From assembly GCA_949130485.1 (NCBI GenBank), contig OX422183.1, forward strand, positions 19,065,934-19,129,933: a DNA stretch of 64,000 nucleotides, read 5' to 3'. This document shows positions 1-64,000 of the stretch, one piece after another; the stretch's first letter is position 1; the number at the start of each line of letters is the position of its first letter. The notes below the pieces were generated by a model, which was not told where the DNA came from, ran no database searches, and saw nothing but the letters and a program-made list of their open reading frames with translations. The stretch is from Agelas oroides (lineage: Eukaryota; Porifera; Demospongiae; Agelasida; Agelasidae). The position numbers and the translations under genes were made by a program.

Positions 1-243
1 CTGATTGCAAGGTGAAGTGATATCCTTGTAGGAAACATTAGGAGGAGGGAGGGGGGCGCTGGTAAAAGAGGACGAGTGATAGCTGTAAAAGGTCAAAAGG
101 CAGAACAGTGCTTTCATTGTCAAGTCAACAGTCCATGGATTTCAATGAAAACACTGACCTTCAATCTTTTGGAGGAAAGGGTCTTCCATACTTGCATAAT
201 TGTATTGATATCTGTGCATACAAGGTACAGTAGTGTAGCATAC

Positions 244-3200
244 CTGTGCCACTGAGTCCATCCAAAATCCAGTCACCTGAGTTGGTGAATAGCTCAGTCA
301 GCTTTTGGAGGAAGGCTACAGGCCGCTGTCTGGTATTCACAACCTTCCCGGTGCCCTTGTCTAAACAGGGCTGGTCACAATCATAGATAAATAGGTTTGA
401 TGCCCGATCGTTCAGTTGTCTTTCTCCGCCACATCTGAGTAGAACTAGACCACACGCTTCATCATCGAGAGACTTGGGTGCTTGCGATTTTCCTATGTGT
501 TCAAGGCAAAGATCAGTCTTCATACTAATAATGGCATGAATTTCACACACTATTCTCAACTCACACATTGACAACATACCTACTGTTTTCTTTCTGAATC
601 CACATACTCCAGTTTGGACAAGGGTTTCGTCTATACTCAGAGCTGAACATACATCTGAAATATTTTCCAGAGTTGTAATTAAAGCAACAGTGTATTGTTG
701 CAGACCCACATTGAAATTGAGGGCCCGAACCAACAATGCCAATTTTTTCGCCTCTGCTGATGACCAGCACTGTGAACAGAACAAGCAAACACTCATTAGA
801 TCATTTGCAACTCAACACTTTCATCCAGAAAACTGGAATTAAAGGGAGCACTGAATTGAGCAAGTACATGGATTTAGATGGAAACTATATCATCCTCCCT
901 TGTTACTGCTTTGATTTAGAACTTAACTTCCCCTCCAATCTTCCTTAATGGAAAAAGATTACTACATTGGATCAATGTAGTAATGTAGCCTAGGCAAACC
1001 ATTAAGTATATATATAACCCGTTACCTAGGCAACATATAAGAATGTTGCTCATATCTCTCTTCCACAGTGATGTTGCCTAGGTAACAGGTTATATATCCC
1101 TCCCTGAGGTGTGATCTTGCACGTTTGTGTCGGCTACGCTTGACACAAATGTGTAAAACGACCACCCCTCCAGGGAGGGACATAAATATTACACATGCTA
1201 CCTTAAATTGCCTTTAACATTATGTGAACTTAACCATAGTTAACATTGTGCCTCTGCTTATGGGCACTGAAAGAAAAACGAACATGGCAAACAGGTCACT
1301 AGGCAATTGACAAAAATCATGGATTCTATACTGTTCACTACACTTCACCCAATGAGAGCCAAATCACTTAGATTAGTAGGGGCCCAACCTAACCAGAGGT
1401 CAGATACAAAGGTGATAACAAAGCTTAACCAAAGCCCTGATGTGATTTTAAACTGGCTTTTACCTTAGAATTCCATGGTTCAGAAGTTTTCCCGTCAGGA
1501 AAATCGAATATTGCAAATTTGAATCCAGGAAAGGGCATTGATATTCCACCAAGCTGGCGACTCTGACAAAAAGAAAAGGAAAGTGCTTGGATCAAAAGAA
1601 AATTGTTACATGTCCAAACTATACTTCATTAGGTACGTAGTATGCAAGCATTTCTATTATTGTGCACAAGAAACTGTCAATCTTTTGAAAAGTAGTAACA
1701 TACTTTCTCCATGATTTTGCTTAGATTATCTCCATTCACTGCAAAGACATCCATTTTCCAAAACACCCCGACGTGTGATTGGTATTGGATCACAAAAAGG
1801 TTGTCGGCTTCTTTCATGTCTGTAGAATTGGGGTCTTTGGCACCTTTGTGATAGTTCATGGCAGCTCGGCAAAATGTCATGAATTGTTCTGGTAATGTGC
1901 TCCCTGTAAAACTAAGCCTTTTGAAGGGCTCCAACTTCTCAGATGTGGTGAACTCAGGAAACTGTTCCTGTGCTTCTTCCCATGAGTTACAGTTTGTTGC
2001 TTTCATAAACCCAACCTGGATTTTGGCTAGCTGCTTGACAGACTGACATTCACTTGAGAGCTCTTGGAGGGTAAGCTTTCTCTCTTTCACTTCTGTGAGG
2101 AGTTCATGGACTGTATTTTCAGGGACTCCCCTTAAACAGCGAAAGTTGCTGCCTCTCAGATCCAAGGGGCTTGACTGAACGTTCTTCTTCGACCTAGGCA
2201 CCTTCTGCCCCTTTAACTTGCCCTTGGAATAAAGCTGAAAAATGGTTGCAGCAACCCCAAATGTGCTGGAAGGAAGTGTGGCCAAATAGAAAATAAGGCC
2301 ATCATCCAGCTGCTCGACCTGCCAAAAATGCAAAACATGTAAGCTACAAACATTAACAGCAGGCAAGATAAGCTTCAGTATAACACTCACATTTGATGTC
2401 TATAGCATGTTTGTGTGCATTATGCTTGCCACTGCATGGCCAACACTTTCCTGAGGGCAAGCCAAACAGTACAAGTGGTAGCATGTATATGCTGCTTTCA
2501 CTCTAAAAACTGCCGAAACACCACTTGCCTTAACACCAGAGGAAATGCTAGCTATGGTGAGGTGAGGGGCATATGCATGGAAGGCAAGGCTGAGGAGAAA
2601 AGTATGCATAGTTCGCTAGACCTGTACTGGTTATGTAGGGGAAAGGGACAGTGTCAATTGTTTCAACACCTAAGCTTAATTACAATTTAGCCATCCATGA
2701 AGCCACTACAAAACTTGGGTTTCTTTTGGTCTAGTCTCATACCCAGCTCACGGGAGAAGGGGTCTGGTTAGCCTCGTGCCCAGCCCCTCCCCGCACGTGT
2801 GAGAAAGAGGGTCTGGTGTTCTAAACGACTTTTCTTGTCACATGGGTCGGGGTAGTTCCCCGATCTGAGAGCTCGAATCAGAATCTAAAACGCATAATTA
2901 TACGTGCATGACGTAAGTGATCGTACTTTGAACCGAATTGGAGATAGAAAAAAACTTTCCTTGTTCTTAGCTTTTCCAAGAAACTTCACGGCCTTATCAA
3001 GCTTTTGTACACCAATACCGTACGGCAGTCTAAGTCCTCAGAAAATTTGAGTCACAGATTTAAAATGTTATGACATCCCTTATACCACAGGCCCCAACCC
3101 ATGTGACAAGAAATGTCGCTCAGAACACCAGACCCTCTTTCCGCTTTTCGGGGGAGGGGTCTGGGGACGAGACTAGTGTCTGGTGTCACAAGCCCAAATC

Positions 3201-6200
3201 CTTGGGCTAGCATGGAGCAAGAAATGAGCTGCTGAGCAGCATTTAGTACTTCAATGGTACCGCTCTAGGGAATGTTATGAAAATCAATACCCAACACTGC
3301 CCAATTTGTAATCCTACACTAACAATTACAAGGCTTCAGCACTTCCCAAGGCCAAGGATTCAGGCTTGCACCTTGTGGGTTCATACCCACATAAAGGATT
3401 GAGAGGTAGGACCAGCTCAAAACATCACATGACTGTTATATAGGTCATTAATTGCATTCCTGAGCCAACTAAGCACACTAAAACTGCTGAATCAGATTTT
3501 CACTCAAGGATCAGGCAGAGATCACCTTCAATTTATTTAAAAGTATTATCAAACCCTGGCTTTCTGTTCTGCATTTTGTCTTGGAGCTTTGGAGAAAATG
3601 GAAGGAAAGCCTGGAAGGATATTGCACATGATATTGCACCACTGTAATGTCACAAGTACTGGAAGAACAATAACAATGCCATAGAATGCTCGTTGTTACT
3701 TGTAAGTTGGGAAACTAGGAAGATGCAAGTCCAAGATGACATGGCATCCATGAGGACACATGGAGCTACCAAAGCTCTCAGTGATGCCATATGTGAAATC
3801 CTTCCAGGACAATTTTCTCCATAGCTGGAAGACAAAATCTGGAAGAGAAATGCTATATTCAAGGCTAGGTTTCCCCAGTGCACAAGCCTGGCTTTGTATG
3901 GTTCCATTGCAATGTCATTGCAATGGAATTCAGAATCAGTGCTTTAATAAATTAACACCTCTTGCCTTTGGTACTAAACTACTGCATTACTTTAACATAC
4001 CTTCTGAGACAGTACTGCTGCACAGATGCGTTTCCAGCCATTAGGCTTTTCAGGAGGATCCTCATCATCAGAATACGGGACATGTGCCATATCGTACAAC
4101 AACTTTCGACACTGGAGAACCTAGAAATATAATATGGCAATAACACTTTGAATGTGGTAACACAGAAGTTTGATTTATCCGTCTGATATGAGTGTTGATT
4201 AGCAATCCTGGACCTTGCCAGTCGCCTGCTTTGCACATAGATAGGAACTAGGCTGGACTAAATAGCTGATCACTGCTAGGTAAGCAATTTGTACTTGTTA
4301 GAGACCATTTTCTGCAGACATACATAGTAGCTCACTGCAATTTGAAATGGCACCATTTTTCTAATGCTTGTTATTGCCATATTGCGGTTCTCTAGTGTAT
4401 GTACAGTATGGCACATGTGCCACCCAGCAGCTGTGTTAGTAAGCAGGGATTTACCCTGAAATCTCACCATACTGTGCCGCTTACTGTACGGGCTCACTTC
4501 GTGATCTAAGTGTTAACACAGCTGCTGGGTAGCGCATGTGCCATACCGTACATACACTAGAGAACCGTAATATGGTGCATTGTGTCACCCTTGATTTAGA
4601 ATGACAAAATTCGTCATCACTCATAGCTGAACAGCCTGGCAGTGAGTAAATAACACTACAGATCCAGCCATAGTCAGAAGCTAAGCTCAATTTGAATTGA
4701 GAAGCCAACAATACACATTTGCATGACGTCACACATCGCAACAGCCGTTTTGACATCATTTGCTTAGCAACTGGTGACACAAAACACTTATCCTGGCTAC
4801 TCGGAATGTATCCGGTTTAAATAGCTCCACTCTCTGGCACTACGCCCCCTCAGACATTGCAATTTAAACCAGATACATCCCTTGTAGATGTGATATAGCT
4901 ATTACTTAACACAGCTGGTGGGTAATTAAGAACAGAATGAGTGTATGGCTGTTGTATAACATTCATATACCTTGTCCCAGGTGACCATTTCATGAATAAA
5001 AGCAGCAGCACGATTGTGTTTCGATGCTAATCGCAGAGCTAGGGTACTTTCCATTGGAGAGTAGACAGAACACAATCTGTGTGTAAAGATCTTCTCCTTC
5101 TGCAGCTCTGTGTGCTCTTTCAGCAACTCTTGAATTGCTTCACGGGAGTTGTTACCACCAAGTGTGTAGTATGTATATGCTTCTTTGATGTTTGGATTAA
5201 ACTGATCTCCACCCTCTAACCTAACCAGACACAGGATAGGCTGTACATTTGCAGTTGGGTTATCCATCATCTCTCTTTTTAAACACTCAACAAATTTTTC
5301 ATTTTTATCTCGGATTAACACTTCTGGAGATGGTTCAACAAGGGATGACACCGGTAGGGTGAAGAAGCCTGCATAACCAAATGAAAAGAATTTTTGTCAC
5401 CTACAAATGTGAAGATTGATAACAGCTGGTCTACAGTCAGGTCATAGTCTCTGTTCCAGACCAAATCTTTTTGGAAGACCTGCCCTTCTGATACTTTCAC
5501 CAGGAAAACTGGACCCTGCTGACACACTTCAGTCAATAACTAGAAAACGTAGAAACTTGTGGGGGCGAGCCTGAGCAAGCAGCAAACTGCTGATTTACTA
5601 TTTTGCCATGGCACACAGCAGGATTTGTCACTGAGTCCTCAGCAGAGATATAAAATATAGCTAAGTATCACACATATTAGCCGTTTCTCCAGCCAGGGCA
5701 GCTAACGAGGCTACACATGCATGCACTAAGCTTTACACCGAAATCATGAGCTAAATTTCTGGCGTTTATGAGTGCTGCTTATGCATGGTCTGCTAACTGA
5801 AGCGACCCACCGTCGACCATGATATTAAATTTGTACCGCCTATGAGCACCCTGTCATCGTCGGTAGAAGCACAAACCAGTGCCACGCGTACTTTAACTTC
5901 AGTCGTCTTTCTCCGGGTACCAGACGCTGCACTCTCACAGTAGCTCTCCACTGTCCACATGCTTCACATGACGTCGATCATCGTGAAATATTTGAATGTA
6001 AAATTTACGGTTAGATAAACACGCGTGTGTGCAATGCACTCACGCTAGTGTGGGGCTCGCTCAGGCTCGCCCCAATTAATTGTAACCAAACCACATTATC
6101 CAATCTGATTGATGTGAAAATGTCAGAATACTATATAACAGAGGGCCCAGTTATTCTAGTGAGTGTCCCGAGCCTATTTTTCACAGGCAGGGCTTCCCCA

Positions 6201-7715
6201 TGACAAATTCGGTCTGGAAATAAGACAACACTTAGGTCTAACACTGTGATTTCTCACATGAAGAAGCCATAGTGCTACACATCATTTAGCTCATTTGTGG
6301 TCATAGCAAAATTTAACGCATGGCAATATGAATGCAATACTGCAATCCTATTGGTGGAGAGGTTACCACAGACACTCACACATGCACACACACAAGTGCA
6401 TACCCACACACACCAGTCAATCAAGCTAACCATCCTTCAGAAAGTGGGAAAGGTCAAGCAGATGTTGTTGGTATTCACAGCTCACAGCTTGTTTAATCTC
6501 CAATTTATGTCCAGAACAGCACCAGGTGCAGGATATTGAGGCACACCAAAGCCTTAAAGTTCAGGTGCCGAAATCAGCTAGCACTTCTGATTGGTCAGCT
6601 AGTCATGAATACTAATAAATTCTGGCAATGAGCGAGAGATGGTCTAATGATAGACTAATGCACACGTGTCTGCATGCATGCACCCACATACACACCATAC
6701 ATACCTAAAAAATGCTCTTGGATTCTTTTATCCATTTCTTCTTCATTGGAGGTAGTAGGACAACATTCAATTTCAATGGATTGTTCTCTTCTTGCAATTT
6801 TGCTGGCTGGAGTAAGTGATGGTGGAGTAAGTGACTTTCTTTTGTTGCTTTGTCTTGCTTGGGATGTGCAGTTCAAAGTAGATGACTTTTCTGGCGTAGC
6901 TGCAACTTCACTACTCCCCAGAACGGAGGTTTCAGAACCTAGTACGCTACTACTCTCAGGTGGGGGTATAAAGTTTCCAGTACCTTGCTTGAGATAGGGA
7001 TCTACATGCTTCATCCACACTTCCACGAACCCACTTCCATCCTTGCAACTTTGAAACCGATTGCAGATTGAGTTTGCATTCCAGTCAAAGGCTTTCAAAG
7101 AGAGAAGCTTCGGTCTTTCATGTAGAGCAAACTTGGCCTAACAGAAAAGATGAAAGTCAAAGGGAAGACTGCATCATTCACATGCCAATAAAGTTCATCT
7201 GAAACAGAATGTGAATAATTCCTACAGCAAAAAACTAAACAACTAGGAATGGTTTTTTTAAATAGTCATTTGCTTTATCACTTCCTAGTCATTGTTCCCA
7301 CAGAGTGTGGTTAGTGGCTGGTAACCTTGTACCTAGGCCACATGGGAGGAGAAAGACAGCCTGGTATTGACTGCTTGCACATGCGCAGCTGTTTCTGCTA
7401 TATTTCCGTAAAACTGTAACGTTACAGAGATTTTTCCTAGTTTTGCAAGCTAGCGGATCGCTTTCAGTATAATGCACGGGGAAGCGATCCGCATTTGGGT
7501 TGAATAAGTGTTGCTTGTGAGGCTAACAGTTACCAAGGATTTTCTTTAAAAGTGCTACTCATACAATACATTGCGCTCACCTTTATGCTGCTTGGTTTGT
7601 CCCTGTTCGTTTGAACCTTGAGAATTGGGCCGAGCTTGTAAAGGACATCCTCCCCAGTCTTCACGTACAGCTTACCATCTGTGAGGACTAAACTCCACAG
7701 TTGAGCAAGAGGCAT
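244..7715 (-). CDS. ParB-like plus DNA methyltransferase-like protein, 3' end outside window
   Basis: Exons in transcript order: 7715-7581, 7137-6705, 5526-5401, 5368-4971, 4120-4001, 2318-1704, 1562-1464, 769-244. All have GT-AG borders and compatible phases (about 817 residues so far). The start at 7715 (MPLAQLWS) is the nearest in-frame ATG to the conserved-looking part; an upstream ATG at 7814 is possible. Residues from about 195 resemble a ParB/sulfiredoxin fold: FTLPVSSLVEPSPEVL, VQPILCLVRL, then YTLGGNNSREAIQELL, where GGNNSR matches the family's nucleotide/phosphate motif. The last exon has RPVAFLQKLTEL then GDWILDGLSGTG, which is motif I of beta-class N4/N6 amino-methyltransferases. 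Exon 1562-1464 has FAIFDFPDGKTSEPWN, where DPPYG...W would be expected, so the catalytic motif looks altered. The middle exon 7137-6705 is Ser/Pro-rich with a basic KRK patch. The join into 5526 is the weak point: the better acceptor at 5540 gives a stop unless an extra exon exists. Next exons lie left of the window. Confidence 0.72.
1011..1190. repeat. Hairpin MITE, copy 1
   Basis: It holds two nested hairpins. The first pairs ACCCGTTACCTAGGCAACAT with its near-complement ending GTAACAGGT. The second runs from ATCCCTCCCTGAGG to CCAGGGAGGGACAT around a TGTGTCGGCTACGCTTGACACA stem. A second copy with the same two-part structure is at 33996-34203. It lies in the intron between the last two visible exons of the minus-strand gene. 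Confidence 0.75.
2769..3175. mobile_element. TAGCCTCG-family MITE with 9-bp target duplication
   Basis: The ends are TAGCCTCGTGCCCAGCCCC and the inverse GGGGTCTGGGGACGAGACTA. Inside, the arms GTTCTAAACGACTTTTCTTG and its inverse near 3095-3125 also pair. The flanks GGGTCTGGT (2760-2768) and GTGTCTGGT (3176-3184) match at 8 of 9 bases, read as a target-site duplication. Nine-base duplications are usual for Mutator-type elements. It sits in an intron of the minus-strand gene. A partial relative starts at about 2735 (TAGTCTCATACCCAGC). Confidence 0.75.
4376..4578. mobile_element. Palindromic MITE
   Basis: Long terminal inverted repeats of about 60 bases: GCCATATTGCGGTTCTCTAG at the left and CTAGAGAACCGTAATATGG at the right, both continuing inward through a shared CAGCAGCTGTGTTA segment. 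No coding capacity. Intronic in the minus-strand gene. Confidence 0.72.
4803..4880. repeat. Short inverted-repeat element
   Basis: GGAATGTATCCGGTTTAAAT is mirrored by ATTTAAACCAGATACATCC with about 38 bases between them. It resembles a minimal foldback or MITE remnant within an intron. Confidence 0.55.
5561..6073. mobile_element. GGGGCGAGCC-family MITE
   Basis: Terminal inverted repeat GGGGGCGAGCCTGAGC at the left matches GCTCAGGCTCGCCCC at the right. A partial copy of the left arm (CAAGCAGCAAACTGCTGATT and the following 140 bases) occurs at 11451-11594. No clear target duplication was seen. It fills the intron where the exon join of the minus-strand gene is least certain. Confidence 0.7.
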
Positions 7716-7991
7716 GCCGCAAGGTCTTGTTACCGAGTAGAGAAAGCGAACTGACTGCGGTTGCAGGTTTGAACTCGCATTTGAGCGTATGCGGGCGTAC
7801 ACGTACGTGCGCATACGCGCGCGCGTGTCTCGTGCCTGTTAAAACTCGTATTTTGCGCACGTGAATGTGCTGGTCTGAACACGCATAATATAATTTGTTT
7901 CAGTATATTTTTGTATATAGGGGGTTCTTGCCTTGCGTGCATGAACAGCTAGCTTGTCGCTTGACTATCAACGCTGCTCGACTGAGTTAGT
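7716..7991. promoter_or_regulatory. Shared divergent promoter region
   Basis: This is the gap between the chosen starts of two head-to-head genes. It is CpG-rich compared with its surroundings, with CG-dense purine/pyrimidine stretches such as GCGTATGCGGGCGTACACG and GCGCGCGCGTG at 7790-7830. No convincing TATA box is fixed. A bidirectional CpG-type promoter is inferred from geometry and composition only. If the minus-strand gene starts at 7814, the shared region is shorter. Confidence 0.45.
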
Positions 7992-10774
7992 ATGCAAGAC
8001 TACGATTTGGAGAGTTGCGATTGGTCTCTTAGCGAAGCAGGTGACTGTGGATCAGAATTGGAGAGCTGCGAATGGTCTGAAGATGACACCCAAGGGCATC
8101 GAAGGACACCCACGGCCGTAGTAGATCTCATTCCTGAATGTGATTGGTCCGAAAGCACTGAGAGTGAGGTTAGTATTGGTAAGGGACCAGCTGCAGGTGC
8201 TACCTCCTCACATCGTACTCCTGGAAAGCGGCTCGCTCTCCGTGATGTCCATGATGGTGGCGTACGCAGAAGTCCAAGAGCGCCCAAACCAAAGAGAAGA
8301 AGAATTGATTTCGTTTATTCCACTCAGTGTGAAGCCCACTTTGACGAAGAACGTTGGCAACTAAGTGCTGTAATGGAGATGAACGGTTGCGCAACACGAT
8401 GTACGACTCGAGTTCACGGTCTTACAGAATATGATGCCCTCGTAGCGCATTCAACTTTTTGGTCGAAGTCTTACAACCATCAACGACAGTGGATACTCGA
8501 CTACTTTCAAAATAACTGTCCAAATAACGAGCAAGGCGAAAAGGATCCAAAGAATATGCAGTATCTACTCTGTGGTCGCACTGTCTGTCAACCAGTGTGG
8601 ATTGCTGCCCTGTCAATCAGTTCTTCGAGATATTATGCAATCAAAAGTAGTTTCATGGAGGGAAATGCCACCGTTGATACAGAGAAACGTCCTCGGTCAC
8701 TTGCTCCTAAATCGCTTGCTGCTATAGCGTGGATGACAAGTTATTTTGAACGCGTAGGTGATAAACGCCCTGACAAGGATGGAATTTACCTACCCACCTG
8801 TCTCACTGAGATCGCAATTTACAACACCATGGTCGAAGAGCTGTACTCAGGAAACAGCTCAGAAGGTATTTGCTTTTCGCAGTTCAACAAGGTGTTTCGT
8901 ACCCAGTTTCCCAACGTCACCATACCAAAGGTATTGATTGACCTCTGTGTTAGTTTGTCATTCAATTAACACCTGGGATGGCAATTTATTATTTGTGAGA
9001 GTGTAGCACTAAGTCTTAACATGTGCAGTTATAGTGATGTTTATCTTAAAACTCTACAGCAATGCCGCTTCACAAAGTGTAATTTTTGCACCTTAGTCAA
9101 GAATGAGTTGCACAAGGTGACGACATCAAAGCAAGAGAAGCAAAAACTTCACGATCTACTAAAAGATCATTTGAAGTTGCAAGAGTAAGTGTACTAACGA
9201 AGTATAATATTTCTAGGTATGTACCCCAAGTTTTATGTATCAATTAATGAGAATATCAGAAAATTGGCACTCTTTTGAAGAATGTAATTAACTTGGTGTG
9301 TTGTGGTTTAGTGCTTACCACAACTCTACATCCTGTCCATGTTGTACCTAGTCTCGTACCCAGACCCTCTTTACCTTCAACCCTCCAAGAGGAAAGGGGG
9401 TCTAGTGAATATAGTACAACACCTCCCACACTGTACAATCTGATTGGCTGATGTGACAATTATCTCACCTGTACTGGGCTTCCTTACCACAAAGCTTTAC
9501 TCATCACACCTTTACAGGACATACTTATCACACCTTCAATTTGCTGAAGCTCAACAAGCAACTTCAAAGGTCTAGCTTTCACCCATAGCAACAGCTAGCC
9601 ATGGTATGAGTATTTACCGGACTCCTTGGAGGAGGGTCTGGGTACGAGACTAACTAGCAGAAATTGTTGTGCCTTATAGCTGGAAGCATTGGAATTGTGT
9701 ACTTTGATTTGGTGTTATGCTCAAGCAGTGGCATAGCCAGGACATCGCCATTGCTAGGGCACAGCATGGGCACATTACGGAAGTTCCGCGCGAAGTGCAG
9801 AAGCTTATAGGGCGGTCCCCCCCAAAAATTTACAGCCTCCCAGGTCGGTTCTGAGGCCGTATACCATAGCGAAGGGTAAATCACTTACGGCAAACTCGCA
9901 TATGATGAGCGTATGAGACTCGTAATTTGGTGTTACACATAGCGATACTGCGCCGTTCGACTTCAAACCGCTTACCGCCCGATTCGCGATCAACAACGCT
10001 GCTATCAGCACTGTAATGGTGGGGCACGACCACTAGTTGCTAGGGCACGGCCAAGCGTGGCTACGCCACTGCGCTCAAAAGCTCACCAATGTCCCAAATT
10101 CCACCAATATTTTCAACTATATAGCATATATTTTCTACCATTTTGTTCAAACAGGCAAGAAAGACAGCGTTACTACACTAATCGACAAGCTGCTATTGAG
10201 AATCCAGAAGAGTACCTGTCCATAATCCAAGACGGAATGGATCAGAACAAAACAAACATTCCACACTTTGTCAGAGTTACCAAGTCTTGTCAAAACCTGT
10301 GGTGCTTGCGTACACACCTCACAGGGTGCCTAGTTCATGGTGTAGGCAACTTCGGATTTTTTGATTTCCTTCAATGTCCTCACGATTGTAACCTCACATT
10401 GACGTCGCTCCTCCTGACTTTATCTGCAATGGCTAAACGCGGACCTCTACCACGACGCCTTCTCTTACAGATGGACAACTGTGTTAGAGAAAACAAGAAC
10501 AAGTACGTTTTGGGATTTCTCTCACTTCTGGTGGAGAAGAAAATTTTCAGTGAGGTAAATATTTCAAGTACCACACACCTCAACAGGGTTTCATACAGGA
10601 TTTTAAGTTAGGGTGAGGGGAAACATTGATCACGCCTTATGAGAATTACTGTAGACTTAAATGAAATTCTTGATATCTTTAAAGATGTCTAAAGCTGTAA
10701 ACTTATTTAATAACAGCTACTGATATTCTTATAATATATATATGTAAATAATGTTGCCAAAGTCTTTTTCTTTT

Positions 10775-10805
<31 letters not shown>

Positions 10806-12190
10806 GGGGGGGATTTCCCAGGATGATGCTTTAAATTTACCTTCACTGTATTTGGATTACTATGGAATCAGCTCCTTTTTATTTTTTACATTAGATCGAA
10901 GTGGGTTTTCTGATGGTAGGACATACTCACGAAGATATAGACCAAAGCTTCAGTTGTCTTGCTAGGCACTTGAATAAACACGACGCCCTCACTTATGAAG
11001 GTAAAGGAAACCTACTTGTTTACATTTTGTGTACTGGGGTACCATTTTATGTGTGCTATACTTCTTCCAGACATGGAAAGGCGATTTCGGGAATCTAACA
11101 GGAGCACTGCTGCAGTCATGAGCCTCCAGTACTTTTATGATGTTCGAAGTTGGATTTCACCATGCTTGGAAGAGATTACAAGGCATACTGCACCCCATAT
11201 CTTTCGATTTCGCCGAAATGAAAATGGAAGAGCCGAAATGCACTATAAACATTGGTCACATGAATCATGGGAACCAGCTGAAAGAGGGCTTCTCTTGCTT
11301 AAGGTAAGATGCTGTGATACCACTTGAGTAATAACCAGACATTTAGAAGCCTGTATTGTACAATCACTGGTGGGGAAGTGTGCATGAAGTGATTGTGATA
11401 TATGTCCCTTCTAGACATGCTGAACTACTAGTGAGATGATTCATCATCATGGGGCGAGCCCGAACAAGCAGCAAACTGCTGATTTAATACTTTGTCATGG
11501 CACACAGTAGGATTAATCCTCACCAAAGCGTATCATATATGCCAGCCATTTCTCCAGCCAGGGCAGCTAATGTGGTTGTACACATGCATGGACTAACCAT
11601 CTTATCATTCTTTTGTGGTTTTTATTTTCGCGGAAGCAAGTCTGTGGGCGAAAATCATGAAAATTTGCACCCAGCGAAAATTTCCCTCTATACGGTACTT
11701 TACAAGATGGAATGCAATGAATCAACTTAACTCTCGTAGCCACACGATTGATTTCTGCGCATGGGCATCAGGAGCATAGGGATAAAGAAGCATGATGGTT
11801 CACTGGGGTATTTTGACACATGCCCCTATATCTTCACATAATGCAGATCATGCCTTGCACCAATTTTATCAAACTGCTTCTGTATTTCTCTAGAGCATAC
11901 CGGAAGGATCTCCTCCACTGGTAAAGCCAAATCTTGAGAAGATTGATCTACCTCACCTCAAAGCTGACATACAGAAGTATGAAAAGGCAGGTGTGTTTAC
12001 TGATGGAGCTTATTCCTACTGGCAAAGATTCCTCGATGAATTTGAAAGCACCTATGGCATGCTGCCAGCAGTTCCTGTACCATGGATTGTGAATGACCTC
12101 CCAACAGTCACACCAATACTTCCAACAGATGTACATGTCCCAGAACAAATTTCGCAACTGCATCAGCTACAAACACAACCACAGCCACAG
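7992..12190 (+). CDS. DUF7869-type, DDE-transposase-like protein
   Basis: Exons 7992-8930, 9060-9184, 10155-10554, 10895-11000, 11071-11303 and 11894-12190 join in frame with GT-AG borders (700 residues). The N-terminus is acidic with three spaced copies of a [SE]C[DE]WS motif (residues about 8, 26 and 50), then a basic PKPKRRR stretch that could be a nuclear signal. A YLLCGRTVCQPVW block and a CxxC pair in FTKCNFC suggest metal binding. The core carries SIIQDGMDQNKTN, LLLQMDNCVRENKNKYV and GFLMVGHTHEDIDQSF. These are hallmarks of an invertebrate and algal family labelled DUF7869. The spacing of acidic residues fits an RNase H-fold D-D-E/D nuclease (inference). The last exon ends in a Gln/Pro-rich run. 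The true 3' end is open: reading on gives a stop at 12242, or a further exon could start at 13196 in phase. Either a domesticated transposase or an active element's enzyme. Confidence 0.78.
9349..9652. mobile_element. TAGTCTCG/TAGCCTCG-family MITE
   Basis: TAGTCTCGTACCCAGACCCTC at the left is matched by GAGGGTCTGGGTACGAGACTA at the right. The middle has no coding frame. No target duplication is evident, so the ends may have decayed. It lies inside the second intron of the DUF7869-type gene. Confidence 0.72.
9725..10072. mobile_element. GCAGTGGC-ended MITE
   Basis: Ends GCAGTGGCATAGCC and GGCTACGCCACTGC are inverted repeats. Flanks GCTCAA at 9719-9724 and 10073-10078 form a possible six-base target duplication. 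An internal TTGCTAGGGCAC segment is also repeated inverted-wise near each end. The short duplication and CAGTGGC-type termini suggest an hAT-like or related origin, not proven. It is the second element in the same intron. Confidence 0.72.
10763..10812. repeat. Poly-T/poly-G tract
   Basis: A run of T with one C is followed directly by about 28 G on the plus strand, within the intron before exon 10895-11000. Such runs are error-prone in sequencing, so the exact length is unreliable. Confidence 0.85.
11451..11697. repeat. Two fragmentary repeats side by side
   Basis: 11451-11594 is a partial copy of the left arm of the element at 5561 (GGGGCGAGCCCGAACAAGCAG onward). 11615-11697 is one end of an ACCGTATAG family, read on the minus strand, whose full copy is at 29261-29834. 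Both lie in the intron between exons 11071-11303 and 11894-12190. Confidence 0.65.
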
Positions 12191-12255
12191 GTACATGCAA
12201 GTTACAACTTAGTGTTCTGCATGTACTATGCCTTGTCTCCCTAGTGGATCATTAA

Positions 12256-12716
12256 CTCTTTGCACTCTGAAATAGTACACCATCGTTTATCAAGGTTATC
12301 AGTTTGATGGTCAAAGTGACAACCATTACTTAGGAAGCCCTAGCTGTGCCAGTAGCCTGATTTGAAAAGATAGCATGTAAGTAGGCTGAATTTGTTTGAA
12401 GCTGTTGTTTCTGGATATAGCAAATTTTCAAGTTACAAGTTAGCCTAAGTAAAAACTAGAGACATTTGCTCCCATGTTCAAGAGAAAGCTTCAACCCTAG
12501 GCAATATCACAACAATATCTCACGAACTGATACTGCCCATACTTCCTGCCTTTTCAGTGAGCAATGTGAGTGGGGAAGGGTGTGGCCTACACTCAATAGG
12601 CAGGGATTTACCTCCAAATTCTTATTTGGCTTTGCCACTGTGAGATCAGGCTCTCCCCATGCATATTTTCCCATGAACTGTGTATGCATATAAATCTGCG
12701 CTTAACATGCAAAGAG
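12256..12716. mobile_element. piggyBac-like MITE flanked by TTAA
   Basis: TTAA at 12252-12255 and 12717-12720 flanks inverted ends CTCTTTGCA and TGCAAAGAG. TTAA target sites and TTAACYCTTTGC-type ends are characteristic of piggyBac elements. No transposase frame is present, so it is non-autonomous. It lies just after the last assigned exon of the DUF7869-type gene. Confidence 0.68.
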
Positions 12717-13195
12717 TTAAACAGATTGGTGTTCACAATTCCAGTTAAATAAGGAAGCAAAATGCGAGCTAAGCTTCAAACCCACACTACAGTGGCATTG
12801 GAAGCTACTTCTATGTAGAAGACACACAAGCCATGCTGCTCAGTAGGTGTGGCGCAGTCAGACCCAAGTGCACTGCACCCTCAGTTCTGGCTAGCTGGGC
12901 AGTATGAAGTTCTTGTGTAGGGTAAGTACCCTACACAAGAACAGGCAGGGCAAATGACCTATAGGCAGGACAAATGACTGCATTGTCGTATGCCAGTAGA
13001 GTGGCCATTCTACCTGGCTGCTACTCACTCGATACCTAACTATCTGCAGTCCCACTATGATGAAGTGGCAACGTCACCCTGGTATATGTTTATGGATTGA
13101 AAAATGTACCCAGTGTGGTGTTAGTTCAGGATTATCTGAGACTTTTGGCAAAAGTATGGCCATGAGTAACTGACTCAGGTTTGCCACATCTTTCA

Positions 13196-13262
13196 GGTGT
13201 CCATTTCTGTTCCTGTTCCAGGTTCCATTTCCCGCATTTCTGTGTTTTCAAGTTGCCCCAAA
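13196..13262 (+). repeat. Diverged repeat, inverted relative at 16282-16350
   Basis: TTTCTGTTCCTGTTCCAGG through CAAGTTGCCCCAAATTTG resembles the reverse complement of 16282-16350, which reads TTTCAGTTCCTGTCCCG and TAGTTGCCCATTTTGG. It begins after TTTCAG, so it could also be read as an exon continuing the DUF7869-type gene in phase. Repetition elsewhere argues against that. Confidence 0.45.
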
Positions 13263-13269
13263 TTTGTGA

Positions 13270-13380
13270 TTCATACCCACGAGATCAACTCCCATGAAAT
13301 CAACTACCACAAATTCAACTCTCACAAAATCAACTTCCCACAAGATCAACTTCGCATGAGGTCAACTCCAATAAAAGTGA
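13270..13380. repeat. Left tandem arm of ATCAACTCC repeats
   Basis: About six irregular units of a CACGAGATCAACTCC type (CATGAAATCAACTAC, CACAAAATCAACTTC and so on). The reverse complement of the same unit forms the much more regular array at 14427-14656. The pair brackets the split transposase remnant. Confidence 0.7.
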
Positions 13381-13401
13381 TATGACAGCAAATGGGTCAA
13401 T

Positions 13402-14278
13402 GTGGGGTCAAAAGGTGTGCCACTTCAAACACCAGTTGATAATCCTTCTGTACTGTTACATCTACATAGCACTCATTTTCCATGTCTGAGTCCTATCAAT
13501 TGCCACAAACCTAGGCAAGGCAAGGCCGTAGACAAGTGGGTGCTTGGGGGTGCTGAAGCACCCCCAAATTTTGGCATTTGTATTTGAACCGTAGTGGCCG
13601 TAAAGGCTTTGGCCGTAAATTAATATTCATAACCTGCTAAGTTAGCTCAAGCTAGCCTCGTTCTCTGGGAGCGAGGCTAAGGTCAAGCAGCCTCTTCGTT
13701 GCATCAGTCTCATATGCAGTTGCTTTGCAGTGAGATGACTCGGTACAAAGGTAATCAAGCGACGAAAGCTATAGCTGGGCGGTCTCCTGGGAACGACGAA
13801 GTCAATATAATCTGTTTTCCACATTAATTGAATATTGTACTGGAGGGTTGGTAAGGTCTGAGAATGAGGCCAGAATATTATGCACCGTTGTAAAAAGGCT
13901 TTATTTCGCAGTCTAAAGGTGCACACTTTGAAATAATTTGCCGCCGCGCTATGCGCGGCGAAATTATTTCCCATTGTTTTTTAGCAGCACTTCACGCGGC
14001 ACAGCATGGTCTCTACACTCCAAATTTGCTTCCTACGCCTATGTTGAAGGATATAGCACATAGCCACAGCACACAACTGCTTATGATGTGTAGTGAAAGT
14101 TAGCACCCCCAAACTAATAAACTTGTCTACGGCCCTGCAAGGTCTGCAACATGAAGCTCTGGAAGTTGGTTTTGTTGAGTATTTCGATTGCACTTGGATC
14201 AATGGCCAGAATTATTCAGAGGAAATACCATGGATCAAGAACCATCTGGAGGGCTGGTATTCACAAATGAAGGGGTGA
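13402..14278 (+). pseudogene. Mutator-type (MULE) transposase remnant, split by an insertion
   Basis: 14143-14278 reads LQHEALEVGFVEYF, DCTWINGQN, PWIKNHLEGWYSQMKG and then a stop. This resembles the C-terminal part of MULE-like transposases, where a FxxYFxxTWxxG segment precedes a NHVEGWHSxL motif. The frame at 13402-13520 becomes continuous with it when the element at 13521-14137 and one CAAGG copy are left out, so that element landed in an open frame. No D-D-E core is visible, so this is a fragment. It could instead be an exon of a spliced gene. The flanking inverted tandem arrays suggest the ends of the original transposon. Confidence 0.5.
13521..14137. mobile_element. CARGGCCGTAGAC-ended element
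   Basis: The ends CAAGGCCGTAGACAAGT and ACTTGTCTACGGCCCTG are inverted repeats, followed inward by mirrored GGGGGTGCT and AGCACCCCC. Flanking CAAGG at 13516-13520 and 14138-14142 fits a five-base target duplication. A tiny TAGCCTCG palindrome (about 13653-13679) is nested inside. The minus strand holds 60-110 codon frames that match nothing recognisable. It interrupts the MULE-like reading frame. Confidence 0.7.
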
Positions 14279-14426
14279 TGAACTCACTCATTGGAAGAAT
14301 TCAGAATGGAGAGTGTAGCCTAGTTAATTAGTTAGCAGCAAATGGAAACCAAACTGGACTTAATACTTTCACTAAAGTCTGTATTATGGTATACACATTT
14401 GCTTTAAAAAATCTGTATATAATATT

Positions 14427-14656
14427 AGTTGATCCCATAGGAAGTTGATCTGGTGGGAGTTGACCTCGTGAAAAGTGGGAGTTGACCTCGTGAAAAGTTG
14501 ATCTGGTGGGAGTTGACCTCGTGAAAAGTGGGAGTTGACCTCGTGAAAAGTTGATCTTGTGGGAGTTGACCTCGTGAAAAGTTGATCTTGTGGGAGTTGA
14601 CCTCGTGAAAAGTTGATCTTGTGGGAGTTGATGTTATTGGAGTTGATTTCATGAGA
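14427..14656. repeat. Right tandem arm, GTTGACCTCGTG repeats
   Basis: Units of GGGAGTTGACCTCGTGAAAA alternate with AGTTGATCTKGTG; the basic period is about 31 bases, with some units shortened to about 21. The orientation is opposite to the arm at 13270-13380. High unit identity indicates recent expansion. The 116-119 codon minus-strand frames across it are repeat translations, not genes. Confidence 0.82.
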
Positions 14657-14836
14657 GGACACCAAAATTTCACATTTTTTGAAAAACCATTCACCCCATT
14701 GAAAGACCATATATATAGTACAAAACCCGAACATAAAACTTTGGGATACAACAGCACAATCCCACTACCATATAACCAACTCATACTACACTCTTTCCTA
14801 CGTACGATTCAGCATGCAGTGTGTAAAATGGAATGC

Positions 14837-15097
14837 GTACTATTGCACAATTTCATGGTACAAGAAGAAGCACACAAAACCACAGAACTGAGAGATTTTA
14901 GGGGTGGGCACTTGCTCAAGTGTGGGTACTTGGTCTAGGAAATACAGTATATACCTGTACCTGTGTACAACAGTACAGTCACATCACATTTTACCTTGTG
15001 ATTCTACATTGATGACTCCAAGAGAAGTGAAGACCAACAGTACGATGGTACATGTAGCTGCAGTCATGGTTCCCTATTGAAATTTGACAAACAGGTC
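14837..15097 (-). pseudogene. Inverted orphan copy of a signal-peptide exon
   Basis: The minus strand of this block closely matches 27096-27353, including ATG at 15067, a 73-base exon (15067-14995) for MTAATCTIVLLVFTSLGV and following residues, and the GT donor. Only a handful of differences are visible, and one changes a Thr codon to Ala. Similarity stops abruptly at both ends. No matching Ig or FN3 exon lies downstream on the minus strand, so the exon has no gene. It could still serve as an alternative first exon for something outside the visible layout, but that is unlikely. Confidence 0.75.
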
Positions 15098-17775
15098 AAA
15101 TAGAAGGAACAAAATTGCCTCTTTTCTACCATGCACTTAAGCTATAAAGCAATGCAAAGACTCATTGGGAGCTTAGATGCATTTATGGTTGCATTGCACA
15201 GCTTTGCTAAGGGTTACATATAGTTCATGTCCCCACATAGAGCATCTATAGACACTCTGATATATAGCCTTTGCAAGAGCGCATAAGAACGGGTGGCTAG
15301 AGTAATGGCATGTATCTCCGTTAAATTTGAGACCGGTCTGAATTTACTGCAAGTACTAAAAATAGTAACACGTACTGCACAGCTGCACATAAGACCTAAG
15401 CCATTGTTGCTAAGCATGTGACTGGGTGTTCTATTTTTAGTATGGTTCAATAATTTTGACCGGAATATGGGAGTTACATGCTCTTACTCAAGCCGCCCAT
15501 TCTTATGCACTCTTGCCTTTGTGATATAACAAAGGTCTCAGGCTATGATTTCAACCTTTGTTATGACTAAAGTTCTGCATCTGAGACATTGGCAGGCATC
15601 ATGCTGAAATAGCTAGTACATGTGACCTCAAAAGTAGCACAGATCACAATGCCATCAGAAAATACAAAAATTGAGGCAGAGATGTTATGTATGCCGTAAC
15701 CTTCAAATGTCAAATACAGATCTAGAACCCAGCGTTAGTTTACACTTTCTTCACGTTCATCCTTATGACGACTGGAGCGTTCAGTCAAAACATTGGCAAA
15801 AGTTTTCTGATTTTAAGTGGCATCAGATAACCTACCTTCCATTTATGCAGGAGTCAACTGAGAAGCCACTGAAAGTGAATGTCTTTACTAGCCCACACAG
15901 CATAAAATAAAGTTGAAGCTAAATGCACGCTCCAAACCACAAAACAAGCATATGGAATAGCCTTTGCCATTATAAGGCTACTGTTTGTTGCATGTCTTTC
16001 TCTGAAGTTCATGCGGGAAGGCAGATATCACCATTATGTCATTACTATGATTATTCATCTTAAAAAGTTCAACTCTCCATAAAAAACACCAAATATAACA
16101 TCAGTAAATTTTAGCAATACACTGCTTTTACAACACAAGTAAATCTGCAGTACCATGCAATGCTGTTCAGAGAGCAATTAATATATTATGTGTGAATAAT
16201 GGTGATAACGGCTGCAGGAGCAGGCCTCTAAAATGATGCAGGCAGGGTATGAGAAACTGCTATTCAACAAATACTGGCCTATTCCAAAATGGGCAACTAG
16301 AAAAGCAGGGAATGGGAAACGGGACAGGAACTGAAACGGGAATAGAATTTGCACAAAAATCTGCTGGGCAGAGACAGTATAACTTGGGGCTCGTAGAGAC
16401 CTTGCTCACAAACATCTCCAGGGAGGATTTGGGGCTTACAGTGATGTTGTTCACAAACTAAGGAGCACACACAATGGGCTGAGTTGTCTTCAAGTTTCAC
16501 CTATTTTTTGGTTCTGTGAGACAGCAGTCAACACTCAGTGTTGTAAATGGGTACACATCAGTCAACTATGCCGTAATTTCATGACATACTAACTCTATCA
16601 TCACTGGCCCTATGACACTTACTAATTCAAGCCCTACAGATACTAGATAGGTAGCCACAAGACTTACCTGCAGTGAAGTCGGCACCCCACATAAAAGGCT
16701 GCGCAAACGGAAGTGAATTGCTGATTCGGCTTCTCGAACGTAGTGGCTAAATTTCGCCAGTATCTATCTCCGATAGTAAAACTAACCTATAGACAAGACC
16801 TCTTGATAAAACATATCCAGGAATTAGCAAAACTTATCAGGGATGTGTTAGTTCCAAACGCCTTACTTATGCGGGCGGGGTTGACAATATCAGAGTCGAT
16901 CGAGTGCTGACTGCATTTTGGGTTTTATGAGATCTACAAACATGGGGCGAGGATTAACAGGAAGAGAAACTCTAGGCCGAACATATATCTCAGCTAGTAC
17001 GCTCCCCTACAACTGTACCTTACCGTAATGTTAAAAGCGCTTATTAGCACCATGAATATTGCAGACCGAATGGGCACTTTTTATATGCGCCAGTGCTTAT
17101 CATCAGATTAACCCTCCCAGGGTGAAAGTATGCCTGCGGCAGAAGGAATTAGCTCCAGAGTGAACTCCCTCTTCCTAAAAAGTCAGTTCCCTAATCAACA
17201 GAAATCGTTACACTGACCTTCTCCAGCAACTTCGAATTCAGCCAGCCTCGGGTACAAAGGTCATTCTTCTTACCGTAATTCCGGAAATTATTAATGCGGT
17301 ATTTTATAAATGGGAACATTGTGAGGCATTTTACACATGCGTTGTTTAAAAACGTTTTTTTATGGATACGTAGTCTTAATTCGCATTATTTAAATAGCAT
17401 TATTATGCAAAACCCTTACATCAATTTCAGTGACACGCATGTAAATGCCCAGCCATGTTTTATGACTTATGAGTCACTGTGATCGTAAATGTGTAAGTGA
17501 ATGGTATCAAAATGAGAAAAGGTGAGGTTAAGAAAAACTACAACGTAATTTATATAAACGTAGCAATTGCATAAGTTAAGAATATAAAAACTTGTCAATT
17601 ATATTGAGGTGCATAAAAGTATGGTCCCTTTCGGTTATAATAAAGAACAGTTCATTTCGCAAGTTTTGTAGTATACCGGTACTACATTCTATCACAAAAT
17701 GAAATTCAGTCTCAACTTTATCATACCGGAATTACGGTAGTATGAATGAATAAAATTGTCACGCCACAAGGCAAC
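15098..17775. other. No gene recognised
   Basis: Open frames here are short and show no domain. The one repeat seen is the minus-strand relative of 13196-13262 at 16282-16350. The stretch 16690-17290 is GC-richer than its surroundings but has no assignable exon. Confidence 0.5.
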
Positions 17776-18409
17776 TAGCCTCGTACCCCGGCCGTTAATT
17801 AGGAAAAACGGCCTGGCAACTTCTCCGAGTTCAAACTGTTGACTTCCGCTGCACTGGAGTTGTCAGTACCAATCAGATTTCAGAACGCTTCACATGACAG
17901 TTGTACAGAATTTTAATTGCGTCATAAATGCATCACAGTATTAATATACCCGTCCCGTGGTACCGCTAGCGCTTGGAATGACGCTTTTGTTCGAACTCCT
18001 TCCGTTGACTTGTGTGCAACAACTACAGTGCCTGCGGACAAAACGGATTCTTTATAAAAAAGGACCAGTTCGAGAGTAGCAGTGTCAGGTACTAGTTTAG
18101 TACTTACTGTCAGTCGGACACATCGACATCGGTGAGCGAGAGCGAGTCTACTGCAAGCAGTTCGTCTACAGATGACAAGTAAGACAGTAACCATCCAATA
18201 TAAGCCTGTAACGAGTCTACTGGCAACAACAACGCGCTTGCACAATTACGAACAGTCACGTGGCTACGATTAAATATCACATGCATTATCCAATATTCAT
18301 GGCTTGTATGGGTGCAGCTGTAATCTTTTCACGTCACATCCGTATACAGTTTGAACCCGGGTAAGTTGCCAGGCCGTTTTTCCTAATTAACGGCCTGGGT
18401 ACGAGGCTA
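17776..18409. mobile_element. TAGCCTCG-family element, 634 bases, perfect 9-bp target duplication
   Basis: Ends TAGCCTCGTACCCCGGCCG and CGGCCTGGGTACGAGGCTA continue into a long inverted repeat through TTAATTAGGAAAAACGGCC, CTGGCAACTT and TTCAAACTG. CAAGGCAAC occurs exactly at 17767-17775 and 18410-18418. The nine-base duplication fits the Mutator superfamily. The interior has a minus-strand frame of 107 codons without recognisable motifs. Confidence 0.85.
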
Positions 18410-19455
18410 CAAGGCAACAGGCCAATTCTGGCCTATGAGACAGAATACAAAATTACGCAATAATTGTTAAACAAAATTTCTGGAGAATGATAGAGAGTGA
18501 AATAGACCCTTTTTTTTCTTTTTGCTTGTCTGTTTGTTCGTTTGTTTTTGTTTGTTTCTTTCCCCCGCCTAGTCTTGAACGCTCGAGTGTGGCCTCGCCT
18601 GGCCAGGGGCTGATTACGTATTTGCGCAAGCACTTTATAATTGCCCGTCCGATTTTTGCACACATCTTTGGTGATTCGAGTAATCCGGCAGCCCGGCGTG
18701 AAACATCAACGCTCAACGTGCAAGTACTCAGTAAGTACACGCCTGCACTTTTGCAAGCATATGTACACTATACGGAACAAAAAGAGAAAAATATATAGTA
18801 AGTGATGTTGTATATACAAAAAAAACATATATATGTACACTATACGCATACTATACGCTCACACTACGCTATTTGTACGGGGGGGGGGGGGGGGGGGGTC
18901 AGGTAAAGTTTCGTGCGTGTGGGAGAGACGGTGTATGCCAAACTTGTAGAACTCGGTCTGTCTTCGCGGGGGGAGGTTCGTCCGAACCCACACAACAACC
19001 CCCCCCCCTCCCACTGCCAGGCTGGTAGTCGCTAAGTTGACCCAACGCCATGTGGTGACGTCAGAGGTTCAAAGGTTAATTTGCACTGGCTCCTTACGCA
19101 TGCGCTCAACTGCATGCGCTCAACTGCGTGCGCTCAACTGCGTGCGCTCAACTGCATGCTGCAGAAAGCGACACTTAGTGCGCTGGTTGTCTGTTGTGGC
19201 TTGTTGGCTAAATGGTTAAGGGTTAAGGTTAGGGTTAGGGTTAGGGTTATGGCTGGGGCCAGGGAATGCACTAGCTGTACTTTTTTTCCCCTCTGGTTTA
19301 TAAGTGTGGTGAACACCTCTGTCTTCGTTGGCTCGGTATACAGTCTCCGTAAATGCGCGCGACGGGTTACTTATGGATATTCAATAGATTACGTAACCGC
19401 ATGGAGTTGGGTCAACTTAGCGACTCCCCCCAGTCCCCCACTGGCTTGTCGCGGC
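18410..19455. other. Low-complexity and telomere-like stretch, no gene
   Basis: Contents: a T-rich CTGTTTGTTCGTTTG stretch near 18520-18560, a G run at about 18879-18898, a C run near 19000, four 15-base units of GCTCAACTGCRTGC at about 19097-19160, and a short run of GGTTAGGGTTAGGG at about 19212-19248 flanked by degenerate copies. No coding region is supported. Confidence 0.6.
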
Positions 19456-20275
19456 AGTTGTATGTCGAGTGGGGGAGCACCAACACCGCTGGCACATCGA
19501 TGTTCAAAATTTCACACATACATAAAGTGTGAAGTTAAAACATAAAGGGAGATGGGGATGGGGCATTTATGGCTTAGATGGATGGGGCATTTTATGGCTT
19601 AAATGGGTGGGTGGGGCATTTATGGCTTAAATGGGTGGGGCATTTTATGGCTTAAATGGGTGTGGTATTTATGACTTAAATGGGTGGGGCATTTATGGCT
19701 CAAATGGATGGGGCGGTTAGTTACTGTTTTTGGGAGATATGCTCAAAAAATACTGGTCTTCAGGGGAGTACCCTTTCCGGTCCTCGCATGACCACGGGTT
19801 TCGGTCCCTTTGAACTCCCGACCCGTGGCCTACTACAGAAAGGGCGGGACCACTCCCCGCCTAAGGTTTGCTTTGAGGAGCCCAGCTTTTGGTTGGCACA
19901 TAGTGCTATGGGCATTCACAGTGCTATAAATATTCAAATTACTAAACAAATTGGGGGTGGGGCTCAATGGGTGGAGTTATCATATTAGCTTATAATAACT
20001 AGGGGGATGGGCGAACGGTTAACGTACGGGATTCTGGCTCGCTATCGTGTCGTCTTGGTGGAACGTCTGGGAGGCTTGTTCTCTGCTGGTAGGCGCTCCT
20101 GTACCGAAGATAATTCGGGTCTGTACTGCGGCGACCATCTCACGGTGAGTATTATTAGTTGTTTGTGTGTGATACTCGGTCGACGGGCTTTAAATGGGAG
20201 CGTGCTTCTCTTAGTAACGGCGTACCTATCCTAGTAACGGCATTGTTACGCTAGTTATGGCGTGTGCTTTACTAT

Positions 20276-20840
20276 TAGCCTCGTTCCCAGGCCCTGCGCG
20301 TTCGTCGCTTGCAGTACGAAATTCGCGCAGAGGGCCTGGGCTCGTTCATCACGTGATGTGTGCCGCAGCCGTAATTTTACGTCACACCAGATATGGCCGC
20401 GCCGTGTTGCAGCATTGGTTGTAGAGATAACCACAAATGGAGTTGGAAGAACCTGAAACAGGTCACGCGCGTACGATAGACTACAATAGTAAACTCGAGC
20501 TGAAGAAGACGAGGAGCCGAAATCCAGGGTCGACCTAGTAACACGATGTAGCAAGGTATCTGAATATAGACGTCTACTATCCAGCTAAACATGACAGCTT
20601 GTGCTCTTTCGCTGCCGAGACTTTTAGCACTTACGTAAGCTTGCACACGAACCATTACTGTGATCTCTGTGGGCCTCTTTCAACGCTAAACTGGGCGCTA
20701 GCTCATCTATGACATCATTGATTCCAGTAGAATGGACGTGACGTAAGCTGCGGCACACATCACGTGATGAACGAGCCCAGGCCCTCTGCGCGAATTTCGT
20801 ACTGTAAGCGACGAACGCGCAGGGCCTGGGAACGAGGCTA
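20276..20840. mobile_element. TAGCCTCG-family element with empty site in sister repeats
   Basis: The terminal inverted repeat is about 80 bases, from TAGCCTCGTTCCCAGGCCC through GCGCAGAGGGCCTGGGCTCG to ATCACGTGATG and mirrored at the right. CTTTACTAT flanks it at 20267-20275 and 20841-20849. Units 2 and 3 have one CTTTACTAT at 23165 and 25513 and no element. This proves the boundaries and the nine-base duplication. It inserted after the array formed, or was lost cleanly from the other units (less likely). Confidence 0.92.
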
Positions 20841-20929
20841 CTTTACTATAGTAACGGTACGCCTAGGGCTGTAGTCGGTTCCATAAGGCTGAGCTAGGGG
20901 TTGGGGCTGCTCTGTGTTATCTGCGAGGC

Positions 20930-21478
20930 TCACTCACAGTGTGAAGCTCATTCACATTAAAAATTACGAGTGTGAGGCTTACTCACACTTGAGTTACTAC
21001 TGTGAGGCTCACTCACAGTTACGCTACGGGTGTAAAGCTCATTCACACTTGAGTTACCACTGTGAGGCTCATTCACCGTTATGTTACGAGTGTGAAGCTC
21101 ATTCACATTAAAAATTACGAGTGTGAGGCTCACTCACACTTGAGTTACTGCTGTGAGGCTCACTCACAGTTACGTTATGAGTGTGAAGCTCATTCACACT
21201 TGAGTTACCACTGTGAGGCTCATTCACTGTTATGTTACGAGTGTGAAGCTCATTCACATTTTTAAATTATGAGTGTGAAGCTCATTCACACTTCAGTTAC
21301 ATGTACTACTGTGAGGCTCATTCACCGTTACGAGTGTGAAGCTCATTCACACTTGAGTTACTACTGTGAGGTTCACTCACAGTTACGTTACGAGTCTGAA
21401 GCTCATTCACACTTGAGTTACTACAGTTACGTTATGGGTGTGAAGCTCATTCGCATTTTAAATTACGAGTGTGAGTGT
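20930..21478. repeat. Palindromic 30-base satellite
   Basis: Units alternate GTGTGAAGCTCATTCACAC and CTGTGAGGCTCACTCACAG, each itself an imperfect palindrome, separated by TTGAGTTACTAC or TTACGTTACGA. Copies of the block are at about 23254-23803 and, truncated, 25596-25675. The frames across it read as ECEAHSHLSY-type peptides and are translation artefacts. Confidence 0.88.
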
Positions 21479-22377
21479 GTTAGGATGAGGGCTTTATACT
21501 TTATACACATGTATCTATGTGGAGATGGATAAAAACGGGGTCTTTTTGACTACAGCTGTCCTTCCTCTCGCAATTAAATACACTGTGGTAGCTAGGTGGA
21601 GATCCCCTGCGGACGGGGTTGCGGGCCTGGGTGGGTTGACTGTACAAGCACATTGCCTGAGCGGATACTCTCACTATCCACCACCTCAGCCTCCGGCTCA
21701 ATTATCTCTTCACCAAGGGGGTATCCTATGGTTAACTTTGGAAAATGGGAATGGGGCTGGGGGTTGTAAAGATGTATTCTACTAAGCTGTGGAAGGCTTG
21801 CTTGTGACCTAGTTACAACAGTAAGCTCAGATACTAAGACCTCTCTGTGTGCATGCTGTAAGTTTCTCTACGGGCTGGGTCAGGCTGTGTTAGGATAAGG
21901 GCTTTATACTTTATGCACATGTATCTATGTGGAGATGGATAAAGACGGGGTCTTTTTGACTACAGCTGTCCTTCCTCTCGCAATTAAATACACTGTGGTA
22001 GCTAGGTGGAGATCCCCTGCGGACGGGGTTGCGGGCCTGGGTGGGTTGACTGTACAAGCACATTGCCTGAGCGGATACTCTCACTATCCACCACCTCAGC
22101 CTCCGGCTCAATTACCTCTTCACCAAGGGGGTATACTATGGTTAACTTTGGGAAATGGGAATGGGGCTGGGACAAGGAATTATTATTGGAGAGATATTCC
22201 TTCATGCACAGTGAGAAGTCTAGCCTGTTGCTTATTGTCATGCTGTTTAGGTCTAAGGCATGCCTGAGGTATTATGGTTGTTAGAACACGTGCGTCTTCG
22301 GGTGGATCCATTGAAGGATGCTGCGGGTTCCCCATTTGGCAAGGCTGACAGACTTTATCTGTACCTGCATGTTCAGA

Positions 22378-24701
22378 AGTTGTATGTCGAGTGGGGGAGC
22401 ACCAACACCGCTGGCACATCGATGTTCAAAATTTCACACATACATAAAGTGTGAAGTTAAAACATAAAGGGAGATGGGGATGGGGCATTTATGGCTTAGA
22501 TGGATGGGGCATTTTATGGCTTAAATGGGTGGGTGGGGCATTTTATGGCTTAAATGGGTGTGGTATTTATGACTTAAATGGGTGGGGCATTTATGGCTCA
22601 AATGGATGGGGCGGTTAGTTACTGTTTTTGGGAGATATGCTCAAAAAATACTGGTCTTCAGGGGAGTACCCTTTCCGGTCCTCGCATGACCACGGGTTTC
22701 GGTCCCTTTGAACTCCCGACCTGTGGCCTACTACAGAAAGGGCGGGACCACTCCCCGCCTAAGGTTTGCTTTGAGGAGCCCAGCTTTTGGTTGGCACATA
22801 GTGCTATGGGCATTCACAGTGCTATAAATATTCAAATTACTAAACAAATTGGGGGTGGGGCTCAATGGGTGGAGTTATCATATTAGCTTATAATAACTAG
22901 GGGGATGGGCGAACGGTTAACGTACGGGATTCTGGCTCGCTATCGTGTCGTCTTGGTGGAACGTCTGGGAGGCTTGTTCTCTGCTGGTAGGCGCTCCTGT
23001 ACCGAAGATAATTCGGGTCTGTACTGCGGCGACCATCTCACGGTGAGTATTATTAGTTGTTTGTGTGTGATACTCGGTCGACGGGCTTTAAATGGGAGCG
23101 TGCTTCTCTTAGTAACGGCGTACCTATCCTAGTAACGGCATTGTTACGCTAGTTATGGCGTGTGCTTTACTATAGTAACGGTACGCCTAGGGCTGTAGTC
23201 GGTTCCATAAGGCTGAGCTAGGGGTTGGGGCTGCTCTGTGTTATCTGCGAGGCTCACTCACAGTGTGAAGCTCATTCACATTAAAAATTACGAGTGTGAG
23301 GCTTACTCACACTTGAGTTACTACTGTGAGGCTCACTCACAGTTACGCTACGGGTGTAAAGCTCATTCACACTTGAGTTACCACTGTGAGGCTCATTCAC
23401 CGTAATGTTACGAGTGTGAAGCTCATTCACATTAAAAAGTACGAGTGTGAGGCTCACTCACACTTGAGTTACTGCTGTGAGGCTCACTCACAGTTACGTT
23501 ATGAGTGTGAAGCTCATTCACACTTGAGTTACCACTGTGAGGCTCATTCACCGTTATGTTACGAGTGTGAAGCTCATTCACATTTTTAAATTATGAGTGT
23601 GAAGCTCATTCACACTTCAGTTACATGTACTACTGTGAGGCTCATTCACCGTTACGAGTGTGAAGCTCATTCACACTTGAGTTACTACTGTGAGGTTCAC
23701 TCACAGTTACGTTACGAGTCTGAAGCTCATTCACACTTGAGTTACTACAGTTACGTTATGGGTGTGAAGCTCATTCGCATTTTAAATTACGAGTGTGAGT
23801 GTGTTAGGATGAGGGCTTTATACTTTATACACATGTATCTATGTGGAGATGGATAAAAACGGGGTCTTTTTGACTACAGCTGTCCTTCCTCTCGCAATTA
23901 AATACACTGTGGTAGCTAGGTGGAGATCCCCTGCGGACGGGGTTGCGGGCCTGGGTGGGTTGACTGTACAAGCACATTGCCTGAGCGGATACTCTCACTA
24001 TCCACCACCTCAGCCTCCGGCTCAATTATCTCTTCACCAAGGGGGTATCCTATGGTTAACTTTGGAAAATGGGAATGGGGCTGGGGGTTGTAAAGATGTA
24101 TTCGACTAAGCTGTGGAAGGCTTGCTTGTGACCTAGTTACAACAGTAAGCTCAGATACTAAGACCTCTCTGTGTGCATGCTGTAGGTTTCTCTACGGGCT
24201 GGGTCAGGCTGTGTTAGGATAAGGGCTTTATACTTTACGCACATGTATCTATGTGGAGATGGATAAAGACGGGGTCTTTTTGACTACAGCTGTCCTTCCT
24301 CTCGCAATTAAATACACTGTGGTAGCTAGGTGGAGATCCCCTGCGGACGGGGTTGCGGGCCTGGGTGGGTTGACTGTACAAGCACATTGCCTGAGCGGAT
24401 ACTCTCACTATCCACCACCTCAGCCTCCGGCTCAATTACCTCTTCACCAAGGGGGTATACTATGGTTAACTTTGGGAAATGGGAATGGGGCTGGGACAAG
24501 GAATTATTATTGGAGAGATATTCCTTCATGCACAGTGAGAAGTCTAGCCTGTTGCTTATTGTCATGCTGTTTAGGTCTAAGGCATGCCTGAGGTATTATG
24601 GTTGTTAGAACACGTGCGTCTTCGGGTGGATCCATTGAAGGATGCTGCGGGTTCCCCATTTGGCAAGGCTGACAGACTTTATCTGTACCTGCATGTTCAG
24701 A
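22378..24701. repeat. Tandem unit 2 of the 2.3-kb array
   Basis: 2324 bases with the same order of parts as unit 1 but without the 574 bases of element plus duplication and with one minisatellite unit fewer. Differences from unit 1 are scattered single bases, implying recent duplication or ongoing homogenisation. Confidence 0.92.
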
Positions 24702-25675
24702 AGTTGTATGTCGAGTGGGGGAGCACCAACACCGCTGGCACATCGATGTTCAAAATTTCACACATACATAAAGTGTGAAGTTAAAACATAAAGGGAGATG
24801 GGGATGGGGCATTTATGGCTTAGATGGATGGGGCATTTTATGGCTTAAATGGGTGGGTGGGGCATTTATGGCTTAAATGGGTGGGGCATTTTATGGCTTA
24901 AATGGGTGTGGTATTTATGACTTAAATGGGTGGGGCATTTATGGCTCAAATGGATGGGGCGGTTAGTTACTGTTTTTGGGAGATATGCTCAAAAAATACT
25001 GGTCTTCAGGGGAGTACCCTTTCCGGTCCTCGCATGACCACGGGTTTCGGTCCCTTTGAACTCCCGACCCGTGGCCTACTACAGAAAGGGCGGGACCACT
25101 CCCCGCCTAAGGTTTGCTTTGAGGAGCCCAGCTTTTGGTTGGCACATAGTGCTATGGGCATTCACAGTGCTATAAATATTCAAATTACTAAACAAATTGG
25201 GGGTGGGGCTCAATGGGTGGAGTTATCATATTAGCTTATAATAACTAGGGGGATGGGCGAACGGTTAACGTACGGGATTCTGGCTCGCTATCGTGTCGTC
25301 TTGGTGGAACGTCTGGGAGGCTTGTTCTTTGCTGGTAGGCGCTCCTGTACCGAAGATAATTCGGGTCTGTACTGCGGCGACCATCTCACGGTGAGTATTA
25401 TTAGTTGTTTGTGTGTGATACTCGGTCGACGGGCTTTAAATGGGAGCGTGCTTCTCTTAGTAACGGCGTACCTATCCTAGTAACGGCATTGTTACGCTAG
25501 TTATGGCGTGTGCTTTACTATAGTAACGGTACGCCTAGGGCTGTAGTCGGTTCCATAAGGCTGAGCTAGGGGTTGGGGCTGCTCTGTGTTATCTGCGAGG
25601 CTCACTCACAGTGTGAAGCTCATTCACATTAAAAATTACGAGTGTGAGGCTTACTCACACTTGAGTTACTACTGT
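24702..25675. repeat. Tandem unit 3, truncated
   Basis: It matches the first 970 or so bases of the unit and stops inside the palindromic satellite. The next bases jump back to a degraded copy of GGCTTTAAATGGGAGCGTGC and then leave the array, so the right boundary is a rearrangement point. Confidence 0.9.
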
Positions 25676-27095
25676 GGCTTTAAATGGGAGCGTGCTTCTC
25701 TTAGTAAAGGCGTACCTATCCTAGTAAACGCTAGTCGCAGCCTTGCGCTTCCGAAAACGTATTCGACCGGATGTTCTAATTACGCAGCGGGGACACTCGG
25801 GTCTGGCTTCGCCAGACTTGGGGACGAGTGGGGTCAGGCGTGGTTGAGCGATCTCTAGCGACTTCTTTCTGAGAACCCCGGACACACAGTGTCGCAGTGG
25901 ACAAGACGAACTGCAAAAGTGAGTTGGTACTTTGGCTTGCTGATGATCTAGTTAGCTGGGGTGCGTAAAACGCAAGCCAGATCCTGTCGTGCTTGTTGTG
26001 TCTGAAATCTGCCGCTTGAGTGACTAGTACCGATAAATTTGTAATCAGATTGCAATGCGAAGGTTTAGGGTTACTTCAGGCTACACATCGGTGTCAGTTT
26101 AACTGCACCGAAGTTGACAGATAGTCCAGTAATCAAAGTTGTAGCCATCTGTAGCATGCGTGGTTATTTCAGTCTTTCCTGGAAAATCAACAAACCAGGC
26201 AATTTAGAAAGTTTTACAACTCCTGTACACAAAAGATAAGATGCAAATCTCAGTATATAGAGTAAGTTAAAGATCTATGGACAGCATATATTTTCAGACA
26301 CCTGTACACAAGCCTAAGTGCTGAACCTAAAGGCTGTCTGTCGATAGCTACATTGCTGAAGTCTGCTATGTCCGAAACATGAGTAATTTCATCTCCATCA
26401 TAGACAGGAAATGGTGTCTGACCATGGTTCTTGAGCAATGTGATTGGCTAACCCTGTGCTACAATTTGATGCATTACTTGCCTGGGTTTAGCACTTAGGC
26501 TTGGCAAACAGGTGTCTAAATATACATGGTGTCTGTAGATCTGTAACCTACTCTACTGTGCACCTGAAGATATACAGAATGCTAAGCGATCAATTTAACA
26601 TTTTTATACCTCCTTTAATTTGACCACTTTTTTCCTACTTGAACTCTTGAGAGCCATTTTAAGAGCCTACAAACAATTGTATTCTTACATACCAGTGACC
26701 ATTACACCATAACCACAGCTGTAGCTGTGAATAATCTCATGATAAAGTGTGTGGGCAAAAGGTCCTCAGTCCAGAGTTCAAGCCATGCAGTCATTTGTTC
26801 TCCAGGCTAGGTCTGACCTCTGCTTTCTGTGAGCACACAGCCTGGTCTGTCATGTGCACTCCTTACTTGAGGCACTTTAAAAGCAGATGTAACTAAATAT
26901 GCAGCTATTCAACTTGTAATGCCAAGTCACGCAGCATTTGTGAGTAGCCTAGTGTGAGACCTCTTCATGGCAAGCTATTCTTGCAGTGGCAACAATTCTA
27001 ATACTTGCATTACACACAATGCAGCTTTGGTTGGTCAAGGACCATGAACAGTAACAACAACACAGGCTTTCCCTTACAATGTTCCAGTTATGAAT
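25676..27095. other. Intergenic region upstream of the receptor genes
   Basis: No exon is supported. An inverted-repeat element lies at about 26251-26560: the left arm CAGACACCTGTACACAAGCC is mirrored by GGCTTGGCAAACAGGTGTC, and both arms extend outward through AGATCTATGG and CTGTAGATCT. The minus-strand 62-codon frame across it is not a gene. Confidence 0.55.
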
Positions 27096-27125
27096 GACCT
27101 GTTTGTCAAATTTTAATAGGGAACC

Positions 27126-30100
27126 ATGACCACAGCTACATGTACCATCGTACTGTTGGTCTTCACTTCTCTTGGAGTCATCAATGTAGAATCACAAGGT
27201 AAAATGTGATGTGATTGTACTGTTGTACACAGGTACAGGTATATACTGTACTTAGACCAAGTACCCACACTTGAGCCAGCGCCCACCCCTACAATCTCTC
27301 AGTTCTGTGGTTTTGTGTGCTTCTTCTTGTACCATGAAATTGTGCAATAGTACAGTGCAGGATGTGTTGTGTAGGATGTCATTTTCTAATCATGTACACA
27401 TGCACACATGTGGTCTTGCTCCCAGACCATTGACTATTGCAGTTGGTCTGGATGTGACTAGCCCACACCCCCTACATCTTAACTCTGTTGTGAAAGAGAT
27501 GTAGGGATGGGTGAGGCTTTGTATATTTAACAACAAGGTACAACTACAACCGAATATGTAGCCTGTCAACAAGTTACTGAAGGAGCTATAGTATTCATTT
27601 ACCTGGTTTTAGAAGAAAATACAGTCATGGCATTGTGGTACGTGCATGGTGAGCATAAACCAAAATAATTCTTGCTCGTGCTTTTAGCTACCTTAAAAAA
27701 AATTAAATGTCAAAGGTAGAGAGACCTACTCTTAGCAAACCATCTCTTCCTCATTTTAGAATTTAGGGAGGTTCCGATGAATACCTGTCTCCCCTGTGGT
27801 GGCCAAGCAATATTTAACTGCACTACTGTAGCTAATCACACTGTATATGTTAACGGAATGAGTTCACTGATTCTGGGACCTGGTGGTCAGTTGTGGAGGA
27901 TTCAAACAGCAAATGGCACGACAAAGTTGCTGTACTCGACCATGCCTGACAAGGTGCCTACCAGCTATGAATTTATAGAAACTCCTCCAAATTCAAATAT
28001 ATTCACTGGAATTTTGGTGCGTGATACAAATTCAAGTTGGAATGGAACTACTTTCCAGTGCATTGCATTCACTCCGCTTGATACAGAAGAAATTAATAAC
28101 GCTTCTGAACCAGTTACACTGGAAGTTGGTGGTGAGTGCAGAACTTAATTTGTTGGTTAAGTTTACTCTTTAACTATCACTTTGAATTTCAGATTGTTGA
28201 TGAATAATAATTGTGACCATGAAGGCCAAGTGCATTAAAGCTTTAAATTTCATCATACATCATACATGCATGTCAGTCATCATCATACATCATACATACA
28301 TGCATAAGTGACATGTATGTATGATGTATGATGACAGTTCCACAAAAAACAAGCTAATGCGCTTAGCAATAGTGCCTTCATGGTCACAATTAAATTATAT
28401 GGTCAGGAATGTCAATTTGCCACACTGTAGCTCCACTGCCATAATACAATGACAACCATGATGTAAGACATTCTTAGCAGGTTCTCCCACATGCAAGCAT
28501 CAAAACTTTCAAGTCGGTAAGGGTCTGGGCTTTTTCTCATATGAGTCAAGGGTAGAAAAGACTTAATTGTGTGTGGATACACTGCGACTCAGAATCACAA
28601 GAAAAGCAAAAGTACCAGAAAACGTATTACACATATCTGGCTAGGGGGGTGACTGTCATACATACAAAGCTGTAGTTGGTTGAACAACGCATGGAACATT
28701 TTTTTCCATTTGCTGAAAATGTGTAACTCACACAAGGAAGGATACCAGTTAGGTTTTTTAAACTTTATACGTTTTGATGTCTGCATGCAGGAGAGCCTGG
28801 GGATGAGGCTATGACATTCTAAGACAAATCAACATTCCTTGAGATAACTGACGTTCCTAAGTTAGCACTTATGTACATATCGGAGACCACCGTGGAGCAA
28901 GCACCCTCCCCTCTCATTTTGCTCAAGTACCTGCACAGGGTCGAAAACAAATGTAGTAAGGGCCCACCTACGCTGGGGTGCAATTGCTGACACAGCAATT
29001 ATTGTGCACATGCAACGGCACAAAATAAAAACCAGCCTATAACTAAGGCCTCTCAATAATACATGTCCATAAATCTGCACAAACTTTCTCAGTTCCAAGT
29101 GCTATAGATTGGTTCACAGTAACAATCGATGAACTATGTTGATGTTTGTGGTTTTTGAAAAGCTATGGACACAGACTAAGATTGGCAGGATGAGGCCTAA
29201 GAACATATAACAGCTTGAGCAGCATGCACTAGTAGGTGGGCAGATACTACCAGTTTACATACCGTATAGTGGAAAATTTTTGCTGGTTGCAAATTTTCGC
29301 AATTTTCATGGACAGACCTGCTTCCACAAAAATAAAAACTGCGAAAAATGAACTAAGATGGAATTGATATTGATGACGTTATTATGTGCGTACGTCAATA
29401 CGAACTAGTACCCTGTGAACAAGATGGTTCTCTACAGTCTGTCTGCCCTGTAAATGGTCACTGTAGAGAAGAATCAGCCTGCTACTATACAAATTGCCAA
29501 TGAACCCATAACAGACGCTTCGAAGTTGTCAAAGTTGAGATCAGCAGTGTGAATCTTTCTGTTCAACAAGCCAGTTTCTCGCCCACGGCAGCAGTCCTGA
29601 TACTTCCGTATGCGAAGGCCTCCATACAAAAGGAAGACTTGGCCGTTGTTGCGCAAGCTTGCTTCTTTGCGTCGTCGTTACGTTGGTTTGTATGTGGGGG
29701 ATGGCCATCAACTGGTAGGGGTGTAGTCAGAACTTCACACATTTATTCCACAAAAATAAAAACCGCGAAAATTTCCTCTGAAGAGTCTGGACTCATTTCA
29801 GCGAAATTTTGCACCAGCTAAAATTTCCAATAGATGGCCCAAAAAATGGTCACTTGCTACGCTCTCTACAGTGTGTAGATATTTACATATGTACATATGT
29901 ACATCTCTAGAATGTATAGATAACCTCACGCTAATGCATTGGACAGGTCTTACCACCTGTAAAATCCTGATATCATATAGCTCAAACTATGGACTGGAAG
30001 TTTTGTGGGTGGGGTTTTATATGTAGATATGTTCAGAGAGGCCAGCTAGCCTTGTACCCAGGCACTATTGGGCAAGACTAATAGGTGAGTATGCCCTTTT

Positions 30101-33100
30101 ATGGACCCATTGTTGTTACAAGAATCCAGAGAGAGAGTTAAAATGTTTTGAAAATGTATGGCTATGTAAGTAGAGATTTTCTCGGTACATGTTTGATGAC
30201 CATGCACTCCATAGGTAGTTAGAAATGCATGCCCCATATCACCGAATTAAAATTCGTAAATAGCTAACCTATCATACAGCTTCATCGTGGTAATAAAATT
30301 TAGTGGATTCCTGAGGAAAAAAAGAAAATGAAATTACTACCCTGCAGGTCCTCCTCAGTCCTTTTCTGTCAATATTGGTGCTGCTCAACCTGGTCACTTG
30401 TAACTGATGATAAGTCAACGATCTGATTGTGCATGAATGTAATGTTACAAAATTACATGTGTTTTACTGCAGGTTCTCCACCTGACTTTTCTTGTCAGTG
30501 TCAGTGTCCAGATGCGTATCACTCAGACCGATGCAATATAACGTGGGATAGACTTCGCACTGTTTCCTGTAACTCATTACAATTTAGTGTTTCACTGACA
30601 CTATCAAATGGAACACCTGTGTACAGTGAAAACTTTGAATCAGATAACATCTTTGCTCAAACTACTCCACTGGACCTAGGTGCTGCGTACACAGCCACTA
30701 TAACTGCTGAGAATGAATGTGGCGTCACTACTTGTCCTGCAGAGTGTTCTCCAGGTAAGGATACAGCTAGTTAGTTATCACTGTGGTATGTTTTACTTTC
30801 CATGGTCAAATGTGGACAAATACCAACAGCACTGAAATGTGCATCTCTTAAGGTTACAATGAACATGTTTGATATCAGAATTCAATTATATTAATGCACT
30901 TGAATCCCATTATATCACCAGAGTGCTTATAGGTATTTTAACATTTCGAAGACTAGCCTAAGTATAATGCTCTTTTGAACATAACAGCTCTACCAACTTA
31001 AAATCCACGGAATGATGCCTTCGCAAAAGCTCTTTTGCATCAAATATCTGCTGAGCGAGAGCCGTCAAACTCACTGTTTTTGGCTAGTAGTCTCCTTGTG
31101 CAAGTATCTAGGTTGACTTGATGGAAATTTTTCTACATCAAGACTTTGAGTAGCATTTTTTTGTAAACTACGACTGGCAAAGCCATTTTGATGGTTTTTC
31201 TTCCACTTTTTGGTAAAACTTGAAGAGTCGACCTCAAACATTTAGCATGGAAGGCTATAGAGTTATTATCTGCCCCAGAAAATAGAAGTAATTTCATAAA
31301 ATTGACACAAAGTTAGTAACGGCAGGAATACATTGAGACCCACTAGTATAGACAAAGCATACATGTGCACAGCTTGTTCATTGTAACCTTAATAGTTGCT
31401 AGATCAACTATGGGCAAGTACCACTGCATGATTAGCAGCAATGAACATATCACAGCATGCTTGGGCACTTACACTGCATGAAAATGTCGAGATATGCTGA
31501 AAGTTTCAGGCAAATTTGGATATACTAGTACACTTTTGATTACCTCAGCACTGTGTAACGTGCTTGGGAGATAGGCTCTGCACCAGCAGAAATGGTGGGA
31601 CAGGGGGAGGTTGGTGAATCAGGCACAGGGTGCTATGCACATGGTGGCTATTGTGCTTGGCTGTAAAACCGCTTGGTCAGCACTCTCCTCGTTTTCACGA
31701 CCAGGCTTAGAAAATGCTCCTCTCACCTTGTATTTCTGGTACTGTAGACAATTTTCTGTCTGGACAGGCCTTTACTGGTCGAGAGTCTTGACTATTCAAA
31801 GCTCACTAATCAGTGCGTGTGGTCAGATCGAGTCACAAAATCTGTACAGAATGGCTGAAAGTACCTTTGGGGAATATCCAATTGCTAGATCCCAGTACAA
31901 GGTGAAGTACAGTAAGTTGAAGGCTAAAGATGACATCTACAGAATATATTTTATTTGGTTTAAAATTCCTTTCCCAAAACAGGAATGGCAATGCCAAAAT
32001 GTATGATAACAAAATATAATGTCAACAAACATACGAAATGTCATTCCTCTCTTTTTCACAAATAGTTTGTACATTGCACACTAAAAGCTGTCCAAATTCT
32101 ACACAAATAATACTTAAATCTGTACAGAATGGCTGAAAGTACACTTGTCTACGTCTCCTGCAAGATTACTTATCACTGCTGCTGGATTTAAAGATTATAG
32201 TTAAATGTTAGAGAGATTCCATTGCAGCAATGGTAGCTGGGATTTAAGGTCAATAACCTGAGAGCACAAACCAAGGACAAGGATTCACCATAAATCTCAT
32301 AGCTGCCATGCAATGTAGGTTATTTTCTCCCAACTAAATAAACATATTTCACTTAGCAAGGTAGTTTATATGAATTCTCATTTTATTACTTTCTGTAGAA
32401 TCTGAAACAGGATCTACAACTGTCTGTAAGTTTATGGAAATTACTATGAAGATGAGGGTAAAGTGGAAGAATGATTACCGTATTCTCTTTAAAATACCGG
32501 ACACTCTAATTGTCCGGACACCTCAAATATGAATTTTTCGTCACTCTAATTAAACCGGACAGCAGAAAAATCGAGGGATTTTCCCTCTCTAATTCAAGCG
32601 GACACATGCGAGGTCGAAATTTTTTGCTGGAGTGTTGGCTAGTCAAACGAAGTTCCGTCTAGTGAATCAAGGAATAGAGAAAGGCTCTACGAAGTTATTT
32701 TGAGCCTAGGTATGTTATTCTGGAGATTACAGAGAACGCTTACATGCTGCATGTTGTCACGGTGTACCGGGTACCGTCTTTGGCTTTTCTCATTGATAGC
32801 AAGGCAAAGCTTCAAAACCGTCTTGATATTTAAAAAGCTCGTGGGCTGCAGCACCTTCCTTGTTAGTGTTATATTTCTGCTTGGAAGCGTTGTGAAGAAA
32901 TCATGGCCAATAAGTCATTTTTACAATCGAAGCGATCGACAGTGATCCAGGCTTCGTTACTATGCTTCACCCCTTGAGTGTTGAGTCCGATGGTGCTCAG
33001 CAGGTCTGTTCATGGGTACTGACGGTAGCCCATGCACACAGATAGCGGCAGCAAATGCACAGTCATGGCAACTCGTAACAAAAGCGTGGTTGATAACACA

Positions 33101-36100
33101 CAAAAAGGACGACGGAACTGGCACTAAAGACCTCTCTAATTCACACCGGACACTTCCGTTCAGAAATTAATAACTCTCTAAAAATTTCCGGACACTCCAA
33201 TTTTGAATTATTTTTTGCTGTCTGCTATTTTAGAGAGAATACGGTATGTAACCATAATTATACATAACCATGCATGCAATGTATTATATTTGTAGCCTAC
33301 CCAATAGGACCTTTTTATTATCATACACACAGTTTATTGTGTGCAAGAATTTACAATTAAAAACTTGATAATGAAGTTGATTGCATCGTGAAATAATTAA
33401 TAATTATATTAACCCACACACATAATAAATGCAAGCCAAAAAAGGAAAACGTTTTCAGAAATGGTTTCCCAAGAACAGTCAAACAAAGTAAAAACAACAG
33501 TGCAATACTTTTACAACATCCCTACATCTTATGTCAGCTTACCAACTATGTCATCTCAATTAGGCAGTTGCTATTCTGCATTCTCATACTGTCTTTTAAA
33601 TGCTTTCATTAGCTTCTATTACAGCAGGTTTAGGCACTGCCAATACCAACATACCTGCTTTTCCTGCAAGCATACCCAGGGTGCTTCTTGCACAGCTGTA
33701 GGGCTTTGTTACACAGGCTGTATTGTTTTACTTGGGTAATTGGGTAATTGTAAAAACTGGATCTGGAATCTGGACTGCACTCTTGGACTGAACAGCTGCA
33801 AATACACAGAACGGAAACACTGATACATGCTTTGTGGGTAGGTTGTCAAGAGTTAAGCAAACATGTGGTCAATCATTTATCACTAGGACTTCTGGGCTTC
33901 GTTGTTTCATAATCACAGATGCAGGATAACTCACAACTCTCAAAACCACTAATTGATGGTGTAAGGATTCGTTCACAGTTAGTGTCCCAAGCATTGATAT
34001 AACCCGTTACCCAGGCAACATCTAAGAATGTTGCCCATATCTCTCTTGTATGGTGATGTTGCCTAGGTAACAGGTTATATAATAGTTATATCCCTCCCTG
34101 GGGTGTGGTCTTGCACATTGGTGTGGTCTTGCACATTGGTGTCGGGCTACGCCCGACACCAATGTGTAAAACGACCACCCCCCAGGGAGGGATATAACTA
34201 TTACTTGTATCCTGTTCAGTACTAAAAGCTCTGTACAAAAGACTTCTGGGCTTTGTGTTTCTTCAAAAGTAATCACAGATGCAGGCTATCTGTCTCCTTG
34301 TGACAACCTTGTACACAACTCTCAAAACCACTATTGATGGTGTAAGGATTCGTTCACAGTTAGTGGCCCAAGCATTGTTGTATCCTGTTCAGTACTAAAA
34401 GCTCTGTAGTAACCACTGAAGGTCTGAACATCTGCAAATAGTAATCACTGAACAACTTTGAGGGAGTAACCTGCTTGTATCTGATTGCATATACAATTAG
34501 CCTCAAGTACCAAAGTAAACTTCTCACTAGTAAGCAGCTTGTCCATGACCAATGTAACCACTCTGTAGTTACATCAACCAGTCTGTTACATGTGATTGAG
34601 ATCAAAAGGGATGACAATATTGGACTAACTACTAACTCACTGTTCCGGTTGAAATTGTTCTGGTTAAAATTCTTCTCTCAAATCATCTATCTGAAAATGT
34701 TGTCATTATAGTCAAGAACTGAGCTATTCACCCAGTCAATATCACAAAATTCTTGTTGGGGTGGACAGCTGCTGCTGAGTCTTCTGTGTATCTGTGCAGG
34801 GCCGTAGCCACCGGTCAAGTTAGTCAGGTTTCAACCAGACCATATTTTTTCACACTGTTCGCAGCCATCTCACAAGTTTCCACATGTCACCTCTCAATTG
34901 GCGAAAAAGTGAGAAAAAAATCACTTCTGTTCCGAGTCTTCCCTCCAACAACTTTCCATTCTTGCAAGTGAATGATTAGTCTCATGAGCCTCATCTGCAA
35001 AGGGCGTGGTTTGCAAGATTAGCAAATGATTGGAAGGTCGAAACTAGTGCTGTATGGCGCAATGGGCAGAGAGGTAGTTATTTATGAAACTCTGTCATCT
35101 GGCCTCTGAGAAGCATCGAGAAGCATCGTTTTGGCCCCAAAATGGTCCCAGAAGCGATCATATAGCCTCTAATTTTCAAAAATTTTCTGGAGGAGCATGC
35201 ATGCCCCCACACTCCCCTAACTGCTGTGTGCTTACACACACACTAGCTCTGGCACTATAAATAACCTGAGCACTTCAAATCTGATGGCTAAGGTGTGTTG
35301 AATAGATACTTCTTTGTAAGTATTTGTCGTACATTCAATTTTGAAATATCTTGTCACAGTCTTGGCAGGGTATGTAGTAAACTATAGCCCTGTCATATTT
35401 GTGGCACCATGGATTTGACTTTGGTCAGGATGGATCTGACCGTGATCTTGAATCAGAATGCCCACCCATTAATGTTATCCTTACTTTGTACCAATTTGTT
35501 TATTCCCTTGATCACTGTCGCCATCACTTCTTGAATTTGATCTCTCATCAGGCAATTGCTAAGTACGTAGCTAGACAGAAGTACTTCAACCAGGACACTG
35601 GCTTTAGCAGTTAGTTCAATATCCCTTTTGTAAATCACATCGTTTTCTTACTGTACATGTAGCTACCGTCTTTTGCCACTATCGTTTACTAGATACACAG
35701 CTGTTGCACATGCCATTCTCTGAGTATGCCTGACAAAAAACTGCAAGAGTGTACCGCATTTCTTCGATCAGACGCCGCAGCTACTATTTATTCATTTTTG
35801 TGCGGCTACTATTCGAGGGCGGCTACTATTCGAGGGACAGCTGGATAAGGTACGTATGAGTGAGACGATGAAGGTTGCTACACGCTGTCAGTAGTACGCG
35901 CAGCCTCTCACTCCTTCTTTCAGCCATGGGAACGACTCGTAAAACACAAACAGTCCTAGCGCTGGCGTAGTGACCGTCGCCAGAAATAAAAGCACACGTG
36001 TGCTACTATTCGAGGGCAGCGTTTATTTCGTTCAAGACTATCAAGAGCTTCGGATTGTGCGGCTACTATTCGAGGGCGGCGTCTATTTGAAGATATACAG

Positions 36101-36327
36101 TAATTGCAAAGAAAAGTTTTTACAAGTATTGTGATTGTCAAAGCACAGAGTTGTTGTTGCGTGTATGTCTCCCTTCTACAGCTTCTACAGTTACACCTAC
36201 ACCATCTCCAACTCTGGCACCACCAACTCCAAAACCAACTGAATCACCGACCAACAGTGCAGGGACTGTTGCAGGAGGAGTCGTGTGTAGAAGTCTTATT
36301 GTGATTGCAGTTTTGTTTTTAATGTGA
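27126..36327 (+). CDS. Secreted or GPI-anchored Ig/FN3-like surface protein
   Basis: Exons 27126-27198, 27760-28131, 30473-30754, 32399-32425 and 36182-36327; every join is phase 1 with GT-AG borders (299 residues). Residues 1-24 are a signal peptide with a CTIVLLVFTSLGV core. Exon 2 is one Ig-like domain: CLPCGGQAIFNC, a central LWRIQ strand, then NGTTFQCIAF and VTLEV, with about six N-glycosylation sites. Exon 3 is a Cys-rich FN3-like domain: CNITWDRLRTVSC, then AAYTATITAENECG. Exons 4 and 5 give a Ser/Thr/Pro stalk (TPTPSPTLAPPTPKPTESP) followed by a short hydrophobic end, LIVIAVLFLM, directly at the stop. A hydrophobic tail with no cytoplasmic residues suits a GPI-attachment signal (inference); a short membrane anchor is the alternative. 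It is paralogous to the gene at 39864-51626, whose Ig and FN3-like exons align with it over their length. Adhesion or recognition is the probable role. Confidence 0.82.
28251..28335. repeat. CATACATCATACAT palindrome
   Basis: TCATCATACATCATACATAC is followed by its inverse GTATGTATGATGTATGATGA, forming a strong hairpin in an intron of the Ig/FN3-like gene. Confidence 0.75.
29261..29834. mobile_element. ACCGTATAG-family MITE
   Basis: The left end ACCGTATAGTGGAAAATTTT with a TTGCTGG continuation is mirrored by AGCTAAAATTTCCAATAGAT. Both ends carry inner CACAAAAATAAAAAC segments. Intronic. One end of a related copy is at 11615-11697. Confidence 0.7.
30341..30375 (+). pseudogene. Remnant of a duplicated FN3-like exon start
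   Basis: CCTGCAGGTCCTCCTCAGTC followed by CTTTTCTGTC closely resembles the acceptor and first codons of the paralogue's exon at 44415 (CTGCAGGTCCTCCACAGTCC). It decays after about 35 bases and reaches a stop. It lies only 100 bases before the intact exon at 30473. Confidence 0.5.
32478..33244. mobile_element. CCGTATTCTCT element with TA target site
   Basis: TA at 32476-32477 and 33245-33246 flanks inverted ends CCGTATTCTCTTTAAAATACC and GCTATTTTAGAGAGAATACGG. Inner blocks with CCGGACACTC-type repeats also recur inverted. No transposase frame was seen. A TA target points to Tc1/mariner-like or similar machinery. Intronic, right after the 27-base exon at 32399-32425. Confidence 0.75.
33996..34203. 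repeat. Hairpin MITE, copy 2
   Basis: Same two-hairpin plan as 1011-1190. Here the second stem TGTCGGGCTACGCCCGACAC is almost perfect, flanked by ATCCCTCCCTGGGG and CCCCAGGGAGGGAT. The two copies are about 33 kb apart. Confidence 0.75.
35752..36102. mobile_element. GGCTACTATTCGAGGG element
   Basis: The unit GCGGCTACTATTCGAGGGC occurs four times or more, and the ends (CTTCGATCAGACGCCGC and GCGGCGTCTATTTGAAG) are inverted. A small non-autonomous transposon is the best reading. It ends 80 bases before the last exon of the Ig/FN3-like gene. Confidence 0.65.
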
Positions 36328-36389
36328 AGAAAAACTTAGTAGTATATGGTAAGTGTGACAAATGTTATAGTTGTAGCATGTTTATGAAC

Positions 36390-36395
36390 AATAAA
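36390..36395 (+). terminator. Polyadenylation signal AATAAA
   Basis: AATAAA lies 63 bases after the stop codon at 36325-36327, the expected place for the 3' end of the Ig/FN3-like transcript. Confidence 0.65.
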
Positions 36396-36545
36396 TGAAC
36401 CACGTCTCTCTGAACAAAAGTATGCCTAGATGTTCAGGACACATTGTGGTCAATAACAGCTTCGTTTGGGTGACCAGGAAATGGGAAATGCTATTTCATG
36501 CACAAAATGTAGCCAGGTGGCTTGCCTCGTCTATACCATCCCATA

Positions 36546-36644
<99 letters not shown>

Positions 36645-36656
36645 CACACACACACA
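36546..36656. repeat. CA microsatellite
   Basis: (CA)n of about 110 bases with interspersed CG steps; a second short run is at 36713-36730. All frames across it are artefacts. Confidence 0.97.
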
Positions 36657-37137
36657 TAGGTGTACTCTGCACTGGATTCAAGCACCACACCCTCCCCCTT
36701 ACCCCCGCTCCCCCCACACACACACACACATACATTCACTCATAGCTATATGTTTTCCCTCATTGAGTATTTTGTTTATGTATGTGCTTAGATCTACATC
36801 CTATTTATGCATGTAGCCATGTACTTAACTCACAGGAGTGTGCACAGTTACTAACTGCACTGGAACTCAGCCATCATATTCTCTGTACCTTTGTCTGGTC
36901 ATTTTCCATTTTGGTTTATGTTTTGATTAGTAGCTTAGCTTTACCATCATCTCATAAAAGAGTGCCCACCTGCTAACAGAGTAGCTACAATGGGGTCAAA
37001 GTTTACTTGAATAAATGCCTACCCTTATGCTGGCTTTGTGTGGATCTTGTTATGTCAGACTTTCATACTCATGAAAAAAAAATTATAAATGTCAACTCAT
37101 TTAACTTTTGACTAAATTCCTGCACGCAAACTTGGAT

Positions 37138-37201
37138 TAGCCTCATTCCCAGGCCCTGTCTGAAAAATCGATTTTTCAGACAGGGCCTGAGAACGAGACT
37201 A
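37138..37201. repeat. Minimal TAGCCTCG palindrome
   Basis: 64 bases that are nearly one perfect hairpin: TAGCCTCATTCCCAGGCCC, then CTGTCTGAAAAATCGATTTT at the turn, then the inverse ending GAACGAGACTA. Flanks AACTTGGAT and AACTTGCAC partly match. Confidence 0.75.
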
Positions 37202-37536
37202 AACTTGCACCTCAAGAGTGTGCTGCATATCATAGTTCTAGTTGGAAAATAGACTGGGACAGCTCAGAGCCCTCCATGCATCATGTTTGGTTTATAAAGA
37301 TGGACCATCTGAGAGTAGCATAAACCTATAAGTCTGTCTTCTTTTTGGCAGCAAACAATCCTACCTTAATCTTAGTCTGTGATCAATAATGCACAATTTA
37401 AGTGTTGGTGTATTGTCTGTTCCATGGCAACCTACTGTGCACTGTAAGTAAGCTCTATGCAATGAGAACAAACTACTTACGGTGGTATACACATTGAAAT
37501 GTGCACCTTATTTACTGACTTGCACAAAATACTAGC

Positions 37537-37595
37537 TAGCCTCATTCCCAGATTCTTGTATGCCGCTCATGCAAGAGAGCCTGGGAACAAGGCTA
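37537..37595. repeat. Minimal TAGCCTCG palindrome
   Basis: TAGCCTCATTCCCAGATTC and GAGCCTGGGAACAAGGCTA are inverted ends around about 20 unrelated bases. Confidence 0.7.
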
Positions 37596-39752
37596 CTTAT
37601 ATCTGCTTACTTGTTTCTATTATACTAAATTTCTAACCTGCCTATATCTCGAGACAAATTACATCATCTATACAAAATGTTCCATAGCACATGTATACAA
37701 AAACGAGGGTGTGTGATGCTACTGGAGAGAGTGGTTACTTTTCATGAGTTTTGTATATCCTGTCGTGTGTCTGTATGTATTCTTCTCACTTGTCTAACCA
37801 AGTAAGAACTGAAAAGAAATTGTGCATGTGGTTCAGTGCATATAAGTGAGTTAGTCACATTTAGCAACTACATGAGTTTTTTTTTTAATATTCAATAACA
37901 ATTGATCTGATTGCAGATCTAATGGATGAGGAACTGCCTGGTTCAGAGTGAAGTACCTATCACATTGTCATCAAAGCTACTGTGGACATATAATTAAATG
38001 GGTGTGTTTAAATAGCTATATAGGCATCTTAAGTGCACCATGCAAGTTACATATACAGCAATCCAAGTTATAAGCGTGGTATAGGTACATATGCAGACAG
38101 TTGGAAATTCCACAGGATTAATTAACATACACACAAAAGCCTTCATGTAAGGGACACAAGGAGTATCTACTCAGTGAAAGACACACATTCTGGAGCCACA
38201 GTTAAGTAGCTGACTGTAATCTTAACCTCACAGAAGTGAAACTAGCTGCAACTAATGATTACTTATCATGTTCTATATCAACAAGAAGAAACTCTAAAAG
38301 GTGATATTTTCAACTTCCTCTTTGGAAGGGCACAAAAAAAAAAACACCAGTGCTTTTTGAAGTACTGCATTAACAATGCATTGGACTTCAGTTGGAATAC
38401 GAAGCAGTTACATGCTTTATTAAAAACGTCAAGCCTCACAGTTAGCTAATATCCCTGTTTTGCTGTTAATGGGCTCATTGGTGTAACAGCATAATCTCCA
38501 TGGTGTACAGTATACAGGAAGTACAGTGTTCTTCATCACAATTGGTCCATGTTGCATTGGTAGGGAAATGGGAACTGTACTCTATCCATACTGTACAGCA
38601 GATTTGACATAGGAGTTAGACTGAGGCACAAGTGCAAGTGACTTGTGGACAAGTAGCATACCAATGGTTATTGTTCATGAGCTGCTGTTTACAACTACGT
38701 ATCTGTTGTAGAGATAAATTCCCAGGGCAGGCTCATTCATGGGGGGTAGGGTTAGGCTAGGGTTAAGCTGCATGGGCCCACACAGTTTGCATGTGAAGGG
38801 GTATGCTTACACAACTTGTCTCATTCTGACAACACAACGGTAGAAAACTGAAGTTACCTCTTTGCAAAAAGCAATCTAGCTAGTGGGAAAAATTAATCAT
38901 CCTGGCGTACACAGTTTAGCTATGCGTCTCCTCTCAATTGCTTCAGTAATTTTTAATTTATGTGTGGTCACTTTCACATTCCAATGTAGTGTTTACAACA
39001 ACATTGTCATGTTTTTGATATCAATGGTTTAGATGCATGATTGTTGACATATGGATGTGGAAGGCCTGGGTCCAATTTTCAACTATATACATGTAAAAAA
39101 TTTAAAAAACAAGCAGTTGCATCAATGTCAGGTCAATTGTACTGCATGCTAAAGTGCATGACAATAGGATAATTAATTGCTGCTGGGCCATTTTCTCTGA
39201 GAGTTTACAGGTTATGCACCACTACTCCCCTACCGAGCCATAGTGGGGCAAGGTGGGGATTTGACTAATTAAAATGTCAATTGCCCCTATAGTGGGGCAG
39301 ACCCTGTAATCAAATCCCCTCAAAAAAAAGGAGGAGATTACTGGAGATTTGTCCTCAGAGGAAATCAAAGTCCCAACTATAGAGGCACCCTCCTGCCCCA
39401 TAAGGGGGTAGTGGGGCATAACGGTGCATTACTGGAATGTTGTACTGGCTAGAAGGGAGTATATTGTAAAGTATCATAGATTGTGACTTCTAGTAGAGAC
39501 AACAAACACATAATTCTTGCTTTCATGTGTTTAGTCTACTGACAGCACATAGCTATATAGCAAGTTTTTTTGCCGTAAATCACCCAAGGGATGGTGTTTG
39601 CAATTGCAGCATTTTGACAGTATATCAGAGAGTATCAGTTACGAGAGCCTTGTCCTTGATGATGAAGGCTCTTACATATACCTGTATACTACCCATTCGC
39701 GGGGGCGTGGCACGGTGCACGCCCATCAGCGATTCCGTGCTAGTATGATGAC

Positions 39753-39783
39753 TAGCCTCGTTCCCAGGCGCGGAACGAGGCTA
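39753..39783. repeat. 31-base TAGCCTCG palindrome
   Basis: TAGCCTCGTTCC and GGAACGAGGCTA sit almost back to back around CAGGCGC. GTATGATG on both sides suggests a target duplication. It is the smallest family member seen, 80 bases before the start of the multidomain receptor gene. Confidence 0.7.
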
Positions 39784-39863
39784 GTATGATGTATGATGAC
39801 GTTCAGAGTTTTCACCGCTACACGCTACGCGCCCATCTGACAAAGGTGATCGCTACAGTACTG

Positions 39864-42800
39864 ATGGCTTACATTTTTACCGCATACGCTCTGATCTTCC
39901 CTTCTATCTTCTTATGGTCTCTGCACACAGTCATCACTGTGGAAGCACAGTGTAAGTGAGTGGGCCCAGATAGCTAGCTAACTAGATAGATAGGTAAATA
40001 AAGTTTCATAATTTTAGCAACTAGACTTATAGTTACTGTATCCATTGCAGAGTAGATAAATTCTTATTCACGTCCTGTCAGAATAAACACTAAGATTAAA
40101 AGCATATATATTGTGCCAGTGGAAGGTTTTATCACTGCACAGAGTTAGCCCGTTTTTCTTTTTGCCAACACTGGGCCTTCCGCAGCTGTACTCGTGTGAA
40201 TACAATTTTGCAGGTTTTGACATGCACGAACATGGCCAGTCTGACCAGTGTGTTTATATTGCTGTAATAGTATGCATCAAATATCCAGTGAGTGAAGGGG
40301 CCAAGGCAGATTCTCAAAACATGTTACAGCTATTGGCGCCTGTGAAATTTTTCTAAACCTGAAATTGAAAACCTAGAAGCTGCTTAGATGAGCCATTTGT
40401 GAGGCCATTTGTGGTCATTTCCTAGCACTGTTCAAATAGCTTACAATGGTATTGTACTGCTTCCTCCTTATCTTGCAACTTTCTGGAATATTATTGTTAC
40501 TCATGCGTGCGGTCATTGGGCTTTGTGGAGCTCCCCCTTACAGTTCTACACAAATAAGTCAATTAGTGGTTTTGCTTCCCTTTGAACGGAAGCAAAACCA
40601 CTAATTGACTGTGTAAGGATTCACAACCAGCTGGCGCGGTTATACCTAATTGCATTTGCAGCTTCTGTTCAAGACTACAGTACTATATACACTTCTGTTC
40701 AAGAAAAGCTCAGTAATAAGTTATCCCATTCATACTAGGGGTACATGACATGCAGCAAGCCTCGCTGCAAAGCAGAGCCTGGCAACTACAAACATGTGGG
40801 AATGAAATTGTCAAACATAAATAAATGAAGTAGCAAATGTACGTAGGTGTTACTGTGTGTTTATTGAAGTTCATGTAATCCTAAAAGTCTCTCATGTAGG
40901 CGCCGTGTTCGGGAAATTGATTCCAACCGTTGAAATGACATAGGTTGGATAAGAAGTGTTGAGTTTTATATTCATTTACTTCACTTTCTTTGCATTGCCA
41001 CTATACTGAGTGGGGTAGACACTAACTTTAATCATAGATAATACAGTACTGCGTACTGTATTATCCATGCTTCAATGACTAAGTGACAGACTGCAATACC
41101 CGAGAGTCTTTGAACAGCAGCAGTTGAATGGCCTTCATGGAACAGTGCATGACTTTCTTTCGGTAGCGTAAATCCCCACAATAGAGTCCAGAAACTGCGC
41201 TGATCACTGGAAGTCAAGCTAGATTGCTACGCGGAGCTCGCTCAATACCATTAACCGACCGATAGAAGCTTGACTGGATGTTCACTACGAACTTGTTCGC
41301 TTGCTATCGCCATCTAGCCTCGAGGTCAAGAGCGATGGACGTCGAGCTAAAAATACCTTGCTCGATCGCTTACGTATTTACTCACGCCCAGTAACAGATG
41401 AAGATCACGTGTGCCAAACTTGTGGGGGGGGGGGGCCCCAGAGGCCAAAACCGTGACATACATTTGACGTTCCCGGGGCCGAGACTGCAATGCTGTATCA
41501 CCGCGTGACGTCACCACTGAGGCACACGTCACGATTACCAAGCCTCGCTGCGCTCGGCAATTACAGGAAATAAAACTAGTACTGAGACATGCCTCACATT
41601 TTTTGCACGTGCATTTGGAAAATGTTCACTTCCCCACACCAGTGGATGGAAGCATCATATTAGTTTTCTCAATCAAGAGAAAAAAGCCACAGTGGCCAGA
41701 GTCCCTGTCAATGAATAGTCTACTGCTTGCTCAGCCTGAGCATCTGTCTAGTTAATGAGAAACTATTAGTTGAATGCAAGCAGCTCTCTGACACTCTGGT
41801 TCCAGCACTGCAGGAATTGTGCTACATACAGGGATGAGACCAATGTTTTGATAATCCTCTTGAGAATTATGTGGCTTTATGGTAAAGTGAAGCAATCACT
41901 AACAGAACAATCCAGCTTGCACTGTTGACTCTGGGTTCATGTTTGCTGGTAAAATTAAAAGACAAGGTATTACTTTGTTATTGTTCTCCAGCATTCCAGG
42001 TGGTTCCCAGAGACACCTGTGTCCCCTGTGGTGGATCAACTGTGTTCAACTGCAGCACTACTGCACCTACCAACTTAGGAGGCGGAAGAATAGTGAATGG
42101 AGCTGGTGGTCAGATGTGGAGGATCCAAATACCAGATGGCACAGTGATATCTCTGAGCTCAAGCATGCCTAGCATGGTGCCTGCAGGCTATGAATTAATC
42201 TCATCCTTTTTGAATCAATATACTGGACTCCGGTTGCTCGATACAAATTCAACTTGGAATGGAACCACTTTCCAATGCATAGCATTCACTCCAGCTGATA
42301 CAAGAGAACAAAATGATTCAGCTGCTGCAGTTACACTGGAAGTTGGAAGTGAGTACAGAATTTTTTTCAAAATACTGCCATTCTGTTTGGTAGCCACTCT
42401 CAAATATCTACTGCAAGCACACTTGCAGTAGTCACTTCCCTTAACTAATAGCTGCACATAATAAAATGCAAAGGGTTAATTTGCATACAATCCAGTGACT
42501 CAATGAGTATACTGATGAATGTGACAATGACATTGATATGGAATATCTACAGAAGTTCGGAGATGGAGAGTGCATGGGAGATGATAGCTGGCAAAGTTGA
42601 GGAGAGTTTTGATCATCACAGTCATTATACATTTGACCTACCATGTGCATAATAGCTATTGTAAAACTCATGTTATTATTCAAAGCACTCACAATTTGCA
42701 AGCTTGCATAAGCTGCTACGTATGTAATTATTGACTGATATGTATTATCGACCAGTGGAAACGGAGAATCTGATATTTTACATAGCTAAATGTCTGCATA

Positions 42801-45800
42801 AGTGTGTAGTGGATGAACAGCCTTTTTACTTCCAGTCAGTGCATTGTACGAATTAAACAATCGCTTTGTGCTGACTATGGAGTTTATTTGCAGGACAAGG
42901 GCATGTGCTTCAGATTTGCAAAAGACTGACTTGAACCAGAACTATCATTCGTCAAAACTAACAGAAAAAGGCTCTAGCGGTTAGGCAGGAACTCTGAGGC
43001 ACAGCATGCAGCACTCTACTACCATTCGTCTAGCCATGGCAAAGGTTCATCCTGCCGAGTCAGCCATATCTCTGTTAGCTGTTAGTTGTTTCATAGCTGT
43101 TTCATAGCTGTAGTCATTCAATGGAGCTGTTTAAATACCTGTCACTGACTGTATGGCATGTTATTTTGCATGAGTCATATTTTTGTGTTCATTTGACTCT
43201 GCTCTTGTGGATTACCAGGTGCCAGGATAACAAAATGGTATGCTGATGTTTTAACTCCTTTCAAATTTATATACAGCCTGGAATCTTGCCACTGGTCGAT
43301 AACTGATAATACTAAAATGTATGGGCAGTCGATAATACATACAGGTGGTTGATAATTGGTATGTGAATAGGATTTTGGAAGCACTTTGTCATGGGTGTGT
43401 ATGCACTATAACCTGTTTAGAAGGAGTTATTGTTATTCAAGAGAGATTATGCTCTCGGTTGGTGCAAGATCCAAGTTCCCAAGTGATTCCTGGACTGAGA
43501 TATAAAGACAAGTGCAAATATGGTTGATAATTAGCAGCTTACGCTACTTGAGCAAAAGAATAGAAAAGCAACATCAAACATGTACTACAGATGTTCTGTG
43601 TGGGAGTACCAACAGCACACTGTTGTTCTCCTCTGTTTCACTTGCCAGTATTCACAAAGAGTGAAGAGTTTATATATCATCTTCTAGTCTTGAGTGGCTA
43701 ACATGCCCACGAAGGAGGGTGGTTGTTGAACATTTAGCATTTAACCAGCTCATTATCCAACCCTGAATGTATCCTTCAAGGCCTGTTCTCTGAATATCTC
43801 ATTAATCTAACTATTATTGTAGTGATAACAAGTTTCAGCCACACCTACTATTGTGTGTGGCATTTCTTCAAAGGTAGGGTATTGTTATATGGTCACATCA
43901 TTTATTGGTTATACAATAAGATTCCAGATCCAACTTAATCAATATCCTGCCTACCTCTCCTCTCTTGGGGGTAAGACTTTGTCCATGGGACAATACCTGG
44001 AGGCTCCGCCCCCAGTAATTTACCCCCAAGGTTCAGACAATTATATTAGGGGGCAGGCTAATTACTGATTGCATGTACCTAATGCTAGTAAACCGCTATT
44101 GAGTAGCTATAGCCCTCCATTAATTAGCCCCAGCTCATCCCCCAAAAGAAAGGAGTGATGTACAATGCATGGGTTACAGCCAGCAGCACTGTATATGCAC
44201 AGTAAGGAGATTACAGTCAGGGTCTGCATTGAAGTAGCAAGTAACTTACACAAACAGGGAGATATTGCATGCCTCAAAATTAACACAAAGAGGGTGTGGA
44301 ATTAGATCTCAGAGATGAAGCTGCTGGTCTCATTTTTTTATCTTTTGTTGTAGGCCAGTACGTGGCCTGGTAGTGCATGAAAGCAATGTTCTATAACTAC
44401 TTGTTTCACTGCAGGTCCTCCACAGTCCTTTTCCTGTCGATGTCAGTGTCCAGATGTGCATTGCTCAGGCACCTCAGACCGGTGCACTATAACATGGGAT
44501 AGACTTCGCACTGTTTCCTGTATCTCACTGCAATTCAATGTTTCTCTGACACTACCAGATGGAACATCTGTGTACAGGGAAAGCTTTGGTCAGAGTATCA
44601 CCTCAACTCCAACTATTCCTCTAGACCCAGATACTGTGTACTCAGTTGCTATAACTGCTGGGAGTATATGTGGCAATACTACTTGTTCTGCACACTGTTC
44701 TACAGCTTCAATAGACAGTAAGAATGCAGTTGGCTTGTTATGTATGTGGTTGTTGGTATGTTGATATGCTACTCACTAGCTTGCTGTAGTATCACACTTA
44801 ACCATGAGCAAATACAATTGCTACTACCACTAGTACTACCACCAAGTGGCAATGAATACCATGTGTGAATGTGTATATGGAAGCAATACTTGGGTCTTTT
44901 ATAGGAAAAGGGCCCTTAGGGAGATAATTTATGAATACTCAGTAGCTCTAAGTATGTGAAATATGAAATTTTTGACAAAACTTATTGCAATTTTGAGTTG
45001 CCACAATCCAGTATCCACATGGCATGTGGAATGCAGCTGTATTTCTGTGTAAGTTGCCTAGTTATAACTGTAGAACATTTAGTAGTGTCACCATTTTACA
45101 TGTTTATATGAGCTATAGCTACTACTAGTGGTGACATAAGCATTCTAGCATGTGAAGATGAAGCGCACTTAGCTGCATTCACTGAACAGGACGAGGAATC
45201 CTATGGGTTTGCTTTGGAGGACCTATAGGAACACCTATTATATAGTCAGGAGATTGTGATGATGTGGATATTGGGAGTGAAGATTAATTGGATTCAGCAC
45301 TGTGATTGCTAGAGTTGGTTCAAATGAGGATGACCAGCCAAATGTTCTTATGCAATTTTGACAATGCAAGGAAACTAGCGTAAAAAAAAAAAAAAAAGCT
45401 TGAGAGTGGACGTGCATGCCCAAACAATTGTTAAGTCAATTTCCTGAGGACAAGATGTACTCAATTCAATTGCAAATGACTAAGCTAGATGAACCAGAAT
45501 GTGACATGCACACATGCACACATACCCACATCCAGCACAAAACATTTGTGAAACTTCATGCATAACTGCTATTTCTTAAAGTTGTCTTTTGTACAGAGTT
45601 GGTTTTAAGAAACATAACTTGGTAATCTTCAAGAAGCATTCTTTGCCAGGGAGATGTTAAATACTAAAGTATAGTTTGGTGCATATTTCAAGAAATTACC
45701 CTAAAGACCCTTTTCCTATCAAATGGCCCAACTGTCTTATAAATTATACGGCTTGGCCACTTCAAGTTATTTTTAGGCCACTATGAGGGTCACACATGTT

Positions 45801-48800
45801 AGAATGTTTTGTCACCTTGATTTACACCTGTTTTGTCTACTCCATTTTCATCTACTTTTTTCATTTCGTCTATACTAAATGTTTTTGAACTACATCTTAG
45901 GGCACTTTGAATTTTGCCCTTTCTGAAGTCTTTCATTACAGTATAATGTTTGTGGGATTATAGCTACCAAAGTTTTGCTTTTTTCAGATGATGAATCAGT
46001 TGACTGTATTAAGACTAAACAAACAGCTACAATCCTACTCTATACATCATTTTACCATCTGTTGAGGGACTTACCTACCACCATCAAAGGACCTGCACTT
46101 TATTGCAACTTTGAAATGCAACTAGACAGATATTCCCATTTTGACGTTGCTAGATGAAGATTCATTTCTTTCCCCCATACTAACACAAACTAAGTAACAT
46201 TATATAACCACTCTTTATTTGCCCACCTGCAACTAGGATAACCACTTTAAAACAACCATTCTGTTTTTACAGTATACAGCAGGGGCGGCGGAAGGTACTT
46301 GAGATTGGGGGGGCACCAATGATGATGCATGCGTAAGTACGCACAGGCTAGGGGGGTAAAAAATTTTTAAAACTAGGTGCTCTGAGATCGCTTCTGAGGC
46401 CATATTTGTACCCAAATGCCACTAGTCCGACTAGAGTACATGGCGGGAGTATAATACCGCCATTCGCCACGATACACGTCAGTCGTCACGAGGCGTTTCA
46501 GTCACTATAGTTGACCTTGTACGTGTCGGGCCTGATGAGGTGGGCATCTTGTAGACGAATTGACGACCTGGACAAGAACGGATTCTACTTTGTACTTCAC
46601 TTTGAAACTAGTGCTCACTGCAAAAGCGGTCACAAAGGTCACCACACTTAACAGCTTGAAGGGGGGAGCACTATGCAGCAAAATCTCTTCAAGGGGGGGC
46701 ACGTGCCCCTGGTGCCCCCCCCCGGTTCCGCCGCCTACGATACAGTATGTACATACATGTGTATACACATACATATACCGTACTGTTAGCTCATCCCCGC
46801 GCAAGCACCTTTTTTTGACAATTCTGTGGGTTTTTTTAGGTCCTCCATGTAATCGCCCGCCATGCTAAATTCTTGTGTAGTGAATCCAAAGTAGTCCGCT
46901 GAGCGCTTGCCCGGGACAATACGGTATATATGTGTGTGCATGTGTGGATATAGTAAAGTTAAACTGTACATTACAAATATATAGCATACATGATGTATTA
47001 CTTCAAAGAGAAGCATAACAACATGACAGTAGACAACGTTGAAATGGCAGTAGATGATGACAGGATATTACTGTCACTTCACATACTGTATATCTGTAAA
47101 CCTGACCAGTATTCCACATGTTACATATAGTTGCTTGCATACCATAATTATGACAGGGCTGTGGTAGACAGCCATCATTATCAGCTGAAAGTGTGGTCAT
47201 ACTCAATCTGGTCAGTCACAAACTTTCTGCTCAGACCTCTACTTCCAGCCCTAAATTCAAGGATTTGTATGGTGTGATTAGTATAATCTCACTTGATAAT
47301 TAGTAGGTCTTACTACATGTACACTGTCAGGGCCAGTATGTCTATATTCTGTGTGAAGTAATATTTCGAAGTTATGTACTTGGTGTTGCAAGCACCAATA
47401 ATAACTTCTAAACTCCTACTATATACTGCCAGTACGTACTGTACACTACTGTCACCATTATCACTACTGTCCCTTTGTCACTACTGTCACTATTGTCACC
47501 ACCATCACTACTGTCACCATGCACTGTCACTAAGTAGTTTGTACTGTTATACTGCTGTCATGGTACTATAGCTTATAGCTATGGCATCCACCAAGGCACC
47601 CTTGTCTACAGTCATCTGCAGTGCTATTGCGGAAACAAACAAAGTAGTAAAAGAAGTGACTGGGTCAAACTCAAAGTTGAAAGGAGCATGTTAGAAGCAA
47701 GCTCATTACGTGTTACTGTCATGCAGTAGCATCCACTCCTCGATAATTTCTTCAACTTGTTACACAAAAAGGAAACATTTTGGATATTAAAATTTGCTCA
47801 ATGTTGTTATTCTGCTTTACAGTACAATTATACAATATTGAAGTTCCCTTGATTTTTTATACAGTTCCTGCAGTTCCCAACAGTTGTAACATCAGTCTAT
47901 CATACAACCAGTCATCAAAGAGGCTTCTGCTCATCAACAGCACCTGGAATACTGTGCCAGTAAGTCATGTGACAAGTTTGAGTATAGTTTTAACAAGTTT
48001 ATTGGTTATGACTTGTACTATGGATAGTGATTTTATTACTGATGAGAAAGGGTGAAGTGAACAGAGCAAACAGCACTTCACAAACTGGCAATTTATAGTG
48101 TACTTCTCCCTCCATGAGGCATGTCTAGGCCCAACTGGGGACATCACACAGTACCTGGTCAGTTTCCAGACTGGGTCTGTTGTGACTACTGAGAATGTGA
48201 ATGTTGCTGATCAGTGCGCAGCTGGGAGGTGCAGCCACACCTTTGAGCCACCCTCAAATCCACCCTCAAGCTATGACAGTGTGTCAGTGGCCGCTGAGAA
48301 TATGGCGGGAGTGGGAACTGCAAGGACATGTACAACACAAACCATCAGTGAGTTATCAGTCTTACGTTACTAGTTTCATGATTGAAGGGTTGTAGTCCAA
48401 ACAACATTTTATTTGGGCAAGCCTGAATGATCCCCATGCTAACAGGAGTACATTGCACACACACTCGTTTGTTTACTTGCTTGCTTGGACCCACCACTTG
48501 CTATAAATGACCACATTCAAACATTTCAGAATGTCCATGTAGCTATACTTCAGCTCAGCCAATGGAAGGCTCTTGTTTTCAGTGGGAGGGAAGCTTGGAG
48601 AGTATTAGGAATACTCAGAACAAAGCCACAGTATATATATAATGTCATTTTACAGTTAGTCTTAACAAAATGGGCTATCGCAGTGCAAGTGCTTGACCCA
48701 TAGATTGGTTGTGCCCAGCATAACAATCTATGAATACACTTATGTGCATGTATGCCATATACAAGGGCTCATGTACTTTTGTGTATAGACAAGACCATCA

Positions 48801-51626
48801 GAAGTGGGACATTTTTTCATTGACCTTTGAACTGTAAACTCATGAGTATTTCTGTCTTAAGATGATGCCTTCTTCCATGTAGGCACAACCAACAACCTTC
48901 TAACTGGAAGAGCTTTAGATGTGAGCTCACCCAGCGACGTAACAATTGTCTGCATATTTCTATCTGGGTTCACTGGCTCTGCTCACTGTACAGTCCAGGA
49001 TGGAACTGACCCAACCTACATGAACCTGCCGTACTCTGCTGGGTCCACTGAGACTGGTACAGCAGGGGACACTGTCAGTGTGGTACTGAGGGAGCGACTG
49101 AACTCCTCAACTGTGTACTACTACACTGTGTCTGCAGTTAGTGGAGATATCACTGTGACAGTGCAAGGGACCTTCACAACACCACTTTACAGTAAGTATG
49201 TGCTTTTAACATAGAACTTTGATTTTAATTGTACAGTGTCACCTCCCCATGAATTCTTCCTTATAGCTAGGTGAATGGAGTGTGGCATTTCATTGTCTAA
49301 ACCTCCAAGAAATTAAAAATTGACTTCAGAGTCACTCATGCTTGCTCCGTGTCTTACTGGTCTTAAATTCTCAAACAGCTGTAGATAAATTAACATTCTT
49401 CACCATTTTACAATTTGATAAGCCAATCTTGCACGTGAGCACAAATATTTGAGTGCACATGTAAAGAGTTATATCCCACACTGAGGTTAGGACATGACAA
49501 AGAACAGCAATCTGATACACTCCAACAAGTATTTTCAAATTACCATCACCATGCAGTTTACACAGTTTTTTTGTTTTGAGGTTTTAGTGAACCTCACACT
49601 TGTGAGGTCTTATAAAACTATATGATCTCCAACTGGCTAGATGCACATAAAAGTGCGACATTTTCATTTTAAATAAGGGGCGATTTTCTGATGAAATTCA
49701 GATGAAACCTTGGCATAGTGTGGCCATGGATCCTCTTCTGCCAATACTCAGGATACATCCACACAGCTTGCTCATCGTCATCCCGCAATGTCATATGCAT
49801 ACCAAGTTTATACAATGAGATTGACTGAGATTGGCTAAGCTCTGCATTGTCTTATTATATATTATAATATTCATAAGAAATTTTTACTTGCATTTCTGAA
49901 TATTCATAAGGACCTCCACTGGCAATAGTGTTGTACTTTGATCTCACTCTGGATACATCCATAACACACAACTCTGCAAGCAAATCAGTTCTCGACTGTT
50001 TGCTCGGAAGCTTAGTAATGTTCAGCTTCATGCTCTACATGGAATACACATGCCAGCTGCATCTCTTTCCAGTACTACAATACATGTCTCAAACAGATCA
50101 GTGTCACTGATTTTATAAAGTACCTATACAGTTAGTATCTGTGAAAAAAAATATATCAGTATGTACATGTATCAATCTTTTGTGGAATCAGTACACAAGG
50201 AGAAAAAACACACTTAAATTGATTTGGCAATATTGCACAAATTGTATTCCGTTTGTTTAGGCAGTTCTCTGTATTTTTACAACAGGTTGTTCATCGATTG
50301 ACCTGACTCCAACTGATGGAGTCAGACAGTGTACAGACAGAGGATTTGGTAACACAATGACCATTCCCAGTGGTGTGGTCTGCTACAATAGAACTACTGC
50401 AGGGTCAGAGGCAGTCTACATCTGTGATGATGGATTTCACCAAAATGGTGCAGCAACAAGGGTGTGCCAGAGAGATGGTGTATGGAATGGCAGTATACCT
50501 CAGTGCTTACCAGGTCCAGGAGGACAAGATGGTACAACATATGTGTCTATTCATTATTGTCTAGGGCATTAAAGTTTTAAATTTTTCAGTTCTTCAAGTT
50601 TAAAAACCGCACCCCAAAATGCTCACAGAACATAGAGTTAAATTAGTGCAGTTATCTTACCCAAGAGTTCAATGCTACTTAGCTACAAAGCTTTATCACA
50701 AAGCTGTGTTCAAAACACATTTTAACCTCAAGGGAGGAGCCCAAGGCAGTGCACTTAGCCAAGGAATACAATTCTTGTTCACCAACCAACAAGCTCCATT
50801 CACCAGCTACCTCACCCCTCATGGCAAAATGATTTCCCCATTTATGCGAAATCACGTGTTCCATATGCCTAGATACAAGCTACGTGTACTGTAGCGCTGT
50901 GGCTTAACGAAGCACACAGGTGTAATCAGGTGAAGGTGTGAGCGCTGGCAACTCAAGTTCTGGGTTCAATTCCCTGCAACTGCCATTTTCTCTTATTCAC
51001 TTTATATCACTGAATGTATGTTCATTTAGGTTACACCCCCAAGATGCCAAAAAAGGATCACATAAATTAATGTAATTAGCAGGCAAGACAAAGTGATGTA
51101 CATCCAATCTGAGCACATATTTGTTATTGCCATGATCATCCTCCACAATCTTGACTTTTAACTTTAACGTACCCTAAACAATTTAGTAGCTACGTTCCTC
51201 ATTTTACATTCAGCTTTTTGATATGGCATCTTGATATTGTATTATTGCAATGTTGTATAGTACCTCTCCTCCCATTTAGGTTGTGAATGTGGAGTAAGTC
51301 AATGCCGGTCTGCTGTGGGGATTGCAGTTGCAACTACTGCTGTGGTGATGTTCACAGCTGGTGTCCTGGCTGGAGTTCTGCTGTAGTACTGCATCAGCAA
51401 ACACCGATCCCAAGGCTCCAAGCCTGAGTCATCCTCTCGTGAACAGAAGCAGGCAGCACTATCTTCCCTCCAACAGCAGAAGGCAGTATCCTCCCCCAAT
51501 CCACTACAAGAGACAGGTCCAGAGTATGCGGATGTGATTAAACTGAGACAAAATGTAGTCTATGGGCTCACACAGACTGGTATCGAGATGAGAGCAAAGG
51601 AAGCCTATCGGCCCATCCAACACTGA
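39864..51626 (+). CDS. Multidomain Ig/FN3/sushi receptor with in-frame TAG before its tail
   Basis: Exons 39864-39951, 41992-42348, 44415-44717, 47865-47959, 48119-48347, 48883-49191, 50286-50513 (or 50531) and 51280-51626. All joins are phase 1 except the phase-0 split of one FN3 domain at 47959/48119. Domains: signal peptide (AYALIFPSIFLWSL); Ig-like (CVPCGGSTVFNC to TFQCIAF); Cys-rich FN3-like (RCTITWDRLRTVSC); FN3 (STWNTVP, GDITQYLVSF, SVSVAAENMAG); a second FN3-like Cys-containing domain (VTIVCIFLSG to YYYTVSAVSG); one sushi/CCP (GSEAVYICDDGFHQNG to CQRDGVWNGSIPQC); a membrane span (AVGIAVATTAVVMFTAGVLA). TAG at 51384 ends the simple reading at 571 residues. An intact tail of 79 codons follows to TGA at 51624, with GPEYADVIKL and NVVYGLT tyrosine motifs. 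A GTAAGT donor at 51294 and the TAG as acceptor would remove 93 bases in frame, giving 620 residues without the span. Confidence 0.82.
40557..40609. repeat. Near-perfect hairpin
   Basis: GTCAATTAGTGGTTTTGCTTCC, interrupted by CTTTGAAC, is followed by its exact inverse. It lies in the first intron of the receptor gene and looks like a minimal foldback element. Confidence 0.8.
46277..46740. mobile_element. CGGCGGAA-ended MITE
   Basis: Ends AGGGGCGGCGGAAGG and GGTTCCGCCGCCT are inverted, each followed inward by GGGGGGCACC-type runs. TACAGTATA (46268-46276) and TACAGTATG (46741-46749) match at 8 of 9 bases. It lies in the intron before exon 47865-47959. Confidence 0.75.
46778..46924. mobile_element. 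Short CCGTA element with TA sites
   Basis: CCGTACTGTTAGC at the left and GGACAATACGG at the right are partly inverted, with CCCGCGCAAGC and GCGCTTGCCCGGG further in. TA lies on both sides. It follows directly after the element at 46277-46740. Confidence 0.55.
51294..51386 (+). other. Possible exonic intron (exitron) covering the membrane span
   Basis: Starts with a consensus GTAAGT donor directly after a Gly codon and ends with CTGCTGTAG, an acceptable acceptor whose last three bases are the in-frame stop. It is 93 bases, divisible by three, with both borders in phase 0. Removal joins CECG to YCISKHR without a frameshift. Retention gives a membrane-anchored protein without a tail. Both outcomes are deduced from sequence only. 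Confidence 0.5.
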
Positions 51627-51936
51627 TTAGCCACTACTGTAAGCCTTTATAGTGTGTGCAGAGCATCAGATCACATGTTGTTTATTTACTTAGGAAGTCT
51701 TGTTCTTATTCTTTGTATCACTTAATCACTTAAACTGTTAATCGTTTGTTTTCTTTTGGTTTTCTATTATGGCAACTGGTACATTGATAATAATATCCCT
51801 TAACTCTATTGGATGTTGCACATATCTTTTATTTTAAAGCAACCTTGAGAGAGTGAGAATGAGTTGGAATTCAGCTGAGGCTTCTACTTCTAGGCAATGC
51901 TGCATGCTTATGTAGTTTGTCATTGCTCCTCTGCCA

Positions 51937-52013
51937 GGGGTCCAAATGGCTTAATGGTAAGAGTGTCTGATTAGTATTCAGAAGGTCTTGGTTTTGAGTC
52001 CCAGCTGGATCCT
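51937..52013 (+). other. tRNA-like segment, probably pseudogene or SINE head
   Basis: GGGGTCC and GGATCCT can pair as an acceptor stem. TGGCTTAATGG matches an A box, TCTGA-TTAGTAT-TCAGA makes a perfect anticodon arm with AGT (Thr), and GGTTTTGAGTCC approximates a B box. Spacing is wrong: five bases before the D stem, an eight-base T loop with one mismatch, and two extra bases before the acceptor stem. A second A/B-box pair is at about 50893-50985 (TGGCTTAACG and GGTTCAATTCC). Confidence 0.3.
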
Positions 52014-53171
52014 GGAATTCTTTTATTTCTCACTCTCTCAGAACAGCAGCACGAGTGCCTATACTGTCACATACAGTAACATCATGCCTCTTTTTGTTTT
52101 ACAGTTGTTGCATGAGTGTTCTGTATTTGCTCATCTACATATATAGACATATAAACCATTCAACAACATGCACTATAATTACCTGTTACAGATGATGATG
52201 CTTCACACAAAATCTATGGAATTAGTTTAACTGTGTTTCTTGGGTCACTTCTGCCTGAGACGGTTGCTATTTTGTGGATGTGCACCAGGATATGATGCAG
52301 GTGCATTATAATCTCTGAAGCTCTATCCCAATAACTACCGATGGTGGACAACAACAATAGAAGATAGTAACTATGTGATTTCAATATGCATGCATGCAAA
52401 TTATCATGATCTGCATGAAGCAAGTGCTATAATGTTCCATGAGTTGTAACATCATCTTATTGGAGATTGGTCTACATTGATATACTCCTTATAGACAACT
52501 TTCTGTGCCCACTACATACCTATCTAGTGTTGCAGAATACATCATAAAATTAATTAGTTACCTGTTGCAATGGCACCACTGTGTCTATTCAACCTGATCA
52601 GATATATATCATATGACTGAATTGCTGCTGTTGCAAGTTAATCTATTGCAGTGTGGAGCAGAATGGTAGAACAGCAGCAATGAACAAGAGAGAGTCAATA
52701 GTCTTTACCTACCCTGTATGTGACACTCTCTCAACTCTCAACTGGGCTCTATATTGCTGTGTTCACTTCATATAATCCCCCCTGCAAAATCTAAAGTGGA
52801 TGGTGAGACTATTCAATGTGTATGCTCTTGTTTACAATCCCAACAATGAAGTGAATATCTCTGCCTTTTACTCCACCAGCAGTGCCATTTGTTTTCTTTG
52901 TTGTTTCATTCATTTACAGTGTGTCAGCATTTCATCCCACATTTCTTGTTGCTGGGCTCAGAGTGCCTTGCATCATTATGTATACATATACAATGCATAG
53001 CTACTCGATACATCTAGAGTGAAAAGTCTTGCAAGGCAGGGTCACACTTTCTTTGCCGCAAAGTAGTCTATGAATCAGTGCATAAAAGGTATACTGGTAT
53101 TTATTTATTTCATTCCAAACTGCAAAGTGAACTGATCAATGTTCAAAGCAGCTAAAATCATCAGTGGTCTC

Positions 53172-53523
53172 AGTGGCAGTTTTAAGGGGGGGGCTGGGAG
53201 GTGCTGGAGCCCCCCCAACTTTCTCTGCCCCACCCCCTGGTGTATGCTTGGATGATACAAAATTTCATTAATTCAGCCTAAAAACTTTGATATCTCAAGA
53301 ATGGTCTAGGGATCACTATCAGACTGGCAGGCATGAAAGCTCTAACTGACTCAGATTGCATTAGAACCCATCCCAGAGGACCTAGAATCGAAAACATTTT
53401 CTGGGGGGCATGCCCCCACACCCCCCTAGGTGGAGCGTGCTTATGTGCGCTCTTACTCACACCCCACCCTCTACCTTAGCCCCCCCCCCCCCCCCAAGTA
53501 ATACTGTCCTAGAACCACCACTG
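53172..53523. mobile_element. AGTGGCAG-ended MITE with 9-bp target duplication
   Basis: AGTGGTCTC occurs at 53163-53171 and 53524-53532. The left end AGTGGCAGTTTTAAGG and right end CTAGAACCACCACTG are partly inverted, with G-rich and C-rich runs just inside. Perfect duplication supports a recent insertion by Mutator-type or hAT-related machinery. Confidence 0.75.
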
Positions 53524-55869
53524 AGTGGTCTCTACTCACCCATGCCAGTGCAACTGATGAGATGTTTAGCATGGGCTGAATTGTGTCCTGTACAGTGGCA
53601 CTTAGGCCTAGAGATGTAGTTCACTGATTGTGGTAATAGTATGAACATGCTATAGGGCAGGCCTCCCGCTGTGCATCTAAACTGACTGACTTGGGAACAA
53701 GGTTTGGCATCTGAATACTACACAAATGAAGTAACAATTTCAATAGCAATTTACATGCTATCCCAAATACTGAAGAGTACATACCAGGCCTACACAATAT
53801 GTACATGTAGCTGCTGTATACAAGGAAATGTGAGTGAATAACATTATTATGCAGTATCCCATCCTACAAAAACTCTATATACAAATTGTCCTTGCCACAC
53901 AGGCCATTTCACCTAATTCTATAGCCGAGAAGTCAGCAGCGCCCCCAACAATAGGACTATAGAACAGAGTCCATTAGCTGCTTTACTCACATGTACATAT
54001 TCACTATACAGTAAATAACAAATTTAATGGTTGAGGTGAAGAAAGGTCAAGGTACAAATTGTGCTATAGACTCCTGAGTACACCCTCCAGCCACTTTCAT
54101 TCTCAGCCCAACAGTGAGTCAGTCAACAACACTAAGTTAAATACCTAAACCTAAATAGTCAACAGTAGGACTAGGACGGAGTCCATTACTTTTACACATG
54201 CACACACTCACTGTACTGTAAACAAGACAGAGCAAGGCCAAGGTTAAAATTATGCACGACAGGTCAAAGTAAACAGAATAACACATTCATGTACAAATTT
54301 GAGTGTATACACTATACAGTATAAAATTGTCCCAAGTTTATAGTTTCTTATAGCAATTTGTATAACCTGTTGGAAAGAGAATTGAACAGTTTCAAGTAGT
54401 ACCAGCAGGCATAAAAGAGATCAGATTTACATGACATGTACATTGTTGTTTCCATACCTCTGGCAAGCCTCTAGTTTTGGTAACCAGTATCAACACTTTG
54501 AGAAGACCTGCTACATTTGCTTACATGACAAAAGTTTTAACAGGGTATGGGTATCCATGAGTGTACGTACATCATTTATATGTTCATCCATTTAACACTT
54601 GGTATGTACATGTGGTAGGTACCTTCATTCTTTTGAGTTCCTGGTTACACTGTCTGTCGTCCAGTATCATTTGCAGTTTTGTATGGTAAGCTGAGTGGAA
54701 GCCTAAGAGTTAGGCTAGCCTGGCATATATTAATTGGGTGGGTGGAACAAGCCCCACTTGTGTAGTCAATGCACGGAAATATGTATGGTATGGTATATTT
54801 ATGTATGCAAGTACATATCCAGCAGAAGTCTGTATAGTCTGGCCATGGTCTGGGTATAAGGATGAAATGGTCTATCTATAATTATTACAAGGACAAGGCA
54901 ATAGCACCAGATGAACAACCATGGCAACAGCTAAGTGCAGCACAATATGCCTCCCACTTCAATAGCAAGCAAACAGAGTCAGCAACTAAGAGCCTGATGA
55001 ATAGAGACTATGCTATAAGATGAAAAAACTTGAGGCTTTAACATAGTCTGCAGTATAGTCTGCTGGCACAGTGCTGCAGCTTGCTTGCCACCTTTATGAA
55101 TTTGTGTTTACTCACTGTTCACTAAATATTCTACTAAGTCCATTCTTGGTATTGTCCACTATCCCACTACAAGTGCTCTAATTAAACTGCTGTTCTTCAG
55201 GGGAATTTGCTTTTGATCTTTGCTAAGCTATGTAATTCAGCCCATTTCAGCTCACAACTAGAGATATGGTGGTTGTGTGTATGTACAACACAACACAACA
55301 CAACTTTGCAGAAGTGAATGCCACACAGGCCACACCTTTTGATTTGTCATGTGTCACACTAAGCCATAATATCTGGCTGAGCATAGTGACGTAATGAACA
55401 TTCAATGTATGTTCTACTTCCATCAATGTCAGCTATGGAAAGTGGCTACTAGGATGGAGAGAAACATTCACTAACACAATTCAGTAGGTGAAAAACATGC
55501 CAAAGTGGTTCATATTCACAAACAAACTTCAGGGTCATGGAGTATGGTACTACTTCATGTGTAAATTACATCCCAAATGGAAATTTAAAAAATATATTAT
55601 AGTAATTAATGAAGGAATGAATGAATGAATGAAAAGCCACAAAAGTGCACATGCATGCCCACTGTTTTAGCATTTCCTTCCCAGCAAGAGAGGAGGTTTG
55701 ACATCACAGCTTGAAACAGTTAACAGTTGAAGTATCTACTGTGCAAACACTAAGGTTGAGGGCTAACCCACAGCAATTGCACAACCGAATATTTGCCATC
55801 AATGAATTGGACCACCAGTGATGCAGGATTTTACAGTGACTAAACTAGCTATCTCAACATGAAGGTACT

Positions 55870-58800
55870 TATATTCACTACTACCCTTCAGCATTCACTA
55901 CCACACTTCAGCATTTATTACTACCCATCATCATTCACTACTATCCTTCAGCATTCACTATTACACTTCAGCATTCACTACTACCATTCATCCCTCACTT
56001 CTACCCTTCATCATTCACTACTACCATTCATCCTTCACTACTACAATTCATCCTTTACTACTACCCATCATAATTCACTACTACCCTTCAGCATTCATTA
56101 CTACCGTTCATCCTTTTTACTACCCTTCAGCATTCATTACTACCCTTCAGCATTCAATACTACACTTCATCATTCACTACTACTACCCTTCAGTATTCAT
56201 TACTACCGTTCATCCTTCACTACTACCCTTCAGCATTCACTACTACCCTTGAGCGTTCGCTACTACACTTGATCATTCACTACTACCCTTCATTATTCAC
56301 TAAAACCCTTCAGCACCCACTACTAGAATTCGGCATTCACTACTACCATTCAGCATTCACTGCTACCCTTCAGCATTCACTTCTACCCTTCAGCATTCCC
56401 TACAACCCTTCAGCATTCACTACTACCCTTCAGCATTCATTACTAACCTTCAGCATTCACTACCACCCTTCACGACTCGCTACTTCACTTCGGCATTCAC
56501 TGCTACTATTCAAGTGTCACTACTATGCATCATCATTCACTACAACCCTTCATCCATCACTACTGCCCTTCGGATTCACTACTACCCTTCATCCTTCACT
56601 ACTACACTTCATCCTCCACTACAACACTTCATCATTCACTACCACGTACCCTTCAGCAGCCACCACTACATATACCCTTCACTACTACATATCCGTATTC
56701 ACTACTACCATTCAGCATACACTACCATCCTTCACCATCCACTTCTACTCTTCAGCATTCCCTACTACCCTTCAGGATTCACTACTAGCCTTCATTCTTC
56801 ACTACTACCCTTGATCCTTCACTACTACCCTTCATCAGTCACTACTTCCCTTCAGCATTCACTACTACCCTTCAGCATTCATTACTTCCCTTCAGCATTC
56901 ACTACTACCCTTCAGCAATCCCTACTACCAATCAACTTCTAATACAACCCTTCATCATTCCCTACTACCCATCATCTTTTACTACTACCCTTCGTCATTC
57001 ACCACTACCCTTCACCATTCACTACTACCCTTCGGATTCACAACTACCCTTCATCCATCACTACAACACTTCATCGTTCACTACCACCCTTCAGCAGTCA
57101 CCACTACCCTTCACTACTACATATCCGCATTCACTACTACCATTCAGCATACACTACCATCCTTCATCACCCACTTCTACCATTCAACATTCCCTACTAC
57201 CCTTCAGCATTCCCTACTACCCTTCAGCATTCACTACTACCCTTGATCCTTCACTACTACCCTTCATCAGTCACTACTTCCCTTCAGCATTCACTACTTC
57301 CCTTCAGCATTCACTACTTCCCTTCAGCATTCCCTACTACCAATCGACTTTCAATACAACCCTTCATCATTCCTTAATACCCTTCAGCATTCACTACTAC
57401 AATTCAGCATTCCCTACTACCAGCATTCACTACTACCATTCATCATTCACTACTACCCTTCAGCGTTCAATACTACAATTCAGCATTCCCTACTACCCTT
57501 CATCATTCATTACTATCCTTCATTATTCACTGTTACACTTCAGCATTCACTACTACCAATCATCCTTCACTTCTACCCTTCATTCACTTCTGCCTTTCAT
57601 CATTCACTACTACCCTTCAGCTTTCACTACTACATTTCCTCATTCACTACTAATCTTCATCATTCATCATCATTCACTACTATACTTCATCCTTCACTAC
57701 TACCTTTCATCCTTCACTACCACCCTTCAGCATTCACTACTACACTTCAGCATTCACTACTACCTTTCACCATTCACTACTACCTTTCAGCATTCACTAC
57801 TACCCTTCAGTATTCCCTACTACCAATCGACTTTCAATACAACCCTTCATCATTCCTTAATACCCTTCAGCATTCACTACTACAATTCAGCATTCCCTAC
57901 TACCAGCATTCACTACTACCATTCATCATTCACTACTACCCTTCAGCGTTCAATACTACAATTCAGCATTCCCTACTACCCTTCATCATTCATTACTATC
58001 CTTCATTATTCACTGTTACACTTCAGCATTCACTACTACCAATCATCCTTCACTTCTACCCTTCATTCACTTCTGCCTTTCATCATTCACTACTACCCTT
58101 CAGCTTTCACTACTACATTTCCTCATTCACTACTAATCTTCATCATTCATCATCATTCACTACTACTCTTCATCCTTCACTACAACAATTCATCATTCAC
58201 TACCACCCTTCAGCAGTCACCACTACCCTTCACTACTACATATCAGCATTCACTACTACCATTCAGCATTCACTACCATCCTTCAGCATCCACTTCTACC
58301 ATTCAGCATTCCCTACTACCCTTCAGCATTCACTACTAGCCTTCATTCTTCACTACTACCCTTGATCCTTCACTACTACCCTTCATCAGTCACTACTACC
58401 CTTCAGCATTCATTACTACCCTTCAGCATTCACTACTACCCTTCAGCAATCCCTACTACCAATCGACTTTCAATACAACCCTTCATCATTCCCTACTACC
58501 CTTCATCTTTTACTACTACCCTTCATCCTTCACCACTACCCTTCACCATTGACTACTACCCTTCGGATTCACTACTACCCTTCATCCTTCACTACTACAC
58601 TTCATAATTCACTAGCTACCACCCTTCAGCAGTCACTATTACACATCGCCATTCTCTACTACCCGTCAGCATTCATTACTACCATTCAGCATTCACTACT
58701 ACCCTTCACCTTCCACTTCTACCATTCAGCTTTCCCACCCTTCATCATTTACTACTACACTTCATCATTCACTACTACTACCATTGAGGATTCACTGCTA

Positions 58801-59077
58801 CCTTTCAGCTTTCAGTACTACCCATCATCATTCCCTACTACCCTTCATCCTTCACTACTACCCTTCATCATTCACCACTACCCTTCACCATTCACTACTA
58901 CCCTTCATCCTTCACTACTATACCCTTCATCCTTCACTACTACCCTTCAGCATTCACTACTACACTTCAGCATTCACTACTACCTTTCACCATTCACTAC
59001 TACCTTTCAGCATTCACTACTACCCTTCAGCACTCCCTACTACCAATCGACTTCCATACAACCATTGATCATTCCTC
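55870..59077. repeat. 20-base satellite, left block
   Basis: Units of CATTCACTACTACCCTTCAG with many variants. Three units are 60 bases, so the plus strand reads a 20-residue cycle (FTTTLQHSLLPFSIHYYPSA) with few stops in any frame. A 353-base segment at 57332-57684 recurs at 57815-58167, showing higher-order duplication. Confidence 0.95.
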
Positions 59078-60082
59078 AAGGTGGCAGGGAACCCTGGGTT
59101 TTCAAGGTCAACAAACCTGGAATCCAAGCTGATAGAATTCTTTGTCTTTTATCGCACAGTCCGTTTTGAGAGTCTTCATCCGTTCACTGTCCGTAAAATT
59201 GGGGATTTTCCCCATTTCCTGTCGGCATTGACATCCAATAATCAGTTTATAATTAAGTTAGTTAAGATGTGGCCTGGCGGAACCCCTCATGTGGTGATCG
59301 GAACTTTGAAGATAAGCTTAGATCGACTTAAAAAAAATAAATAAATAAAAAATAAAAAGAGGAGTTTTAGTAGAGTGCTGTAGTGTCAGTAGCTGTGAGT
59401 AGTGCGTAATGCCTGCTTGTGAAAGCTAGCTTGTGTCTAGAAGCAGCAGAAAAGCCACAGTGGCCAAGACTGTACTCACTGGGTAGGCCCAGGTCTTGCG
59501 ATCGTATGCCAAGCCTAGTAGATGACCGTGGCCCGGTGCTCCGAGTGCTGGGCTGAGCTTTAACTAGAATGCGCAATATATCGTTGGTACTACCCTACTG
59601 TAGACAAGAAAGCTGTGGAGGAGTTGTGTGTGGAACAGAACCGTGAGTTGTTTAGCGACATAAGGGGGAGAGGTGGGGCTAGTAATGCTTGCTTCCACTC
59701 GTGAATGAGCCCCTCCCGTAGACAAGCTGTGAAATGTGCATTCATTTTGGTGCAGTCAAAGTTGTCCATTCCAAGAGTAGTGACAAAACATGAATCTAGC
59801 CTGACTTTGAGAGTAGCTCTGAACAAAAGCTGGCATAGATTGATTTGAGATAATTGGTGGTTAGGACGCTACCTAGAGTGAGTGTGTAGATGCGTCCATC
59901 GAGTGGCAATTTTGGGTTCATGAATATATTAATAAGCCACTAAAACCCTTTTCAAAATTAGGCAAAGCAAGATTGCCCAAAAGCAAACCCTAACCCTGAA
60001 ACTATAGGAGTAACCCTGGTCCTGACTGTAACCCAAGTTTATGTTTTCGCTAACCTCCACCGAAAGACTTCACCGCCACCTT
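59078..60082. mobile_element. 1-kb insertion inside the satellite
   Basis: The satellite stops at AAGGTGGC and resumes after GCCACCTT, and the flanks CATTCCT and AATACCCTTC rejoin to a normal unit, so this is a clean insertion with short inverted ends. It contains an A-rich run (59330-59360), unmatched frames of 60-87 codons on both strands, and a telomere-like AACCCTAACCCTGAAACTAT with nearby AACCCTGG near 59990-60020. Its class is unknown. Confidence 0.55.
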
Positions 60083-63000
60083 AATACCCTTCAGCATTCA
60101 CTACTACCATTCAGCATTCACTACTACCCTTCATTCACTTCTACCATTCATCCTTAACTACAACCCTTCATCATTCACTACTACCCTTCAGCTTTCACTA
60201 CTACATTTCCTCATTCACTACTAACTTTTATCATTCATTACTAACCGTCACCATTCACTACTACCCTTCATCCTGCACTACTACCTTTCATCATTCACTA
60301 CAACCTTTCAGCTTTCAATACTACCCTCCAGCATTCACCACTACCCTTCATCTTTAACTACTACACTTCATCAATCACTACTACCCTTCAGCTTTCACCA
60401 CTACCCTTCATCCTTCACTACTACCCTTCATCTGTCACTACTACCCTTCAGCTCTCACTACTACCCTTCTGCATTCACTACTACCCTTCAGCATTCACTA
60501 CTACCCTTTATCATTCACTACTATACTTCAGCATTCACTACTACACTTCTGCATTCACTACTACACTTCAGCATTCACTACTACCCTTTATCATTCACTA
60601 CAGCATTCACTACTACCCTTTGGCAGTCCACCCTTCATTTACTACTACCTTTCATCCTTCACTACTACTCTTCATTGTTCACTACTACCCTTCCTCCTTC
60701 AATACTACCCTTCATCATTCACTACTACCCTTCAGCATTCACTACTACACTTCAGCATTCACTACTACACTTCAGCATTCACTACATCAGCCACTACTAC
60801 CCTTCAGCATTCACTACTACCTTCAGAATTCTCTACCTCCCTTCCTCAATGACTACTAAACTTCATCATTCATTACTGACCGTCATCATTGACACCTACC
60901 ATTCATCCTTCACTACTACCCTTCGGATTCACTACTACCCTTCATCCTTCACTACAACACTTCATCGTTCACTACCGCCCTTCAGCAGTCACCACTACTC
61001 TTCACTACTACATATCAGCATTCACTACTACCATTCAGTATTCACTACGATCCTTCAGCCTCCACTTCTACCATTCAGCATTAGTATTACGCTTCAGCAT
61101 CCACTACTACTTTCACTCGTACATTTTATTACCCACTATTACCCTTCATCATTCATTACTACCCTTCATCATTCACTACTACTCTTCATCATTCACTACT
61201 ATCCTTCACCATTCACTACTACCCTTCGGATTCACTACTACCCTTCAACCTTCACTACTACACTTCATAATTCACTACCGACCTTCAGCAGTTACCACTA
61301 CCTTTCTTTACTACATATCAGCATTCACTACTACCATTCAGCATTCACTACCATCCTTCAGCATCGACTTCTACCATTCAGCATTCCCTACTACCCTTCA
61401 GCATTCCCTACTGCCGTTCAGCATTCACTACTAGCCTTCATCATTCACTACTACCCTTCAGCATTCACTACTTCAGCATTTCCTACTGCCCTTCATCATT
61501 CACTACTATTCTACAGCAATCACCATTACACTCCAGAATTCAGCTTTCACTACTACATTTCCTCATTCACTACTAACTTTTATCATTCATTACTAACCGT
61601 CACCATTCACTACTACCCTTCATCCTGCACTACTACCTTTCATCATTCACTACAACCTTTCAGCTTTCAATACTACCCTCCAGCATTCACCACTACCCTT
61701 CATCTTTAACTACTACACTTCATCATTCACTACTATCCTTCACCATTCACTACTACCCTTCGGATTCACTACTACCCTTCAACCTTCACTACTACACTTC
61801 ATAATTCACTACCGACCTTCAGCAGTTACCACTACCTTTCTTTACTACATATCATCATTCAATACAACCCTTCATCATTCCCTACTACCCTTCATCTTTT
61901 ACTACTACCCTTCATCCTTCACCACTACCCTTCACCATTGACTACTACCCTTCGGATTCACTACTACCCTTCATCATTCAATACTACACTTCATAATTCA
62001 CTACCACCCTTCAGCAGTCACTATTACACATCGCCATTCTCTACTACCCGTCAGCATTCATTACTACCATTCAGCATTCACTACTACCCTTCACCTTCCA
62101 CTTCTACCATTCAGCTTTCCCACCCTTCATCATTTACTACTACACTTCATCATTCACTACTACTACCATTGAGGATTCACTGCTACCTTTCAGCTTTCAG
62201 TACTACCCATCATCATTCCCTACTACCCTTCATCCTTCACTACTACCTTTCATCCTTCACTACTACTCTTCATTGTTCACTACTACCCTTCCTCCTTCAA
62301 TACTACCCTTCATCATTCACTACTACCCTTCAGCATTCACTACTACACTTCAGCATTCACTACTACACTTCAGCATTCACTACATCAGCCACTACTACCC
62401 TTCAGCATTCACTACTACCTTCAGAATTCTCTACCTCCCTTCCTCAATGACTACTAAACTTCATCATTCATTACTGACCGTCATCATTGACACCTACCAT
62501 TCATCCTTCACTACTACCCTTCGGATTCACTACTACCCTTCATCCTTCACTACAACACTTCATCGTTCACTACCGCCCTTCAGCAGTCACCACTACTCTT
62601 CACTACTACATATCAGCATTCACTACTACCATTCAGTATTCACTACGATCCTTCAGCCTCCACTTCTACCATTCAGCATTAGTATTACGCTTCAGCATCC
62701 ACTACTACTTTCACTCGTACATTTTATTACCCACTATTACCCTTCATCATTCATTACTACCCTTCATCATTCACTACTACTCTTCATCATTCACTACTAT
62801 CCTTCACCATTCACTACTACCCTTCGGATTCACTACTACCCTTCAACCTTCACTACTACACTTCATAATTCACTACCGACCTTCAGCAGTTACCACTACC
62901 TTTCTTTACTACATATCAGCATTCACTACTACCATTCAGCATTCACTACCATCCTTCAGCATCGACTTCTACCATTCAGCATTCCCTACTACCCTTCAGC

Positions 63001-64000
63001 ATTCCCTACTGCCGTTCAGCATTCACTACTAGCCTTCATCATTCACTACTACCCTTCAGCATTCACTACTTCAGCATTTCCTACTGCCCTTCATCATTCA
63101 CTACTATTCTACAGCAATCACCATTACACTCCAGAATTCAGCTTTCACTACTACATTTCCTCATTCACTACTAACTTTTATCATTCATTACTAACCGTCA
63201 CCATTCACTACTACCCTTCATCCTGCACTACTACCTTTCATCATTCACTACAACCTTTCAGCTTTCAATACTACCCTCCAGCATTCACCACTACCCTTCA
63301 TCTTTAACTACTACACTTCATCATTCACTACTATCCTTCACCATTCACTACTACCCTTCGGATTCACTACTACCCTTCAACCTTCACTACTACACTTCAT
63401 AATTCACTACCGACCTTCAGCAGTTACCACTACCTTTCTTTACTACATATCATCATTCAATACAACCCTTCATCATTCCCTACTACCCTTCATCATTCAT
63501 TACTAACCTTCAGCATTCACTACTATCCTTAAGCATTCCCTACTACCATTCATCATTCATCCCCTACTACTTTCACTAGTACATTTGATCACTCACTACT
63601 ACCATTCGTCCTTCACTACTACTCTTCACTATCCTTCACCATTCACTACTACCCGGTACCCTTCGTATTCACTACTACCCTTCATCCTTCACTACAACAC
63701 TTCATCGTTCACTACCGACCTTCAGCAGTCACCACTACCCTTCTCTATTACATATCAGCATTCACTACTACCATTCAGCATTCACTACCATCCATCAGCA
63801 TCCACTTCTACCATTCAGCATTCCCTACTACCCTTCAGCATTTCCTACTACCGTTCAGCATTCACTACTAGCCTTCATCATTCACTACTACCCTTCAGCA
63901 TTCACTACTTCAGCATTTCCTACTACCCTTTATCATTCACTACTATCCTACAGCAATCACTATTATACTTCAGAATTCACTACTATCCTTCATCATTCAT
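60083..64000. repeat. 20-base satellite, right block, continues past window
   Basis: Same unit as the left block. The segments 60641-61896 and 62239-63494 (1256 bases each, 1598 apart) look identical, including their 344-codon frames. 61860-62240 also resembles 58480-58860 across the insertion. The array runs off the right edge. Confidence 0.95.

Follow-up and report, generated by a model that had tools for sequence, protein, structure and literature searches.

The window, the whole 64,000-nucleotide stretch of Agelas oroides DNA that was analysed, carries a series of exons that fit a gene on the plus strand with consistent phases (Table 1). The gene ends in an exon in which a membrane span is followed by an in-frame TAG and then by an open tail with tyrosine motifs.

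Table 1. Exons, border codon and candidate splice sites of the gene, in window coordinates; scores are those of the splice-site models
Feature	Position	Strand	Observations
Ectodomain exon, Ig-like by eye	41992..42348	+	Acceptor 7.16 (19 of 67 lower); GTGAGT donor 2.46 (2 of 23 lower); phase 1 at both ends
Ectodomain exon, FN3-like by eye	44415..44717	+	Acceptor 13.44 (56 of 67 lower); donor GTAAGA 10.08
Ectodomain exon, first half of split domain	47865..47959	+	Ends in phase 0; homologous exons in other copies
Ectodomain exon, second half of split domain	48119..48347	+	Usual CAG/TAG acceptor missing, GAG left
Ectodomain exon, intact	48883..49191	+	Acceptor 10.6; donor 11.94
Sushi (CCP) domain exon, intact	50286..50531	+	PF00084, 40.2 bits (cut-off 20.7), E 4.7e-10
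Last exon: linker, membrane span, TAG, tail, TGA	51280..51626	+	Acceptor 10.97
GTAAGT, potential cryptic donor	51294..51299	+	GTRAG here in 0 of 25 other exons scanned
In-frame TAG at membrane/tail border	51384..51386	+	Stop here in 0 of 48 other copies read
Open tail past the TAG	51387..51623	+	79 sense codons; three tyrosine motifs of the family
Cryptic CAG acceptor	51474..51476	+	Score 10.31; in frame with the donor at 51294 (183 bases)

Acceptors were scored with a position-weight model built from 67 distinct family acceptors, each left out in turn (median 10.49). The set is without 7 of the 25 paralogue span-exon acceptors, which were ambiguous (L011, L013, L014, L015, L016, L018 and L019); for its span-exon and exon-48119 rows only CAG or TAG was accepted, by which L039 (AAG) was left out, and one row, the Sushi exon of L034, is probably misplaced. 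Apart from the acceptor of the exon at 48119, the ectodomain exons examined are open. The two outermost, which are probably part of the same gene, reached the cut-off for no Pfam family and had no match in the fetched paralogue loci, and each has a related unit within the window, at 27762-28196 (49% identical) for the Ig-like exon and at 30460-30795 (53% identical) for the FN3-like exon. These units form a second, upstream pair of the same two ectodomain exons (49-60% identical, compared with 41994-42359 and 44402-44701), and since the tail query finds a single span/tail exon in the window, the pair represents either a partial gene or extra modules of one gene.

The domain that follows is divided between two exons. 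All 12 listed homologues of the first carry CCA or CCT before GTAAGT. At the second, 13 of 14 aligned paralogues have CAG or TAG after a pyrimidine tract, typically CTCCCTCCAG before GACCCAG; the remaining one, L039, has AAG, and either the family tolerates a non-consensus base at this exon or L039 is broken too. In the window, where CTCCCTCCATGAG precedes GCATGT, both the customary acceptor and several bases of the exon have been lost. The GAG left in its place scores 2.71, with 3 of the 67 authentic acceptors lower; G at position -3 is found in none of the 67, partly by construction, and also in none of the 43 rows for which only AG was asked. There is no better AG between 47990 and 48170. 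If the exon were skipped, the frame would be lost, phase 0 meeting phase 1; use of the GAG would keep it. Splicing of this exon is therefore probably impaired. The next exon shows 77-84% protein identity to its best paralogues, ectodomain-exon matches having been taken with internal stops uncounted and with the query running past the exon end. The Sushi exon also just passes the cut-off for PF02793 (hormone receptor domain; 27.1 against 26.2), and its matches in the PDB are mostly complement proteins. In Pfam the tail had no hit, and no other non-Sushi exon tested rose above cut-off.

The last exon is entered in phase 1 after TTTAG and begins with a short linker containing three cysteines, GCECGVSQCRS, which leads into AVGIAVATTAVVMFTAGVLAGVLL, a span of 24 uncharged, hydrophobic residues with which the TAG, as read by eye, lies flush. 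The tail beyond it reads YCISKHRSQ...GPEYADVIKL...NVVYGLT...EAYRPIQH, includes the peptide SPNPLQETGPEYADVIK, and closes with TGA at 51624-51626; its third tyrosine motif is EAYRPI, the family form being EAYGPV and similar. This anatomy had been described to the base in an initial annotation, which placed the span, the TAG and the 79 codons to TGA correctly, named the real tyrosine motifs PEYADVI and VVYGLT, and labelled rightly, as 51293/51387, the junction of an intron to which we return below. The tail is homologous to tails at other places in the genome, 46 in all at E 0.001 with the window's own counted, and so is not a chance open frame.

To define the family, the genome (259 Mb in 141 contigs, the window lying on a contig of 32.7 Mb) was searched with the window tail at E 0.001, which placed all 46 matches on the window's contig, and, at E 0.01, with span-and-tail queries from two other members, which gave 100 and 143 matches, 99 and 141 of them on that contig. 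The matches are not all separate exons, some being pieces of one exon; merging of the three lists within 600 bases left 132 separate places, the window's counted, of which the weakest are distant. The window's span and tail are 68% identical to those of the copy at 18870029 and are carried in one frame of the last exon, as in the family; translation from span into tail is interrupted by the TAG, and the locus is a truncated member of the family, the result of an ordinary event. The best DNA matches differ by exon, being the copies at 21.45, 21.02, 21.40 and 21.35 Mb for the Sushi exon and those at 18.87, 18.78 and 19.59 Mb for span and tail, and the family genes thus look like mosaics. Neither a second copy of a 1621-base stretch of the locus nor a second haplotype was found in the assembly among the 40 of 316 candidates that were scored, in which the next best match to the stretch covered 255 bases at 89%. 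No relatives were confirmed in viral contigs (tail query) or prokaryote genome contigs (ectodomain exon query), and no published description of the family was found by title or abstract start; it may be in print under other words.

Pairs of family copies whose match scores are equal or nearly so lie near 20.55/20.77, 20.57/20.79, 22.84/22.92 and 13.11/13.135 Mb of G000:C1, a pair at 27.52/27.76 Mb being less alike, and two of the pairs are about 218 kb apart; paired copies suggest either recent segmental duplication or the keeping of both haplotypes in the assembly. The tail exon of L042 (G000:C1, about 21449655) has a tail of 205 codons with tandem repeats of the tyrosine-motif unit EEVIEMRKNSSYGEFKKLEKRAIISKHEPQSSEPESSPQQQQQTSAEH, which indicates that the number of motifs varies by internal duplication.

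The span/tail border was aligned in 50 loci, of which the window itself (L001) and a 21-bit spurious alignment (L018) were dropped, leaving 48 of the 131 other places, some of them near-identical pairs such as L008/L009. The initial annotation had raised the question of which codon normally occupies the border in related receptor genes. All 48 other copies have a sense codon there (TAC in 24, TTC in 19, CAT in 2, and TAT, CAC and TGC in 1 each), encoding Tyr or Phe in 44, His in 3 and Cys in 1, and of the two copies most similar over span and tail, the first, L002, has TAC and the second, L003, TTC. A change from TAC to TAG would be the simplest history of the border codon. Five of the 48 copies stop 7-39 codons past the border (L053 at 7, L054 at 18, L051 at 20, L011 at 37 and L052 at 39) and 3 run off the fetched DNA; the other 40 stop at least 52 codons past it, although some of these are also not intact, L014 and L062 having tail motifs in another frame. 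L053 (G000:C1:22919640-22919880, minus strand), the tail of which is in another frame, is an independent near-tailless copy.

The 79 tail codons of the window align to intact tails without a frameshift. Pairwise dN/dS of the tail against 13 copies was 0.17-0.61, and 0.54-0.61 against the three nearest. In a branch model of 14 sequences, omega of the tail was 0.45 on the window branch and 0.63 on the rest, which is no difference (LRT 0.47), and omega = 1 was not rejected (p 0.08), there being little power; single branches of five other copies ranged from 0.26 to 1.36, so that one branch says little. Values for the window branch in exon 5, the Sushi exon and exon 4, each taken with the first 10 or 11 paralogues, were 0.65, 0.65 and 1.0, none of them different from background at low power. 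The tail is weakly constrained throughout the family, and because it has no frameshift and a dN/dS like that of the family, the stop is probably recent rather than old.

The best explanation of these observations, which we consider probable, is a recent nonsense loss of the tail (TAC to TAG) in a large, clustered receptor family evolving by birth and death, in a gene that is decaying rather than being remodelled. The family would consist of clustered animal transmembrane receptors that have a Sushi domain and divergent further modules in the ectodomain, a single span, and tyrosine motifs in the tail. In the window copy an aromatic codon at the border of membrane and cytoplasm would have become TAG, most simply from TAC. 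Stops in the last exon usually escape nonsense-mediated decay, and the mRNA should do so here. The product would end at the last residue of the span, anchored and unable to signal through the tail, its tyrosine motifs being lost, and its ectodomain could still bind ligand; such a tail-less protein would be either non-functional or a decoy. That the gene is decaying is suggested by the missing acceptor at 48119, although 1 of the 14 paralogues also lacks CAG or TAG there. The signs of a pseudogene are the stop and this weakened acceptor, the other exons examined being open, and against decay is the finding that omega on the window branch is not above that of the family (tail 0.45, exon 5 0.65, Sushi 0.65, exon 4 1.0); in these four exons it is like background, as far as the low power allows.

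Two other readings accept the stop as it stands in the assembly or question its origin. A GPI signal consists of a hydrophobic C-terminal segment after a cleavage site of small residues. The 24-residue uncharged, hydrophobic segment AVGIAVATTAVVMFTAGVLAGVLL (judged by eye) ends directly at the stop and is preceded by small residues, G and S, that may serve as a cleavage site, so the truncation possibly leaves a GPI-like anchored ectodomain, and the tail-less form could then be functional as a lipid-anchored decoy or adhesion form. The open ectodomain exons examined agree with such a form, as does its likeness to the route described for CEACAMs (PMC2832619); nevertheless, no constraint specific to a new form is seen and the usual acceptor of the exon at 48119-48347 is missing, which makes plain decay likelier than a GPI-anchored decoy, and we regard a functional form as unlikely. 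Somewhat less probable still is an error of sequencing or assembly at the TAG, or a rare allele carried by the single individual that was sequenced. The TAG is one base from the family's commonest codon and a single copy of the locus was found in the assembly (40 of 316 candidates scored); nothing specific speaks against an error or rare allele, except that the window copy carries other private changes.

Three further readings would have the stop circumvented in the RNA. The initial annotation had favoured a switch between a tail-less anchored form and a span-less form carrying the tail, by way of a potential GT-AG intron of 93 bases in phase 0 (51294-51386) that deletes the span and the TAG. 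The acceptor of this intron exists only because of the TAG itself: no AG usable as an acceptor is present at this position in any of the 48 other copies read. It scores 0.58 against the family median of 10.49, below 66 of the 67 family acceptors and matched by about 20% of the 3766 plus-strand AGs in the window, and so is not a competent acceptor of the kind that an exitron needs. The donor scores 2.43, with 2 of 23 family donors lower and with a poor exonic flank, GGA, an objection weakened by the Ig-like exon, whose presumed donor does no better at 2.46. None of the 25 other family exons scanned has GTRAG at the equivalent place (the exon start of L011, L014 and L018 being projected from the tail); L048, whose linker is the closest to the window's in the copies compared, has GTCACT where the window has GTAAGT, and L003 has GTGAG elsewhere inside the span. 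In 100,000 random draws of codons from the 25 other family exons, about 1% placed an in-frame GTA-AGT at some point within the 34 codons that precede the TAG, and about 8% a GT[A/G]-AGN; such a motif is only mildly improbable. We rejected the switch on the acceptor score and on the lack of an AG in the other copies; judged by its sites, the 93-base intron is presumably not spliced, and we give the proposal practically no credence.

A better acceptor for the same donor, if GTAAGT at 51294 is used at all, would be the CAACAG site ending at 51476, than which 33 of the 67 authentic acceptors score lower; it is among the top 0.3% of the 3766 AGs in the window and is the highest cryptic acceptor in 26 family exons scanned. 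The resulting exitron, 51294-51476, is the sole splicing version worth testing. Its 183 bases are divisible by 3, its intronic donor motif is perfect and unseen at that place in 25 other exons, and its acceptor resembles authentic ones (10.31 against a median of 10.49). Its removal would take out span and TAG and yield a secreted form, unspliced mRNA giving the anchored, tail-less one. The donor again has the poor GGA flank (2.43, 2 of 23 family donors lower), no better or worse than the presumably real donor of the Ig-like exon at 2.46, it is hard to see what a secreted protein would do with a cytoplasmic tail, and the likeness of the acceptor is due to a Ser/Gln-rich stretch of coding sequence that is common among family members, CACCAACAG standing at the equivalent of 51476 in several copies. 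As this stretch gives strings of pyrimidines and CAG in many copies, we read the strength of the 51476 site as coincidence and hold the exitron to be very improbable. The same small chance attaches to its being a young exitron, assembled from the GTAAGT at 51294, the acceptor at 51476 and the TAG, a trio not found together in any other copy examined. If true, unspliced transcripts would encode a tail-less receptor anchored in the membrane or by GPI and spliced ones a soluble ectodomain with the old tail in frame, and through one stop codon a signalling receptor would have become a pair of anchored and soluble decoys. Passage of the stop in RNA, whether through readthrough or because A-to-I editing changes UAG into UGG and puts Trp at the Tyr/Phe position, deserves hardly any weight. 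It is favoured by the intact tail with its omega of 0.45, by UAG being a preferred ADAR triplet and by Trp being aromatic. Against it, the 120 bases past the stop show no more folding than shuffled sequence does (z 0.45), a stretch of 201 bases around it does not fold beyond chance (z -1.0), 8 inverted repeats were found in 49900-53000 but not one of them spans the stop, and the base after the stop is U, which is not known as a readthrough context. Readthrough and RNA editing were thus rejected for lack of structural support. Of the interpretation offered in the initial annotation, the loss of signalling by a nonsense mutation, named there as an alternative, is the part upheld by the sense codons of the 48 other copies; the splice switch, with its poor acceptor and a donor absent from 25 other exons, fell away, as did stop-codon readthrough, which has no structural mark (z 0.45 past the stop).

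The nonsense loss that we prefer can be set beside known receptor systems. The span of activating paired receptors contains a charged residue that serves an adaptor. The window gene resembles activating KIRs and other short-tailed paired receptors in that the tail is lost through a stop past the span, and differs from them in that none of its 24 span residues is charged. One Sushi domain near the membrane (40.2 bits against a cut-off of 20.7 for PF00084) recalls complement-type Sushi/CCP receptors, unlike which the other modules tested are below the Pfam cut-off and there is no sign of a complement function. With exitrons (PMC4484396) the locus shares a potential GT-AG intron wholly inside a coding exon; that of the window is a candidate read from the sequence, and the acceptor of 51294-51386 is very weak. 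There is also a parallel in form with the CEACAMs, whose GPI-anchored members are believed to have arisen through stop codons acquired independently in transmembrane exons, together with further mutations (PMC2832619). In both cases a stop at the transmembrane exon affects a single member of a rapidly evolving family of receptors whose tails have tyrosine motifs. However, the CEACAMs are a mammalian Ig family with expressed GPI members, whereas the window gene is known from its sequence and has a weakened splice site, and no shared ancestry is claimed. One truncated copy is to be expected in a receptor family evolving by birth and death, and the window offers a case of a receptor that has apparently only just lost its signalling tail, the DNA of the tail being still intact. 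With its 132 places, the family is one in which to ask how often an animal of this kind converts its signalling receptors to anchored or decoy forms, in the way that primates did with the CEACAMs.

Two other features of the window were observed. A C-rich tandem array of about 8 kb (55873-63999; period 20, ATTCACTACTACCCTTCAGC; about 411 copies with 67% match) goes with a strong negative GC skew and long spurious open frames. Blocks near 19680, 22578 and 24926 (about 19680-25477) have translated pieces that match the same fetched loci with the same scores, and they are therefore probably tandem duplicates.
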